From: Bolinopsis microptera
Lineage: Eukaryota > Ctenophora > Tentaculata > Lobata > Bolinopsidae
Length of the DNA stretch: 64,000 nt
Assembly (NCBI RefSeq): GCF_026151205.1
Contig: NC_087081.1
Location: 6,939,246 to 7,003,245, forward strand
Direction of reading: 5' to 3'
The notes beneath the pieces were generated by a model, which was not told the origin of the DNA, ran no database searches, and saw only the letters and a list, made by a program, of their open reading frames with translations. Of the stretch, positions 1 to 64,000 are shown piece after piece. The stretch's first letter is position 1. Each line of letters starts with the position of its first letter. The position numbers were made by a program, and so were the translations under genes.

Positions 1-1878
1 TTTGTGTCAGTATGCATGGAGCTTTAGAATTAATACTGTTTTAGTAGTTAAAAGATGGTATAATTCTTTTATTTTAAAACTGTATTTTTTGAAATTCTCG
101 TGCCATGCTCCGAGTTTTATTAGTATTTTTTATTGTGTGCTAAACAACAAATGAGGCCCGTCTTTTTTTCAGTCTGCTTCCCTCTAAGAACACTAGTTTT
201 GGGATAATTTAGTTGTTTAAATAATATTTATAATTTGGTAGAATCCTTTAAAAAACAAAATTCTTTTGTTGTTTCCTTGTCTGGCTTCACGGGGACATGT
301 AATTGCAGAATGCACGGTCTTTATACTTTTATAATATCTGTTTGGTAGCTGCCACCCTAACTAGTCATTACTTATATTATCAATATCTGCACTTTGTTCA
401 ACTTTATAGTCCAGTTAACGGTCGTTATTATTCATTTATTATTGGAGATTTTTTTAACAAGTTGCAGTGCTAAGATATCAGTATGATTTAGAGAAAGTGT
501 GCAGTTTACTAGGTAAGGAACAATTAATGTAGTGATAAAGTTTGAACAGCACACGATGATGGGCTGAATGTGAGTTTTGTTTGGGACTTGCTGATAACTA
601 ACTAGCTAATACTGACTCTTCTATGCGATGTATATTGTCCACATCACGGTTGAGTAGTCGTCATATTCTTAATGTTCAGTCATTGTTAGGGGGTATTGTA
701 GTGTGTAGTTCGATCTTTTCTGCGTCGATTTGATATTATTTATACTTTCTTGATGTTATCTGTTTTCAATGTTTTCAGTTCATAATAAGTACCAGTTAAT
801 ATCAACAACCAAATAATCCTAAAAAGTGACAAAATAACCTATGACATATTCAGTATTGAATAATGTAATGGGATGATACTTTAAACAGGTGTAGCCAGTC
901 CACACCCTGGCTCCATGATATGAAGGACTTGTTTTAATTCTAAATGGGAAGCTCTAATATGACAATGCAGTGACAGGAGTACAGCAATTGTTTATAATGG
1001 CGCGAGCGGTCACCCCCTGTATAAAAGCTCGCCCTTCAGGCACGTGCTTGTACTAATAATAAACTAGTGTTTTAAACTAATTACAACACTACGAATCTAT
1101 TACATTTGTAGAGTATTGGTACGGAAGTGCTTCAACATGGTGGGCTGGTGTAGCAAGTCCTGGCTCCTTAATATAAAGGACTTGCCTTTCAGCTGGTGTT
1201 TATAATTAATGACGCCAGGTACGGGGGTAGTTCATTAATTATTTATTTCATTTTATAAAACTTGACAGCACAATATGGTGTTAATAAACATTTTTATAGA
1301 TTCTTCCACCTAATTTTGGACGAATACATCCTTTGTATTCTTCTTCTTCTTCGTAGGGGGCAGTGGTCTTTACTACTTAGGAATAGATCAAAACCACTAT
1401 AAGATAGAGCATTGTAGTCACTAGTTACAATTATAAAAGGACAGCTAACGAAATACTGAAATAGAGATGAGACTTATTAGAATGAGCTACTGGGTACTGG
1501 GTAGTTCTGTCAGATTACAGAGAGGGAGGGTCTTCTAATAATTTAACATTCTGTGGGTGTATGAAAGTGCACTGTATTAAACCTTACAACTACAATAACT
1601 GTTTACAGAATCAAGTTTAGACAAATGGATACAAATTCTTTCAAAAAATTTCTTTAATGCGAGGTTTAGTAGGTTTTAGAATCTAAGTCGTTGATTAAGA
1701 AAAGAAACAAACCTAGTCAACAGCAGAGCAGAAGTGCAGGTTTCTTGTGAATAATAATCTGTTTGTTGGTAGCACAGTGGGTAAAGTGTCTCAACTTACC
1801 CCACTTCAGAAGAATCAGAAGAAATTGAACCCAACCAATAGAACAATCAACACGGTTCCAATAAGGCTTCACTTTCGC
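1..1878. other. AT-rich non-coding stretch
   Basis: No reading frame here looks coding; the best (71 codons near 1747) has no recognisable motif. A TATAAAAG at about 1020 sits downstream of a GC-richer patch and could be a core promoter, but no transcript can be tied to it. The only structure found is the repeat pair at 889-1190, listed separately. Confidence 0.5.
889..1190 (+). repeat. Direct pair of a 40-bp dispersed motif
   Basis: A motif of roughly 40 bp occurs at 889-928 and again at 1148-1190 in the same orientation. The shared core reads GTGTAGC-AGTCC, then CCTGGCTCC, then AAGGACTTG with a few substitutions between. The spacing is about 260 bp. It may be the remains of a short interspersed element or a local duplication. 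Confidence 0.5.
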
Positions 1879-2500
1879 TTAATATCAGTTTCTACAAGAG
1901 AGCTAATTATGTTCTGCAGATTTCTGGGTTCTATAAGTATAACGCTTCTGACTTTTGATTAACACTGTCCTGAAAATAGACACTCTTTCTGCTGTCTAGT
2001 TAGTACAGTCAAATACGTCCTAATTTAAGCCTTTGGCGGACAAAATTCGCAACAAAGCGATTTTAACGGGAAATGGTCGGGACAGGTTTCAGGAATCATT
2101 CCAGAGAATTCCCAAAATTTCTGACTTGAGGTAATTGTGGATTTTGCTCAGGTCGGAAATTTTGGGAATTCTCTGGAATGATTCCTGGGACCTGTCCCGA
2201 CCATACCCGTTAAAATCGCTTTGTTGCGAATTTTGTCCGACAAAAAGACGTATTTGACTGTACTAAGTGGAAAAGTCATGAAAATAGACACTCTTTCGAT
2301 TGTTTTAGTCCAGGTGTCTGTCATGGCAAAAGGTATTTTTCAGTTCAAACATCTAATATCAGTTTCTATAAGAAAGCAAATAATGTTCAGCAGATGACTG
2401 GCTTTTGATTAACACTGTCATGAAAATAGACATTGTTTCAAATAATGTCTAGTGGAAACGTATTTAGTCCAGGTGTCTGTCATGAAAAAAGATAGTTTCT
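1879..2500 (+). repeat. Diverged two-copy tandem duplication
   Basis: Two diverged copies of a segment of about 150-200 bp lie in tandem. Shared landmarks are AATATCAGTTTCTA (1881 and 2354), TTTTGATTAACACTGTC, GAAAATAGACA and TCCAGGTGTCTGTCATG. The first copy is interrupted by the MITE at 2001-2265; the second is uninterrupted and so records the empty insertion site. Confidence 0.75.
2001..2265. mobile_element. Foldback MITE, 265 bp, TIR TAGTACAGTCAAATACGTC
   Basis: The ends are perfect inverted copies of TAGTACAGTCAAATACGTC, and the arms stay mostly complementary almost to the centre (for example GGAATTCTCTGGAATGATTC on one side and its complement on the other). Comparison with the paralogous empty site near 2447 (GTCTAGTGGAAA) gives the filled site GTCTAGT-element-AGTGGAAA, a 3-bp AGT duplication. 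The alternative reading is a mariner-type element starting CAGTC with a TA duplication at 2004-2005 and 2261-2262. It has no coding capacity. Confidence 0.85.
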
Positions 2501-5190
2501 TTTTCTTCTTCAGTTCCCTCACCCGATTTCACGTCCCCTAAAGTTAACCTTAACGCTGGAGATACTGAGATATGTTGCTTGCATGTCTGAGAGCACAACA
2601 AGTGTATGAACGGTTAAGGGTTGTACCCTATAAATAGCTATACATGATTGATTATGAACGAATAATTATGATATTATACGCTGTATATTGGTCATTACAG
2701 GCTGTCTAGGATCGGTGAGACAGTCGGTTAGTGTCTCAGAGGCTGTACAGTGATTTTACTGATATATTTCATAACACTTCCACTTTTGCCCACTCGTAAT
2801 GCATGATATTTTTGTAGGAAGATATACTGGACTTGAGGTTCATTTACTTTTGAGGTTTTTTAACTTGTGCAGGCGCGGTCTGTCCGGAATCTGAATTGCA
2901 GATGATTTGAATAAATGCATCTTATTGGAATCCGACAAGGTTTATTACAATTGAGTCGATAAAAAATATCGTTTTCTGTCAGCCAATAGCGGATACTTAT
3001 AAGCTGATTAGATGCATGTATATTATGTTTTATCGTGCAAAACAGCTTAGCTTATGAGCTTTAGTTTATTAACTTAAGATATTAAGTTTAGATATACGGC
3101 CCCCTGTAGGTACACAGGAAATTATATTACGTTCTTGAACTTTGGTTTCTTTTCATCCACCGTCTTGCTCTTGTGAAGCCACCACTTTGTAGCAAATGGC
3201 ATGTACTCGTAGCTTTTTTCTGTTTGGATAACGTCAAGTAGTTGAGTTTTCAATCATTTCATTTACTTACAATGAAGTTCATCAGCTTCTTCGTTGCCAC
3301 ACAGTGTATGCTAATACCCATAATTTTCTTGTGGAGCTTTTTATTTATTAAATACTTTCCAAATTTTACAGAGTACGTACACCAATAAATTAGAACCGTT
3401 CGGAAATATTGCCCCCAGCTGTAAAATATGAATGTCACCCAAACACGGTAAACACACAGTGAAATATGTCCGCAATTACTTGGATCCATTAAAATAGAGG
3501 ACTTGAATGGAGGACTCTAGTTGAGATAGTTAGATAAAGTCAATCTTCATAAAATATATAGAGGACTAGTTTAGATACGTCCTAATAGTCATTCTTCATG
3601 AATGTGCGTGACTTTGCCGAATTACAATACAAGTATTGTAATCCTACAAATTTTTAAATAGCTGTAAATCACGAATATTTATGAACATACTTATGAACAT
3701 CAACTGTATAATGTCTCCCGGTTGAAATAGATATACAGGATACGGAGAGTTAAGATAGCTTCCTGAGAGAGCATGTCAAACTTTTGTGTAGCGAGATATG
3801 GTCCAACTGAGATCTCTCTTTACTCGAGCTGGTATGTCTAGAGCAAACATGAATTCGCTATTATTAGTTAGTTAGTTAAAGTTATATTGTTAGTTAGTTA
3901 AGTTACATTGTTAGTTAGATAAGTCATATTGTTAGTTACTTAAGTGGCGTGAGCTTCTATTTCCCATTCTCCAGGATAGACCAGAGAGCGTTTGTTGGGA
4001 TCACACGTTTCTAAGATCCACTCTGTAGGCACGTGTCCAGTTTATAGAGGTGTTATAGGTTGTACCTTGGTAAGCACTGAGACAAGCCTAGGGTAAAATA
4101 CAAGGTTCTGAGCGACAGCGCACATTGGCTCCTTTCATCTTTTCCGCGGTAGATTCACTATTGGTTACCGTAGTTTATATGCACGTCGGCAGTAATAAAT
4201 AACTTTATAAAGAAATATTATAAGGCATTCTTTAACATGCGTCTAGATGTCATCGATAAACAGTTTTGTAAAATAAAGATTATTACTTAGTTCTTATTTT
4301 AACGACAAAATGTTATTCAATCCTAGTTAGAAGAACCGCCCTGACATAAAGATATTCAATATCTATTGTCGGTTATATGAGCGGGATAGAACACCCTACT
4401 TCATTTCATTTTACAGAGACATTGTCTACCTAGTTTTGTGCCTGATAAAGTTCAAGTTTCTCACCCCTAATCTCCTGTGTCAGCTCCTAGTAATTGTTAT
4501 CAGATAACAGGTTGTTTAGCCATTCATCTGTCTCAATGAGCGGTAACATCCTGATTATATATTACATTCCTGAGATTTACAGGTTTTTCAGATGATTAAT
4601 TCTGTATTGATGGTCCGATAGTCTTACTGTTTTGCTCGTGCACTTTTATACTAATTTACTATTATTACATGCGAATCTGAATCATTGTTTTTGAATTCCA
4701 GATAGATGGCCCCAGTCGACTTAACAGGAAAAAGAAACTCTCCGAATAACAATTTTACCATACAAATATAATATGTGTGACATATATATGTCACACCCTT
4801 TAAAATGTAACTAAAATAAAAAGTGCTCGTAAAAATAAAATACATCACAACGAAACTGCGAAATATCAGTTTTGTTAGTAGTTAGCCTAACTCCAATCTT
4901 AATTTTACGCGTCTTTAAACAATTTAATGATAGATTAACATGCTACAAAGAAATTTGAAGTCGGCGCTTACTTGTTTTGTTATGGCTATTAGAGGGCTAA
5001 TATAATTAGATATATTTAAAAGATGGCTGTTAGCCGGCTGTTACCGTAATAACTGGTTAATAGCCAGTAGGCCTATTTGCGAGTGAGGTCGCCCCAGAAG
5101 TCTGTTCGAATTATCATCACCCTGTATCTCTAATTTTGTCACCTTGTACCTCTCATGATGTTTAATCAGATCACTTGATACGCAACCCTC
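2501..5190. other. Non-coding stretch with short TTAGTTAG-type repeats
   Basis: No gene is recognisable on either strand. At 3868-3945 there are four imperfect copies of a roughly 23-bp unit around ATTGTTAGTTAGTTAAGTTA. A palindrome around TGTGACATATATATGTCACA lies near 4772. Everything else looks like unconstrained AT-rich sequence. Confidence 0.5.
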
Positions 5191-5303
5191 GATATATCTC
5201 ATCTCTCAGTACCAAATACAGTACCCCTTGATATATCTCATCTCTCAGTACCAAATACAGTACCCCTTGATATATCTCATCTCTCAGTACCAAATACAGT
5301 ACC
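5191..5303. repeat. 39-bp tandem repeat, about 2.9 copies
   Basis: The unit starts GATATATCTCATCTCTCAGT and continues with ACCAAATACAGTACCCCTT. Copies are essentially identical, so a 95-codon frame that runs through them is a by-product of the 39-bp (multiple of three) period. Confidence 0.9.
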
Positions 5304-5683
5304 ATAAAAGTGTAGTAAAAGTTGAGCGGAATTATCAGATGAGTTTACTAATTCTACCGTATCGCTGGACAACTCTTGCTTTCCTTCTGTTAACAGACTA
5401 CTGTTGGTTTCCCCGCTCTTCGTCTCTAGTCTCTACTAATACATGCCCGTCCTGCAACTCATCTTCTACAATTACAAGCTCAATTTCGTTTCTTTCTTCT
5501 TTCATCTCCGTGTAGAAGGATCTATATCAAGATGTAGTATAGCTGAAAAATACTAATTTGGACGAATTAGTCCCAGCAATTCGACCTGTTTTAGTTTTCA
5601 GATACAACGACATGGCAGATAATTTAATCATACGCTACATTTAGTCATACCAAAATTCGACAGAGTCGAACTTTAGGGTTTGT

Positions 5684-5827
5684 CGAACTAGGGTACGTAT
5701 CGAACTAGGGTACGTATCGAACTAAGGGTACGTATCGAACTAGGGTACGTATAGAACTAGGGTACGTATCAAACTAGGGTACGTATTGAACTAGGGTACG
5801 TATCGAACTAGGATACGTATCGAACTA
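5684..5827. repeat. 17-bp tandem repeat CGAACTAGGGTACGTAT
   Basis: About eight copies of CGAACTAGGGTACGTAT with single-base variants such as TATAGAACTAG, ATCAAACTAG and one-base insertions. The CGAACT word also appears just upstream at about 5667, suggesting expansion from a local seed. Confidence 0.9.
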
Positions 5828-7202
5828 TAGTAGTATAGTACGTGTTATACGCCAATCTAACTTTAGCTTATGTTTTTCCTTACTTCATTAGCCTAAAACT
5901 ATTCGTCAGAACAGACCGTAAAATTGTGCCAAGCAATATTTCTGATAATTCCGCCCGAATTTATAATGACAAATGACGGTGCTTTAATAAATGAAAACAA
6001 TTATAATTGCATTGAAGGTAGGGAAAATTCCCTTCACTTATGCTGGACTTCCCTGCACTTTTAAGAGTGTGGACAATAGACCGTGTTGTATTGCTGACTG
6101 CCAACCTTTTCGCTGTAACCTACAACTTGTATTGCAATGTTTGATAATGTACGAGCACTCATCCCAGACGGCCTAGTTTTTTTACAAGAATCTTGCATCC
6201 TATAGGAAATTTTCCTTAAGCTTGTACGGTCCCAATACTCCTTTATAAACTATATAAATATTTGTTTACAAACTATATCGTCGGAACATTCCCATCTGTT
6301 GAAAGGTATTAGGTTTTTTTAAACCCATTTCCTGAACAGGATCAGATTTGCGTAGCATTCCTTCTCGTTTTCCAGGCATGTCTTTTTCTGGAAAGAATGC
6401 TGCTAATAATGTGCTAAATAAGCCTGTTCGGTTGACATGATTCACATGTTCATATTATGCGCATATTCTTACTTTCCTTCCTCCCACTTCCAGTGGCGAT
6501 AACTAATTAATTAATTAATGACGCGACTTGTCACCATGACATATTGTTCGATAATTTAGTACGTAGTAATTTAGTTTTCGTAATACTGATACGATTAAGT
6601 TGCAATTGTATCAGCTATTCTAGCAACTAATTCTCACCTGTGGAGGAGGCATGATAATTATGGAACGTTTTTCATTTTCCTTCGTTTGCTATCTTTAGAA
6701 GCTTTAACCTAAATCCTATTTTTGTTTTATCACATATTATTGAATATGGTGTGGAGGCATACTCTCGACGAACATTTTGACGTTGTTGATTTCATATTCT
6801 CTCGAATTTTCTGTACACCAATGACACTGCGACTAAAGGAACTAATGACAAATAAAACAATAGCAAAGTAACAAAAATAGCCAATATTTAGGTACAGACG
6901 GTACCTTCTGCTGGGCATATTGGCATTGCTCCATGTTTAATGCACGCGGATTACTGATCCGTGAAGTTGGATTTTTGTTACTCTTAGCCCAGTTCTGTGC
7001 TTAATCAAACTCAAGATCAAAGTAATGATCAAAGTCTCGATCATCAAAGTAATGGGTTTGTCAAAGTAGTGTGAGATGTTTTCTCGACAAATTGAAATAA
7101 AGCGCTTGGTATAGTGATATTCTGTTTTGTAGGCTCTAACTCTAGTCTCTAAGTTGTAGGCTCTCTCCCAATTAACCAGTTACTTCTGTTCCCCTCGGAA
7201 CG
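5828..7202. other. Non-coding stretch, nothing recognised
   Basis: Short open frames at 5991-6176 (+) and 6730-6918 (-) have no family resemblance and no splice-site context. A small (TTAA)n run lies near 6505. I see no RNA gene or element boundary. Confidence 0.45.
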
Positions 7203-9125
7203 TAATTAATACCTCATTCTGTGTAAAACCTTTCAGTCATTAATACCTCATTTTGTGTAAAACCTTTAGTCATTAATACCTCATTCTGTGTAAAACCTTT
7301 CAGTCATTAATACCTCATTTTGTGTAAAACCTTCCAGTCATTAATACCTCATTCTGTGTAAAACCTTTCAGTCATTAATACCTCATTATGTGTAAAACCT
7401 TTCAGTCATTAATACCTCATTCTGTGTAAAACCTTTCAGTCATTAATACCTCATTTTGTGTAAAACCTTTCAGTCATTAATACCTCATTTTGTGTAAAAC
7501 CTTTCAGTCATTAATACCTCATTTTGTGTAAAACCTTTCAGTCATTAATACCTCAGTCTGTGTAAAACCTTCCAGTCATTAATACCTCATTTTGTGTAAA
7601 ACCTGTCAGTCATTAATACCTCATTTTGTGTAAAACCTGTCAGTCATTAATACCTCATTTTGTGTAAAACCTGTCAGTCATTAATACCTCATTTTGTGTA
7701 AAACCTGTCAGTCATTAATACCTCATTCTGTGTAAAACCTGTCAGTCATTAATACCTCATTTTGTGTAAAACCATTCAGTCATTAATACCTCATTTTGTG
7801 TAAAACCTTTCAGTCATTAATACCTCATTCTGTGTAAAACCTTTCAGTCATTAATACATCATTTTGTGTAAAACCTTTCAGTCATTAATACCTCATTTTG
7901 TGTAAAACCTTTCAGTCATTAATACCTCATTCTGTGTAAAACTTTTCAGTCATTAATACCTCATTCTGTGTAAAACCTTTCAGTCATTAATACCTCATTC
8001 TGTGTAAAACCTTTCAGTCATTAATACCTCATTTTGTGTAAAACCTTTCAGTCATTAATACCTCATTCTGTGTAAAACCTTTCAGTCATTAATACCTCAT
8101 TTTGTGTAAAACCTTTCAGTTATTAATACCTCATTCTGTGTAAAACCTTTCAATCATTAATACCTCATTTTGTGTAAAACCTTTCAATCATTAATACCTC
8201 ATTCTGTGTAAAACCTTTCAGTCATTAATACCTCATTCTGTGTAAAACCTTTCAGTCATTAATACCTCATTTTGTGTAAAACCTTTCAGTCATTAATACC
8301 TCATTCTGTGTAAAACCTTTCAGTCATTAATACCTCATTTTGTGTAAAACCTTTCAGTTATTAATACCTCATTTTGTGTAAAACCTTTCAGTCATTAATA
8401 CCTCATTCTGTGTAAAACCTTTCAGTCATTAATACCTCATTCTGTGTAAAACCTTTCAGTCATTAATACCTCATTCTGTGTAAAACCTTTCAGTCATTAA
8501 TACCTCATTTTGTGTAAAACCTTTCAGTCATTAATACCTCATTTTGTGTAAAACCTTTCAGTCATTAATACCTCATTTTGTGTAAAACCTTTCAGTTATT
8601 AATACCTCATTCTGTGTAAAACCATTCAATCATTAATACCTCATTTTGTGTAAAACCTTTCAGTTATTAATACCTCATTCTGTGTAAAACCTTTCAGTCA
8701 TTAATACCTCATTTTGTGTAAAACCTTTCAGTTATTAATACCTCATTCTGTGTAAAACCTTTCAGTCATTAATACCTCATTTTGTGTAAAACCTTTCAGT
8801 CATTAATACCTCATTTTGTGTAAAACCTTTCAGTCATTAATACCTCATTCTGTGTAAAACCTTTCAGTCATTAATACCTCATTCTGTGTAAAACCTTTCA
8901 GTCATTAATACCTCATTTTGTGTAAAACCTTTCAGTCATTAATACCACATTCTGTGTAAAACCTTTCAGTCATTAATACCTCATTCTGTGTAAAACTTTT
9001 CAGTCATTAATACCTCATTTTGTGTAAAACCTTTCAGTCATTAATACCTCATTCTGTGTAAAACCTTTCAGTCATTAATACCTAATTCTGTGTAAAACCT
9101 TTCAGTCATTAATACCTCATTTTGT
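7203..9125. repeat. 34-bp minisatellite, about 56 copies
   Basis: A 1.9-kb array of a 34-bp unit, CAGTCATTAATACCTCATTT followed by TGTGTAAAACCTTT. The most frequent variant is a T/C dimorphism (CATTTTGTG versus CATTCTGTG), with others such as CTGTCAG, CTTTCAA and CAGTTAT. Variants are interspersed, and runs of the CTGTCAG variant cluster at about 7605-7740, a sign of local unit duplication. One unit near 7268 lacks a C. Stop codons in every frame exclude coding. Confidence 0.97.
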
Positions 9126-9297
9126 CTTGAACCAAGGAATCATTTATATTAATAGACTCGTTGAAGTGTCCTCCTATTAAAGTATTAACAACTTGTCAAA
9201 TTCTCGCAATTCCTTGGCTTGACAGACAGTTACAGCTTGCAGTTAGAGTCAAGACCATTATTTGAGCCCTTGTCAATATTTTGTTCGATATTTACAT

Positions 9298-9395
9298 CCT
9301 CTACCTGCCGCCCCTCTCCATTTTATTCCAGCTAAATAGTAAACCCCTCCTCTACCTGCCACCCTCTCCATTTTATTTCAGCTAAATAGTAAACC
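9298..9395. repeat. About 50-bp duplication, two copies
   Basis: Two copies of a unit beginning CCTCTACCTGCC and ending CAGCTAAATAGTAAACC, differing by a few bases (CCGCCCCTC versus CCACCCTC). The 3' flank up to 10676 has no recognisable gene. Confidence 0.85.
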
Positions 9396-10676
9396 CTGAT
9401 TTGGAGCCATGTATGTAGTTGTACTCCTGCTGTAATCTTAACATTGACCCAGATATTATTGACCTATAGAAACTGAATACTAAACGGCAGGTGGTGAAGG
9501 TTTAGAGGGGTGAAAAGTCCTGTCATCTTTTGTTCTCGTGATAAATGTTAATGACTAATGACTAATGGGGATCGAGGATTCGTCAATAGATTTCTGAAGA
9601 AAAGGAGTTAAATTTTCTATAAATCCCCATCTTATAGTATTATTAGTATTACCAGTATCATTATGTCTAATATATTGACTTCACGTGCATACTCCGTTTA
9701 ATCATCCTCCCTCGTACGAATAAAACAATCGGTATCAATGACAAACTATTAGTTTCTTGTAGTTTACGGAGTCACAATAGATAGTTATAACTAAAAGTAT
9801 ACTCTTATAACTTACATATTTGTCACATGAAAACGACATTTCGCACCATTTACCCATTGTTTCAATGATGAAGCTCGTGTTCGGTAGCTTTTATATGTTG
9901 AAAAGCTATGAATGTTGCAAGGCCCGCTGCCTGCAGTTAAACCCTTGTCCAATGTCCATTGTTCAACATTAGAAAAGCTGTGAATAGATGAATAGATAGC
10001 ACCGCTTACAGTTAAACGATATTCGGTATTAACTGGACCAACTCCTTTATAAACTATATCGTCATTAAAGTCATCTTTACCGGTTCTTTACGACATTTGG
10101 TCCTAAATTAAAATCAGTAACTCAGTTATTCTGAGAAATTTGATTTCATGTTAACTCAAATATAGGATTTTTTTCAGAATGTAAATATGTTCATAAATGG
10201 AAAGTGTAACATCCTTCGAAAGTGTAACATCCTTCGCTCTTTCTATTCTACTGCTTGTATTTAGAACCGTGATGATTATTCAAGCCTTTGTCGATATATT
10301 TGTCTGTCGATAGTAGATCGTTTCAAGACATTTTCAGATTTTTTTTCTGAATAGACTCAGTGATGAAAATATTCTAATGAAGGTATAAGTTCTGGAATAG
10401 AAATAGAACATTGTCATCATTGAGTATATTCAGAAAAATCAGAAATTTTCTTAAAAGAATCATCAAATAACACTACACGGCTTAATCAAATCAGTAGATC
10501 GTTTTCTACTTTCGAGTTTATTTTATTTGCCTGGTTTAAAATCTCCATATCAGCTCATTCCTGTCTAACGAATATTTCTCTCCGTCTCACGAACAATGAC
10601 ACAGTTTTTTCTCGGAGCTTCAGTTTAATTTCCAGTTAAATTGAATGTGATTTATTATCGATAAGGGGACTATTAA
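9396..10676. other. Non-coding stretch, nothing recognised
   Basis: AT-rich sequence without a convincing reading frame. A tandem doublet around AGTGTAACATCCTTCG occurs near 10202-10236. Nothing else with structure was seen. Confidence 0.45.
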
Positions 10677-12076
10677 GGGGAGATACACCAAAACCGTTTT
10701 TGCTCCGAACATCGATTTTATTTTATATTATTTTTAAATAGACAAAAATAATAAGATTGTACACCTTCAAACATTTTTAAAAATATTCCCTCATCGAGAA
10801 AAAAAATATTTTTCTTTTTCGAAAATTTTTAAAATTTGGAGAAGTCTGTCACTGTAATACCGATAGTTCGGCCATTTAAAAAGTTTTTTAGCTGATTTTT
10901 TTACTGAACATTACTTACACTCCGTACTAGAAGCCATTGAAAGGATTATATAATTGAACAATAAATGACCAAGTTACAGACCGAACAAGGTGAAAAAAGA
11001 AAAATTGGGATTTTTGCCTACCACCAAAGTTGTACATTTCACCACCCACCCAGGTCATCAGATATCGCTTCAAAAATTCTTGTGAGTGTAGTTGATGATC
11101 ATGGCAAGCTTTTTGGAACCGGATTTCTCTCAATTTTGAGTTTTAAGCTATGCAATGTGGCCTCAAACGACTTAGTAAAATTCATCGTAAAAAAGGGCAA
11201 AAAAGGCAGATTTAAGGCTTAAAATGCCTATAACTCAAAAAGTGTCAGTTTTTTTGAAATAATTTTTACAGGATCGTAATCAGCTTGGTAAGACGAATCT
11301 TTTAGTACGACATTTATAATATTCAAAGCCACAAAATTTGTAAAAAAATGTGTACAATTTGTACAGAATTTATACAAGGGGGGACCCTTGTGTTCGAGCT
11401 AGAAAATTATTTAAGACAATTTGTCTTCTAAAAGCACCTATTTGGTACTAAAAGATTCGTCTTACCAAGCTGATTACGATTCTGTAAAAATTATTTCAAA
11501 AAAACTGACACTTTTTGAGTTATAGGCATTTTAAGCCTTAAATCTGCCTTTTTTGCCCTTTTTTACGATGAATTTTACTAAGTCGTTTGAGGCCACATTG
11601 CATAGCTTAAAACTCAAAATTGAGAGAAATCCGGTTCCAAAAAGCTTGCCATGATCATCAACTACACTCACAAGAATTTTTGAAGCGATATCTGATGACC
11701 TGGGTGGGTGGTGAAATGTACAACTTTGGTGGTAGGCAAAAATCCCAATTTTTCTTTTTTCACCTTGTTCGGTCTGTAACTTGGTCATTTATTGTTCAAT
11801 TATATAATCCTTTCAATGGCTTCTAGTACGGAGTGTAAGTAATGTTCAGTAAAAAAATCAGCTAAAAAACTTTTTAAATGGCCGAACTATCGGTATTACA
11901 GTGACAGACTTCTCCAAATTTTAAAAATTTTCGAAAAAGAAAAATATTTTTTTTCTCGATGAGGGAATATTTTTAAAAATGTTTGAAGGTGTACAATCTT
12001 ATTATTTTTGTCTATTTAAAAATAATATAAAATAAAATCGATGTTCGGAGCAAAAACGGTTTTGGTGTATCTCCCC
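10677..12076. mobile_element. 1400-bp foldback transposon with 632-bp inverted arms and TTAA target sites
   Basis: The left arm (10677-11308) and right arm (11445-12076) are inverted copies of exactly equal length, 632 bp, around a 136-bp loop. I noticed only one arm-to-arm mismatch (near 11274 versus 11479). The element starts GGGGAGATACACCAAAACC, ends in its complement, and is bounded on both sides by TTAA (10673-10676 and 12077-12080), as expected for a TTAA-targeting transposon such as the piggyBac superfamily. The termini are not the canonical piggyBac CCY type, so the assignment is tentative. An 85-codon open frame appears mirror-wise in both arms (10965-11222 + and 11531-11788 -); it has no recognisable motif and is probably not coding. 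The arm similarity implies a young element or arm-to-arm gene conversion. Confidence 0.93.
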
Positions 12077-13029
12077 TTAATATCTAATATCTCTCTACCG
12101 CCCCCTGTATTTAGAGCTCTGTCCATCGTTCGTAACGTTACACAGCACTTTGTTAAACTTAAAACGAACCTCACGATTTTATTTTAATTCTCAATCCAAA
12201 TTTCGTTATTTTGATAAAACTCGATAAGTGGATAAGTGGATTGTTTCCTACTTTCTAGTATAGTAAAATAGAGAATATAGATATTACATTTTGAGTCGTC
12301 TAGGCATCCTGGTATAGCTAGGTGGAAACTTCAATCTCTGCAGATGTAACCAAAACGTTAATCGGCATGCAGCAGGCCTTTTTATGTTACACATATAAGT
12401 TTTTAAACTGACGCCTCAATTTGCGATGATAGAAAAATTACTTGCTGGCAAATTAGGCGAGGGGATATCTTATATTTGTATTGACTGTTACTTAAAACCC
12501 CTTTAACCGATTTAAAATTGTGTTGTACTCTCCTTTCACGAGTGTACACGTCATTTTAGACTACTAGTTCTTGAGTTCTTCTTCCTATGTGGTAATTGGC
12601 CTTTTGTTATTAACCTCATTACACACGGTTAGCAAGCTGTTTCCACCTCAATTTCCTTAATTAGGCTTATTTGTCACCTCTTTTGTTTACTCTACAGATT
12701 GACATGTTTAGTTGTACCCTATTTGGATGATATTAGTTTAAGATCTTATCACGTGACCGGCATATGTGTCACGTGAATAGTATGTAGTATTTAGAGGCAG
12801 TGAGAGAGACTGTCGGGGACTCTTACTTTGGTACGGATTGTCTTACTGTATTACTCTTGATAATTTTATTCTCCTATTTTCACCACTAGTTTCTTTTGTA
12901 CCCCATACACCCCTTACTTCAACTCGCGGTTTTTAGAGGTTCTCAATTCTCAAAATAACCCTCCAATTTAAATTAAATGTACAGTCAAAGTATGTTCAGA
13001 TTTCACGCAGAACTACCGCGATGCCCTCT
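12077..13029. other. Non-coding stretch, nothing recognised
   Basis: No gene or element is apparent. A tiny GATAAGTG doublet lies near 12224. Flanking transposons on both sides suggest this is intergenic sequence. Confidence 0.45.
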
Positions 13030-13811
13030 GGGGGGAATGCAACGTCAATTAATGTCAGTATTCCATAAAAACCCCAAACTGACATTGACATTAATTGACA
13101 TTAATTGACATTAATTGACATTAATTGACATTAATATGTCTTGAAATTTGAGATTATCATTATTCGATAAATATTCAAGATATTCACGTCTATGTAAGTT
13201 AGACCGGTTCAAAAAAACAAAATGTCCTTGAATAATTATGAGTATGTTCTTATCTGTTGATCCTTAGGTTCTAAGACCACCAAAAAAAATTTCAGCTTCC
13301 AACTCTTCCATCTTCGGTCCCCACCGGCCACGCCCATATTTTATTGGTTTCTTATACAGGTAAAATATATAGAATCGGCTTTTTTAGTATGAAGGAGTAA
13401 TGTTAGCTGTTTAAGATTCGTTATTCAAATATAAATGTCATGAAGGCATTTCGTTTAATGTGGGTTTTAAGTTCTGATGATGTTGAGAACCACGCCCTTG
13501 GATGGCCACGCCCATTTAAGAAAATTAAATTTCGGAAAACCGTATTATTTTAGTTTTATTGTTTAATGATCTTAATTTTTTTCACATTTCACATTTCCAT
13601 ATGTGATAGTAGTGAATAAAATGATGATATAAACGTTCTAAAGTGCTAAAAATATGGTAGAACTACATAATCTCTGGTCGAAAAATATCGTGTCAATTAA
13701 TGTCAGTATTCCAAAATTTTGCAAAACTGACATTGACATTAATTGACATTAATTGACATTAATTGACATTAATTGACATTAATTGACATTAATTGACGTT
13801 GCATCACCCCC
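13030..13811. mobile_element. hAT-like non-autonomous element, 782 bp, 8-bp TSD TGCCCTCT
   Basis: The octamer TGCCCTCT occurs immediately outside both ends (13022-13029 and 13812-13819). The termini are imperfect inverted repeats: GGGGGGAATGCAACGTCAAT at the left and the complement of GGGGGTGATGCAACGTCAAT at the right. Inside each end lies TCAATTAATGTCAGTATTCC followed by tandem decamers GACATTAATT (about 13080-13134 and 13733-13797). An 8-bp duplication with repeated subterminal motifs is the hallmark of hAT elements, whose transposase binds subterminal repeats. No transposase frame is present, so movement would need a source in trans. The core (13140-13680) carries two CCACGCCCAT words and no open frame of note. 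Confidence 0.9.
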
Positions 13812-15075
13812 TGCCCTCTACCTACTACCTACCTACTACCTATGATTACCAGATGTCTCAACCGCCAATTCTAAATCGTACTTGCACTATAGTAAGATAT
13901 CAGGTACTCCTCGTATAGAAACACTGCAGTGTGTGACACACATACGTATACTGTACAGTATTTAATCGTATCATCATAAGATCAATGTTGTGTTAAGACA
14001 GGGTCACGATGAATGGGGCACGTTTAATATGGGGCACACGTTTCTTGGTAATAGTACTAGTAGAGTAGTATTCAGTATACCATCAGTATCCAATATGCTG
14101 CCTCTGCAAGTATCCAATACTACCTTCAATTGTTCTGGTGTTATTATGGGGTGGTGATTTCTATAGCCCTCTGTTTTGTTGTAAGTCTTAGTGTAAGTGG
14201 AGCGCTACTATCATTATCAATAGTCTGCAATACTATCTGCACTCAGACTTTATTTCATTACTAAAGAATAATTACTAAAGAATTGTGAAAGACGGACAAT
14301 GTGTTTCAATCACAAATCTTGATAATGTCGGCCTCATTTCATCTCTTCTCCGATTATCTCTTCATCTCTTGTCCGACCCACTTTCATCTCTTCTCCAACC
14401 ATCGTTTCATCTCCTCTCCGATTATTATTTTTTTTCTAACTATCTGCAGCTCTCTAAGAACTATATTTCCGTAGTTGTTGACGCGATATCACCCCTGGTA
14501 ATGTATACCGCCAGGGGTACCACGCAGCAAACTCTAATAGCGTGATAATTAGTGTGATAATTAAAGTAAGGAATTACAAGAACTCTTAGTGTTCGATATC
14601 CAGGTATATTGATGGAACATGACTGGTATGTTGACAGTACCCTCCTTGTTCAGGAGGATACTGTCAGTGTTTGTGGTGACGGCCTTGGAATGTTAAACTA
14701 GTATTTGACATAATTTTGACACAATTAAGCTCCATTTTGAAACAATTTTGACACAATTAAGTTGAACCCCAAATTGTTTATTTGTAGTCTCAAATTGTGC
14801 GTGGCTTGGGCATCAGTTTTAGATTATACTTTCTATTCTTATCATTATTTTCAATCTTATTTTATGATGAATCTCGCATTTTGCTGTAGCTGAAAATTCA
14901 TCAAAATAATAATAATTTCATCTCCAGACCACCCACCCTTCTGTAATTCCATGTAATTTCTCTTGAGCCTCAAATTAATCAGTAGAGAGTAGGCTTAAGT
15001 ATCCCTCATTCAATCCCAAATATTAATTTGAAATATTGAACGTGCGTCTGGTCTGAATATAAAACACAGTTGTAG
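13812..15075. other. Non-coding stretch with C/T-rich short repeats
   Basis: At 14337-14430 four imperfect copies of a C/T-rich unit around TCATCTCTTCTCCGATTATC generate an 86-codon frame that is not convincing as a gene. At 14705-14765 the word TTTTGACACAATTAAG is repeated. No splice-supported exon is seen. Confidence 0.5.
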
Positions 15076-15264
15076 GTATTGCTTGCGGAGTAGGCGCTCA
15101 CAGCTCATTGCTTTCTTTGCAGACATTGAACTGAGATCATCGCTCGTAGCCTCACTTAACTGTCATTTTCAAAACCAATCGTCTTTTTTATTCACTTCTT
15201 CGTTTATAAACGCCTGACTGAGAGCACTGTTCCTGTAAATTATCACCTACTCCGCAAGCAATAC
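15076..15264. mobile_element. 189-bp MITE, TIR GTATTGCTTGCGGAGTAGG
   Basis: The left end GTATTGCTTGCGGAGTAGG is matched by the perfect complement CCTACTCCGCAAGCAATAC at the right end. The interior has no coding potential. No clear target duplication is visible. The core word GCTTGCGGAGT recurs near 25166 and, slightly altered, near 25109, just after the calmodulin-like gene, hinting at a related decayed copy there. Confidence 0.8.
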
Positions 15265-16537
15265 GGACAACACATGATATTGATCATTAATTAACGGTCA
15301 TGGTCGTGTTGTCTGGCCTATACTCTTGTAGATTTGTACCAGGCCTTGTTTTCATTAATCATCCGTGACAAAACAAGTTTCCTCGGGTAAAGTTTTGTAA
15401 CGAGTTAAGGTAATTATATTCTCCTTCTCTTACTTTGTGTAGTCAGATATACAACGAGGCTTGTTCCATAGTATCTTGCGTGATGCAACGGCCAAAAACA
15501 ACTTTGTTCTTATATATAAACAAGAGCCAGGAGACGACCCGGAGCAGGGTAATCAGGATGGTACCAAAAATCCTAATTTTGATTTTAGTAATTCGTAGAA
15601 AAGTAATCCCTCCCCACTAATTGCCCGGTACGATTTAAGAAGCCTTGCGATAACTCAATCCGGTGACTTGATTTGTAACATTCCGTATCAGGTATCTCGC
15701 TTTATCTTGATTTGTAACATCTCGTTTTATATCTCCTTGTTGTATATATCAACAAATAGCAGCTAGGTAAAACTGAGTAAAGTATTAACTTTCTAAATAA
15801 GTTTATAATTGTTCCGGAAAGTTTCTAAAAGTAAAGTATTAACTTTCCATATAAGTGTATATATAGTAGTTCTCGGTTGTTTCTTGATGGCGTGCTTCTG
15901 TTTGGCTTTACTCAGCGACTGTTTCACGTCAAGAACTTTCCGCCGTGCACATTTACCCTCTATTCCTACTTACTATTCCGACTTGTTTCGTAAGAGCTTT
16001 TATAGTAAAGTAACTCTATTTTCGGCCTCCTGGGAGTCAAGGGCTGGGTTCAAGTCTGCTTCAGAGAATTATTCTGACAACAACAGCTGTCGGATACAGA
16101 AACTTACAAATTACACTGTAGTTTAAACACCTGTTCAGCGGATTTGTCAACCCTATGGAAGTTTTGTGAGAGTATAAACACGGTTAGAGTATCTCGCCCG
16201 CTCATAAATCATTAATCCCAATTGTTTGCGGAGGTCTTTTAATTTATTTTATCCGATTTACTGTTAGGTCTCAGCTCAGAATTTTATAGTTTTAAAGTTC
16301 TGACCAAATAGTTTATATTCAAAGATCATACAATAGTTCACCGACTAATTTTCAATGTGGCTTCCCCGATTGAGACCTGAAGAGGTATCTGTAAAGACTG
16401 TTTGTCCCTGGTGCAGCATTCCTTTTAGCATTCCAGCTCCTGATTTATAGGTACACTGGGTTATTTAGCTGTTATTAATTTACCAGATCTGTATTAGAAG
16501 TTCCTTTGTCTGGTGCTATAACTAGCCAAGTTACTGG
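15265..16537. other. Non-coding stretch, one unexplained short frame
   Basis: A 105-codon frame at 15809-16126 begins with a hydrophobic stretch but starts at a TTG codon, lacks splice or promoter context and matches no family I know. The rest shows nothing recognisable. Confidence 0.4.
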
Positions 16538-16785
16538 GGGGGGGGGGGGGGGGGGGGGGAGGGGGGGCGCAAAATCGTCGTTTGAATGTGGGCCAATTTT
16601 GAAAAAACTTAACTACAGTACTAACAAAACTGCGCGTTTTGCTCTAGAAACCTACTTTTTTAGAGATTTTACAGGCGTATCCTCTAAAATAATCTAATTT
16701 GTCCAATTTTAGGGAGGGGCGCCAAAATGAAAGGGGGCGCTTTTTCAGCGGTGGGCGCCAACAGGCAACGTTACGCGACTGGGAT
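16538..16785. mobile_element. Remnant of a G-tract-bearing interspersed element
   Basis: An uninterrupted G tract of more than 20 bases at 16538 is followed by GGGGGGGCGCAAAATCG. About 190 bp later comes AGGGGGCGCTTTTTCAGCGG, then GGGCGCCAACAGGCAACG and TTACGCGACTG. The end part is recognisable in reverse orientation at 38362-38420. The recurrence supports an interspersed element whose full length I cannot define. Confidence 0.55.
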
Positions 16786-17739
16786 AGTGTTACTTTGAAA
16801 CTAGTGAGGCATAGTTTTACTACAACCTTGCATTTTCTTAATTAACCTGATAGTTCCCTGTCACCTTGTTCTTGTCATCTTTCTATTGAGATATCACTGA
16901 AATTACATTTTCTAGAGGCCTCACTAAACTGCACAGTAAACTCTGTTTCTCCGACTTCTTTGGAAACGTTTTATAAGGTTGATCCTGATCACTGCTCAAG
17001 TTTCAAGACTTAAACTGTTGTTATTATTCATAAACTCTGTTACTGGTAGCAGTGTTACTACTAGACGCAGTTTTACTATACGGCTGGATCTTTGCTTTAA
17101 CGAGAGCTAAATGTATCAGTATAGTAGACTGGTATTCTTACTAAACATTGAATTCTCTATCTCCAAACTATTCAGGACATTTTGAAGCTACCACTTTTCT
17201 GAGAAGGTTGTGACAACTCTAGCAGATCCAAACAACTAACACCGCCACACTTATCCACACACGTATCTACACACTACAACAGGATGGTAACCCCACTAAC
17301 TGAACCGCTGTTAGAGACGGTGTCAGGACCGCTGCCGCCCCTCATAGCTCAGTTTACTCTATCCAATAAAACCCACACTTGAGCTAGTAGTACCTCGCAT
17401 AATAAATAATAATAAATCCACACTTGACCTGAACTAATACTAATGGCCGCCCTGTGAAGTATTCATACCGAGTGATGAGTGATGATACCTTGACAGTTGG
17501 CGGTCTGGTAACTTAACCAACCTTTCAACCAGTCTTTTGGTTGCTGTTTTAGTTCAAAGTGTGTTTCACATTGGTTGACGAGTGGTCTTTGAGCCGAGTA
17601 AATCAGGATTTTCATTTTAGCTTTACAGTACTTGTTTGGTCATTGAACAGTTATTCCAGCCTTCTGGAATGTTTCAACCAGACAGTGAGTCAGAGTGATA
17701 GATGTGGTAAGGGTGATAACGTTACTCAAACTTTCAAAC

Positions 17740-18680
17740 TCAGAGCAACCACCATCCTCTCCACAGCAACCACCATCATCTCACAGCAACCACCATCCTC
17801 TCACAACAACCACCATCCTCTCCACAACAACCACCATCATCTCCACAGCAACCACCATCCTCTCACAACAACCACCATCCTCTCCACAACAACCACCATC
17901 ATCTCCACAGCAACCACCATCCTCTCCACAACAACCACCATCCTCTCCACAGCAACCACCATCATCTCCACAGCAACCACCATCATCTCCACAGCAACCA
18001 CCATCATCTCCACAACAACCACCAACCTCTCCACAACAACCACCATCATCTTCACAGCAACCACCATCATCTCCACAGCAACCAGCATCCTCTCCACAAC
18101 AACCACCATCCTCTCCACAGCAACCAGCATCCTCTCCACAGCAACCACCATCCTCTCCACAGCAACCACCATCGTCTCCACAGCAACCACCATCCTCTCC
18201 ACAGCAACCACCATCCTCTCCACAACAACCACCATCCTCTCCACAGCAACCACCATCATCTCCACAGCAACCACCATCCTCTCCACAGCAATCACCATCA
18301 TCTCCACAGCAACCACCATCCTCTCCACAGCAATCACCATCCTCTCCACAGCAATCACTATCCTCTCCACAACAACCATCATCCTCTCCACAGCAACCAC
18401 CATCATCTCCACAGCAACCACCATCATCTCCACAGCAACCACCATCATCTCCACAGCAACCACCATCCTCTCCACAGCAATCACCATCATCTCCACAGCA
18501 ATCACCATCATCTCCACAGCAACCACCATCCTCTCCACAGCAATCACCATCATCTCCACAGCAATCACCATCCTCTCCACAGCAACCACCATCCTCTCCA
18601 CAGCAATCACCATCCTCTCCTCAGCAACCACCATACTCTCCACAGCAACCACCATCATCTCCACAGCAACCACCTTCTTT
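17740..18680 (+). repeat. 21-bp minisatellite, about 44 copies, readable as SPQQPPS repeats
   Basis: The unit is CAACCACCATCCTCTCCACA plus G. Because 21 is a multiple of three, three frames stay open: 17695-18714 (+, mostly SPQQPPS), 17559-18746 (+, TTILSTA type) and 17837-18673 (-, MVVAVER type). In the SPQQPPS frame the two commonest variants (TCC/TCA serine, CAG/CAA glutamine) are synonymous, whereas both alter amino acids in the other two frames. That mildly favours this frame being real. CCA-to-TCA changes (P to S) are non-synonymous even there. The first units (17750-17880) include one-base losses that shift frame. No promoter, splice site or conserved flanking domain supports a gene, so it is annotated as repeat. 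Confidence 0.9.
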
Positions 18681-18749
18681 TATTTTCACGCGGTCACAGT
18701 CATTGATCTCATAATTTTCCCTGCGTTTTTCCCAGAGTGGTTATAATTT

Positions 18750-20110
18750 TCTCGCCACTACCGACATTCGACAACCATGTATTTTTTAAGAAATGACCGT
18801 CTCTGTTTAAAGTGCTAATTTAATAAAGCGGTTGTATTGTCTAGTTATTATGCCGCAAGCAGAGACTGAGAAGTAATATGGTGCCAGATGTACCACATAT
18901 CATATTATTATCATGCGATACATTTATAGAAAGTGTTTTAGACAGTGTTTTTATTTTTACCTTTCCAGTATTTTATATTATTTCAGGTATTTAATTATTT
19001 TAAATCATAGTGACACTCCTTTTAATTTACTACATTATTATGGTGCGATATTTTGGACAGCGTCTGCAGAAATTACTTTTAACAATTTATTTCCAACTTG
19101 TTTATAATTCCCTCATATCTTTAAATTATTTAAAACTAATTCCGGCAGATTCTTTGATCTGTGCTCTTTGTTAGACACAATAGACAAGTTAGGAGTAAGC
19201 GGTTTCCACAAAATACGTTTATAGTGATTTAGTGCTTAAAGTGACACTTTCAAATGAGTTTTCGTATGAGCTGAAATACTTGTTCCATTACGTCTACTGT
19301 TTCTACTCCCAGTACGTGCTCTACAAGGTTATCCTGTAACTATACTTGGCGCTTGCAGTAGACGCACTGACAGGTACAATTTAATAAAGGAGCAGATAAG
19401 CTTGGTTACTACTTTACTCTCTAGTCTCTGTTAGCATCATACTCGGATAGTACACACTTCACATAGTACAGCCTACTTCTTTACTTTTTACTGGGATATT
19501 GGGATGCCCAACTTTGGTGCTTACTTACAATTTACATTCTATTATAGTATTATACTTGGGTATTTGCTTATTTTCCTGTTATTGTTCACGTTGTGTACTA
19601 GAGCCAGTTAATATCCAACTTTTGTTGATTGATATATAATATATATTTAATTGAAGCCGCAGTAATGAGAAAACTGAAAAGTGTTATATTTCAGGGTCTG
19701 TTTAGAGTCCCGATCGCATGGCGCATATTTGTCAGCTAATTCTTGAAGTTGTTACAAAAATATGTTCCCCACATTTCTTGCTTGAATATTTTTAGTTTTA
19801 GAATACATTTTCCATAAGTAAATATTTGCCACCTTTTTCAAGTAAAAAACAATTTAGTCGTCGATTTTAAGCATCAAAAATATATTTTAAAGTTTTAAGC
19901 TGTTCTTAACATTCTTTTAAAACCTTTTTCATACTTTTACTTATTTCCATCGTTTGGGCCATCTTGGATTCCTTTTTTTTCACGTTCTGTACATAGTTGT
20001 GAATATCTTATATATTTCTAGCTCATTTACTATCTCCACTAGCTCCCTATATCTCTGCCACCTGTTATGAGAAGAACCAGTCTGCTCAGAAGAACCAGCA
20101 CTACCGGTTA
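18750..20110. other. Non-coding stretch upstream of the calmodulin-like gene
   Basis: No recognisable gene. The last few hundred bases before 20111 should contain the promoter and 5' UTR of first exon 1a, but I could not identify a convincing TATA box or initiator. A 64-codon frame at 18913 has no family signature. Confidence 0.45.
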
Positions 20111-23100
20111 ATGCATATTCCCAACTTCTGGAAACTTCTAAAAGGCTCCAGCAAGGAACTTCCTCCCACTCCCAACACAAACCCCAGGGTATTCACTAAA
20201 CGTAGGAAGGTAGGGAGGGCCAGCAGTGATCGTAAGCATGGTAAGCATGGTAAGCATGGTAACCACCGGGACATGGAACTGGAGATCAAGGAGCTGGCAT
20301 CTGGGCTGGCATCTGGGAACCCAGAGATTTCTGTCTTTATGAAGTATAAGTTACCCGAGTTCTCTGAGGTCCAGAGATACGATGTTGAGAAGATCCAGTT
20401 CGACCCAGTATTTAGGTATTTGTGCGAGCAATGTGTATTATTATTATTTGAAAATATGTTATTTTTTTCTTTGCAGTAATGTTCAAATAAAAATAAATGT
20501 CATCGTTTCCCCTTAAATTTAAGAAATGTCCCAATATTGGTGCCGTCCCTTTTTAGTGCAAAATATTATTAACTGCATTCTGCAGCTTATTAATTGCAAG
20601 CGCGAAATAGGACCTTTTCCCACCAATATAGGCGGAGGATGACGGTTCACCTTTACAGATTATTGAAACGATTGGAGATTTTTGATTTTGTGAAAGGTGT
20701 TATTGTGTTTAGGTGATATCAATCAACACCTTCTGAAACTCGTACTCAAAAATAGAAATTCGAAACATTTAATTTAAAACCTATTACTGAAAATTCGCAA
20801 ATGTAAGCAGATCATTAGCCACAGTAATCTTAATTACACGTACGTGGGAATTTCAGAGCTGTTTTCAGTTGTTCAGTTAATTGTTTGATAACGACGGATT
20901 AAACTTTAAAGTAGGTACTTTATAACATACCACAGGGAGTGGTACTTAGTGGCTAGATCATACTGGTTAACAGCAGTACATATAAACGTCCGTCCTGGAC
21001 TTCACTTACGGTTACTACCTACCATCAAATCACCAGACCTCAGACTAGGAAACTGTACTAAAATGCTCCTCTCTTCCTCTTTCTCGCATGGTAACAGTGG
21101 TTGGAGAGCCATTAAAGGGGACTAAAACCTTAGTATCCTTGGTAACCCAGAGCTGGTTTACAAGGACTGGTTAAAGCCTAAAAGGAGCAGTACTTGCCGA
21201 GGTTTCTACTGTTCCTCCGAAACCGCGAAACGTAAATCTATATCTGGCGGTTTCCCGGCATTTCCTGGTCTGCATTGTCTGATAGCTGTGTTATACTGGG
21301 CGTTAAGTGGTTCTATAACTGGGTAATACTCTAATTGGACTGACATTGTATTTAACGTTACGACGCAGCCATTGTAGAGAAGACAAGTAATTGGTGGACA
21401 ATGTCACTGATCACATAATGGTTGGACCAATTAACTCCTTATTCGGGCATCACGTGATGTTAACTCTTCTCCCCACGGCTCATCTGCATCATCGTTTATA
21501 CTTGCCCCGTTGTCTTCATTTGTTTGACATTGACGTGCACATATATTTACCATGACTTTTAGCTTCTTCGGGTTTTGGAAGCCACCCAAATACAGCAAAC
21601 CAGTACAGAAAGTACAACCAGAAAAGGACGCGGCAGAGGAAAAGAAAGAGTTAAGACTGAAGAGGCTGAGGAGACAGATTCAGGTGTCTTTGAGCTATGG
21701 GGGAGCTGGAGGTTTCAAGAATAAGTCTATTAAAGAGATGACGGAGATGAGGATTGATGTGGAGAAGTTGAGGAGGGGATGTTTCTTTTCTACTGATAAC
21801 AGTATCTACTCGGATATCGCTAGGTGCGGCTTTTATCAGTGTGCGACAAACAACACGGTCTACTCGAATATCGCTATCAGTACTTCACTGATCGATTGTA
21901 TTGATTGTACACCGGGACGGTTCCCGGGTGACCAATGACCAATTCTAATAATGAGAAATAGATACTGGAAAAAACGGAAATGTTTTATAATTTTTAGCCT
22001 TATCAGGAGTCTTTATTATGATTCTTTCATTAAATCTAAATGATGTAAGTTTTGTGTTGGATCGCGCGACGTTTTTCGAGTAAACTTGAAATTTGAAAAT
22101 TTATGATCGGTAGTCGTATAACAACCAAGAAAAACAGCTGTTCGATATAAAATTGACAGCAAATTTTCTAAATAAAAGATGTAAAAATCCCAAAAATGAT
22201 TATTTATAACAATTTAGTGGTTGCTACGCTGACTTTAAAAGAGTTTCTCAGTCTGTCCATTGAGAGTGGACTCTAGACTTGATCTTACTTTTCAGTGTAC
22301 GAATTGAGATGTCGTCGACATCACCGCTAATAATAAAATAATAACCTAAACAGGTGCCTTAATTAGGAGCATAATTTATTTAGCTACATGAATTTAAACA
22401 ATGTTTTTTACAGGCAGATATTCGACATGTACGATAAAAATGGAGACAATGTTATAAACGTGGAGGAGCTGAGGGGGATTTTAGAAATATTGGGCTACTC
22501 TCCTTCTCCTGAAGAAGTGAAAACTATTTTAGGTAATTAGCGGGGCAATTAGCGGGGTAATTAGTTAATTATTTGTTAATTAGATAATTTATTGATTAAT
22601 AAATTGATGGATTTGTTAGTTGCTGGGGAAATGGTTTTGTTAATTTATTAAACCGTTCGAATTTGGTGAATTTTGTACACAAAGTTTGAGGCAGTTATGC
22701 CGCACAATTACAAATTATACTAAGTAACAATTTGATTATACTAATATCTGATGATCTAACTATGCTAATTACTTCAGACCGGTTTGACCAGGATAACTCG
22801 GGGACGATTGATTTTGACGAGTACTTGGTTTTAATACAACATTGGATAGAGCAGGACGAGGAACAGATATACGAAGCTTTTAAGGTAATTATTTAATTGC
22901 CTAATTAAGGTAATTCTCTGTTTTGGCGATTATTGAAATATCAATTATTATTCATTTGCTCATTGGCAATAACGTGTTCATTGTTCAGTGATTCACTTAC
23001 TGATAAATATTTATATTTGGCTGGAGAATCTAATCAATTTACATCGGTATTCAAATTATCAGACCCTTGAAGCTCAACTAATTACTAATTAGTTTTATTG

Positions 23101-25103
23101 GTATCCAGCATATTTATAGTTCTATCGCTTCAGGTTTTTGACAGAGACGGAGACGGTTTTGTGTCAGCACAAGAACTGAAAAGGGCTTTAACACAGTAAG
23201 CAATTTACTCCAGTTTAATATGATATTCCCTGTAAATCCAATACAATAATAGTACTCTATGCTAAATCTGTCCTCACACGTGCTCAATCTGTCCTCAAAC
23301 GTGCTAAATTTGTCATCATACGTGCTAAATCTGTCCTCACACGTGCTAAATCTGTCCTCACACGTGCTAAATCTGTCCTCACACGTGCTAAATCTGTCCT
23401 CACACGTGCTAAATCTGTCCTCACACGTGCTAAATCTGTCCTCACACGTGCTAAATCTGTCCTCACACGTGCTAAATCTGTCCTCCCGTTCTCAATGTCA
23501 ATCATAAGTGGGCTGGGTCCTACATGTCAGAGACACTGTGCGATTATGATTAACAAGCTGGTGCTATTTGTTCTAAATGAAATGTTGATGACGTCATAAG
23601 ACATTGCAATGACGTTATTATGAAGTCATTATGACGTCATTATGCCTTGTTTATGACGTATTATCTTCAAGGTACGGTGAGCAGTTTACGGAGGACGAAG
23701 CTAACGAGTTCTTCAATATGATGGACACAGATGGTGACGGGGTAAGCTATTTTATTAAGCTATTAGTTAACTTACTAGGTTATTCTACTAGTTGACTTAC
23801 TAAGTTATTCTACTAGTTTACTAACTAAGTTAGTTTATTATTTTACTTGAAAAGTCAGTTTATTGGTTTACTGACAAGCATAGCTTATCTATTTACTCGA
23901 AAATTCAGTTGATGGAGTAGTTCGCTGTTTATTACTTATTAGTCTCATGATTGAAATACTGATAGTTGGATAATATCCGGTTGGAAGAGACAAGGACAGT
24001 TTTAACACTTTCAACATAACTATATAACAATTAATTTGAGCCTGAAGATGGCGTTTAACGCCGAAAATTTGCCTACATTCCTAACTTCCTGTTTCATTTG
24101 TCCTTGTCTCTTTCAACTGGATATTATCCAATTACTATCAGTATACATAGAATATGATATTATTATATTATAGTTTATGTATATTTATACTTTACTTTAC
24201 TTTAATACTTACAACGCTACTATATATTACAAATCATGAATAACAAATAATTTAAGTATATTTTGTATCACGCCGTGACCCCCCATCGTCGTTGCACTAT
24301 AGTACTGTAGAGTTTCTACGATACTGGGTATGACACTGTATATCATGATACAATCATTGATTGTAAAGGTTTACATGACCGACAGTTGAGAAGATCAGTT
24401 GCATGTTTTAGTGACTTATTTGGCTAACTAATGTATAAATATGTAATATAAGTATAACAAATATATAGTTTAAGTCGTTGTTACGAGGGAGAGACACGCT
24501 GTAACAACACTTACTAGAATCCTTACTACTCCGTATCCTTGTTATTTAGACCTGTAACAACCATCTAAACAGTTCACTTACCAATCAGACACGTTCTGAA
24601 CGCTATTTCACCTCATTTCACCTCATTTCACCTCACTTCACCTCATTTCACCTTTTAGCTAATCATTTAACTTGTTAGTTAAGTAGCAGCTCCGGAGTAG
24701 AACGAACTGTTTAGAACCAAGGTAGTAGAACCAATGTCTGCTTTTCAATATAAATCGTGTTTTTATAGATCTAGATACTGGGAGGTTAACAGTACTTTTT
24801 TGTACACGTCACACGTGACCGCGGGTTATCAGTTTCTAACATTAGCCAATCAAAAACCAGAAACTATGTCACAATGTGAACTCATCACGTCATGTCAAAA
24901 CAAATCAGGGTCCAGGTTTCTTTGAAGGTTACTTTGAAAGTTTGGGGTTCCTCGGGGGTTAATTTCAGGGGTTCTACTCTAAACATGGTTATTACTTTAT
25001 TAATGTTGATTTGATAGATTAACCTTCATTCTTCCACCAGGTAATCAACTATGAAGAGTTTGTGGAATACCTCAGAAGTATGCAAAAGTACAGCACAGAA
25101 TAA
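20111..25103 (+). CDS. Calmodulin-like four-EF-hand protein, isoform A (exon 1a)
   Basis: Six coding exons: 20111-20415, 22414-22532, 22778-22884, 23134-23195, 23672-23741 and 25041-25103, all GT-AG, giving 726 nt and 241 aa. Four canonical calcium loops are visible: DKNGDNVINVEE (about 109-120), DQDNSGTIDFDE (145-156), DRDGDGFVSAQE (180-191) and DTDGDGVINYEE (216-227). Each has acidic or Asn/Ser ligands at 1, 3 and 5 and Glu at 12. The spacing of 35-36 residues is that of calmodulin and troponin C, so it should be a cytosolic or nuclear Ca2+ sensor. Unlike calmodulin it carries an N-terminal extension of about 100 residues, with a basic patch (KRRK, residues about 31-34) and KHGKHGKHG. Exon 1a ends AG|GT in phase 2 and joins exon 2 as FDPVFR-QIFDMYD. 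The start is the first ATG of the open frame. Introns carry a 21-bp minisatellite and transposon debris. Confidence 0.85.
21552..25103 (+). CDS. Calmodulin-like four-EF-hand protein, isoform B (alternative exon 1b)
   Basis: A second ATG-led exon at 21552-21823 lies inside the intron after exon 1a. It ends at GCTAG|GTGCGG, also in phase 2, and joins the same exon 2 to give YSDIAR-QIFDMYD. With the five shared exons it makes 693 nt and 230 aa. The different N-terminus has a charged, probably helical segment (KDAAEEKKELRLKRLRRQ, about residues 26-43) followed by EMRIDVEKL. That segment resembles EVQRYDVEKI in exon 1a, so the two exons may be old duplicates. No acceptor that would join exon 1a in frame is obvious, so mutually exclusive first exons with separate promoters are the simplest reading. 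Splicing is inferred from phase and consensus only. Beyond 21823 the open frame continues to 21938 but loses EF-hand continuity. Confidence 0.7.
23259..23505. repeat. 21-bp intronic minisatellite, about 11.5 copies
   Basis: Unit GTGCTAAATCTGTCCTCACA plus C lies inside intron 4 of the calmodulin-like gene. Early copies vary (CTCAAACG, CATCATACG); later copies are identical. Open frames on both strands through it result from the period of 21. Confidence 0.95.
24263..24338 (+). mobile_element. Decayed copy of the hairpin-array element (copy E)
   Basis: The sequence opens TTGTATCACGCCGTGACCCC and continues CATCGTCGTTGCACTATAGT, matching the left half of the element at 30082. The right half has lost the GC-rich hairpin; only GGTATGAC near 24325 recalls the right end. 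It lies in intron 5 of the calmodulin-like gene. Confidence 0.55.
24609..24653. repeat. 10-bp tandem repeat CACCTCATTT
   Basis: About 4.5 copies of CACCTCATTT, one with CACTT, inside intron 5 of the calmodulin-like gene. Confidence 0.85.
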
Positions 25104-25367
25104 AACGCTTGCAGAGTGAACAAGTGCTGACTGAACAGCTCACTTGCAACAACAGTGCTCTCAAACGCTTGCGGAGTGATTTTGTCATCGTTTGTCCAAT
25201 CAGATAATCTTATCAGCTCAAGTAAAACCGGATGAATATAAATCGTGTCACATTCATCATATAAGTGGATGTAACAGAACGTGTCACAGAGATTACGGAG
25301 AATGTGTGACAGAACAAGACGAGCCAATCAAGACGACGAAAAGAGGACAAAACGACCGTCATAATTG
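25104..25367. other. 3' flank of the calmodulin-like gene
   Basis: This should contain the 3' UTR. The word ACGCTTGC(A/G)GAGTGA occurs at 25109 and 25165, related to the terminus of the MITE at 15076. An AATAAAAC lies at the stop codon itself (25099), too close to act as a normal polyadenylation signal; no other clear signal was found. Confidence 0.4.
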
Positions 25368-25569
25368 TCACGTGACATTGTAACTTGGTCACGTGGTATT
25401 GTAACTTGGTCACGTGACATTGCTACTTTGTCAAGTGACATTGTAACTTGGTCACGTGACATTGCTACTTTGTCATGTGACATTGTTACTTTTGTCACGT
25501 GGTATTATTACTTTTGTCACGTGGTATTGTTACTCTTGTCACGTGGTATTGTTACTTTTGTCACGTGAT
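25368..25569. repeat. 21/22-bp minisatellite of TCACGTGAC motifs
   Basis: Five 21-bp units around GTCACGTGACATTGTAACTT give way at about 25490 to 22-bp units GTCACGTGGTATTGTTACTT plus TT. Every unit carries the palindrome CACGTG, the E-box core bound by Myc/USF-type bHLH factors. The array begins about 265 bp after the calmodulin-like stop codon. Confidence 0.9.
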
Positions 25570-25680
25570 GCGGAATGCGGGTATGTGGAACACTCTGTCA
25601 GTGGGTTAAGTGTGTATATAATCAGATGTTTATAAGAGATGGAAACAATCATGTCAAGAACGAAGCTCAGTTGCTACGCG

Positions 25681-26100
25681 TGCTACACGTGCAGTTGTGA
25701 TGCTACACGTGCAGTTGTGATGCTACACGTGCAGTTGTGATGCTACACGTGCAGTTGTGATGCTACACGTGCAGTTGTGATGCTACACATGCAGTAGTGA
25801 TGCTCCACGTGCAGTTGTGATGCTACACGTGCAGTTGTGATGCTACACGTGCAGTTGTGATGCTACACGTACAGTTGTGATGCTACACGTGCAGTTGTGA
25901 TGCTACACGTGCAGTTGTGATGCTACACGTGCAGTTGTGATGCTACACGTGCAGTTGTGATGCTACACGTGCAGTTGTGATGCTACACGTGCAGTTGTGA
26001 TGCTACACGTGCAGTTGTGATGCTACACGTGCAGTTGTGATGCTACACGTGCAGTTGTGATGCTACACATGCAGTTGTGATGCTACAAGTGCAGTTGTGA
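25681..26100. repeat. 20-bp minisatellite, 21 copies, TGCTACACGTGCAGTTGTGA
   Basis: Exactly 21 head-to-tail units of TGCTACACGTGCAGTTGTGA with scattered single changes (ACACAT, CTCCACG, ACACGTACAG, ACAAGTG). Each normal unit holds CACGTG, so this array and its neighbour at 25368 bring about 30 E-box cores into 730 bp. Confidence 0.97.
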
Positions 26101-26526
26101 TACTACACGTGATACTACATGTGCTGGGGATTAGTGGATGTCATTTTCAGAAGTTCTGGTATTGGATGATCAAATATACTCTTGTTGGAAGAGGATTGAA
26201 ACTGGTTCATTCTGAATTATAAGAAGTCGTGATTCCATGAAAGAAGGCTTCCAGTTGTATAATTTTGCAACATTTTATACACGAAAGGCACCAAATTGCT
26301 ATGTAACTTTATTTGACAACCACTTTTAATATCAAATTGTATGGCAAATGTAAGTGGTATTGAACAGCAATTCTTTTAACAATTTGATTTTACATTGATA
26401 GCTTTTAATTGTTTAACATTTAACAAGGATCGGTTGCTGAATCGGAAAAAGAATTTGAAGCATATGTTGTGTTGATGACATCAATTTTTTTTAACTGAGG
26501 CAATTCGATAATCGATGATTACTTAA

Positions 26527-26776
26527 GGGGGCATACACTTAAACTGTTTTTGATGCCACCCCCAATTTGACTTCATATTATAAAAGTATGGAAAGAAACA
26601 ATACGTTTAGGCACATATAACTATATAAGGTACGTAAACAGTTTTTAAAAATAATTCCCTCATTCGGAAAAATTCACTTTTTATTTATCGTTATTAAGCT
26701 TTTGTTAACATTTGGTCACGTTTGTCGTTGTAATACCGATTTCCAAACATCAAAAAAATGTTTGGTGTATGTCCCA
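26527..26776. mobile_element. 250-bp TTAA-flanked relative of the 10677 foldback element
   Basis: TTAA lies on both sides (26523-26526 and 26777-26780). The left end GGGGGCATACAC and the right end (complement of TGGGACATACACC) are inverted repeats and resemble GGGGAGATACACC of the 10677 element. Internal words also match that element in order: ACTGTTTTTG, AAAAATAATTCCCTCAT and TTGTAATACCGAT. It is a diverged, internally deleted relative. Confidence 0.75.
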
Positions 26777-26789
26777 TTAAATTGGAAAT

Positions 26790-27540
26790 AACTCACTAGC
26801 TGAAGTAGCTTTGATACGTCTGATTAAAACTTGTAAGACTGGCCTTAAAGCTCGCAATTTTTGAGATTCAAGCAAATCGAGGATTTTCAAAGGGTGCAGG
26901 AGGTTCAGCTCGACAAAATACCGGTGGAAAATATTTCGTAGGCCCTAAAATGACTCCCCCATAGATTCAGTCTTAACCTTGAATTAGACAGAACTCACTA
27001 GCTGAAGTAGCTTTGATACGTTTGATTAAAACTTGTAAGACTGGCCTTAAAGCTCGCAATTTTTGAGATTCAAGCAAATCGAGGATTTTCAAAGGGTGCA
27101 GGAAGTTCAGGTCGACAAAATACCGGTGGAAAATATTTCGTAGGCCGTAGAATGACTCTTAACTCACTATAGCTGAAATAGCTCTGATACGTCGGAGTAT
27201 AACCTGTAAGACTGTGGACTGGCCTCCAGCTCGTTATTTTTTAAATTCAAGCAAATCGAGGATGTTCAAAGGGTGTAAGATGTTCAGGTCGACAAAATAC
27301 TGGTGGAAATTATTTCGTAGGCCGTAGAATGACTCATTTAGATCCAGTCTTAACCTTAAATTGGACATAACTCACTAGCTGAAAAAGCTATGATACATCA
27401 GATTAGAATCTGTAAGACTGGCGCCTCCGGCTCGCCATTTTTTAGATTCGAGCAAATCGAGGATGTTCAAATTGAAAGGGTGTAGGATGTTCAGCTCGAC
27501 AAAATACCGGTAGAAATTATTTCATTAGCCCTAAAATACG
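26790..27540 (+). repeat. Four diverged tandem copies of a 170-206-bp unit
   Basis: Copies begin at about 26791, 26993, 27162 and 27368 with ACTCACTAGCTGAAGTAGCT or variants. They share GTAAGACTGG, ATTCAAGCAAATCGAGGAT, GTTCAG(C/G)TCGACAAAATAC and ATTTCGTAGGCC. The variable length comes from presence or absence of a linker around AGTCTTAACCTTGAATTAGA. No open frame spans a unit. Confidence 0.85.
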
Positions 27541-28112
27541 GCTAAGGCATTGATAGCACACGATGTTACTTAAAGTTAAAGTTAATTAACGGACATATAG
27601 GTTCACCGTGATCATCTTGAACCTGTTTATGTAATTTAATTGTGACATCTCTATTTCTTATTCCTGTCATATTTGATATTGAATTAGAATGTTTTGAACT
27701 AAAAATAAACGTGCTGAACGACTTCCAAGTTCCGATGAGTCTTATAAATGCCTGGAAAAACAGTAAAGGGGTATACTACTACTAGTAAAGGGGGTGTAAC
27801 TGTAAGGGCGACGGTTGTGCTTGCCAGCTCTGTGATGCGTTCTCAAGTCTTGGCAGAATTACCGAATTACAAAGTCAATACCGCCTGCAGTTAGTCAATA
27901 GTTATGTAGCAAGTCACGTGATGTTTTTTGCCGCCCAACACTTTTAGATGTTTGAAATCACAATCTTACAAAAAAACTTACTTTAAGTTTGGGTATAAAA
28001 TTGAATAATGTTTCATAAACGTACAATCTCGGGAAATGATCACAGTATTTAAGTCGCAGTTAATCACTATCAGTATCAATTAGTATAATTGACTAAGAAT
28101 TATAATTATACT
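27541..28112. other. Non-coding stretch between repeats and GPCR gene
   Basis: No gene recognised. A possible duplicated word, ACTACTAGTAAAGGGG, lies around 27776. Nothing else structured until the palindromes at 28113. Confidence 0.45.
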
Positions 28113-28202
28113 AAGAGTTATAATTATACTAAGACTCTTAGTATAATTATAACTCTTTATCTCTAAATTATAACTTTTAGTAAGAGTTATAATTTAGAGA
28201 TA
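28113..28202. repeat. Two adjacent AT-rich palindromes
   Basis: 28113-28157 is a 45-bp near-perfect palindrome with 22-bp arms (AAGAGTTATAATTATACTAA then GA) and a one-base centre. 28158-28202 is a second inverted repeat with 18-bp arms TATCTCTAAATTATAACT and a 9-base loop. The arms share AGTTATAATT, so the two hairpins may be derived from one another. They lie about 170 bp beyond the 3' end of the GPCR coding sequence. Confidence 0.9.
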
Positions 28203-28370
28203 AACAATAAAACTAGACAACTTGTTTACAAAATGACGGACTAATAATGATAAGTCGGGTAATAATAATTGTTTCAATCCGATTTTTTTCGAAAACCTTG
28301 TGCAACTTTTTAGAAATGATATTTCAAAAACGATTAAAAGTTATAGTTCCACCTAATTAGTTTTAAGTAA

Positions 28371-29646
28371 TTACTCCTCGATCAAGACAGCTTCCCCGTC
28401 ACTATTTGCTCGGTAAGCACAACTGAACCAGGCAGCAACTCTTCTTAAATACCCCAAATACCTCTCCCTCAATTCCTGTTTCCGGGATATGATGATGGCT
28501 GGGTAGACTGCAGCGTAGATTAGTGGCAACGTGAACTCAGCGAATCCGATCTGTAAAGGATTACATTGTTATCATCACAATCAATAATTTCAATAAATAA
28601 TAAAAAACTTAACACCGTTAAAATATGATTTGCAACGGAAAAAAAGTCAAATTTGAGTAGCAAACGGGGATTATTGCTTCACTTAGTTTTACCTCTACGC
28701 CCAAATTCAGAAAATATTTCTCGCCGTGTTTCTCGTAAACGGTACTCCGATGATACATGAGCCAGGACAGGCAGAAGAAAAAAAAGGTGGCATTACAGAC
28801 AAAGAATAGAGTTGACACCAGGAAGACGGTTCTTGAGACATGTCGAGCAGTGTTGGGGACATGTGGAGCTGTTTCCTCGTCATTTTTGAGAGATCGTCTC
28901 AAATACTTTATCTGTATCATCATACAGATAAAAACGGTGAGAGGTATTACGAGGAAGTAGAGGAATGCGAGAAAACCCCCAACAATTTGGGCTCTCAGAG
29001 GTTGTTCCGTGCACTTTGAGTAACCGGTGGTGTCTCTGTGACAGAGTACTGCAGCTACAAGAATAATACCTGGGATATCAAAAAATAGAATTGTAAGTAA
29101 AACTAAATATTTTCCCGGTCCATCGGATGCCAGCTCCTTATCTACACTCAGAAGGATAATAGCAGTTAGAGCATCAGAGATGTGAAGCAGTGTGACGATC
29201 AAACAGAGAACTCGAACAACTTTTTTCAAGGCCTCCGTGTTTATCCTACGAAAGGGGTTCACCACTTTTAGAGTTAAAGTGATGGTCATAACAAGGTTAC
29301 AGAGCTTTGAACAGTTGATTCCGGGAAGTGCTGTCATCATGTAGTAAAACAATGTTTTATACAGGATATCTATCTCAAAATAGCCTGCGTAAGTTAAAAG
29401 ACTGGTCACAGATAAAACTATTTCACCTTGTGCTTTGAGAATGTCAAACAGTGCTATCCCCATGAAGAGCCTTGACACAAACTTAGCTCTGTCCCGATAA
29501 TAGTCCATGAAGATTACGGTGTTTTGAATCAGCACTATGATGGACAGAGGTATTTGTATGGGCGCGAGATCTCGGAACATTCCTTTGAACATGAACAGTA
29601 CATCTTCATCACCGATGGCGATGCTGTGTAGACCCGATTGATTCAT
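28371..29646 (-). CDS. Divergent class A (rhodopsin-like) GPCR, two exons
   Basis: Exon 1 (29646-28693) encodes 318 aa and is spliced GAG|gtaaaa to cctttacag|ATC, then exon 2 (28550-28371) encodes 59 aa: 377 aa in all, phase 0. Seven hydrophobic segments are visible: about 29-48, 58-84, 98-128, 145-167, 179-203, 222-245 and 272-297 in exon 1 order account for TM1-6, and TM7 is FTLPLIYAAVYPAIII in exon 2. Class A landmarks include N42 in TM1 (IQNTV), D68 in TM2 (LFMGIALFD) and P131 after TM3. The DRY motif is replaced (TLT at the expected position), and NPxxY is reduced to YPAII followed by SRKQELR, an arrangement reminiscent of odorant-receptor NPxIYxxRxxELR. An N-glycosylation site NQS sits at residue 2. 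Without the splice the frame would end after exon 1 with no TM7. The ligand is unknown. Confidence 0.8.
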
Positions 29647-30072
29647 TTATATTTTCAAACTGAGGAGATAGTTTTGTAAGTAATGATTAGTTCTTAGAAT
29701 AGACAAGTTACACTGTGAATTATTAAGATAACTGATCAGCCATTTCTCAGTCGTCCGTAATATATACAGCTATTAGATAGGTAATAGAATTAAGAGCTAT
29801 AAGCTAAAAAACATGCATTTGGTCAGTACCAGTTTTCGAACATTTACATTGCCATTCGATTGAGAAGCTGCAGGTAGTTTTTGACAAAAGCAAACAAAAA
29901 AATTCTAAAAATTCCGTGCACAATTTTTATGTTACCACGTAATACGTATTTGCAAAGTATAGACAAAAACTGCAGTTGAGTAGGCCAGGAAAAGTAAAGG
30001 CAATATACGAGGAACCAAAATCGGTAGTATCATGTATCATTTATTCAGGTCCAGGTATCAGTAATCTTTATT
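29647..30072. other. 5' flank of the GPCR gene
   Basis: Promoter and 5' UTR of the minus-strand GPCR should lie here. No convincing TATA box, element boundary or other gene is seen. Confidence 0.4.
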
Positions 30073-30081
30073 ATATTATTG

Positions 30082-30179
30082 TTGTATCACGTGGTGACCC
30101 CCACGGTCGCTTCACTATAGTGAAGGGGGAGCCGCGCACTTCCAACTTCGTGCGCGGCGGGTCATACAACGTATGACAA
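30082..30179 (+). mobile_element. Hairpin-array mini-element, copy A (98 bp, 9-bp TSD)
   Basis: Flanked by ATATTATTG on both sides (30073-30081 and 30180-30188). Read left to right it is a string of small hairpins: TCAC-GTG-GTGA; the 16-bp palindrome CTTCACTATAGTGAAG; GCCGCGCAC/GTGCGCGGC with a 10-base loop; and GTCATAC-AAC-GTATGAC, ending ACAA. It starts TTGTATCACGTGGTGACCCC. There is no coding capacity and no A- and B-box or cloverleaf typical of a tRNA-derived SINE. Compare 33868-33960. Confidence 0.8.
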
Positions 30180-30187
30180 ATATTATT

Positions 30188-30225
30188 GTATATTATATAT
30201 ATATATATATATATATTATTATATT
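30188..30225. repeat. (TA)n microsatellite
   Basis: A TA-dinucleotide run between hairpin element copy A and the LINE target duplication. Confidence 0.85.
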
Positions 30226-30238
30226 ACTTAACAGTGAT

Positions 30239-33200
30239 TTTAGGATGGTGTGTGACTGTAACGGGTCCGCATGACTGTAAAAGTCAGTACGTTTAACGCC
30301 TCGAGGAAGATCGCAGGATTCCTAGTCTACGCTACTCTTTTCATCATGGCTACGACACTCAATTTTGGGACATGGAATGTTTGCGGTCTATCGACCACAT
30401 ACAGGCAACACTTCGTTGCAGAGGACATTGACAGATATAACTTAGACATTTTAGCACTTCAGGAGACCAAGACACGTGAATACTTGGAAACAACACTCCC
30501 TGGACATCATCGATTGTTTTTGTTTGATCAGAGACACGATAGACACGGTGGACTTGGGTTTATTGTTAACAAGCGTTTTTTGGAATGTATAGTATCCCAT
30601 CATCAGATCAGTGACAGAGTTGTTTATATGGACTTTAAATTAAGTGCTAAAAGGGTGGATCAACCACCTTGTCATATCAGAATTGTTAATTGTTACAGCC
30701 CTACGAATCCCAAGTCAGTTCAGAATCCCCGTTTAGCAACCCAATTTTACGATGAGCTACTCGAGGCTATCAGTGTACCTGCTAGATTTGAAGTATGGAT
30801 GTTAGGCGACTTTAATGCCAAACTTGGCAAAAGAAGCCCTGTTGATGTAGAAAATGGTTTACATGTGAATATTGGTAGACATGGTGTTGGGAGGAGGAAT
30901 GAAAACGGTGAAAGGTTGCTACACTTTCTCACTGCTAATGGCCTGTTTGCTGCCAACACTTCATTCTCCCATAGCAGCAGACACATTACCACACGGACTG
31001 GTTGGATTCGGGATCGAGCAACCAGGAAAAGTAAACCTTATTTCCAACAGATTGACTTCATACTCTGCAAGTCCAGAAGCAAGGCACTGCTAACTGATGC
31101 CAGGTCATATGCAGGTACAAAGCACCGCAGTGACCACAAACTTGTTGTTGCCAAGGCAGATTTTTCGCAGCGCTTCATTTTGTACAGGGAGAGCAGAGCA
31201 TTTCAGAAGACTTATAACACAACAACCTTGATTGGAAGCAAACAGGCTCAACAACAATATCAGCAAGAACTTCGTCAGAAACTTGAGCAAACTGTATCAG
31301 ATCCTGACTTTACTTCCAACAACACGGAACAGCAATTTGATATGCTTTTTCGTGAAGTTAAAGAAGCTGCTGTTTCCACTGTGGGTTTTCGCGAGCCACA
31401 GCGAAAGAGGAATCATTCCTCTGACAGTCAAGTTGTTAGCATGTCTGAAGAAAGGAAACAACTTTTACAACAACTGAACAACAACGAATACAGAGACAGG
31501 ACAGCTCTCAGAGCTAAAATCAACAGGCTCTCAAACGACATTACTAAACGGTTGAAAACATTGAGAGTTGAGTTAGCAAACAGCCTAGCTAACTCTATAG
31601 CCACCATAGACGAAGGACGGAGAATGTTTGAAGCCGCTCGTCAACTATCAGGCAAACAGAAAACGGGTGCAGGCTCTGTGTCTGTTTTCAACACTGACAA
31701 CCAAATGGTAGATAATGAACGAGACAAGGCTGAAATCATTCGCCAGTACTTCGAAGAACACTACACTGGACCTGACAGTGAACCACCACTAGAACCGTTC
31801 ACAGGTAACCCTAGGCCCCTTCAAAACCCCATTACAGCGTTTGAAGTTGAGCTTGCGGCCAAGAAACTCAAGAACGGTAAAGCTGTTGGACCAGATGGGA
31901 TCCCAAACGAATTTCTCAAACACTCTCCTGAAATCTTTTTTTCCACATTTGCACAACTTACTAATCGATCCTTTGAGCTCCATGAACATGTACCTTCTTT
32001 CACAGAGGGATACCTTACTCCGCTCCAAAAACCTGGAAAGCCACTAGGCCCCCCTAAGAGTTTGCGCCCACTTTGCCTACTAAACGGTACTAGAAAGATA
32101 TTGTCCATGATAGTCTTAAAGCGCATCCAAAGGCAAGTATCTCAATACACTGGTCCTTGGCAGAATGCCTATAAACCTGGCCATAGTTGTGCAAATATCG
32201 TTTGGACCCAGCGAATACTAGTGTCAGTTGTCAAAGAAAAACGCTGGTCTCTTCATAAGATGGGCATTGACATGTCCTCTGCTTTTGATACCATAAAGAG
32301 GTCGGTATTACTTGACATTTTAGCTGATGCTGGTTGTAGTGAGGACGACATTCGACTGGTAAGGTATTTGCTCGCAAATACTAAACTGAAGATCAAAGTG
32401 AACTCAACAATATCGGGAGAGTTTATTGTCACGATTGGAGCTTTTCAAGGCGACAGTTTGTCTGGAAACTTGTTCACTCTATATCTGGCAGCAGCACTTT
32501 ACCGACTGCGTGCTGTTATGTCCTATCTAAGACCTAACCCTCCCATAGCTGAGAATCTGTTACCCCTCGAGTGGGAGTATGCAGATGACGCTGATTTTAC
32601 TGATGAGGATAAAAGTAACTTGGAGTCTTTGTTGCCAATATGTAAAGAGATATTGGAAGAGTGGAATCTTTTTGTCAATGAGTCAAAAACCGAGTTCACC
32701 CACTTCTATCTGGCCGGCAAGAACGAGGTTGATGACAAAGGAGAGACACTCAGAGGTAGAGAACCTTGGAGGTCATCTATCTCTTTAGGCTCTAAGTTGT
32801 GCAGCATCGAAGATGTCAAGAGACGATGTATACTCGCTAACATTGCTTTTCAGAACTACAAAAAAGTCTGGGAACAAGGTAGACGTATACCCTTGAAGAT
32901 TCGACTCAAGATATATGAAGCACAAGTTGTTTCAATACTGATGTATAATTGCAGCAGTTGGGCAACATCTAAACAACTCCTTCAAAAACTTGATGTCTGC
33001 CACAGGAATCATCTCCGTACGATCATCGGCATGACCTACCCTATTGTCATACGAAATGTGACTCTATACAAACGCTGCGAAGTTGTTCCACTAAGTGAGC
33101 GTGTTGCTCGTGCACGGTGGAGAATGCTCGGTCACATCCTCCGCAGTGATAATAACTCACCTGCCCAGCTTGCCTTACATTTTGCTGTAGAGAGTCAGAG

Positions 33201-33459
33201 TTTGATGAGAGGTAGAGTCGGACGACACCAGTCAAACTTGTTAAAAACTATTTTGAACGATTTAAGTGACAGAAACTTTAGACTTGTAAATACAGACGAT
33301 TTATACCATTTAAGACATTTTGCAACAGATAGAAAAGCATGGAGAGAGTTAAGCATGATTTAGTTTATTCTGTGTTATTTTTCTCTTGGTGACTTATCAG
33401 GTCATCAAGATGTTCTTTATGTTCTATTTTTGATTTGAATAAAGTTATATAATATAATA
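30239..33459 (+). mobile_element. Full-length RTE-like LINE, 3.2 kb, 13-bp TSD
   Basis: The 13-mer ACTTAACAGTGAT flanks the element at 30226-30238 and 33460-33472, a target-site duplication of LINE type. The element has a short 5' leader, one intact frame, a roughly 95-bp 3' UTR containing AATAAA, and an AT-rich tail (TTATATAATATAATA) rather than long poly-A. Total length near 3.2 kb with endonuclease and reverse transcriptase in one frame fits the RTE clade. The duplicated target includes the CAGTGAT terminus of the DNA element at 33466-33995, so the LINE landed a few bases inside that element's left end. Confidence 0.93.
30271..33363 (+). CDS. LINE polyprotein: AP-like endonuclease plus reverse transcriptase
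   Basis: The intact frame is 1030 codons. A second ATG at 30346 (MATTLNFGTWNVCG) lies directly before the endonuclease domain and may be the true start. The N-terminal third is an apurinic/apyrimidinic-type endonuclease: FGTWNVCGLS, LQETK (about 64-68), LGDFNA (about 178-183) and SDHK (about 287). It nicks the target for target-primed reverse transcription. The reverse transcriptase follows: KNGKAVGPDGIPNEF (about 535-550), DMSSAFD (about 666, motif A), GAFQGDSLSG (about 725) and the catalytic YADDADF (about 769, motif C). The C-terminus has CSSW, a region ending WRMLGHILR, and RGRVGRHQ, as in RTE-like proteins. No internal stop or frameshift exists, so the copy could be active. Dead relatives lie at 37252-37683. 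Confidence 0.93.
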   Translation: MTVKVSTFNASRKIAGFLVYATLFIMATTLNFGTWNVCGLSTTYRQHFVAEDIDRYNLDILALQETKTREYLETTLPGHHRLFLFDQRHDRHGGLGFIVNKRFLECIVSHHQISDRVVYMDFKLSAKRVDQPPCHIRIVNCYSPTNPKSVQNPRLATQFYDELLEAISVPARFEVWMLGDFNAKLGKRSPVDVENGLHVNIGRHGVGRRNENGERLLHFLTANGLFAANTSFSHSSRHITTRTGWIRDRATRKSKPYFQQIDFILCKSRSKALLTDARSYAGTKHRSDHKLVVAKADFSQRFILYRESRAFQKTYNTTTLIGSKQAQQQYQQELRQKLEQTVSDPDFTSNNTEQQFDMLFREVKEAAVSTVGFREPQRKRNHSSDSQVVSMSEERKQLLQQLNNNEYRDRTALRAKINRLSNDITKRLKTLRVELANSLANSIATIDEGRRMFEAARQLSGKQKTGAGSVSVFNTDNQMVDNERDKAEIIRQYFEEHYTGPDSEPPLEPFTGNPRPLQNPITAFEVELAAKKLKNGKAVGPDGIPNEFLKHSPEIFFSTFAQLTNRSFELHEHVPSFTEGYLTPLQKPGKPLGPPKSLRPLCLLNGTRKILSMIVLKRIQRQVSQYTGPWQNAYKPGHSCANIVWTQRILVSVVKEKRWSLHKMGIDMSSAFDTIKRSVLLDILADAGCSEDDIRLVRYLLANTKLKIKVNSTISGEFIVTIGAFQGDSLSGNLFTLYLAAALYRLRAVMSYLRPNPPIAENLLPLEWEYADDADFTDEDKSNLESLLPICKEILEEWNLFVNESKTEFTHFYLAGKNEVDDKGETLRGREPWRSSISLGSKLCSIEDVKRRCILANIAFQNYKKVWEQGRRIPLKIRLKIYEAQVVSILMYNCSSWATSKQLLQKLDVCHRNHLRTIIGMTYPIVIRNVTLYKRCEVVPLSERVARARWRMLGHILRSDNNSPAQLALHFAVESQSLMRGRVGRHQSNLLKTILNDLSDRNFRLVNTDDLYHLRHFATDRKAWRELSMI

Positions 33460-33465
33460 ACTTAA

Positions 33466-33995
33466 CAGTGATGCACGCCGGTTCATTTTTCGCCAACCGG
33501 CGGCGGGCGGCGGCGTGCCCAAAACGGCGTGCCCAAAATGGCCCGGCGTGGCGGCGTTCGGCGGCGTGGAACATAATTTTGTCAAAATTTAGGTTTGAAT
33601 TTTCAGGCCCACAAAACTTGTGGCGTACGTGCGCGCATGAAATAATGATGTAATAAGTGTGGTATTTACAGCATTAACGTTGGCTGAATGTGATGATGAA
33701 CGTAACGAAGTGGCCTCATAGCAGCGAGTAGCCACATAAAATTATATTTTTCTAAATTGTATCGTCCAAAAAATTTGCTTTGAAATTTTTTTTAAATTTT
33801 CACTGTTCACGCCACGCCGACTTGAAAAGTATCGGCGTGGCGGCGTGTGAAAATGTGCCGGCGCGGCTTGTATCACGTGGTGACCCCCACGGTCGCTTCA
33901 CCGGGATACAAGCCGGGAGCCGCGCACTTCGTGCGCGGCGGGTCATACAACGTATGACAAGGCGCGGCGGCGTCCGGCGGCGGCGTGCATCACTG
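33466..33995. mobile_element. GC-rich DNA element with CAGTGATGCACGCC termini (hAT-like)
   Basis: The left end CAGTGATGCACGCCG is mirrored by CGGCGTGCATCACTG at the right end. The subterminal sequence is unusually GC-rich, with many GGCGGCG and GGCGTG words on both sides. CAGNG termini suggest hAT. The outer flanks are TTACTTAA (30224-30231, before the LINE) and TTATATAA (33996-34003), a 6 of 8 match compatible with a decayed 8-bp duplication. A TA duplication of Tc1/mariner type cannot be excluded. It has no transposase frame. It has been hit twice: by the LINE at its left tip and by hairpin element copy B at 33868. Confidence 0.7.
33868..33960 (+). mobile_element. Hairpin-array mini-element, copy B (93 bp, 8-bp TSD)
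   Basis: GGCGCGGC precedes (33860-33867) and follows (33961-33968) the element. It has the same order of hairpins as copy A: TCAC-GTG-GTGA, then GCCGCGCAC-TTC-GTGCGCGGC with a 9-bp stem, then GTCATAC-AAC-GTATGAC. The central palindrome of copy A is replaced by GATACAAGCC, which is the exact complement of the host base triplet GGC plus the element start TTGTATC. It is inserted in the GC-rich DNA element. Confidence 0.85.
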
Positions 33996-34219
33996 TTATA
34001 TAAAAAGGATTTAGAAGCTTCTCAACTAATAGTTTGTGAGGAAGAGAATTGGTACATATTAAGGCAAAAAAGAGGAGGATTGGAGGGAGAGGGGAAAGGT
34101 ATACATACATTTTGATAGAGCTGCTGGATATGAATAAGCAGAAAGAATTTGGATAAAATCCTACTTTGATCGCTTCATGATATGAATACGATAGCATCGC
34201 ATCCACGGTAGGATCATAC

Positions 34220-34305
34220 TTACTGGGCCGCGCTCAGCCTGTCATTCCGCCAAATCTTTATTCGAATGAACATGATGAACATGATAGCCTGAGGTCCCCA
34301 GGTAA
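34220..34305 (+). mobile_element. Tiny 86-bp DNA element, TTACTGGG family, copy 1
   Basis: The octamer GATCATAC flanks the element (34212-34219 and 34306-34313). The left end is TTACTGGGCCGCGCTCAGCC and the right end GAGGTCCCCAGGTAA, imperfect inverted repeats of about 9 bp. The interior is CATTCCGCC, then an AT-rich AACATGATGAACATGATAG. The 8-bp duplication is of hAT size. Confidence 0.85.
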
Positions 34306-34429
34306 GATCATACATAAGACTGTACTATCACATACACTATTGACGATTCATAAATGATAAACAGTTGACATAAGAAACATTTTAAACTTAATCCACTTTA
34401 GCCCCTCAGCTAGCTGGGCTACGTCAAAT

Positions 34430-34795
34430 CACAGATGTGAGTGCATGTTCCCGGTTCCGTCAGCGAATCACGCTACAAGGACTAGGGTTGGGTTGGTTAG
34501 GGTTGGTTAGGGTTTCGAATTGCATCGTTCAGGGTCAGCTAGAGTGTAGAGAACGGCCGGTTAAAAAATTACGTGACATGCAGTCTAGTCGAGTGTAAAT
34601 AGTAAGGTAGTTAATCATCATCCAGACTAGATATGGCGGAATGACAAGTTAAGCTGAGCCTGAGAGCCACAGATAACTGATTACTGGGCCGCGCTCAGCC
34701 TGTCATTCCGCCTAATCTTTATGTTTATGAACATGATAGCAGCTGAGGTCCCCAGGTAAATAACTGACGGAACCGGAAACACTCACATTTGTGAT
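34430..34795. repeat. Inverted repeat pair around ACGGAACCGG
   Basis: 34430-34463 (containing GTTCCCGGTTCCGTCAG) is inverted at about 34764-34795 (CTGACGGAACCGG), about 80 percent matched, enclosing about 300 bp. It may be an older foldback element. It holds a degenerate GGTTAGGG run (34486-34512), a reverse partial copy of the TTACTGGG family (GGCGGAATGAC, 34634-34662) and the intact copy 2. Confidence 0.65.
34681..34759 (+). mobile_element. Tiny 79-bp DNA element, TTACTGGG family, copy 2
   Basis: ATAACTGA occurs directly before (34673-34680) and after (34760-34767) the element. Its first 30 bases are identical to copy 1 and its end CCCCAGGTAA is the same; the AT-rich middle is 7 bp shorter. 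Two clean insertions within 460 bp suggest recent mobility of a very small element. Confidence 0.87.
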
Positions 34796-35186
34796 CGCAA
34801 TGCGTTACTATGCCGCGCCGCGCACTTAATTATGCTTTTCGCAACCACTTCGCTAGATCGGGAAAATGCGCTAGTGGGCCTCGCCGAGCTGCGAAGATCA
34901 ATTGACATCGTCAATTAAAAGGCCGATAGGTAACTAACGGGGCAAGGAATGCGCGTGCCTGAAAGCTTTTACACACCGAAACGCTAATTCAGTTTTGATT
35001 GACGTTGTCAACCCTTCCAGATCGTTGCTCTGCGAAGCAAGAATGCTAATTTACGCAGCGCGTTGAAGCGGCTAAGTTCTCCAATTAGTTCAGTTATGTT
35101 TTACTGTATCCACAAGGGGGGCTGAAATTGAAACTAGGTTTTCGATCAAACGCTACCATTTGTAGTCAAACGTCTCCAACAGCTTT
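34796..35186. other. Mixed, GC-richer non-coding stretch
   Basis: The sequence is richer in CG words than its surroundings (CCGCGCCGCGCAC near 34812, GCGCGTGCC near 34950), with two ATTGACRTYGTCAA palindromes (about 34902 and 35000). It is probably transposon-derived; no boundaries could be set and no gene is seen. Confidence 0.4.
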
Positions 35187-35306
35187 GCTCTCGTCCAATG
35201 AAATCGATACATTTTGCAAGGCATTATGCATAATTGAATTACATATATTCGTATGCGAAGCTTGGCTTACATGTTACATAATGCAGCGATTTCATTGGAC
35301 GAGAGC
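35187..35306. mobile_element. 120-bp MITE, perfect 20-bp TIRs
   Basis: GCTCTCGTCCAATGAAATCG at the left is the exact complement of the right end CGATTTCATTGGACGAGAGC. The interior is AT-rich with no frame of interest. No certain target duplication is seen (AGCTTT and AACTTGCTTT flank the ends). Confidence 0.85.
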
Positions 35307-35529
35307 AACTTGCTTTATATCCAGAGCCCTTACGCTTGCAGTAGCGCGCGCCCGCCTCACGGCGGTAAAAAGGCTCTAGCCACCAACCCACCCAACGATT
35401 TTGGCACCACTTATGTAGAGTGCCAAAATTTCCCTCGCTTTTGTCCTCATATGCAACGTGTGTAGCCTTTCAGACATTGATTGCGTAAACGAGGTGTTGT
35501 ACGTCACCTCAAGGTTGCGAGAAGCATTA

Positions 35530-35645
35530 TTTGATGCGCGCGCGACCCGGTAGTGCATCGCGCTACAATCGTTTCACTATCATGTTCACGATACAGAGGG
35601 AGCCGCGCACTCGTGCGTGGCGGGTCATACAACGTGTGAGACAAG
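35530..35645 (+). mobile_element. Diverged hairpin-array element (copy D)
   Basis: The right half is clear: AGGGAGCCGCGCACTCGTGC, then GGGTCATACAACGTGTGA and ACAAGG. The left half is reshuffled: CGACCCGGTAGTGC and TCGTTTCACTATCATG replace the usual start, and a TTCACGATACAG segment sits where copies A and B carry their variable centre. Confidence 0.6.
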
Positions 35646-36282
35646 GCTCATATTAGGACTAGAAGAAAATTATTAGCATACATTTTAATTGGGGCCGGTT
35701 CTGTTTATAACTGTTACTTATATAGCTATAGGTTAGGTCTAGTTGTGACAAAAAAGTCTACTCTAAAACATGTTTTAGTTTATATTGTGTAGTTCAAGAA
35801 TATAAAATGCAGCTTCAAAGTGGATATTGGAGTTCTGGCGAACGATTATGGCCTTTGTATCAATGGTTATAATAAGCTATAAATATCCTAAACTATACAG
35901 TGCTAATTAAAAATTGTTGTACTTAATTCTCAAATTAAATTTAAAAAATTCAAAAATGTACATTTATTTTATTAACAAATTCTCACACATATTGAGGGGG
36001 ATTTAATTGAGATGTGTGTGACCAGCCAGTTATAATGTTTGGAAAATAACATTTGTGCAGTCGAAATCTTTTACGGTCCAATCAAGCAGGGCGTGGTTAT
36101 GTTGATTAGCTAATAGCATGAAAATGCTTTGCATATCTCTAGGGTGTGGCATCCCTAGAAGTAGTGTAGGAGGAAATAAATGCCTGATGCCGTCCAGGGA
36201 GGATCACATCAAATATTTGTTTTTGTTATCAATATTCAAAGTATTGTAGTGAAATCGATCCCAGCAATGTACCAGTCCCATG

Positions 36283-36580
36283 AAAATGTGAAAACGGTAG
36301 GTTCCTGGAAGTAGAGAAAGGAAGCTTCACGCCGTTCGTTTTCTCAACGTCTGGTGGAATGGGTGGTGAAGCTGAAAGACTAGTAAAGAAGCTGGCTAGT
36401 AAGATGGAATACCACACAGGGCAGAGGTACTCAGATGCTGTGGGGTACATTAGGAAGCGCCTTCGTTTCGAAAACTTAAGAACGACGGTAATTTCTCTCC
36501 GGGGAGACAGAGGGGCGAGAAAGAACTTTGTCAATATAGACAGTTTAGATTTGAACTTGGAGCCGCAAGGCCAAGGGTGA
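36283..36580 (+). pseudogene. C-terminal fragment of a reverse-transcriptase-type mobile element
   Basis: The + frame reads RFLEVEKGSFTPFVFSTSGG, then MGGEAERLVKKLASKM and YIRKRLRFENLRTTV, ending near LRGDRG. I recognise this pattern (GSFTPLVFSTTGG ... RxRLxFxxLR ... RG) from the C-terminus of reverse-transcriptase mobile-element proteins common in cnidarian and fish gene models; this is from memory, not a search. There is a stop just upstream and no polymerase domain, so it is a 5'-truncated remnant. A second member lies at 37860-38200 on the other strand. Confidence 0.6.
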
Positions 36581-36819
36581 TTTTCAAAATATTGAGTTTT
36601 TGAAGGGTTTATTTTATATAGGGTCATTGTGACATTATGTGTATACTGTTTGAAACATTTTATAAATTATGACATTACTAAAAAAAAGTATTGTAGTGAT
36701 CAGTCTAATCTTTCCTACTATAATATTTAGTTTAAGAAAACATATTCTTGCTTTGTTCTCTTTAGCTGTTTATTATTATTAATCAACTATATACAGCAAA
36801 CACAAGATTATTAATTAAT

Positions 36820-36872
36820 TAAAATTGAAATTTAAAAACACCACTATTAAGCGTACACTTTTACTCAGCAGT
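36820..36872. repeat. Interspersed repeat word, copy 1 (see 57443)
   Basis: The sequence AACACCACTATTAAG followed by ACTTTTACTCAGCAGTGT recurs at 57443-57497 in the same orientation with a few changes. Here it lies downstream of the LINE fragment at 37009-37224 on the minus strand and may be part of that LINE's 3' UTR. Confidence 0.55.
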
Positions 36873-37008
36873 GTCACTACAACTAGTTTACAAAAATACT
36901 TTTAAAACTATATATCAAAAGCAAAATAAAGTTCTATGTATAAATTCGTTCATAAAACTTCCAAAAAGCTAATATAATTTAGATAAGTCAAAGAGAGGGT
37001 TAAAATTA

Positions 37009-37224
37009 TTAATAAAACATTTTTGCTACCTCAGTGTCAGATAAAGTAAACAAATAAGTCTTCAGTGCGGACTTAAACGCCTCAACAGAATAACATTGTT
37101 TAACTGAGTCTGGTAGTGCATTAAAAACTCGTGGACCAACCACACTAAAACTACGATCACCAAAACCCTTGGTTGAACGATAAGGGACTATGAGCCTAAC
37201 AGTGTGTAATAGGAAATAAATCAT
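37009..37224 (-). pseudogene. LINE C-terminal fragment (CR1/L2-like)
   Basis: The minus frame contains GDRSFSVVGPRVFNALPDSV and then FKSALKTYLF, the well-known end of CR1/L2/Rex-type LINE proteins (GDRAFSVAAPKLWNSLP ... FKxxLKTHLF). Only the last 70 or so residues remain. It ends at a stop at 37009. It belongs to a different LINE clade from the RTE-like fragment just upstream in transcription order. Confidence 0.75.
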
Positions 37225-37251
37225 AAAATCGAGTGGCCGAGTAGTCTCGAC

Positions 37252-37683
37252 TCACCCATAGCTTCTCCATAAACGTCTATCATGAGCTTTGTACACTAAA
37301 TCGTTGAAATTACTTAAACTAAATCTTGTATTTACAATCACAATAATATTCTTCGTCATAATGTCTTTTAATAATAAATCAAATAAATTTGAACGAGGTC
37401 TGCCCCTCCTTCCTTTGTAGTCAAGACATCCTAAACATGCAAATCTAAAAGATAAGAAAGCGGGAGTGTCATCACCGCTTCTGAGAACGTGCCCAAGCAT
37501 CTTCCATTGTGCTTTCTTGATCCTTTCAGTAAGGGGACTGACATTACATCTCTTATATAAGTTCTCGTTACTGATAACCGTAGGCCAATAGGTGTTGATT
37601 ATCTGTCTCAGATGCTTCCTTTGAAGAACGTCGACAGATGCCATTACGGTTTCAGGAGCAGCCCAGCTGCTACAGTTATACAA
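37252..37683 (-). pseudogene. RTE-like LINE C-terminal fragment
   Basis: The minus frame begins MYNCSSWAAPETVMASVDVL and includes NLYKRCNVSPLTERI, WKMLGHVLRSGDD and GRRGRPRSNL. It aligns along its length with residues about 890-1025 of the intact LINE at 30271-33363 (MYNCSSW, LYKRCEVVPLSERV, WRMLGHILRSDNN), at about half identity. Everything 5' of CSSW, including the polymerase, is missing: a dead-on-arrival copy of a related but distinct family. Confidence 0.8.
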
Positions 37684-37859
37684 CTACATAGCTGTTTAGT
37701 AAGTATAATTGTACTGATTGTAAGGCATAAACAAGTCCAGGAAATAATGCACATTAATTGACCCAAAATCTATTATTGTTGTTGTTGATATTAGATAGTA
37801 TATACACAGTAAATTAAATCAAGTGATGCAATTGGTAAATCAGGAGCAATAAACATAAT

Positions 37860-38200
37860 CTATCCCTGGTCCTCGTAGCTCTTCTCCTCAGGTATCAGGT
37901 TGAAGGAGACCTTGGATATAATAGGGGCGGTCCATGCCTTCGTTGCCTTCCCACATGCACCTCTAACTGCTACTAGCACACTCCTCATTATATTCATGCT
38001 CAGGTGTGTCCTGATGTTACACATCACCTGGCTGTAGTCCTCCTTGGTCTTGGTGGCTATCAAAACTGCAAGTCTCCCCTCCATGAAATGCTTGACCTCA
38101 GGTGCTATTCCTCCTGTAGTGGTAAATGCAAGGGGGACGAATGACCCTTTCTTAAATTGTAGCACTCGGTTCATGTACTGGTTCTTTTTCTCATTCTTGT
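37860..38200 (-). pseudogene. Second C-terminal fragment of the TTGG-type RT element
   Basis: The minus frame reads EKKNQYMNRVLQFKKGSFVP, then LAFTTTGGIAPEVKHFM, IRTHLSMNIMRSVLVAVRGA. It has the same order of motifs as the fragment at 36283-36580 but is diverged, so the two come from different subfamilies. No upstream polymerase domain is present. Confidence 0.6.
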
Positions 38201-38361
38201 TTCACATTAATTGCCCCAAAATCTTGATTTCCCTTTTGTGTGACCGTACCCTGGTGACCACCAGTGTTGTCGCACTGTTCAGACTAGTTTGAAATTTGAT
38301 AATGATTCAGTTGCTTCATATTCTTAACTGTCATATAATTATTCTTTTAGGTGTATGTTCA

Positions 38362-38420
38362 GTGGCATAACATTCCATGTTGGCGCCCCTCCGAAAAAAA
38401 TCGCCCCCTATCAGCGTGGG
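38362..38420 (-). mobile_element. Reverse copy of the GGGGGCGC element end (see 16538)
   Basis: On the minus strand this reads AGGGGGCGATTTTTTTCGGA, GGGGCGCCAACATGGAATG, TTATGCCACTG. It matches 16725-16785 base for base over most of its length. Confidence 0.6.
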
Positions 38421-38828
38421 ACGGACTCACAAATTATATATTTTGTAAAAATAGCACGCGAAAGTTAAACTCTGTACAATATTATCATTTCATTATCCAT
38501 CGTGATTTACCGCACCAAAATAATGAGACAATGCTGTGCTAATCTTATATATTATGTATTAAAACTTTTACATCCTAATATGCAATATTCAATAGTATGT
38601 ACAAGCTGATTTGTTGTGAAAATCCTGAAACAATTTATATGTTTGTGCTCAGCTGATATCAGGCTTGGGGTGGTGCTTTAGAAGCGGTATTTTGGGTACT
38701 AGTAAAGCTCTTACAGGCAACTGGTTCCTTTTGCCAGCCGTTTTTAGTCCAAGTACTGTCCAATTTCTGGTCTCAGAACAGCGCAACTAAAATTGTCTTA
38801 TAATGCCAACATGGCCTGGAATTATTTT

Positions 38829-38938
38829 TATCATGTCGTGCAGTGACCCCCTGTCATTGCACGAAGTGGTTTTGTGGCAAAGCCACAAATAACGAAGCCG
38901 CGCACTCGTATGCGGTAGGGCCACAATGTGAAACAAGG
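38829..38938 (+). mobile_element. Diverged hairpin-array element (copy C)
   Basis: The order is TATCATGTCGTGCAGTGACC, a centre with the hairpin TTGTGGC-AAA-GCCACAA, then AAGCCGCGCACTCGTATGCG, GGGCCACAATGTGAAACAAG. The centre differs completely from copies A and B yet is again a hairpin with a three-base loop. No clear target duplication. Confidence 0.6.
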
Positions 38939-39209
38939 CATTATGGACTATCATATCGATTTATTAAATTTAAACATTTAGAATACAAGTCAGTTAATGA
39001 AATATTTTTAGAATAACTTTTACTTCTTTTACTATATATTTTTGAATCATCCTGTTGACCCAGAACCTTGCTCCCGATTCTGGTGGTCTAGCTCAGTAGG
39101 ATGGGCATGAAAAAAAACTATATTTTTGATCTTGAGTTAAAATATTTGTTCTATTATTTTGGTGTTATATATTGAATTTCGATTTGACTAACATAAACAC
39201 ACCTTCTAG

Positions 39210-40732
39210 GATAATGTACAACTAATGAGTGCTATGACGATGCTGGCCCCTTGTAAACTTGAGCAAAACAGCAAAATTCTCGGACAAAACACTATATCCG
39301 GTCACCCTATTATAAAACAAGAAACCATTGAGCCCAGTCCGCCACTTGTCCCCAAAGGTTTGGCTTTGCTTCAATTAAGAAATTTATTATTAATATGGGT
39401 ATTATATTTAAAGATTTTAAATTATGTCTTTATCCACTTCAGCCCAACAAATACTGGGTAGAAAACTACTAAACCCCTTATATTACTTATGCTTTAGACA
39501 GTCCCAACGCAGTGGAGAAATGTATGCAGTGGTGAAACATGCCATCATTGCTAATTTTTTTCTGCCCACCTTAACTTGTCCTAAAACTTGGAAAATGCCG
39601 TGTAGTGGGTTGTTTTGCCACTGCCACTGCCATGTGTTGGTTCAGCTAAATTAATTATTTTATAGTCAAGCTAATTTCTAGTTTAGTTAGTTGTCATCTG
39701 GCCACACAGTATGCAACTCATGATGCAATACTTTTGTTTCCATTAGATTTATATGATCAAAATAATGTCAGTGTAATTTTGCATGACTGAAATCGAACGT
39801 TTCATTCTCATATTTAATATAATAATTAATCAAATTTCCAAATATATAAATCATTGGAGATCCAAATTTTTGATTTACATCAGATGCTCTGATGGGAAGC
39901 CAGATTGTTTAAAGTAACCTGAAAACATTGATCTTTTGGTTTTAAGAGCGTTTTATCATAACTTTCCCTATTTGGATGAGGAAATGTAAATGCTTTGTTG
40001 ATTATCTGGATAGTTAAATAGTTGCTCCTTATATATTTTAAAGGATTTCCTAATAACATCATATAACTATTTTCATGTGTGAATTTTCAGGGGAAAAGGT
40101 TGAAGGTGGTTCAGGAGAAGATGTAGCTATGGACATTTCAATATCACTTGTAAGTTCTATATTTTCATTCAATTCAATAATAGCTCTGTACTCATTTCAG
40201 TGCACTATGATCTGTATTTTAATGGTTAGAATTCTGGTAAAATAAGGTCATGTTCGAAGAAATTCTCACTCTGGATAACCTTAAGTTAAAAATTTTCACT
40301 CCAATTTTCAAAGAAATTCTCGCTTCATCAGCACGTGCTATCAAGTCTGTTATAATTTATCTGTAATATTAGTCTAATGATGGCTGCCATTATCTGATCT
40401 CCCAACGAGGATTATAATTCCAGTGTCAAGTTACATCGAGGAGACTCTAGGATTGAGGGTGTGGTCAGGGTTGATAATTAACATATATTATAATGTCGGT
40501 ATTTGTTCGTATCATGTCATAGGTTATTTCTGGTATTGATTGAGCGCAGGGTACTGTGTTGTAGTAAGCCAGATCGTTCATGGGACTTGGTTTCTATTTT
40601 TAGTTTCAGAGCAGTCGTTTGTGTGCAGGTCGTCGATCGTTTTCAATGATAAATCATAAAGTAACCTAATCATATTTTATAAATATATGTTAATTTAGAT
40701 CATCCATTCTTTGGACTCCAACCTTGGACCGG
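39210..40732 (+). CDS. Candidate partial gene: three phase-compatible exons
   Basis: Exon a: cttctag|39210-39357|gtttgg, frame DNVQLMSAMTMLAPCKLEQ and on to IIKQETIEPSPPLVPK, ending phase 1. Exon b: ttttcag|40091-40149|gtaagt, frame (G)EKVEGGSGEDVAMDISISL, which starts in exactly the phase exon a leaves and ends phase 0. Exon c: aatttag|40699-40732|gtaagg, IIHSLDSNLGP, phase 0 to 1. The phases chain without a stop and all six splice sites fit consensus. I do not recognise the protein; IKQE resembles a sumoylation-type motif. A downstream segment at 42780-42840 (tctgttag then TCCTGGTGTTCTCC) could be a further exon but its phase is doubtful. Short exons with consensus sites also arise by chance, hence low confidence. 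First and last exons were not found. Confidence 0.35.
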
Positions 40733-41640
40733 GTAAGGCGGTTTCCTTTTCGGTTATTTTATTTAATTACGATTTAGTTAATTAGATTTACTGAGAATCT
40801 GTTATTCAAATATTAGAACAGGATATTTGAGATGCGGTTAATTAATTTCCCTCAGTGATACAAAGTTACAAAATATCTTTGTCTCCAAATCTTCAATGTG
40901 ATTCAGAGATCACAGGTTGTTGCAGTGTTGTAGAGATGGTGAATTAGGGCTAGAGGTGACAAAAAATGGTCAAAGAATTGTAAATTTTATTGTTTCCAAA
41001 TGGTCAAAATCTCCCTGTTTTGCCACTATAATTATTTAAATATTCAATTATTCACCAAATTTATTCAACATTTTCTGGCACCATCACCCGCTCTCAATTA
41101 TTCACGCTCTATGGTCCTGAAAATAATCCAAAAAATTTAAGATTTGTACGGGTCAATATTCGTTGTAAATTACTTTCCCCTGTAAGTTTAAATAAACTCC
41201 TCACTGCACAGAGACATTAAAATCTTAGAATTTGAATATAGAGGAAAATATTTAATTATAAATCTACAAGTTTCAGCATGCTCCTTTGATCTTGTAAACT
41301 TGTAACTGTATAATTGCTTTCCCTCAGCTCTGCGGACACCTTGACACCAGTTTCATTATAATAATAGGTCCCCACTCATTTGAAAAGGAACATATTGAAT
41401 TATTGACATGATCACTTTGCAGTTTGCAAGATGTCTTTGGTTCAAAGTGAACATCTTTTACGGTATATTGCTGGTCGAATGAGTTGCTAATGTTACATTT
41501 TATGCACTGATTTAACTCAAATTATATATAATGTATATTACTGAACATGTTCCACTTTAAGTTAAGATCAATCCCTACTCTGACAGGTGACATCCCCAGT
41601 AATCAACATATTGTCATAGTTTTTATAACGAAATAACGGA
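40733..41640. other. Non-coding stretch, possible intron
   Basis: No element or gene recognised. If the candidate gene at 39210-40732 is real, this would be intronic. Confidence 0.4.
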
Positions 41641-41641
41641 C

Positions 41642-41676
41642 TGTTACGTCACGTGACTGTTACGTCACGTGACGAA
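41642..41676. repeat. Tandem doublet CTGTTACGTCACGTGA
   Basis: Two copies of CTGTTACGTCACGTGA, each containing a CACGTG E-box core and a TACGTCA CRE-like half site. Confidence 0.8.
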
Positions 41677-41863
41677 ATTCTGGCTGATCTTTCAGTGACT
41701 TAGCGAGTTGTTCGAGGCTTCATGGTCAAATTTTCTGAATCTTTGTCGTCAACATATTAATCACGTAACTCAATACGTGTAGATATTCTTATTATTTTAG
41801 AGAATAATGTAGTATATATTATATAATGTAGTAATAAACATGGATTACTTCCAGTTACGTATG

Positions 41864-42375
41864 ATACCTTACAAGACATATTTATAACGTACGAAATGTG
41901 GCGGTTTTCCGAAAATTTCGCCATATTTTCGGACCGCCAAAATTTCGGTCGTCGTAATAGAATCCGTCGCATTATCTTTTAGCTTATTTCAATGACTGTG
42001 CCTTCACTGCTTTATTTTGTTTCTAAAAAGTAATATCAAGTAAAATAAATAAATAAATTCTGGCATCTTGGGACAAATTATCACCACACCAATGACGAAT
42101 TGAATGTCAAGCAATACAGTTTAAATTTGCATTAAAATACATGTATGTGCTAACATGAAAGTCTTACAGTCTTAATACAGACTAAGTTTGAACATGATTT
42201 TACCGAATTTCAGAAATTTCCTTACTGCTTACTGTCACAAAAAATGATGAAAAATACCCTTATTTTCTGTGACGTCCGAAATTTGACGGTTTTTGTTCAA
42301 TTTCGCCATATTTTCGGACCGCCAAAATTTCGGTCGTCGCAAATTGGTCCGCCACAAAAAAGTCTTGTAAGGTAT
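41864..42375. mobile_element. 512-bp MITE, TIR ATACCTTACAAGAC
   Basis: The left end ATACCTTACAAGAC mirrors GTCTTGTAAGGTAT at the right end. Each end also carries the phrase TTTCGCCATATTTTCGGACC followed by GCCAAAATTTCGGTCGTCG in the same orientation (about 41918 and 42300). A TA duplication is possible because TA begins and ends the repeat. Similar wording (CCGCCATATTTTTCCCGGTC) marks the element at 51723-52154, so the two may be distant relatives. Confidence 0.8.
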
Positions 42376-43139
42376 GCAAATAAAATAGATCCATTCCGTT
42401 AAATTATAAATATCATAAACGCTGATGATCGATTATATTCAGTGTCACCTAGTCTAGGGAGTAGCTAAGGATCCATTGGATCTATGCGATCTCCTCGGTC
42501 GATTCAGCCGAATGATAGGAAACTTAATTGAGGGTTAGATGAGGAGGGGTACCTGTTAAAAGTTCAAGAAACTTCCTAGGATAGTAGGATACCCCTTCAG
42601 TGCATACTGTAAACATAGTACTATTAACTATTAACAATATTCGTGTTGAATTTAGCTTGTCTTTGTGTAAGTCTGTAAGTGGAGCACTTTGCACTGAACG
42701 TATCTATTACGAATATCGTTGTATTTGAGATGTTTTCTGTCCAATGTTAAATGTTCTTCTTCTCTAATCCTCCTCTGTTAGTCCTGGTGTTCTCCTTGAA
42801 GTTACCCTGAGTAACCTGTATATTGGGAGGGAACTAGAGTAAGTAAATAATAAGTACAAAGATATTTAAGAGAATAACATTTCATTGCGTTTATACTAAC
42901 AAAAAGTGAACTCTTAATGTGATCCTATTATCTCATTATCTAATTACAAAAGGGCAGGGCAGGTAAGGGTTAGGGTAAGGGTTAGGGTAAGGCCCCTAAT
43001 CTACCCTATAATTGGGGGCCCTCCCTCAGGATAGGGTGAAAAAGTCACGTGATCAGTGCAGATTGGTTAACATGGTGGGAACTACAGGAAATACTTTTAC
43101 TGTGAACTGTAATATTGATAGTTGAAATTAAGAAGGTAT
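42376..43139. other. Non-coding stretch with short telomere-like words
   Basis: At 42966-42992 there is GGGTTAGGGTAAGGGTTAGG type sequence, followed by a small palindrome (GGCCCCTAATCTACC ... TTGGGGGCC). A candidate exon edge at 42780 is discussed with the gene at 39210. No gene established. Confidence 0.45.
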
Positions 43140-43565
43140 GGGGGGGGGGGGGGGGGGGGGGGGAGCCAAGTGGATATTTGTAGATATTTGGATAATGTCA
43201 TCCACTTTTTTCGTGAATTATCCATTACAATAATCTACAAATATCTACATTTATCTACAAAAAATGTATATCTCAAATATGTGCACAGAAATTCTACTGA
43301 ATTTTTGGAGATAAATGTATAAATTTGTAGAATTTGTAGAATTTTCGTGAATTATCCATTGACAATAATCTACAAATATCTACATTTATCTACAAAAAAT
43401 GTAATCTCAAATATGTGCCCAGAAATTCTACTGAATTTTTGGAGATAAATGTATAAATTTGTAGAATGTCATCCACTTTTTTCGTGGATTATCCACTCTA
43501 CATTAATCTACAAATATCTACAAATATCTACAAATATCCACTTGGCCCCCCCCCGGCCCCCCCAG
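43140..43565. mobile_element. 426-bp element with poly-G/poly-C ends and 25-bp perfect TIRs
   Basis: A G tract of about 24 bases (43140-43163) opens the element and a C-rich tract (43546-43565) closes it. Inside these are perfect inverted repeats starting CCAAGTGGATATTTGTAGAT (43166-43190 and 43521-43545). The core contains two tandem copies of about 150 bp (TTTTTCGTGAATTATCCATT, CTCAAATATGTGC, TTTTTGGAGATAAATGTAT). No coding capacity. Confidence 0.8.
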
Positions 43566-45104
43566 GTATCAGCTACTTGCATTGTGTATGATACAATATG
43601 AACCTTGAGCACTGTGCTACTACTGGTCGTGACCACTATTTATATTGATTTATCTACATATTTATATTATATTAGTACCGTAATGCTTTTCAAACAAAGT
43701 TACAACGAATTCTTCATGTATGATATTATATTATTATAGCTGAGAAAGTTGAAAGATTCGAATAAAAGGTGGGATTGGTATGATCTGAGCATGTGGCGTC
43801 AGTATTTTCCCTTTCATTCGGTAGTGATTAGTAGTGATTAAGTGATTAGTAGTGATTAGTAGTGATTAGAAGTGATTAGTGCACGATTTTAGAATTGGCG
43901 GATTGTTAAAAATTGTCAATAAGTTCAGCCGATCAAAATACACGTACAAATCAATCCAACCATCACAGGACCAGTTTTAATCGATCGTACGATCAAAAAT
44001 ACGTAATTTATGGTGATTTATTGGTGTCCAAAGTTCCTATCGTTTCGAGTAGAAATACCGTGAAGCCCTTTAATTTAATATTATTATCAGAGATCTCATC
44101 CGTAAATTTTAAAGCTTTTATCATAGCTCAGTAGCAAAGTGTAGTTGAGTATTGTTGGCTGTATTTGGCTGGAACAAAGGCGCTTAGTGTGTGATTTTAG
44201 AGACTCAGTGGCGGCTTGGTTGAGCTGAGAGTTCTGAGAATTCTAAAATCACATACCATCTTACTATAGCTATTGGCTAATAATAGCCGCGTTAATAAAG
44301 CCACGGTTTGTAGAGCATGGTTTTACACAATAGTTATTGCCCTCCCAGTTATTGCAACCCTATTTAATGCATTATATTATCGTAAACAAGAGTGAGATAA
44401 CAACTTTTACATTATGGACAGTTACACACTGATCATGAGAGAATATTGCTTAATTCATTAACTGAGTTATGTTTGATAACTGTACGTGTCCATTAAACTC
44501 TCGCATTCCTTAAAAAATACCAGTCCTGTTTTTTTACTCTGAGAAAACATACAAGTGTGCACATACACGACTATTAAACATAGTTATGTGCACATACACG
44601 ACTATTAAACATAGTTATGTGCACATACAAGAGTCTTGCCCAGCGAAGAGTTGGAACTTGCCGAAGTTTATAATACTGTAAATCTACTGTACTGTTCCTC
44701 CTACCACACATCTTTAATATGTTGTAAAATTAACGGTGTATCAGCTACTGAGTACACAATAATATAAAATAGGATGTAAGATATTTATAAACAAGTCATT
44801 GCAATCTCAGTATTTTATATCGTAAGAGAAGCAGGTCGTATAACTCTAATCGATCGAACTTTAGATCTTTCTAAATGTTTATGATAGAAGTCGGGGTGGA
44901 GAAGTTACAGTTACAGCATCAATTATAATAGATACAGTAGATACATACTGGTAGATTACATTTGTTAGATATATAGTAAAACAAGACATACTGGTAGATA
45001 ATCTAGATATACTAGTTACAATATAGATTTATCAATATAAATTAGATATGTTGCAAGTTATAATGTAGATTGTTTCATTTGCATTAGATAATATGTTACA
45101 AATT
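43566..45104. other. Non-coding stretch with short tandem motifs
   Basis: AGTGATTAGT repeats at 43824-43880; a 31-bp unit (GTGCACATACACGACTATTA plus AACATAGTTAT) in about 2.5 copies at 44557-44628; and an inverted pair GTGATTTTAGAGA/TTCTAAAATCAC at about 44192-44252. No gene recognised; the 73-codon frame at 43913 has no signature. Confidence 0.5.
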
Positions 45105-46133
45105 GCACAGAAGACAAGGTGTTCATGTTAGTTGCTGGTTGCACTGTATAAGACAAGGAGTTCATGTTGGTTGCTGGTTGCACTGTATAAGACAAGGTGT
45201 TCATGTTAGTTGCTGCACTGGTTGCACTGTATAAGACAAGGTGTTCATGTTGGTTGCTGGTTGCACTGTATAAGACAAGGTGTTCATGTTAGTTGCTGGT
45301 TGCACTGTATAAGACAAGGTGTTCATGTTGGTTGCTGGTTGCACTGTATAAGACAAGGTGTTCATGTTAGTTGCTGGTTGCACTGTATAAGACAAGGTGT
45401 TCATGTTAGTTGCTGGTTGCACTGTATAAGACAAGGTGTTCATGTTAGTTGCTGGTTGCACTGTATAAGACAAGGTGTTCATGTTGGTTTCTGGTTGCAC
45501 TGTATAAGACAAGGTGTTCATGTTCATGTTAGTTGCTGCACTGGTTGCACTGTATAAGACAAGGTGTTCATGTTAGTTGCTGCACTGGTTGCACTGTATA
45601 AGACAAGGTGTTCATGTTAGTTGCTGCACTGGTTGCACTGTATAAGACAAGGTGTTCATGTTAGTTGCTGGTTGCACTGTATAAGACAAGGTGTTCATGT
45701 TAGTTGCTGGTTGCACTGTATAAGACAAGGTGTTCATGTTAGTTGCTGGTTGCACTGTATAAGACAAGGTGTTCATGTTGGTTTCTGGTTGCACTGTATA
45801 AGACAAGGTGTTCATGTTCATGTTAGTTGCTGCACTGGTTGCACTGTATAAGACAAGGTGTTCATGTTAGTTGCTGCACTGGTTGCACTGTATAAGACAA
45901 GGTGTTCATGTTGGTTGCTGCACTGGTTGCACTGTATAAGACAAGGTGTTCATGTTAGTTGCTGGTTGCACTGTATAAGACAAGGTGTTCATGTTAGCTG
46001 CTGGTTGCACTGTATAAGACAAGGTGTTCATGTTAGTTGCTGGTTGCACTGTATAAGACAAGGTGTTCATGTTAGTTGCTGGTTGCACTGTATAAGACAA
46101 GGTGTTCATGTTAGCTGCTGGTTGCACTGTATA
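45105..46133. repeat. 39-bp minisatellite with higher-order structure, about 26 units
   Basis: The basic unit is GTTGCTGGTTGCACTGTATA then AGACAAGGTGTTCATGTTA (39 bp). A longer variant inserts CTGCACTG. The order of variants repeats: a block ending in GGTTTCTGG, a normal unit and a doubled TTCATGTTCATG occurs at about 45480-45545 and again at about 45775-45840. This points to duplication of multi-unit blocks. Periods divisible by three give open frames on both strands that are not genes. Confidence 0.95.
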
Positions 46134-46563
46134 TTATGTATTTTAACTCCCGGATTTGAGTGGTTTCTCCTCCCGGATGATAGCAGAGGTGACTTAATAA
46201 GACACTAAGTGACTAAGTATTGCGCGTGTAAAACATTATGTAATGTTCAACTTGTAGTATAACTGCCTGTACAGTTGGAGTTAAAGATAGAAATTGTTGT
46301 AAAGCACAAAATGTTAATACCACATAATATGTCTGATTTTGGTTTATGTTATAATCTGGTCTTGTTTGTAATGTATACCTGATATCAAAACCACGCTTCA
46401 ATGATTTTACAACTTACACAAGTAGTGCATTTAAACATAATATAATCTCACACGAATAATATTATTATGATTTCCTCATTTATTTATACATCTTACCTCA
46501 CTTTAGCAGTTACTGATTGTAATCGTGCTCAGAGAGAGGTGGTTGACACACTTGTTGACGCAA
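46134..46563. other. Non-coding stretch, nothing recognised
   Basis: AT-rich sequence between two repeat arrays, with no family-like reading frame. Confidence 0.4.
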
Positions 46564-46565
46564 GC

Positions 46566-46760
46566 CACGTGACTTACAAATATCACGTGACTTGCTGTCT
46601 ATTGGTTGGTAAGTAACACTGGTGTAAGTTTGAGAGGGGGCGAAGTTGTCTCCCTTGTCAGAAGTCACGTGACTTACAAATATCACGTGACTTGCTGTCT
46701 ATTGGTTGCTAAGTAACACTGATGTAAGTTTGAGAGGGGATGAAGTTGTCTCCCTTGTCA
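46566..46760. repeat. Tandem doublet of about 105 bp with TCACGTGACTT pairs
   Basis: Two near-identical copies of a unit containing CACGTGACTTACAAATATCA, CGTGACTTGCTGTCTATTGG, TTGAGAGGGG and AAGTTGTCTCCCTTGTCA. Each unit has two CACGTG cores about 24 bp apart plus ATTGG, a CCAAT box in reverse. Confidence 0.88.
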
Positions 46761-47050
46761 CGTGACTCTGGGTTGCAGTTGAGAGGTATTTAGGTCATGT
46801 CTATAAACTGTACTTTTATCATACGAAGGGTATTATAAAGCGAGGTAAAAGTTTGTTAAAAGTATCCAAATCTCAAGTAGTAAAGGCCGCGTAAATTCAA
46901 ACGTGGAGACTTTGACAAATATTTAGCTAAATTTTTGTGGGTTGAATATTTGTAGAAATATGTTAACATGCGATGAACACCAAACAGTACGTGGCAGTAC
47001 AGAATCGTTAAGATAATCTCACTGTAAATCCTCATGTCTGAGTGTTTTTC

Positions 47051-47120
47051 TTGGCAGCATTACTGACGGGCTGAAACTGAACACTTGGCAGCATTACTGA
47101 CGGGCTGAAACTGAACACTG
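47051..47120. repeat. 34-bp doublet
   Basis: Two copies of CTTGGCAGCATTACTGACGG plus GCTGAAACTGAACA, nearly identical. Confidence 0.85.
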
Positions 47121-47339
47121 GACTCTTATCGTGTGCGTCATTTTGAAATGACCCGATAAGACTTGTGACTTAACATATTATTATATTAGGAGTTTATTTG
47201 TATTGCTATTATATGTTCACGTTCTATTGTGTATCAATACAAGGAGGGTGTGGTTTAGGGCGTTTCTTTTCTGCGACCATGTGATAGGATTTCAGCAACT
47301 CTGATTTTTGTTCAGTACCAGCATTTTGCCAAATTCAAC

Positions 47340-47617
47340 TTCCCTCCCCTGACCTCTAAAACTCACGAACTAGTCCTGTAAACTCCCTCCCCTGTCCTCT
47401 AAAACTCACGAACTAGTCCTGTAAACTCCCTTCCCTGTCCTCTAAAACTCACGAACTAGTCCTGTAAACTCCCTCCCCTGTCCTCTAAAACTCACGAACT
47501 AGTCCTGTAAACTCCCTCCCCTGTCCTCTAAAACTCACGAACTAGTCCTGTAAACTCCCTCCCCTGTCCTCTAAAACTCACGAACTAGTCCTGTAAACTC
47601 CCTCCCCTGTCCTCTAA
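47340..47617. repeat. 43-bp minisatellite, about 6.5 copies
   Basis: Unit CTCCCCTGTCCTCTAAAACT, CACGAACTAGTCCTGTAAAC, TCC. Copies are almost invariant (one CTTCCC, one CTGACC). Confidence 0.93.
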
Positions 47618-49654
47618 AATTGCTCCCCGAACAAGTAATACAATATTATATACTAGTTATCTAATTACATTACGAACTCTATTAAATTAACACACTCTCC
47701 CTCTCTCCCTCTCTCACACACACAACCTCGCAGTGTACCAGTTTATAACTCTATTTTACGTGTATGTGTGCTGTCAAGTGTTACTGTCTTCTCTCTTCTC
47801 TTTCTTCTCCCTGTGATCCATCTGTACGTTCTCTATGCCTTCGTCCCCGCTCTGATATTATATTTCTGTATTTTCTGTGATTCGATCAGACGCTCAGATA
47901 TAATGCGTTACTGTGTTGTGTGTATGAATTCAGATTATTTATTTTGTTCTTCCTACGAGAGCTCAGTATGTTTGCAGTGTTAATTAGTTTTAAACATTTC
48001 GTTTTTCATGGTTCTAAATTTTGTATCCTCTTAATTTTCCTAGAGGAAGTGTTTGAATCATGTCTGAACTTTGTGAGTCTGCAGTTGCCCTGGTATCCAA
48101 CTACATAATGTAATCTATTTAGTAGTTGTGATGTGGATTGCTAGTCCAACTACATAATTTAATCTATTTAGTAGTTGTGATGTGGATTGCAGCCCACATG
48201 GTATAGTTACATAGAGTTCACTGTGTAACTACTGGTAACTACTGGTAACTACTTGTAACTACTGGTAACTACTTCCTATTGAGTGCGTCAACATTGACGT
48301 AAGGAAGATTTCATAAAAAATGGGAGGCTATTAAATTAACTATTAACTAAGCTTCTAAGATGGAGATTTAATTGGGATTGATTACTTCCAGCATTATTGT
48401 GATTGTAGTAACAATAAATAGATTAAATACTAAGGTTAAACTTCAAGGAGAGTAGCTCTGTACCGAATTTCTGTCTTAAGGTAGTATATGGTCGGTATGG
48501 TTAATGGTAGTTTTAAAGCTGACTTTTTCTTCTAGAATCGTCTAAAATAATGCGAGCAAAATGGCAGTTCTTAAAGAGCACGTTCTACCTACTTTGAAAT
48601 CCGTTTGAAATAACTGTATAGAGTTCTCCAGAAAATTTTGTCATGAACTAGAAGGTATTTTTCTCATTTTCCAAGAATCGGTATTCGCTTCCAAAAAGTT
48701 CCAGAACGTTTCGTATCGGTCGACTAAGCAGCAAGAGTAATTTTCGGTGTTTTAGAAACTCCTTAGATCCGAGTTTTTATTAAGCTTACTTTTGTTGTCA
48801 GGAGGGTCATGACGTCACAGATTTTTAAAATTCACAAAAACAAGTTTTATTTCACATTTATAATTTTACGGTTTATGGTTAAATGCGTTTAATTCCTTGA
48901 ACTGTCAAGAGTTCGATTTAGTAGCTTTTTTCATGATAGGGTTTAAGAAATACATATTATAATAATATTGATGTAAGAGTTATTATATAAATAGATTCGA
49001 CTTTTACCGGAAGTGTAAAAGTGTTTACTATAATTTTTAGTGAAACTTAGTATATTTTGTAGACCATAGTGGTCAATTTTGAAGTTCAAGCACCCACTTT
49101 AGAGAGTGTGTTGTCTAGACTTAAAGCATTAATGCTACTGCGAGATTACGTAATGTCAGATAATAACATTGGCTCACACGGTACTCAACACGCTATTATT
49201 ATGATTCTCGAGCATGCTACCTTCAGCTACCTGCTAGAAGAGTGTTAAAATGTTATCATCATACTCTCTGGGCTGCTTAATCGTACTCTTAGTGTTATAT
49301 TCACTATCCTGTATTCTCATATTGAACACTTAGCTCTAGTATGTATTACTCTGTGCTTTATCTTATTTCTGCTTTAGATTTTTCTATTTTTTGCTTTAAA
49401 TTTTCTATTTTTTGGAGAGCCGCTCTGACATGCGTGCCGTTTCGTTTATCTTTAACTGGTTAATATAATATAACTTTAAACAGAAACATTGTCGCGTACG
49501 GGCGGGGTTGATGTAGTATATTATTTCATTTCATATTCAAATGCTTTATTTTTAATTCGATGTGTGCTTTATAATCTTTATATTATTCGTATTTTATTTA
49601 CATAGTGATAAGTTTTAATTTTATTAGTGGTTTGTCTGGATATTAAATGTAAAT
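47618..49654. other. Non-coding stretch with minor repeats
   Basis: Frames at 47768-47983 and 47920-48108 are hydrophobic but match nothing known. 48099-48195 is a 48-bp doublet around CTATTTAGTAGTTGTGATGT. 48222-48272 has five AACTACTGGT-type decamers. No gene recognised. Confidence 0.45.
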
Positions 49655-49889
49655 GTGCCATGTACGTGTGTCAGGCTGTCACCTGTTGCAAAGAACCTCG
49701 GATTTCGTCTCGACTCTCAACTAAACTTTGGTGAGCAAATCAAGCAACTTAAAACATCGTGTTTTCTGAAACTAAGAGACCTTGCTAAGATGAAAACATT
49801 CCTCACAACCAAACAGATGGGAACACTGACTCAAGCAATTGTAATCTCATCGCTTGACTACTGCAATGCGCTTTACTATGGTTGTAGTC

Positions 49890-50977
49890 CAGAGGCACAT
49901 ATTAGGTGCGATGGGTGCGGGATCGCACAATTTACCGTTTTCCGCACATTTCCGCATAATTTATCGTTTTCCGCACATTTTGTAATTTTTTGCATATTTT
50001 CGCATAATCTAGCATTTTCTGCGTAATTTCGCATAATTTTGAAATTTTCGCGTTAAGATTTTCGAGTGTAAAAACCAAAATTTGTTATAAGTCGGGCCCT
50101 TTTAGGACCGTGACTCAAGCCCTTTTAGGACCGTGACTCAGGCCCTTTTAGGACCCTGACTCAGGCCCTTTCGGGACCGTGACCCAGGCCCTTTTGGGAC
50201 TCATACCTAGGCCACGTGACCCAGTTACCACGTGACCCAGGCCCTTTCGGGACCCTGACCCAGGCCCTTTCGGGACCGTGACCCAGGCCCTTTTGGAACT
50301 CATGCCTAGGCCACGTGACTCGGTTACCACGTGACCCAGGCCCTTTCGGGACCATGACCCAGGCCCTTTCGGGACCGTTACCCAGGCCCTTTCGGGACCG
50401 TGACCCAGGCCCTTTCGGGACCGTGACCCAGGCCGTTATGGAACCCTCGTCTTTACCGTACTTCGATCATACCTGCAGCCCTTTTTATCGGGTAATGAGC
50501 TCTAATCGTTGTAGCGTTGGCTTTATAGTGGGCTTAATGGATCTTGGATCAAATGGTTTACAAGTACTGACGATCAATGCCAACAAGCGTGTCACATATT
50601 TGCGATCACGCATGGGATCTGATCGACTCTATCAAGAGGCGTCTTCAAATAACTGTCTCCTGATCTCTACCAGATCAAGTCACTGCTCTCAGATAACTGA
50701 ATCTCAATATAGGTTCAATCATGGTCTTAGTAAAGAACTACACCCTCAGTAACACATAAACAGACCTATTTTTGATAAGAGCGGCGGTTATACGTTTAGA
50801 ATTTACAAAGTCCTTCAGAAAATGCAAAAGAAAACCGCACAATTCCCGCAAAAATTTCGAAAAATCGTCGCACATTTGCCGCACAATTGGTAAAAATTTA
50901 CCGCACATTTTACCTTTATAGTCGGGTGCGGTACCGCATAATTTCGATTTTTTTACCGCACCTAATATGTGCCTCTG
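49890..50977. mobile_element. hAT-like element, 1088 bp, 8-bp TSD TTGTAGTC
   Basis: TTGTAGTC precedes (49882-49889) and follows (50978-50985) the element. The ends are perfect inverted copies of CAGAGGCACATATTAGGTGC, starting CAGAG as hAT elements do (CAGNG). Both subterminal regions are dense in CCGCACA, CCGCATAA and GCACATTT words (49920-50030 and 50820-50960), fitting subterminal transposase-binding repeats. The interior holds a minisatellite (50095-50435) and a 300-bp unique part; no transposase is recognisable. It interrupts a LINE coding region, which makes its boundaries unambiguous. Confidence 0.93.
50095..50435. repeat. About 23-bp minisatellite inside the hAT-like element
   Basis: Units of GACCGTGACCCAGGCCCTTT plus CGG or AGG, with interspersed CCACGTGACC(C)AGTTACCACGTG linkers at about 50211-50232 and 50312-50337. 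The linker plus neighbours forms a longer unit of about 100 bp repeated twice. Open frames here are repeat artefacts. Confidence 0.9.
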
Positions 50978-51643
50978 TTGTAGTCAAGCCTCAATTACGC
51001 AGCTGCAGAACATTCAGAACCGAGCATGCCGTCTGGTTTTTGGATTAAAGAAGAGAGACTCAGTCGAGGAGAAGCTCAAATCCCTTCATTGGCTCAAGGT
51101 GAAGGAAAGGATTGAGTTTAAGCTATGTTTACTGATTTTCATAGCAGTCAATGGTGTTGCTCCTGCATATCTGTGTGATCTAGTAACATTTGTCAGTTCG
51201 AGTAGCAGAAGAACTTCCTCCTTACACCTACCTGTCGGATCTACAAGATCGCACCCAAGAGCGTTTCAGACTGTTGCTCCGAAAATCTGGAACCAACTAC
51301 CAATTGAAATTAAGACTTGTTCTGATGTTGATCTGTTCAAAACATTATTAAAAACTCACCTGTTTAAGAAAAGTTATGGCTTGAGCGATTAATTGACAAT
51401 ATAACTTTATGTTATTTGCTTAAACTGTTTAGGATGCAACCTAATGTCATGATCTTTTTGAACTTATTAGCAATTAGACTGTTAGCTCGCTTCATAAGCA
51501 TATCATCTTCTTTCCAAAACTTTTTATGTCCTATGCATACACTCCTGGATAGTTATCTTGATCTAGTATCTTTGTTTCACACAATAGAGCATAAGTTTTG
51601 TGGTTTATCCACTGGGCTTAGAGTTTGTGTTTAAGCTACCAAA

Positions 51644-51664
51644 TTTTATTATTATTATTATTAT
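51644..51664. repeat. (ATT)n microsatellite
   Basis: Six to seven TTA/ATT trinucleotides, possibly the 3' tail of the LINE fragment ending at 51392. Confidence 0.7.
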
Positions 51665-51722
51665 GTTTGGGATTGCTTGAATACTTCTAACTTTGTTAGT
51701 AGGCAAATTTAGATGTAATTAA

Positions 51723-52154
51723 CTTACTCGGGAATATTATGACTGGGATAAAGTGGTGGGTTTTGGAAAATTCCGCCATATTTTTCCCGGTCAAAAGTTT
51801 TACCAGTCATAATAAAACCCGCCGAGTCAGATTATGGGGTTCCAAGTAAAGGGGGTGGTGGTCATCATACTTTACCTGAAGTCTCATATGTGCTAGAGAA
51901 GACTTTTGAAGCAGTGGATGGAGGGCTGTAACTTTATTGGCTGTTGCTACCATAATTTCGTTATAAAAACAGTGGAGCGAGAGACATCAGCTGAGTCGCT
52001 AAAGATTGATCGCTTCTCGTGTGCAGCGAGTAGACTAAAGAAAGAGGGAGTTTTTCCGGGATAATTTGGCGGGTTTTGGGAAAGTCCGCCATATTTTTCC
52101 CGGTCATTAATTTTCCCAGTCATAAATTAACCCGCTATAATATTTCCGAGTAAG
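51723..52154. mobile_element. 432-bp MITE with CTTACTCGG termini
   Basis: The left end CTTACTCGGGAATATTATGA is opposed by AATATTTCCGAGTAAG at the right end. Each end carries GGCGGGTTTTGG or GGTGGGTTTTGG, CCGCCATATTTTTCCCGGTC and CCCAGTCATAA. The centre has no reading frame of interest. The boundary repeat TTA/TAA may include the target duplication. Confidence 0.75.
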
Positions 52155-53525
52155 GTAAGTAATGTAAAACGTATTTGTTTTTACATATCGTTGTAAAACG
52201 TGTAAAGTTGTAAATTACTTAGAAGATATTCGAATATTATCCCAGTAATACAGCATGTAGGATAATTATGCAGAATAATTATGCAGTTTATTGCACGTCA
52301 TTTAAGTTGTGACAAGAGTTTATTTTAGGCCTCAAGTCATAGCGTTAATTAGCTCCAATTAAAGTTATATTAATTAGTTGTTTGCAATGGGTGGTGTAGT
52401 TAACTTTATTTGTTGTAAGGACTAGGTTTAGTTTATTGTGATTATGTAGGTTCATTGTGCCTTTTGTGTGGCATTCCTATAGTTAACTTTCATTTTATTA
52501 ATTTGAATATTACCACTCAGTGTAACAAATATCCATTATTTATGGTACTGCATCCGGGTTCCCATTCCAAAAATATTGGAAATATTAAATATATTATCCA
52601 TTAGATATATAGGAGGCGCTTTTTCTGTAACTTTGCAATAAAAATAAGTTTATTTTTGACCTTTCGGCTTTTATTGTAATATATTTTTTAGTTCGTTCCT
52701 GCCGCTTTTGGAGTTGAAATTGTCAAGAATTCGAAATTTTCAAAGGATTTTAAGACTTCAAAGAAAGAAAGCGGCAAAAGTACCAGTTTTCTTGATCAGA
52801 CATCTAATGAATGTTAAGAATCTTAATAAATATCATGAACTTTATTAAATATATCATCTGTATCCACTGCTCTGGGCCGCAGATTTTAAAACAGTAATAT
52901 CAATTAAAATTCTTTAGCACGTTCAAAACATTCCAGAGTCACTGTATTCTGTAATTCATTTTAATTTAATACCAGATTCATATAAAGCTTTTAACGACAG
53001 AATATTACATTAAATTTATAAATTGCTTCGTGATTTTTGTCTTCCTCAATTATAAATCAATTATAAGTCACTCTTTAAAATTAAATCACACTAATTAATT
53101 TTACTGCAACATCTCCCAAAGCTAAGGTCACTACTCCACTACCACACAACCATGGTGCACTTAGGAGTGAGAAACTGTAAAATTAATAATGATGTACTTG
53201 TACAAGTTATTATATAACCTGATGTAATACTGAACTATGTAACTATCTCTGCAGTAACCATAGCAACAATCTCTCCTGTTACCAAAGAAACCATCTCTAA
53301 CTATGCTAGTTACTTCCCGGCTAAAATATTGGCAGTCGCGACCAATGGTTATATTATTATTTAAATGTTATTAATGTACAACTTTATTAAATACAGCTGC
53401 GAATTAGAGAGTTGGATCACGATTAAGTCTGGAATATTCATTCAGTATTCTTCTGGTAAATGTTAAAATGCTGCTAACAGTAGACTCTGATCTAATGAGA
53501 TCTACGTCAATCAACCACGTACCGA
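52155..53525. other. Non-coding stretch, nothing recognised
   Basis: AT-rich, no repeat or gene signature except ordinary short homopolymers. Confidence 0.45.
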
Positions 53526-53535
53526 CAATACCGCA

Positions 53536-54207
53536 GAACCTACAGGTACCACTCGGTACCGTACATGGACACGGTACATGGTACTCGGTACATGGTAAAC
53601 GGCACTCGGACCGTTCACGGAACACGGTACACGGTACCTACCGGTACACACGGCTACTCGGTACACGGTACACGGTACTCGGTAACTACACGGTACACGT
53701 ACGTACACGGTAAACGGTACTCGGTACATGGTACTACGTACACGGTACACGGTACATGGTAAATCGGTAAAACGGATCACGGTAAACGGTACACGGTACT
53801 CGGTACATGGTACACGGTACATGGTACTCGGTACTCGGTACACGGTACAAAGGAACTCGGTAACATGGTACTCGGTACATGGTACACGGTACATGGTACA
53901 TGGTACACGGTACATGGTACACGGTACTCGGTACATGGTACACGGTACACGGTACACGGTACTCGGTACATGGTACATGGTACACGGTACACGGTACTCG
54001 GTACATGGGACACGGTACATGGTACACGGTACATGGTACATGGTACTCGGTACATGGTAAACGGTACACGGTACTCGGAACATGGTACACGGTACTCGGT
54101 ACACGGTACTCGGTACATGGTACACGGTACACGGTACACGGTACTCGGAACATGGTACACGGTACTCGGTACACGGTACTCGGTACATGGTACACGGTAC
54201 TCGGTAC

Positions 54208-54249
<42 letters not shown>

Positions 54250-54432
54250 TCGGTACATGGTACACGGTACATGGTACACGGTACATGGTACACGGTACAT
54301 GGTACACGGTACACGGTACTCGGTACATGGTACACGGTACATGGTACACGGTACATGGTACACGGTACATGGTACATGGTACTCGGTACATGGTACACGG
54401 TACATGGACCATGGTACACGGTACTCGGTACA
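53536..54432. repeat. Heptamer array GGTACNN, about 125 units
   Basis: The array is a string of heptamers GGTACAC, GGTACAT and GGTACTC (more rarely GGTAAAC, GGAACTC). Every unit keeps GGTAC, so the palindrome GTAC recurs every 7 bp and the two variable bases take mainly three states. The order of the three states is irregular, with short repeated phrases (for example AC-AC-TC-AT). The 7-bp period gives 21-bp (7-residue) frames on all strands; long open frames through it are not genes. Confidence 0.95.
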
Positions 54433-54495
54433 GTGTGTGACCAGGCTCTTGTTCTTGACATGTCCTATTAAGATGATCGTCATTTTGATGAAGAC

Positions 54496-54520
54496 CCCCC
54501 CGGCCCCCCCCCCCCCCATA
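54496..54520. repeat. C-rich tract
   Basis: CCCCCCCGG followed by about 14 C, just after the heptamer array. It resembles the C tract that closes the element at 43140-43565 (CCCCCCCCCGG followed by C). Confidence 0.8.
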
Positions 54521-54650
54521 TTATTGCAGTAATCTGAATTGCTGACTACGGAGCGAACCTTCGTGATATATAATTTGATATAACCACCGAGTTGGCGTGT
54601 CGTTCGTATCTATCTTTAAGAAATATTTGCTCTTTTCCTTCCGTTAAACG

Positions 54651-54687
54651 CAGTAAACGACCGGGACATGATCCCGGTCGTTTACTG
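54651..54687. repeat. Perfect 16-bp hairpin
   Basis: CAGTAAACGACCGGGA, loop CATGA, then the exact complement TCCCGGTCGTTTACTG. GTTAAACG lies immediately before and GGTTAAACG immediately after as a direct repeat. The stem is GC-rich compared with its surroundings. Its role is unknown. Confidence 0.9.
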
Positions 54688-55500
54688 GTTAAACGTATCA
54701 TATTCCTCCGATATAACTCTTTACTCGTCCTATTATTACGAAACAATAGCGCTCCTTGTAAACCGTGTTATTTGACATTGTGTGGTGGCGTGAAGTGTTA
54801 CTACGGAGTTACTAATGTAGATTGTGGTTACTAATGTATTTACTACAGAGTTACAAGTGAAGTTACTAATGTAGTTACCGCAGATTTACTACAGAGTTAC
54901 TAAACTATTCCGTTAGTTACTGTAATTTCCACCTCATGGAGTTAGACCCACTTCACTACAACTACCACCCACCATACTACCTGGAATACAGTATACACAA
55001 ACACGACCTGGATCAAGTAATAATCATATTGAAATTAATTGTGTGGTTAATGTTTTGCAACCTGTTTAATGTATAATTTTATTGCTCAAATTGTAGTGCG
55101 ATGTTTAAATTAAATTAAATTGTATGTGCACAAAGCGTGGTTCACTCCACCACTAGTGTATCATGTCAGTGTTTATTACTTAAAAGCTTCATTAAATTAC
55201 CACCCTCTCTCTGAATGTTCACTACTTTTAATGGCCTAAATCCATGTATCACATGTAAATGAGTACATTCCATTACCACACTAAATACCTCTCTAGATAC
55301 AGCCATACGTAATGATAAATTAATAAGCTCCTCTCTTGTAAACTGGATCAGAGACAACCTGGATCATATTATATAGCCAGCCTCCAAAGGTAGCTCTTAT
55401 ACAGTGGTATCATTACTACAGTGTAAATATAGCTCCCTGCACCATATGGTACTGTTTATTATATAGTTATATATCCTTAGTCTCATTGGACTCCCTGCAG
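54688..55500. other. Non-coding stretch with GAGTTACTAA-type repeats
   Basis: Short imperfect repeats of GAGTTACTAATGTAG occur at about 54805-54905. No gene recognised. Confidence 0.45.
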
Positions 55501-55504
55501 CGCT

Positions 55505-56775
55505 CCTGCACGTATTGCTATGAAAACTGCACAGATAGTTGCTATAGTAACTGCAGAGATAGTTGCTATGTTAACTGCACGTATTGCTATGTTAACTGCA
55601 GAGATAGTTGCTATAGTAACTGCAGAGATAGTTGCTATGTTAACTGCACAGATAGTTGCTATAGTAACTGCAGAGATAGTTGCTATGTTAACTGCACAGA
55701 TAGTTGCTATGGTAACTGCAGAGATAGTTGCTATGTTAACTGCAGAGATAGTTGCTATGTTAACTGCAGAGATAGTTGCTATGTTAACTGCAGAGATAGT
55801 TGCTATGTTAACTGCAGAGATAGTTGCTATGTTAACTGCACAGATAGTTGCTATGTTAACTGCACAGATAGTTGCCATGTTAACTGCACAGATAGTTGCT
55901 ATGTTAACTGCACAGATAGTTGCTATGTTAACTGCACAGATAGTTGCTATGGTAACTGCAGAGATAGTTGCTATGTTAACTGCAGAGATAGTTGCTGTGT
56001 TAACTGCAGAGATAGTTGCTATGTTAACTGCACAGATAGTTGCTATGGTTACTGCACAGATAGTTGCTATGTAAACTGCACAGATAGTTGCTATGTTAAC
56101 TGCAGAGATAGTTGCTGTGTTAACTGCACAGATAATTGCTATGTTAACTGCACAGATAGTTGCTATGGTTACTGCACAGATAGTTGCTATGTAAACTGCA
56201 CAGATAGTTGCTATGTTAACTGCAGAGATAGTTGCTATGTTAACTGCACAGATAGTTGCTATGTTAACTGCACAGATAGTTGCTATGTTAACTGCACAGA
56301 TAGTTGCTATGTTAACTGCAGAGATAGTTGCTATGTTAACTGCACAGATAGTTGCTGTGTTAACTGCACAGATAGTTGCTATGTTAACTGCAGAGATAGT
56401 TGATATGTTAACTGCACAGATAGTTGCTATGTTAACTGCACAGATAGTTGCTATGTTAACTGCAGAGATAGTTGCTATGGTAACTGCAGAGATAGTTGCT
56501 ATGGTAACTGCACAGATAGTTGCTGTGTTAACTGCACAGATAGTTGCTATGGTAACTGCAGAGATAGTTGCTATGGTAACTGCACAGATAGTTGCTATGG
56601 TAACTGCAGAGTGCAGATATAGTTGCTATGGTAACTGCAGAGATTTGTTACTATGGTTACTGCAGAGATAGTTGCTATAGTAACTGCAGAGATAGTTGCT
56701 ATAGTAACTGCAGAGATAGTTGCTAAGGTTACTGCAGAGATAGTTGCTATGGTTACTGCAGAGATAGTTGCTATG
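55505..56775. repeat. 24-bp minisatellite, about 53 copies
   Basis: Unit AGATAGTTGCTATGTTAACT plus GCAC or GCAG. Variants (GTTAAC/GGTAAC/GTAAAC, CAC/GAG) mix through the array; the GGTTAC and GGTAAC types dominate the 3' end. The 24-bp period leaves frames open on both strands (CYVNCTDS and MLTAQIVA types), which are not evidence of a gene. Confidence 0.95.
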
Positions 56776-56794
56776 GTAGGGGGGGGGGGGGGGG

Positions 56795-57087
56795 CAACGC
56801 CCCAAAAGGCCCCACACATATCGAAAATCCGAAAAGGGCCCTAGAAATCGGGGCCTTTTGGGGCCTTTTGACCCTGACCACTATTTGATAGTGTTTGTGG
56901 ACCATAATCTCCATGTAAATACACTCAAATAAACATAAAAGTACTGTGCAAGTAGTCAGATAATATCATTAAAGCACTTAGCATATATCAAACTTGATGA
57001 AATTAAAGTTAATTCTAGGGCACCAAAAGGCCCTACACATATCGAAAATCCAAAAAGGCCCTAGAAATCGGGGCCTTTTGGGGCGTT
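56795..57087. mobile_element. 293-bp element with CAACGCCCCAAAAGGCCCC termini
   Basis: The left end CAACGCCCCAAAAGGCCCC is the complement of the right end GGGGCCTTTTGGGGCGTTG (one terminal mismatch run excepted). Each terminal segment of about 70 bp is itself a direct and partly palindromic copy containing CACATATCGAAAATCC, GGGCCCTAGAAATCG and GGGGCCTTTTGGGGC. A G tract precedes it, and GGTA stands before that tract and right after the element's last GTT, a possible short duplication. It is inserted at the edge of the 24-bp minisatellite. Confidence 0.8.
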
Positions 57088-57442
57088 GGTAACAGTGGTA
57101 ATAGTGGTAACAGTAAAGGAGTGCTACTTTACACAGTACACATAGCATGTTTAACAGGTCAGTCCTTGTCCCCAGTATTCCTTACAGTTCACACACTGAC
57201 CTATTGTTTAAACCTTTACCTATTGTAAGCTGCTTTTTTTTCTGTAATAAATATTTTACAACAAATAAAGTTCTGTTTTGTACTGCAACTGTATGTAGCA
57301 ACTATGATGAATGATGATGTATGTTTAAATCCTGATACTATAGTGTTGCACGTCATGCTCTTATCATAACAATAAGGTAATGTGACAGTAGAGCTGTAGC
57401 AGCACAATAGAACTGGTGTACACTGTAAAGATATATAATAAT

Positions 57443-57497
57443 AATAAATTGAAGTTTAAGAACACCACTATTAAGATAAACTTATACTCAGCAGTGT
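57443..57497. repeat. Interspersed repeat word, copy 2 (see 36820)
   Basis: AACACCACTATTAAG and ACTTATACTCAGCAGTGT, matching 36820-36872. The next element (57503) begins a few bases later and may have inserted into this repeat. Confidence 0.55.
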
Positions 57498-57502
57498 TTA
57501 AT

Positions 57503-59160
57503 CTACGGGTATATGGCCCCCAGAATATAGGTGGCCCCCAAAATATAGGTCATGTTAGTGGATACAGTTCTAACCAAGATAAGCGATACTAATGGGATAT
57601 GTTACTGCTAGGTTCGAGTAAAACATGTAACTTATGTTTCTGGATAAAAATTTTGGACCTACATGAGGTATTTTGGTATATTTGGTCATGACAGCGAAAG
57701 ATTTAAACGATGTTGTCATTTTCTAGAGGGGTAAATATGGCGAAAAATTGTCATGACAAAAATCTGTCCAACACATGCCATTAAGACTACTGGTATGAGT
57801 ATAAGTATTATTTTAAGCTATCTTTTCATCGAGACATCTGCAAACTGACAATTTGGAAAAAAGTTATGGCCACCACAATTTTACGGGCCCCCAGAATATA
57901 GGTCTATACGACCCCCAGAATATAGGTTGGTCAAAAACCCTGAACATGCCCAAAACCATGCTTTGGGATGCTCTACTTGTAGCTACTAGTCTCCTGAACC
58001 CACATATCAAGTTTTATCAAAATTGGATAAAAATTGGCCGAGTTATGGGATAAAAACAAAAACCATATGCCCATATTTGGGCATACGCACCAAATTTGAT
58101 CGATTTTGGTCCATAAATTGGTCAAATATCAATATTTTTGAATGAAACCAACTTTATATGGAAGGTAAGCATATATTACACATTCTCTATGATTATCAGC
58201 TCAATATCTACCTAACTGTGGATTCTGTGTTCAAATAATCGCAAAAAATGAACAAAATCGCCCATATCTCAAACTGACTTCGCTCAAAACAATAGAACTC
58301 AATAGGGTTTCAATATTTTCACATGAAATTTTCAGAATCAACGTAGAATTGTCTCATGACCTTAAGTTTTGGGACAGAATTTTGAGTTAGGCCTTTAAAA
58401 AAATTTGGCGGCCAAAAATGTCTGATTTACAGTCATTGAGGTGCACATTGTATTGATACAGATAAAAACAGCCCCCCTCAATCATATCTAGGGACACTCC
58501 TTCAATCTTATTTAAGTATTTAGTTAAGATCCCTACTAAATGAGTGCATGAAAGCTTTTTAACAAGTAAAATTAAAGATTTTACTCATTACGGGTATATG
58601 GCCCCCAGAATATAGGTTTAAAAAAAAAAATAGCGACCAAGATTCTGCATTTTCTCTGTCACCCTGAGCATTAAGGAATGTGGGGTAGTGATGAGAAACA
58701 GTTAAAGAACATATGCTGAAGAGATGGCATCATCAAAATGTATGAAGGTGGAGTATTTGAGGACGATTTTTGCATACCTATATTCTGGGGGCCGTAGTTT
58801 TTGATTTTTTGCTATTAAGTATACTCTAAACCAATTCAATTTAGTATCTGGAGCCATTGGCATCATCAATACAGTCTCAGCAACATATTCTGACTGCATA
58901 TAACTGTCTGTGACAATTTTAGAACAACTTAGGAACAGATGTTTGGACCTATATTCTGGGGGCCCTGTTAAAAAATGGTATTTTTACAGGTGAAAAAAAA
59001 GTACACTTAAAAACCTAATAATTATTTTCAACTACCCAAGAAACATTTAAAGGGTTATTATGTACATATTTACAGCCCTAAACATGCTTAGAAGTAGTTT
59101 TAACACCTGTTTCTAAGTGCTCAAAAAACGACCTATATTCTGGGGGCCATATACCCGTAG
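57503..59160. mobile_element. 1.66-kb foldback-type element with repeated GGCCCCCAGAATATAGGT motif
   Basis: Perfect inverted ends: CTACGGGTATATGGCCCCCA at the left and its complement ending ATACCCGTAG at the right. The 18-bp motif GGCCCCCAGAATATAGGT occurs at least five times forward (about 57515, 57534 variant, 57887, 57910, 58600) and three times reversed (about 58778, 58950, 59131). The interior has no transposase-like frame. If TA is the duplicated target, the element would start CGGGTATATGG. Confidence 0.85.
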
Positions 59161-59400
59161 TCACCCCAGAAACTATCATGATGATTTGCTATCAAATACT
59201 TGAAAATATATCGTTCATATGAGTGAAACCAAAGAACTAACACTAAATATGTAAATATAGGCCAAAATCAGTCAATAATAAAGGTTTTCAAGTTCATGCT
59301 GAGACAATATATTAAAAACACTCTGTGAAGATACATTAATACTTTGTTTATAAACACTTGATTTATAAACACACCGTGGGAAACAGTTTAAAGGGTGTCC

Positions 59401-59535
59401 GGACTCTACGGCGTAAGACTCTACGGCGGGTTAGGGTTAGGGCTAGGGTTAGGGTTAGGGTTAGGGTTAGGGTTAGGGTTAGGGTTATGGTTAGGGTTAG
59501 AGTCTCACGCCGTAGAGTCTCACGCCGCAGAGTCC
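59401..59535. repeat. Interstitial TTAGGG tract flanked by 28-bp inverted repeats
   Basis: About 12 TTAGGG units (59428-59500; variants GGGCTAGGG and GGGTTATGG) lie between a left arm containing GGACTCTACGGCG twice and a right arm CGCCGTAGAGTCTCACGCCG plus CAGAGTCC. The arms are inverted copies of each other with two or three mismatches. The TTAGGG type matches the ancestral metazoan telomere repeat. Confidence 0.9.
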
Positions 59536-59839
59536 CAGACCCATGTTGTTACCTTACCCTAGTAAGTCAGTACACATACGTTGGGGCTTGTTGCTCAGGT
59601 AGTTAAGATACGAATAAGAAACCTTTAAAGTTTTAACTACTATTACTTTTATGAGATCTGACAGCTTCTCTCTCTCTCTTTCTCTTATTTTCTGGGAGTA
59701 GCCTAGTTCTAACAGATACTGAGATACTCTTATATTACATATTTCTAGTAGATATTATAATAGCATGTAACCTTATTCTAGTAGATATTGCTGTGTAGTA
59801 CGTTACCTTATTGCATATTACACGTGTAACTTTATTACA

Positions 59840-59965
59840 TACGACCCACTGGGTGGCCTAGAAGTTAACACCAGACCATTAGACCATACGACCCACTGGG
59901 TGGCCTAGAAGTTAACACAAGACCATACGACCCACTGTGTGGCCTAAAAGTTAACACCAGACCAT
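59840..59965. repeat. About 45-bp tandem repeat, three copies
   Basis: Unit CATACGACCCACTGGGTGGC, CTAGAAGTTAACACCAGACC, with small length variation. Confidence 0.85.
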
Positions 59966-60336
59966 ACCTTGTGACTGATAAGAAGTAAATATTATGTAAT
60001 CCTACTGGGACCCTACTATGGTTACTTAAAGTTATTGTTACTTTACTGTGCTATGGTAACGTTAATAGTTAACGTTAATAGATAAGTCTTGCTAACTTTA
60101 CTAATTACTACGATAATATTGCTACGATAACGTTACTATGGTTTAAAAGATACTATGATTTAATGGTTACTATGGTTAAACTATTACATTGTTACTAAGG
60201 TTACTATGGTTACTATGGAACTACTATGTTTAGTGTTTACTATGGTTACTATCAACTATGTTTACTTAGATTACTTAGATTACTGAATTTACCTGGTAAC
60301 TGGTAATATTGTCAGAGTAAACAAATACCACCCACT
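59966..60336. repeat. Low-complexity TACTATGGTTAC region
   Basis: Irregular repeats of TACTATGGTTAC and GTTAATAG-like words; no coding signal. Confidence 0.6.
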
Positions 60337-61148
60337 CAATTAACTGAGTAGAGTGCGGGGATATCAATTAACTGAGTAGAGTGCGGGGATATCAATTAAC
60401 TGAGTAGAGTGCGGGGATATCAATTAACTGAGTAGAGTGCGGGGATATCAATTAACTGAGTAGAGTGCGGGGATATCAATTAACTGAGTAGAGTGCGGGG
60501 ATATCAATTAACTGAGTAGAGTGCGGGGATATCAATTAACTGAGTAGAGTGCGGGGATATCAATTAACTGAGTAGAGTGCGGGGATATCAATTAACTGAG
60601 TAGAGTGCGGGGATATCAATTAACTGAGTAGAGTGCGGGGATATCAATTAACTGAGTAGAGTGCGGGGATATCAATTAACTGAGTAGAGTGCGGGGATAT
60701 CAATTAACTGAGTAGAGTGCGGGGATATCAATTAACTGAGTAGAGTGCGGGGATATCAATTAACTGAGTAGAGTGCGGGGATATCAATTAACTGAGTAGA
60801 GTGCGGGGATATCAATTAACTGAGTAGAGTGCGGGGATATCAATTAACTGAGTAGAGTGCGGGGATATCAATTAACTGAGTAGAGTGCGGGGATATCAAT
60901 TAACTGAGTAGAGTGCGGGGATATCAATTAACTGAGTAGAGTGCGGGGATATCAATTAACTGAGTAGAGTGCGGGGATATCAATTAACTGAGTAGAGTGC
61001 GGGGATATCAATTAACTGAGTAGAGTGCGGGGATATCAATTAACTGAGTAGAGTGCGGGGATATCAATTAACTGAGTAGAGTGCGGGGATATCAATTAAC
61101 TGAGTAGAGTGCGGGGATATCAATTAACTGAGTAGAGTGCGGGGATAT
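60337..61148. repeat. 28-bp satellite, 29 apparently identical copies
   Basis: Unit CAATTAACTGAGTAGAGTGC plus GGGGATAT. The array measures 812 bp, exactly 29 units, and I found no base difference between copies. Each unit contains GATATC at the junction. The lack of variation contrasts with every other array in the window. Confidence 0.97.
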
Positions 61149-62210
61149 CAATTATGTAAACTACAATAAAGCTCTATATTAGGTCACGTCGTATCCTCAC
61201 CGTGCTATATTATGTGCGTTATTATAATATGTTGTCTGTAAGATAGAGTTGTTAAATTAAATACGGTTATGTAATAAAGTTATATAATGTAATTTTACTT
61301 TAACCTATACAAACCTATCCAAAGGGAATATAATGTTTTTAGTCCACGTAAAGTCGTTAAGTGAACATTTAATTTATCTTTCTATTTAAGAATATGACCT
61401 TTCACGACATGTAGCCGAGAAATTGAAGTAGATTAGATTAATTGAAATTTAATAATTGAATTGTAGTAGCTGTCCTCCTTGATTTTATAGTGCATTTAAA
61501 AGTACCGGAATAAACAGGATATTGTGCAATAACATTACATTAAATTATCCCATTTTAAGTAATAACACTGGTTTATGATCTCGTCTCCTTTAATTGTTGT
61601 ACTATTTTTGGTATTTCCTTTACAACGCACAGCACTTTATATTGTATTTTAACATGTATTTTACATAGCCACAAACCACTTCAAACTCCACATCAACGGA
61701 AATATACAACACACATAATATCTACTCTTAAATCATATAATTTCAGATAATTTCCTAATTACATAATGAGTTAATTACATAATGATTACATGGCATCCTG
61801 TCTGCGTGTATGTAAAGACTAATCGACACACTTATAATACTAATCCGTGTGTAGTGACTACTGTATTTGTGTAGTAGTGTGACTAAGGGAAACACATGCA
61901 ATATGAGGCGCCAAATCTTCGTAAAAAACAACATCATCAGAGCCTTAAATTATGTGTTATATTATAAATTATGTGTTATATAATAGTAACTGTGCAGCTG
62001 TAGGTACTGACTACTGCGTGTGTGTGTGTATAAGCAGCGAGCACTTCCGCTACAGAATGTGGTGTCTGCGGTCAGTCTACAGTCTAATTACACTGTAGTA
62101 GATACAGTGATATTATACAGTGTAGTAAATAGAGAGAGATGTTTGATAGCTCAGGTTAGTAACTGTAGATACGTTTTGTACTTTGTAATTTGTCAAGGTG
62201 GTCTCAGTGC
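61149..62210. other. Non-coding stretch, nothing recognised
   Basis: AT-rich; the frames at 61755 (-) and 62020 (+) have no signature. Confidence 0.45.
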
Positions 62211-62440
62211 TTTACAATAATTTCATGGTATTGCATTCTAATTCTTAGTATTCATCCAATGCGAAATCCTAAGGTGCAGTGCCGAACAATTGTAGCAGTA
62301 TCAATTAAAACAGGGAACAATTCACTCCCATGTGAAGTGGTATCGAATGATATAGAGTCTATATATCGGCACTGCACCTTAGGATTTCGCATTGGATGAA
62401 TACTAAGAATTAGAATGCAATACCATGAAATTATTGTAAA
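62211..62440. mobile_element. 230-bp MITE with perfect 75-bp inverted arms
   Basis: Arms 62211-62285 and 62366-62440 are exact inverted copies, starting TTTACAATAATTTCATGGTA and ending GTGCAGTGCCGA, around an 80-bp loop. There are no mismatches, so it is young or kept homogeneous. No unambiguous target duplication. Confidence 0.93.
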
Positions 62441-64000
62441 ATAGAGTGTGGCCGGTGACTTGTAGATGCTATGCCATAATTATTTATTTTTTATTGTTTC
62501 GTTTTTAGAGCCCTTGTACGTTTCAACTATTAAATGAACTCATTTAAAACTCATGTAAATTTGAAAAACATTAGTTAGACAATAGACAGTGATAATACAA
62601 TAAAATGTGTAGTTTCTTGTTTATGTACAATATAGTACGGTTGCTGTTGATATAGGTTGCTGTGGATATAGTTAGTAGTTACTATGGTTAGAGTATTGAT
62701 TATGCTGCGGATATCTGATTGTATGGGATTTTGTGAAAAATAGTTTTCTAAGGTCTCCGTAGTTAGTAACTATGTTAAGAACGTACTGGTTACTATGGTT
62801 ACTGGTTAATAACTAGGTAGTTACTCTAATTGAGGAGGTATAGGTTCTATAAAGATAATGCCAGTGCTTTGAACCAATATGAAGGTTGTATTATTATTAT
62901 GGTTGTATTATTATGTGTAACGTGGTTATAATCTAACATGAAGATGAGAGAATTGTGCACGTGCACTTTAATGCAGAGACATTGTTGCAACTAGTGCACG
63001 TGGTCGCGATATTGTAATCTTCAGTATAAGTAGTCCAGTATACATAATTTCACAAGTAAAATGAGTCCGTGTTCACTGCTCGCGCTATTATACTATCCAA
63101 CACACAACTAAAATCAGCTGAAATCAAGAGATTATTACACACAGAATTAGGTCAATGTACTCAGGAGTTCAGTACACAAATGTTTACATGTTTGTGTCTG
63201 CTTGTAGACTGTACTAGACAAAAGAATTATAAATAATTATAAAACTTCTGAGTTCTGTTTCCTGGCTGTATAGAGACAGATGTTTAGAAATAGTTCAGTG
63301 ATCATGGCAAACCCCCCCTCCTGTCCCCCCCCCCCACCTCAGCTCATGTCCCTTTGAGGATACATTAATATAATATCCCTGTATTGTATATAATTACTAC
63401 AGTGTTGTACAATGTTGATTACATTGTCTCATATGTCTAGAAGAACAACACACGCAGAAGCTAGGGAAGCTACGACTTACAATATGTCACATTACTATGA
63501 GTTGAGATCATATTATATTGTTATCCTTCCATAATAGCACATAATATTATTATATAACTTTATTTAAATAAAAAAAGGAACAGAAATGAACATCTTAAAG
63601 ATCTGATAAGTAGCCTAAATAAAATTAATACGGATACATGATATATTAAAACAATTTCTAAGACATGTATCACTCTAATGGTATTACACAACACTTTAGT
63701 CTTTAAATAAACCTGAGAGTGTGGAATTATGGAAGAGGGGGTATAAAACTTATTCCATGTTTAATGTTTATATCTGTAAATATTATTATGCACTTTGTAC
63801 CATTTGGTTAAAATCAATAATCATAAGAAAGTAAGAACAATTGTAAAGGAAAAGAGGCGAGAATTTTGAACATCTGTACGTCTTTTAACAAATTATAGTT
63901 GATACCGAGAAACATATTGCGCGGCGAAATGATCCCTCTCTAATTTTAATCTCGAGTCTAATATTACATTATGTACTATGAAATCAAATTGATCGGGGGT
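62441..64000. other. Non-coding stretch to window end
   Basis: No gene recognised. A C-rich tract (CCCCCCTCCTGTCCCCCCCC, about 63310-63340) is the fifth long G/C homopolymer region of the window. TGCACGTGCAC-like palindromic words occur near 62957 and 62995. Confidence 0.45.

Follow-up and report, generated by a model that had tools for sequence, protein, structure and literature searches.

Small mobile elements with a shared TT-hairpin end architecture and 8- or 9-bp target duplications in the ctenophore Bolinopsis microptera

What kind of element are the two short, hairpin-rich repeats (copies A and B; Table 1) found in a stretch of the Bolinopsis microptera genome, and what moves them? In this stretch of 64,000 nucleotides (the window; NC_087081.1, positions 6,939,246 to 7,003,245), the preliminary description had recognized a 93-98-bp mobile element without SINE promoter boxes or transposase, made almost wholly of small hairpins and accompanied by three more decayed copies, and had suggested a folded single-stranded or RNA intermediate or host-factor binding. 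Copies A and B, with target duplications (TSDs) of 9 and 8 bp, respectively, are intact members of a real mobile family, designated here F1; the length first given holds for both and is too narrow for the family, in which 84 of 98 copies measure 79-129 bp. A mobile family too short to code is supported; the window contains no tRNA gene, and positions 24000-40000 have no match in Rfam. All three decayed copies look F1-like by eye, the one placed at 35530 being only the right half of F1 beside an F2 fragment and the one at 38829 being F1-like on inspection alone. The insertion site of copy B lies close to the right-hand end of an older, hAT-like MITE (CAG...CTG). The larger point, which goes beyond the preliminary description, is that about nine families (F1-F9), F1 among them, have a common end architecture.

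Table 1. Elements of the group located in the window (positions are those of the window; intervals are from blastn where stated).
Feature	Position	Strand	Remarks
F1 copy A	30082..30179	+	98 bp; TSD ATATTATTG at 30073-30081 / 30180-30188
F1 left end (copy A)	30082..30100	+	TT + GTATCAC-GTG-GTGACCC; imperfect hairpin, 5/7 pairs
F1 right end (copy A)	30161..30179	-	TT + GTCATAC-GTT-GTATGAC; perfect 7-bp stem, 3-nt loop
F1 copy B	33868..33960	+	93 bp; TSD GGCGCGGC at 33860-33867 / 33961-33968
F3 element	34220..34305	+	86 bp; TSD GATCATAC; ends TTACTGGGCCGCGCTCAGC / TTACCTGGGGACCTCAGGC
F3 element	34681..34759	+	79 bp; TSD ATAACTGA
F2-related element, degenerate	34796..34918	-	blastn interval
F8 element, degenerate	34995..35084	+	without clean TSD (by eye)
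F4 fragment	35310..35371	+	blastn interval; also by eye
F2 fragment	35513..35569	-	terminus ...GTAGTGCATCGCGCTACAA; adjoins F1 remnant
F1 remnant (middle and right arm)	35570..35643	+	blastn interval; inspection
Decayed F1 copy	24263..24338	+	left arm and middle recognisable by eye; absent from blastn intervals
Heavily decayed F1-like copy	38829..38936	+	without clean TSD; by eye only; absent from blastn intervals

The right end of F1, GGCGGGTCATACAACGTATGACAA, occurs 2,424 times at no more than one mismatch in the 264.65-Mb genome, and the reversed pattern not once. The preliminary description had staked its case on duplications at other copies; these are present, and the F1 TSD is nearly always exactly 8 bp. 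Of the 98 copies for which both ends are available, the TSD is exactly 8 bp in 59, 9 bp in two, 8 bp with one mismatch in 12 and absent in 25, and exact TSDs of 5-7 bp were not seen; re-paired F1 flanks gave 0.6 8-bp duplications per set. The 9-bp TSD of copy A is an exception within the family. F1 has a weak target-site motif (after symmetrising, 58% A at -5), which the other families do not clearly share. The arms of F1 are conserved and its hairpin-rich middle is hypervariable, with 69 distinct middles among 78 copies (three of 81 failed arm matching), and tandem duplications occur in nine of these 78 middles versus 0.6 in shuffles. Flank-templated repair was rejected as a general source of the variable middles, own-flank matches being no commoner than in the control (72 copies, after dropping those near locus edges or with middles above 90 nt). 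In the middle of copy B, 11 nt match the left junction of this copy itself.

Folded as single-stranded DNA, copy A (z -5.8) and copy B (z -4.7) were each matched by none of 200 dinucleotide shuffles, and a 121-bp form of F1 reaches z -9.3. The statement that almost every base sits in a hairpin suits copy A and the 121-bp form, and fits the middle of copy B less well. Since folding of whole elements is weak in F2, F3 and F7 (mean z -0.56, -1.21 and -1.25, respectively), the description as hairpin-built applies only to F1, F8 (three copies) and, in part, F5.

The other families were found around F1 copies; the nine have median lengths of 81-121 bp and 8- or 9-bp TSDs. Exact 8-/9-bp TSDs number 67/2 in F1, 6/15 in F2, 19/13 in F3, 2/15 in F4, 6/4 in F5, 8/6 in F6, 5/0 in F7, 2/1 in F8 and 2/0 in F9, and their sequences vary freely. 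F3 ends occur 3,192 times in the genome at no more than one mismatch. Together F1-F9 make up 13.6% of the sequence flanking 30 F1 loci versus 1.2% of the window, and nested insertions with 8-bp duplications are found at two loci (L021 and L093) and, by eye, at a third (L091). F2-F9 were mostly discovered within 1.5 kb of F1 copies and are thus a biased sample, whose consensus ends were written by hand; large tandem-array clusters (133+133, 28+28 and 7+7) and small clusters were set aside by eye. A search at title and abstract level, with Repbase and most subscription papers outside its scope, found no prior description of the group.

The unity of the group lies in its ends. TT followed immediately by a hairpin is found at 15 of the 17 family ends, the TT being read from the TSD in F1 and imposed in F2-F9, for which TT...AA was the search condition, and the stem sequences differ among families. 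The usual form is TT plus a 17-nt imperfect palindrome with a 7-bp stem and a 3-nt loop, often GTT or GAT; F4 is 5-4-5, the right end of F8 has no hairpin (2/7 pairs) and the left end of F9 forms only 4/7. A list compiled blind to hairpins comprised TT...AA intervals bounded by 8-mers (222 tandem-array intervals dropped by a fixed rule, 201 kept) and yielded 103 clusters, of which the 23 with at least two distinct TSDs were used. Thirteen of the 23 have a hairpin at offset 2, with 0.40 expected by shuffling, and five more have it one base inward, TTT preceding the stem (four according to the 7/3 score and one, a 5-4-5 hairpin, by eye); among the five clusters without a hairpin, one is an F1 right end that carries inserted bases and another is a degenerate end of F4. 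TT-hairpins at both ends mark 29 of 673 intervals of 60-150 bp at exact 8-bp repeats and 19 of 511 at 9-bp repeats, against 1 of 4,777 at 6 bp, 2 of 1,614 at 7 bp and 0 of 185 at 10 bp.

Pairing within the 15 ends reaches 81 of 105 arm cells, against 39.4 with the 3' arms re-dealt (0/20,000), and when visibly related ends are dropped it persists in the 11 left (62 of 77 against 29.1; 0/20,000). The ends are not fully independent: F1R, F7R, F9L and F9R are alike, as are F2L and F8L, and F5L and F6R, and F6L is identical to F6R at 12 of 17 positions. On 17 rows, two of which (F2bL and F6bL) were added after their pairing had been seen, the covariation score is 0.857 versus 0.224 in shuffles (0/500) and at most 0.172 in a slid alignment, with the caveat that relatedness among rows may be enough to outdo shuffles even where no structure exists; two mid-stem pairs include all four Watson-Crick types. 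Two of five covariation measures are no better than shuffles, namely pair changes on both sides (7 versus 6.0; 144/500) and further pair types (18 versus 16.4; 147/500). The stem covariation on which the preliminary description had wished to rely is seen between families and only slightly within one: compensatory changes are few (F2L 20/89, F6L 6/44; the F7R and F6R rows include the related F1R and F5L ends) and most changes are single. In seven families (F4 and F8 left out), the core, that is the loop and closing pair, has an identity of 0.71 between the two ends of a family versus 0.45 across families (p 0.001), and the arms 0.45 versus 0.34 (p 0.078), arm identity not being significant; terminal inverted repeats, if the ends qualify as such, would consist of TT...AA and a common core. 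The relevance of folding claimed earlier seems to hold at the ends, given that across families these pair and covary. Among the 56 base changes in 67 left ends of F1, 29 sit in the 3-nt loop, which counts for the explanation that we favor below; stem position 14 is changed in 14 of the 67, which counts against it.

No autonomous partner was found: among 87 right and 89 left ends with unusual neighboring DNA, a sample that misses a partner whose ends keep the usual neighboring DNA, no oriented pair lies within 20 kb by eye, and about 340 kb scanned for a long element gave none that was convincing. Thirty of these right ends (L061-L090) and six of the left ends are mostly nested, truncated or degenerate by eye. 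The right end adjoins non-F1 DNA in five of the 30 (L065, L077, L078, L082 and L089), and in all of these except L065 the end of another family lies next to it. The earlier worry that F1 copies might be internal parts of a larger known transposon is not borne out at 60 loci (L031-L090), none of which plainly shows such an arrangement. At L047, 1,257 bp separate F1-type ends; because the insert carries its own 25-bp inverted repeats and only a short open frame, we read this locus as an F1 copy split by about 1.1 kb of inserted DNA and not as a larger relative. The genome contains 88 MULE domain matches and at least 150 hAT dimer domain matches (150 of 365 candidates scored). Two 6-kb MULE stretches and one 4.8-kb hAT stretch, in which no element ends of any kind could be fixed, showed no TT-hairpin ends, so that MULE and hAT both stay candidates, and KDZ (Zisupton-like) transposase has no match in the genome, nor in the control genomes. 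A viral or prokaryotic origin was rejected, the exact right-end pattern having no match in collections of viral contigs and of genome contigs and copy B none in phages.

Short, non-coding, high in copy number, flanked by TSDs of fixed length and presumably mobilized in trans, F1-F9 resemble MITEs; they differ in that the two ends of one element are alike in shape and loop more clearly than in their arms, in that one end architecture is common to about nine families, and in the hypervariable F1 middle. They may nevertheless be ordinary MITEs that belong to one or several known superfamilies and whose transposase reads a weak linear end of about TTGnnnnACGTTGnnnnnC, the palindromes serving for dimer binding or arising through quasi-palindrome correction, in which template switching turns imperfect palindromes perfect, and not being read in folded form. 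This is a serious competitor, although we incline against it. TTGnnnnACGTTGnnnnnC is the majority consensus of the 17 ends, several of which are related and some of which have no hairpin; covariation could arise by a mutation process without selection, two of the five measures fail to exceed shuffles, and MULE and hAT domains are present. Against it stand the four pair types in mid-stem, arms that are not significantly alike in elements whose cores are, and pairing that outlasts the removal of related ends. By TSD length the likeliest superfamily would be MULE, whose 8-11-bp TSD overlaps the 8/9 bp of F1-F9; palindromic 17-nt ends are, to our knowledge, no MULE hallmark. hAT elements have 8-bp TSDs, as F1 and F7 do, and CAG...CTG-type termini; the family ends begin instead with TT, F2 and F4 have mostly 9-bp TSDs, and the CAG...CTG MITE hosting copy B looks different from F1-F9. 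The ends disfavor hAT as the source of the transposase, although hAT domains are abundant in the genome. The attC sites of bacterial integrons, substrates of a tyrosine integrase that are conserved in fold rather than sequence and make no TSD, offer a comparison of principle only.

Transposition as single-stranded DNA by an HUH enzyme (IS605-, Helitron- or Replitron-like) recognizing subterminal hairpins is very unlikely. The structure-conserved, sequence-poor ends, the many diverse small elements and their nesting in mobile elements recall the PATEs of Haloquadratum walsbyi, which are related to IS605-type elements, but PATEs have neither inverted terminal repeats nor TSDs, and IS605-type elements make no TSD either (PMC3119063), whereas F1-F9 have TT...AA ends and a fixed 8-9-bp TSD and reside in an animal. 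A review describes Helitrons as likewise making no TSD, and Replitrons as bounded by short direct terminal repeats, with a TSD length of 2-8 bp (PMC10741241); F1 ends are, by eye, of the inverted type (TTG...CAA) and not direct repeats. The Acropora CMITEs are also about 100 bp, high in copy number, from a marine animal and unusual in conservation; we rejected identity with these piggyBac-type elements, which have a TTAA TSD, mostly CCC-type termini and a middle better conserved than the TIRs (PMC2872659), the reverse of F1. Retroposition of a folded small RNA, as in SINEs, is more improbable still: F1 folds strongly as a single strand, but, on the tRNA and Rfam results above and by eye for the tail, it shows neither of the hallmarks of SINEs, a promoter derived from tRNA, 5S or 7SL and a poly-A or simple-repeat tail, and its TSD length is fixed and both its ends conserved. 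The RNA or purely single-stranded intermediate suggested earlier is not supported, given the fixed 8-9-bp TSD, which is what a staggered-cutting DNA transposase is expected to leave. Copies A and B are flanked by AT-rich and GC-rich simple sequence, as an artefact of chance or assembly with coincidental flanking repeats might be; the reversed-pattern and TSD controls and the nested insertions refute this.

Our best reading, towards which we lean, is that F1-F9 are MITE-like elements mobilized in trans whose ends are recognized by palindromic shape and loop. A DDE-type DNA transposase is favored over an RNA or single-stranded DNA route because the staggered duplication has a fixed length. We propose that F1 would be a non-autonomous DNA element moved by such an enzyme, which would cut the target with a stagger of 8 or 9 bp, and that the transposase or a partner protein would recognize the shape and loop of the end, in the simplest case extruded as a hairpin or cruciform, which would allow unrelated stem sequences to serve as ends. 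The F1 middle may be little constrained, and deletions and tandem duplications would remodel it, in line with what hairpin DNA should undergo during replication or repair.

Eukaryotic cut-and-paste transposases are generally taken to recognize their ends as linear sequence. A bolder and rather doubtful extension of the trans-mobilization reading is that this animal harbors a transposition system that reads its own ends as folded DNA, through a TT-flanked hairpin with a free stem and a short loop code, and still integrates into duplex DNA with an 8-9-bp staggered cut. If this were true, any stretch of DNA carrying two hairpins of this kind could found a new mobile family, which would account for about nine families that differ in sequence yet have the same end architecture, for the way they nest within shared islands and for the fast remodeling of their interiors. 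With families that keep structure and loop while their stems diverge, nature would offer a test of whether ends can be recognized by structure in an animal; such families would also illustrate the repeated origin of tiny elements without an obvious parent transposon. The rule of TT, a 17-nt hairpin and an 8/9-bp TSD detects elements that annotation based on sequence can miss.

Copies A and B of F1, the small hairpin-rich mobile family, are present in the window (G000:C10:6939246-7003245, within an assembly of 264,652,675 bp and 232 contigs) exactly as the preliminary description claimed, with direct repeats ATATTATTG and GGCGCGGC. With copy B as query at least 44 matches were obtained, at least 40 of them at full or near-full length (40 of 1,067 first-look candidates scored); the F1 right-end pattern occurs 2,424 times genome-wide at ≤1 mismatch, and its reversed form, used as a control in the same genome search, 0 times. 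Among 98 copies with both ends, the target duplication (TSD) is an exact 8 bp in 59, 9 bp in 2 and 8 bp with one mismatch in 12, and 25 have none. F1 is a MITE-like family at high copy number, and the original observation is genuine, even understated.

The hairpins described earlier in F1 are real, but the richest variation lies in the middle and not in the ends. On average a copy has 0.78 edits in its left 23 bp and 1.19 in its right 44 bp; the middle takes 69 distinct sequences in 78 copies, is 13-141 nt long, and contains tandem duplications in 9 of the 78 copies versus 0.6 in shuffles. The form found at loci L052/L053 is orderly, with five consecutive hairpins in 121 bp (folding z -9.3), and the list of middles suggests that the shorter copies are deletion products of a form of this kind. 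Duplicated units of at least 15 nt occur in the middles at L058 (several repeats in succession), L034, L051, L060 and L064, which we read as hairpin instability.

Features of the window in and around the F1 copies
Feature	Position	Strand	Remarks
F1 copy A	30082-30179		
F1 copy B	33868-33960		
Non-LTR retrotransposon	30271-33363	+	1,030-aa open frame; endonuclease (Exo_endo_phos) and reverse-transcriptase domains
hAT-like MITE	33466-33995		inverted CAGTGATGCACGCCG ends; degenerate 8-bp flank match by eye
Rhodopsin-type receptor-like open frame, 342 aa	28618-29646	-	Pfam 7tm_1 21.2 bits, under cut-off
Minisatellite arrays	25344-26191		20- to 22-bp units
Tandem repeat	26760-27537		units of ~200 bp, three to four copies

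Copy B lies inside the hAT-like MITE and is thus younger than it. The retrotransposon has by eye a 13-bp direct repeat, acttaacagtgat, on both flanks, and its insertion site is the left end of a CAG...CTG MITE. For the receptor-like frame, 41 homologues reach E ≤ 0.001, and the most similar of them is 78% identical. The arrays at 25344-25578 are built on TTGTCACGTG..., similar to the CACGTG core that the F1 left end contains.

What is new is a group of families joined by hairpin-shaped ends. When 90 loci and the window (338 kb) were scanned for TT...AA intervals lying between 8-bp repeats, under a G+C filter and without a hairpin condition, many further small elements came up; we sorted these into eight families, F2-F9. 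F3 ends alone number 3,192 at ≤1 mismatch. Coverage by F1-F9 is 13.6% in the flanks of 30 F1 loci (a rough figure, as some loci overlap) versus 1.2% in the whole window and 0% in L097-L099; the window holds eight blastn intervals from five families (F1, F2, F3, F4, F8), all inside 30082-35639. Members are nested within each other, with 8-bp duplications, at L021, L088, L091 and L093, reflecting either mutual targeting or a common target preference. At L065 (~1478-1525) a different palindrome, AACTTGATGACGTCTAGTCATCAAGTT, directly adjoins an F1-type right end and is possibly one more family.

Exact TSDs by family; the remaining copies show an 8-bp repeat with one mismatch, or lack any exact repeat of 5-10 bp
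Family	Copies	8 bp	9 bp
F1	105	67	2
F2	46	6	15
F3	58	19	13
F4	41	2	15
F5	39	6	4
F6	36	8	6
F7	8	5	0
F8	9	2	1
F9	6	2	0

The shared end consists of TT followed by a 17-nt imperfect palindrome (7-bp stem, 3-nt loop). A list compiled by fixed rules and blind to hairpins (TT...AA with exact 8-mers, tandem arrays removed by rule, two or more distinct TSDs) comprises 23 end clusters. Of these, 13 have the hairpin right behind the TT, where letter shuffling predicts 0.40; in another five it is shifted inward by one base (four according to the printed score, one by eye), and the last five lack it. TT-hairpins on both sides accompany repeats of 8 bp (29/673 intervals) and 9 bp (19/511); the control lengths gave 1/4,777 (6 bp), 2/1,614 (7 bp) and 0/185 (10 bp). 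In 15 family ends, not counting F4, 81 of the 105 arm cells are paired; re-dealing the 3' arms gives 39.4 (0/20,000) and shuffling the letters 28.8; with visibly related ends removed, 62 of 77 pair versus 29.1 (0/20,000). Within a family, both ends have the same core, made up of loop and closing pair (0.71 vs 0.45, p 0.001; 7 families), and less clearly the same arms (0.45 vs 0.34, p 0.078). No hairpin forms at the F8 right end, the F9 left end forms a weak one, and F4 ends have a 5-4-5 shape instead.

A fixed 8-9-bp duplication is the hallmark of a DDE-type transposase that cuts its target with a stagger. It counts against movement of the Helitron or IS605 type as so far known and renders RNA routes improbable, which disfavours the folded RNA or single-stranded intermediate that the hairpins had earlier suggested. 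Since the elements are too short to code, their ends must be recognised in trans, and they would be moved by a protein encoded elsewhere. Pairing and loop are retained although the stems differ in sequence, so recognition of the ends by shape, with the stem sequence free, would be the simplest single rule, a bolder but testable reading. Its main rival holds that a linear-sequence rule plus quasi-palindrome correction accounts for the ends. In a 17-row set, two rows of which were added after their pairing had been noticed, 84.0% of cells are paired versus 49.0% in shuffles (0/500) and the covariation score is 0.857 versus 0.224 (0/500; sliding ≤0.172), with shuffles that take no account of relatedness; two-sided pair changes (144/500) and further pair types (147/500) are not above these shuffles. 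A stem base is altered in 14 of 67 F1 left ends, and compensating changes within families are few (20/89 in F2 left ends, 6/44 in F6 left ends).

As to an autonomous partner, F1 ends with unusual neighbouring DNA (87 right, 89 left) include by eye no oriented pair within 20 kb, a search that would overlook a parent with the usual DNA next to its ends. In the ~340 kb of loci and window no long element with TT-hairpins is convincing; certain long intervals of the window and tandem arrays were taken for chance. The 1,257-bp interval between F1-type ends at L047 (reverse strand) is read as an F1-type copy split by a ~1.1-kb insert, a separate element terminated by inverted repeats around CTCAGAAAAGGCAGTAAGTCCA. 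In the genome, hAT domains (at least 150 matches; 150 of 365 candidates scored) and MULE domains (88 matches) are present; KDZ transposase gave no match, its control also being without signal.

The nearest published analogue found is the PATE/IS605 elements of Haloquadratum, which are likewise sequence-diverse, with near-terminal palindromes and mutual targeting, but are described without duplications (PMC3119063). Coral CMITEs are also ~100 bp long and differ in their TTAA duplications and conserved middle (PMC2872659). Mnemiopsis is reported to be without microRNAs and essential processing components (PMC3563456), which would make it less likely that the present hairpins have a miRNA-like role. 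In Mnemiopsis, too, the anchors of chromatin loops are reported to bear a GC-rich motif containing two CpGs, and transposon insertions to be abundant in loop promoters (PMC12221973); a possible lead is that the present GC-rich elements may be carriers of a loop-anchor motif of this type.
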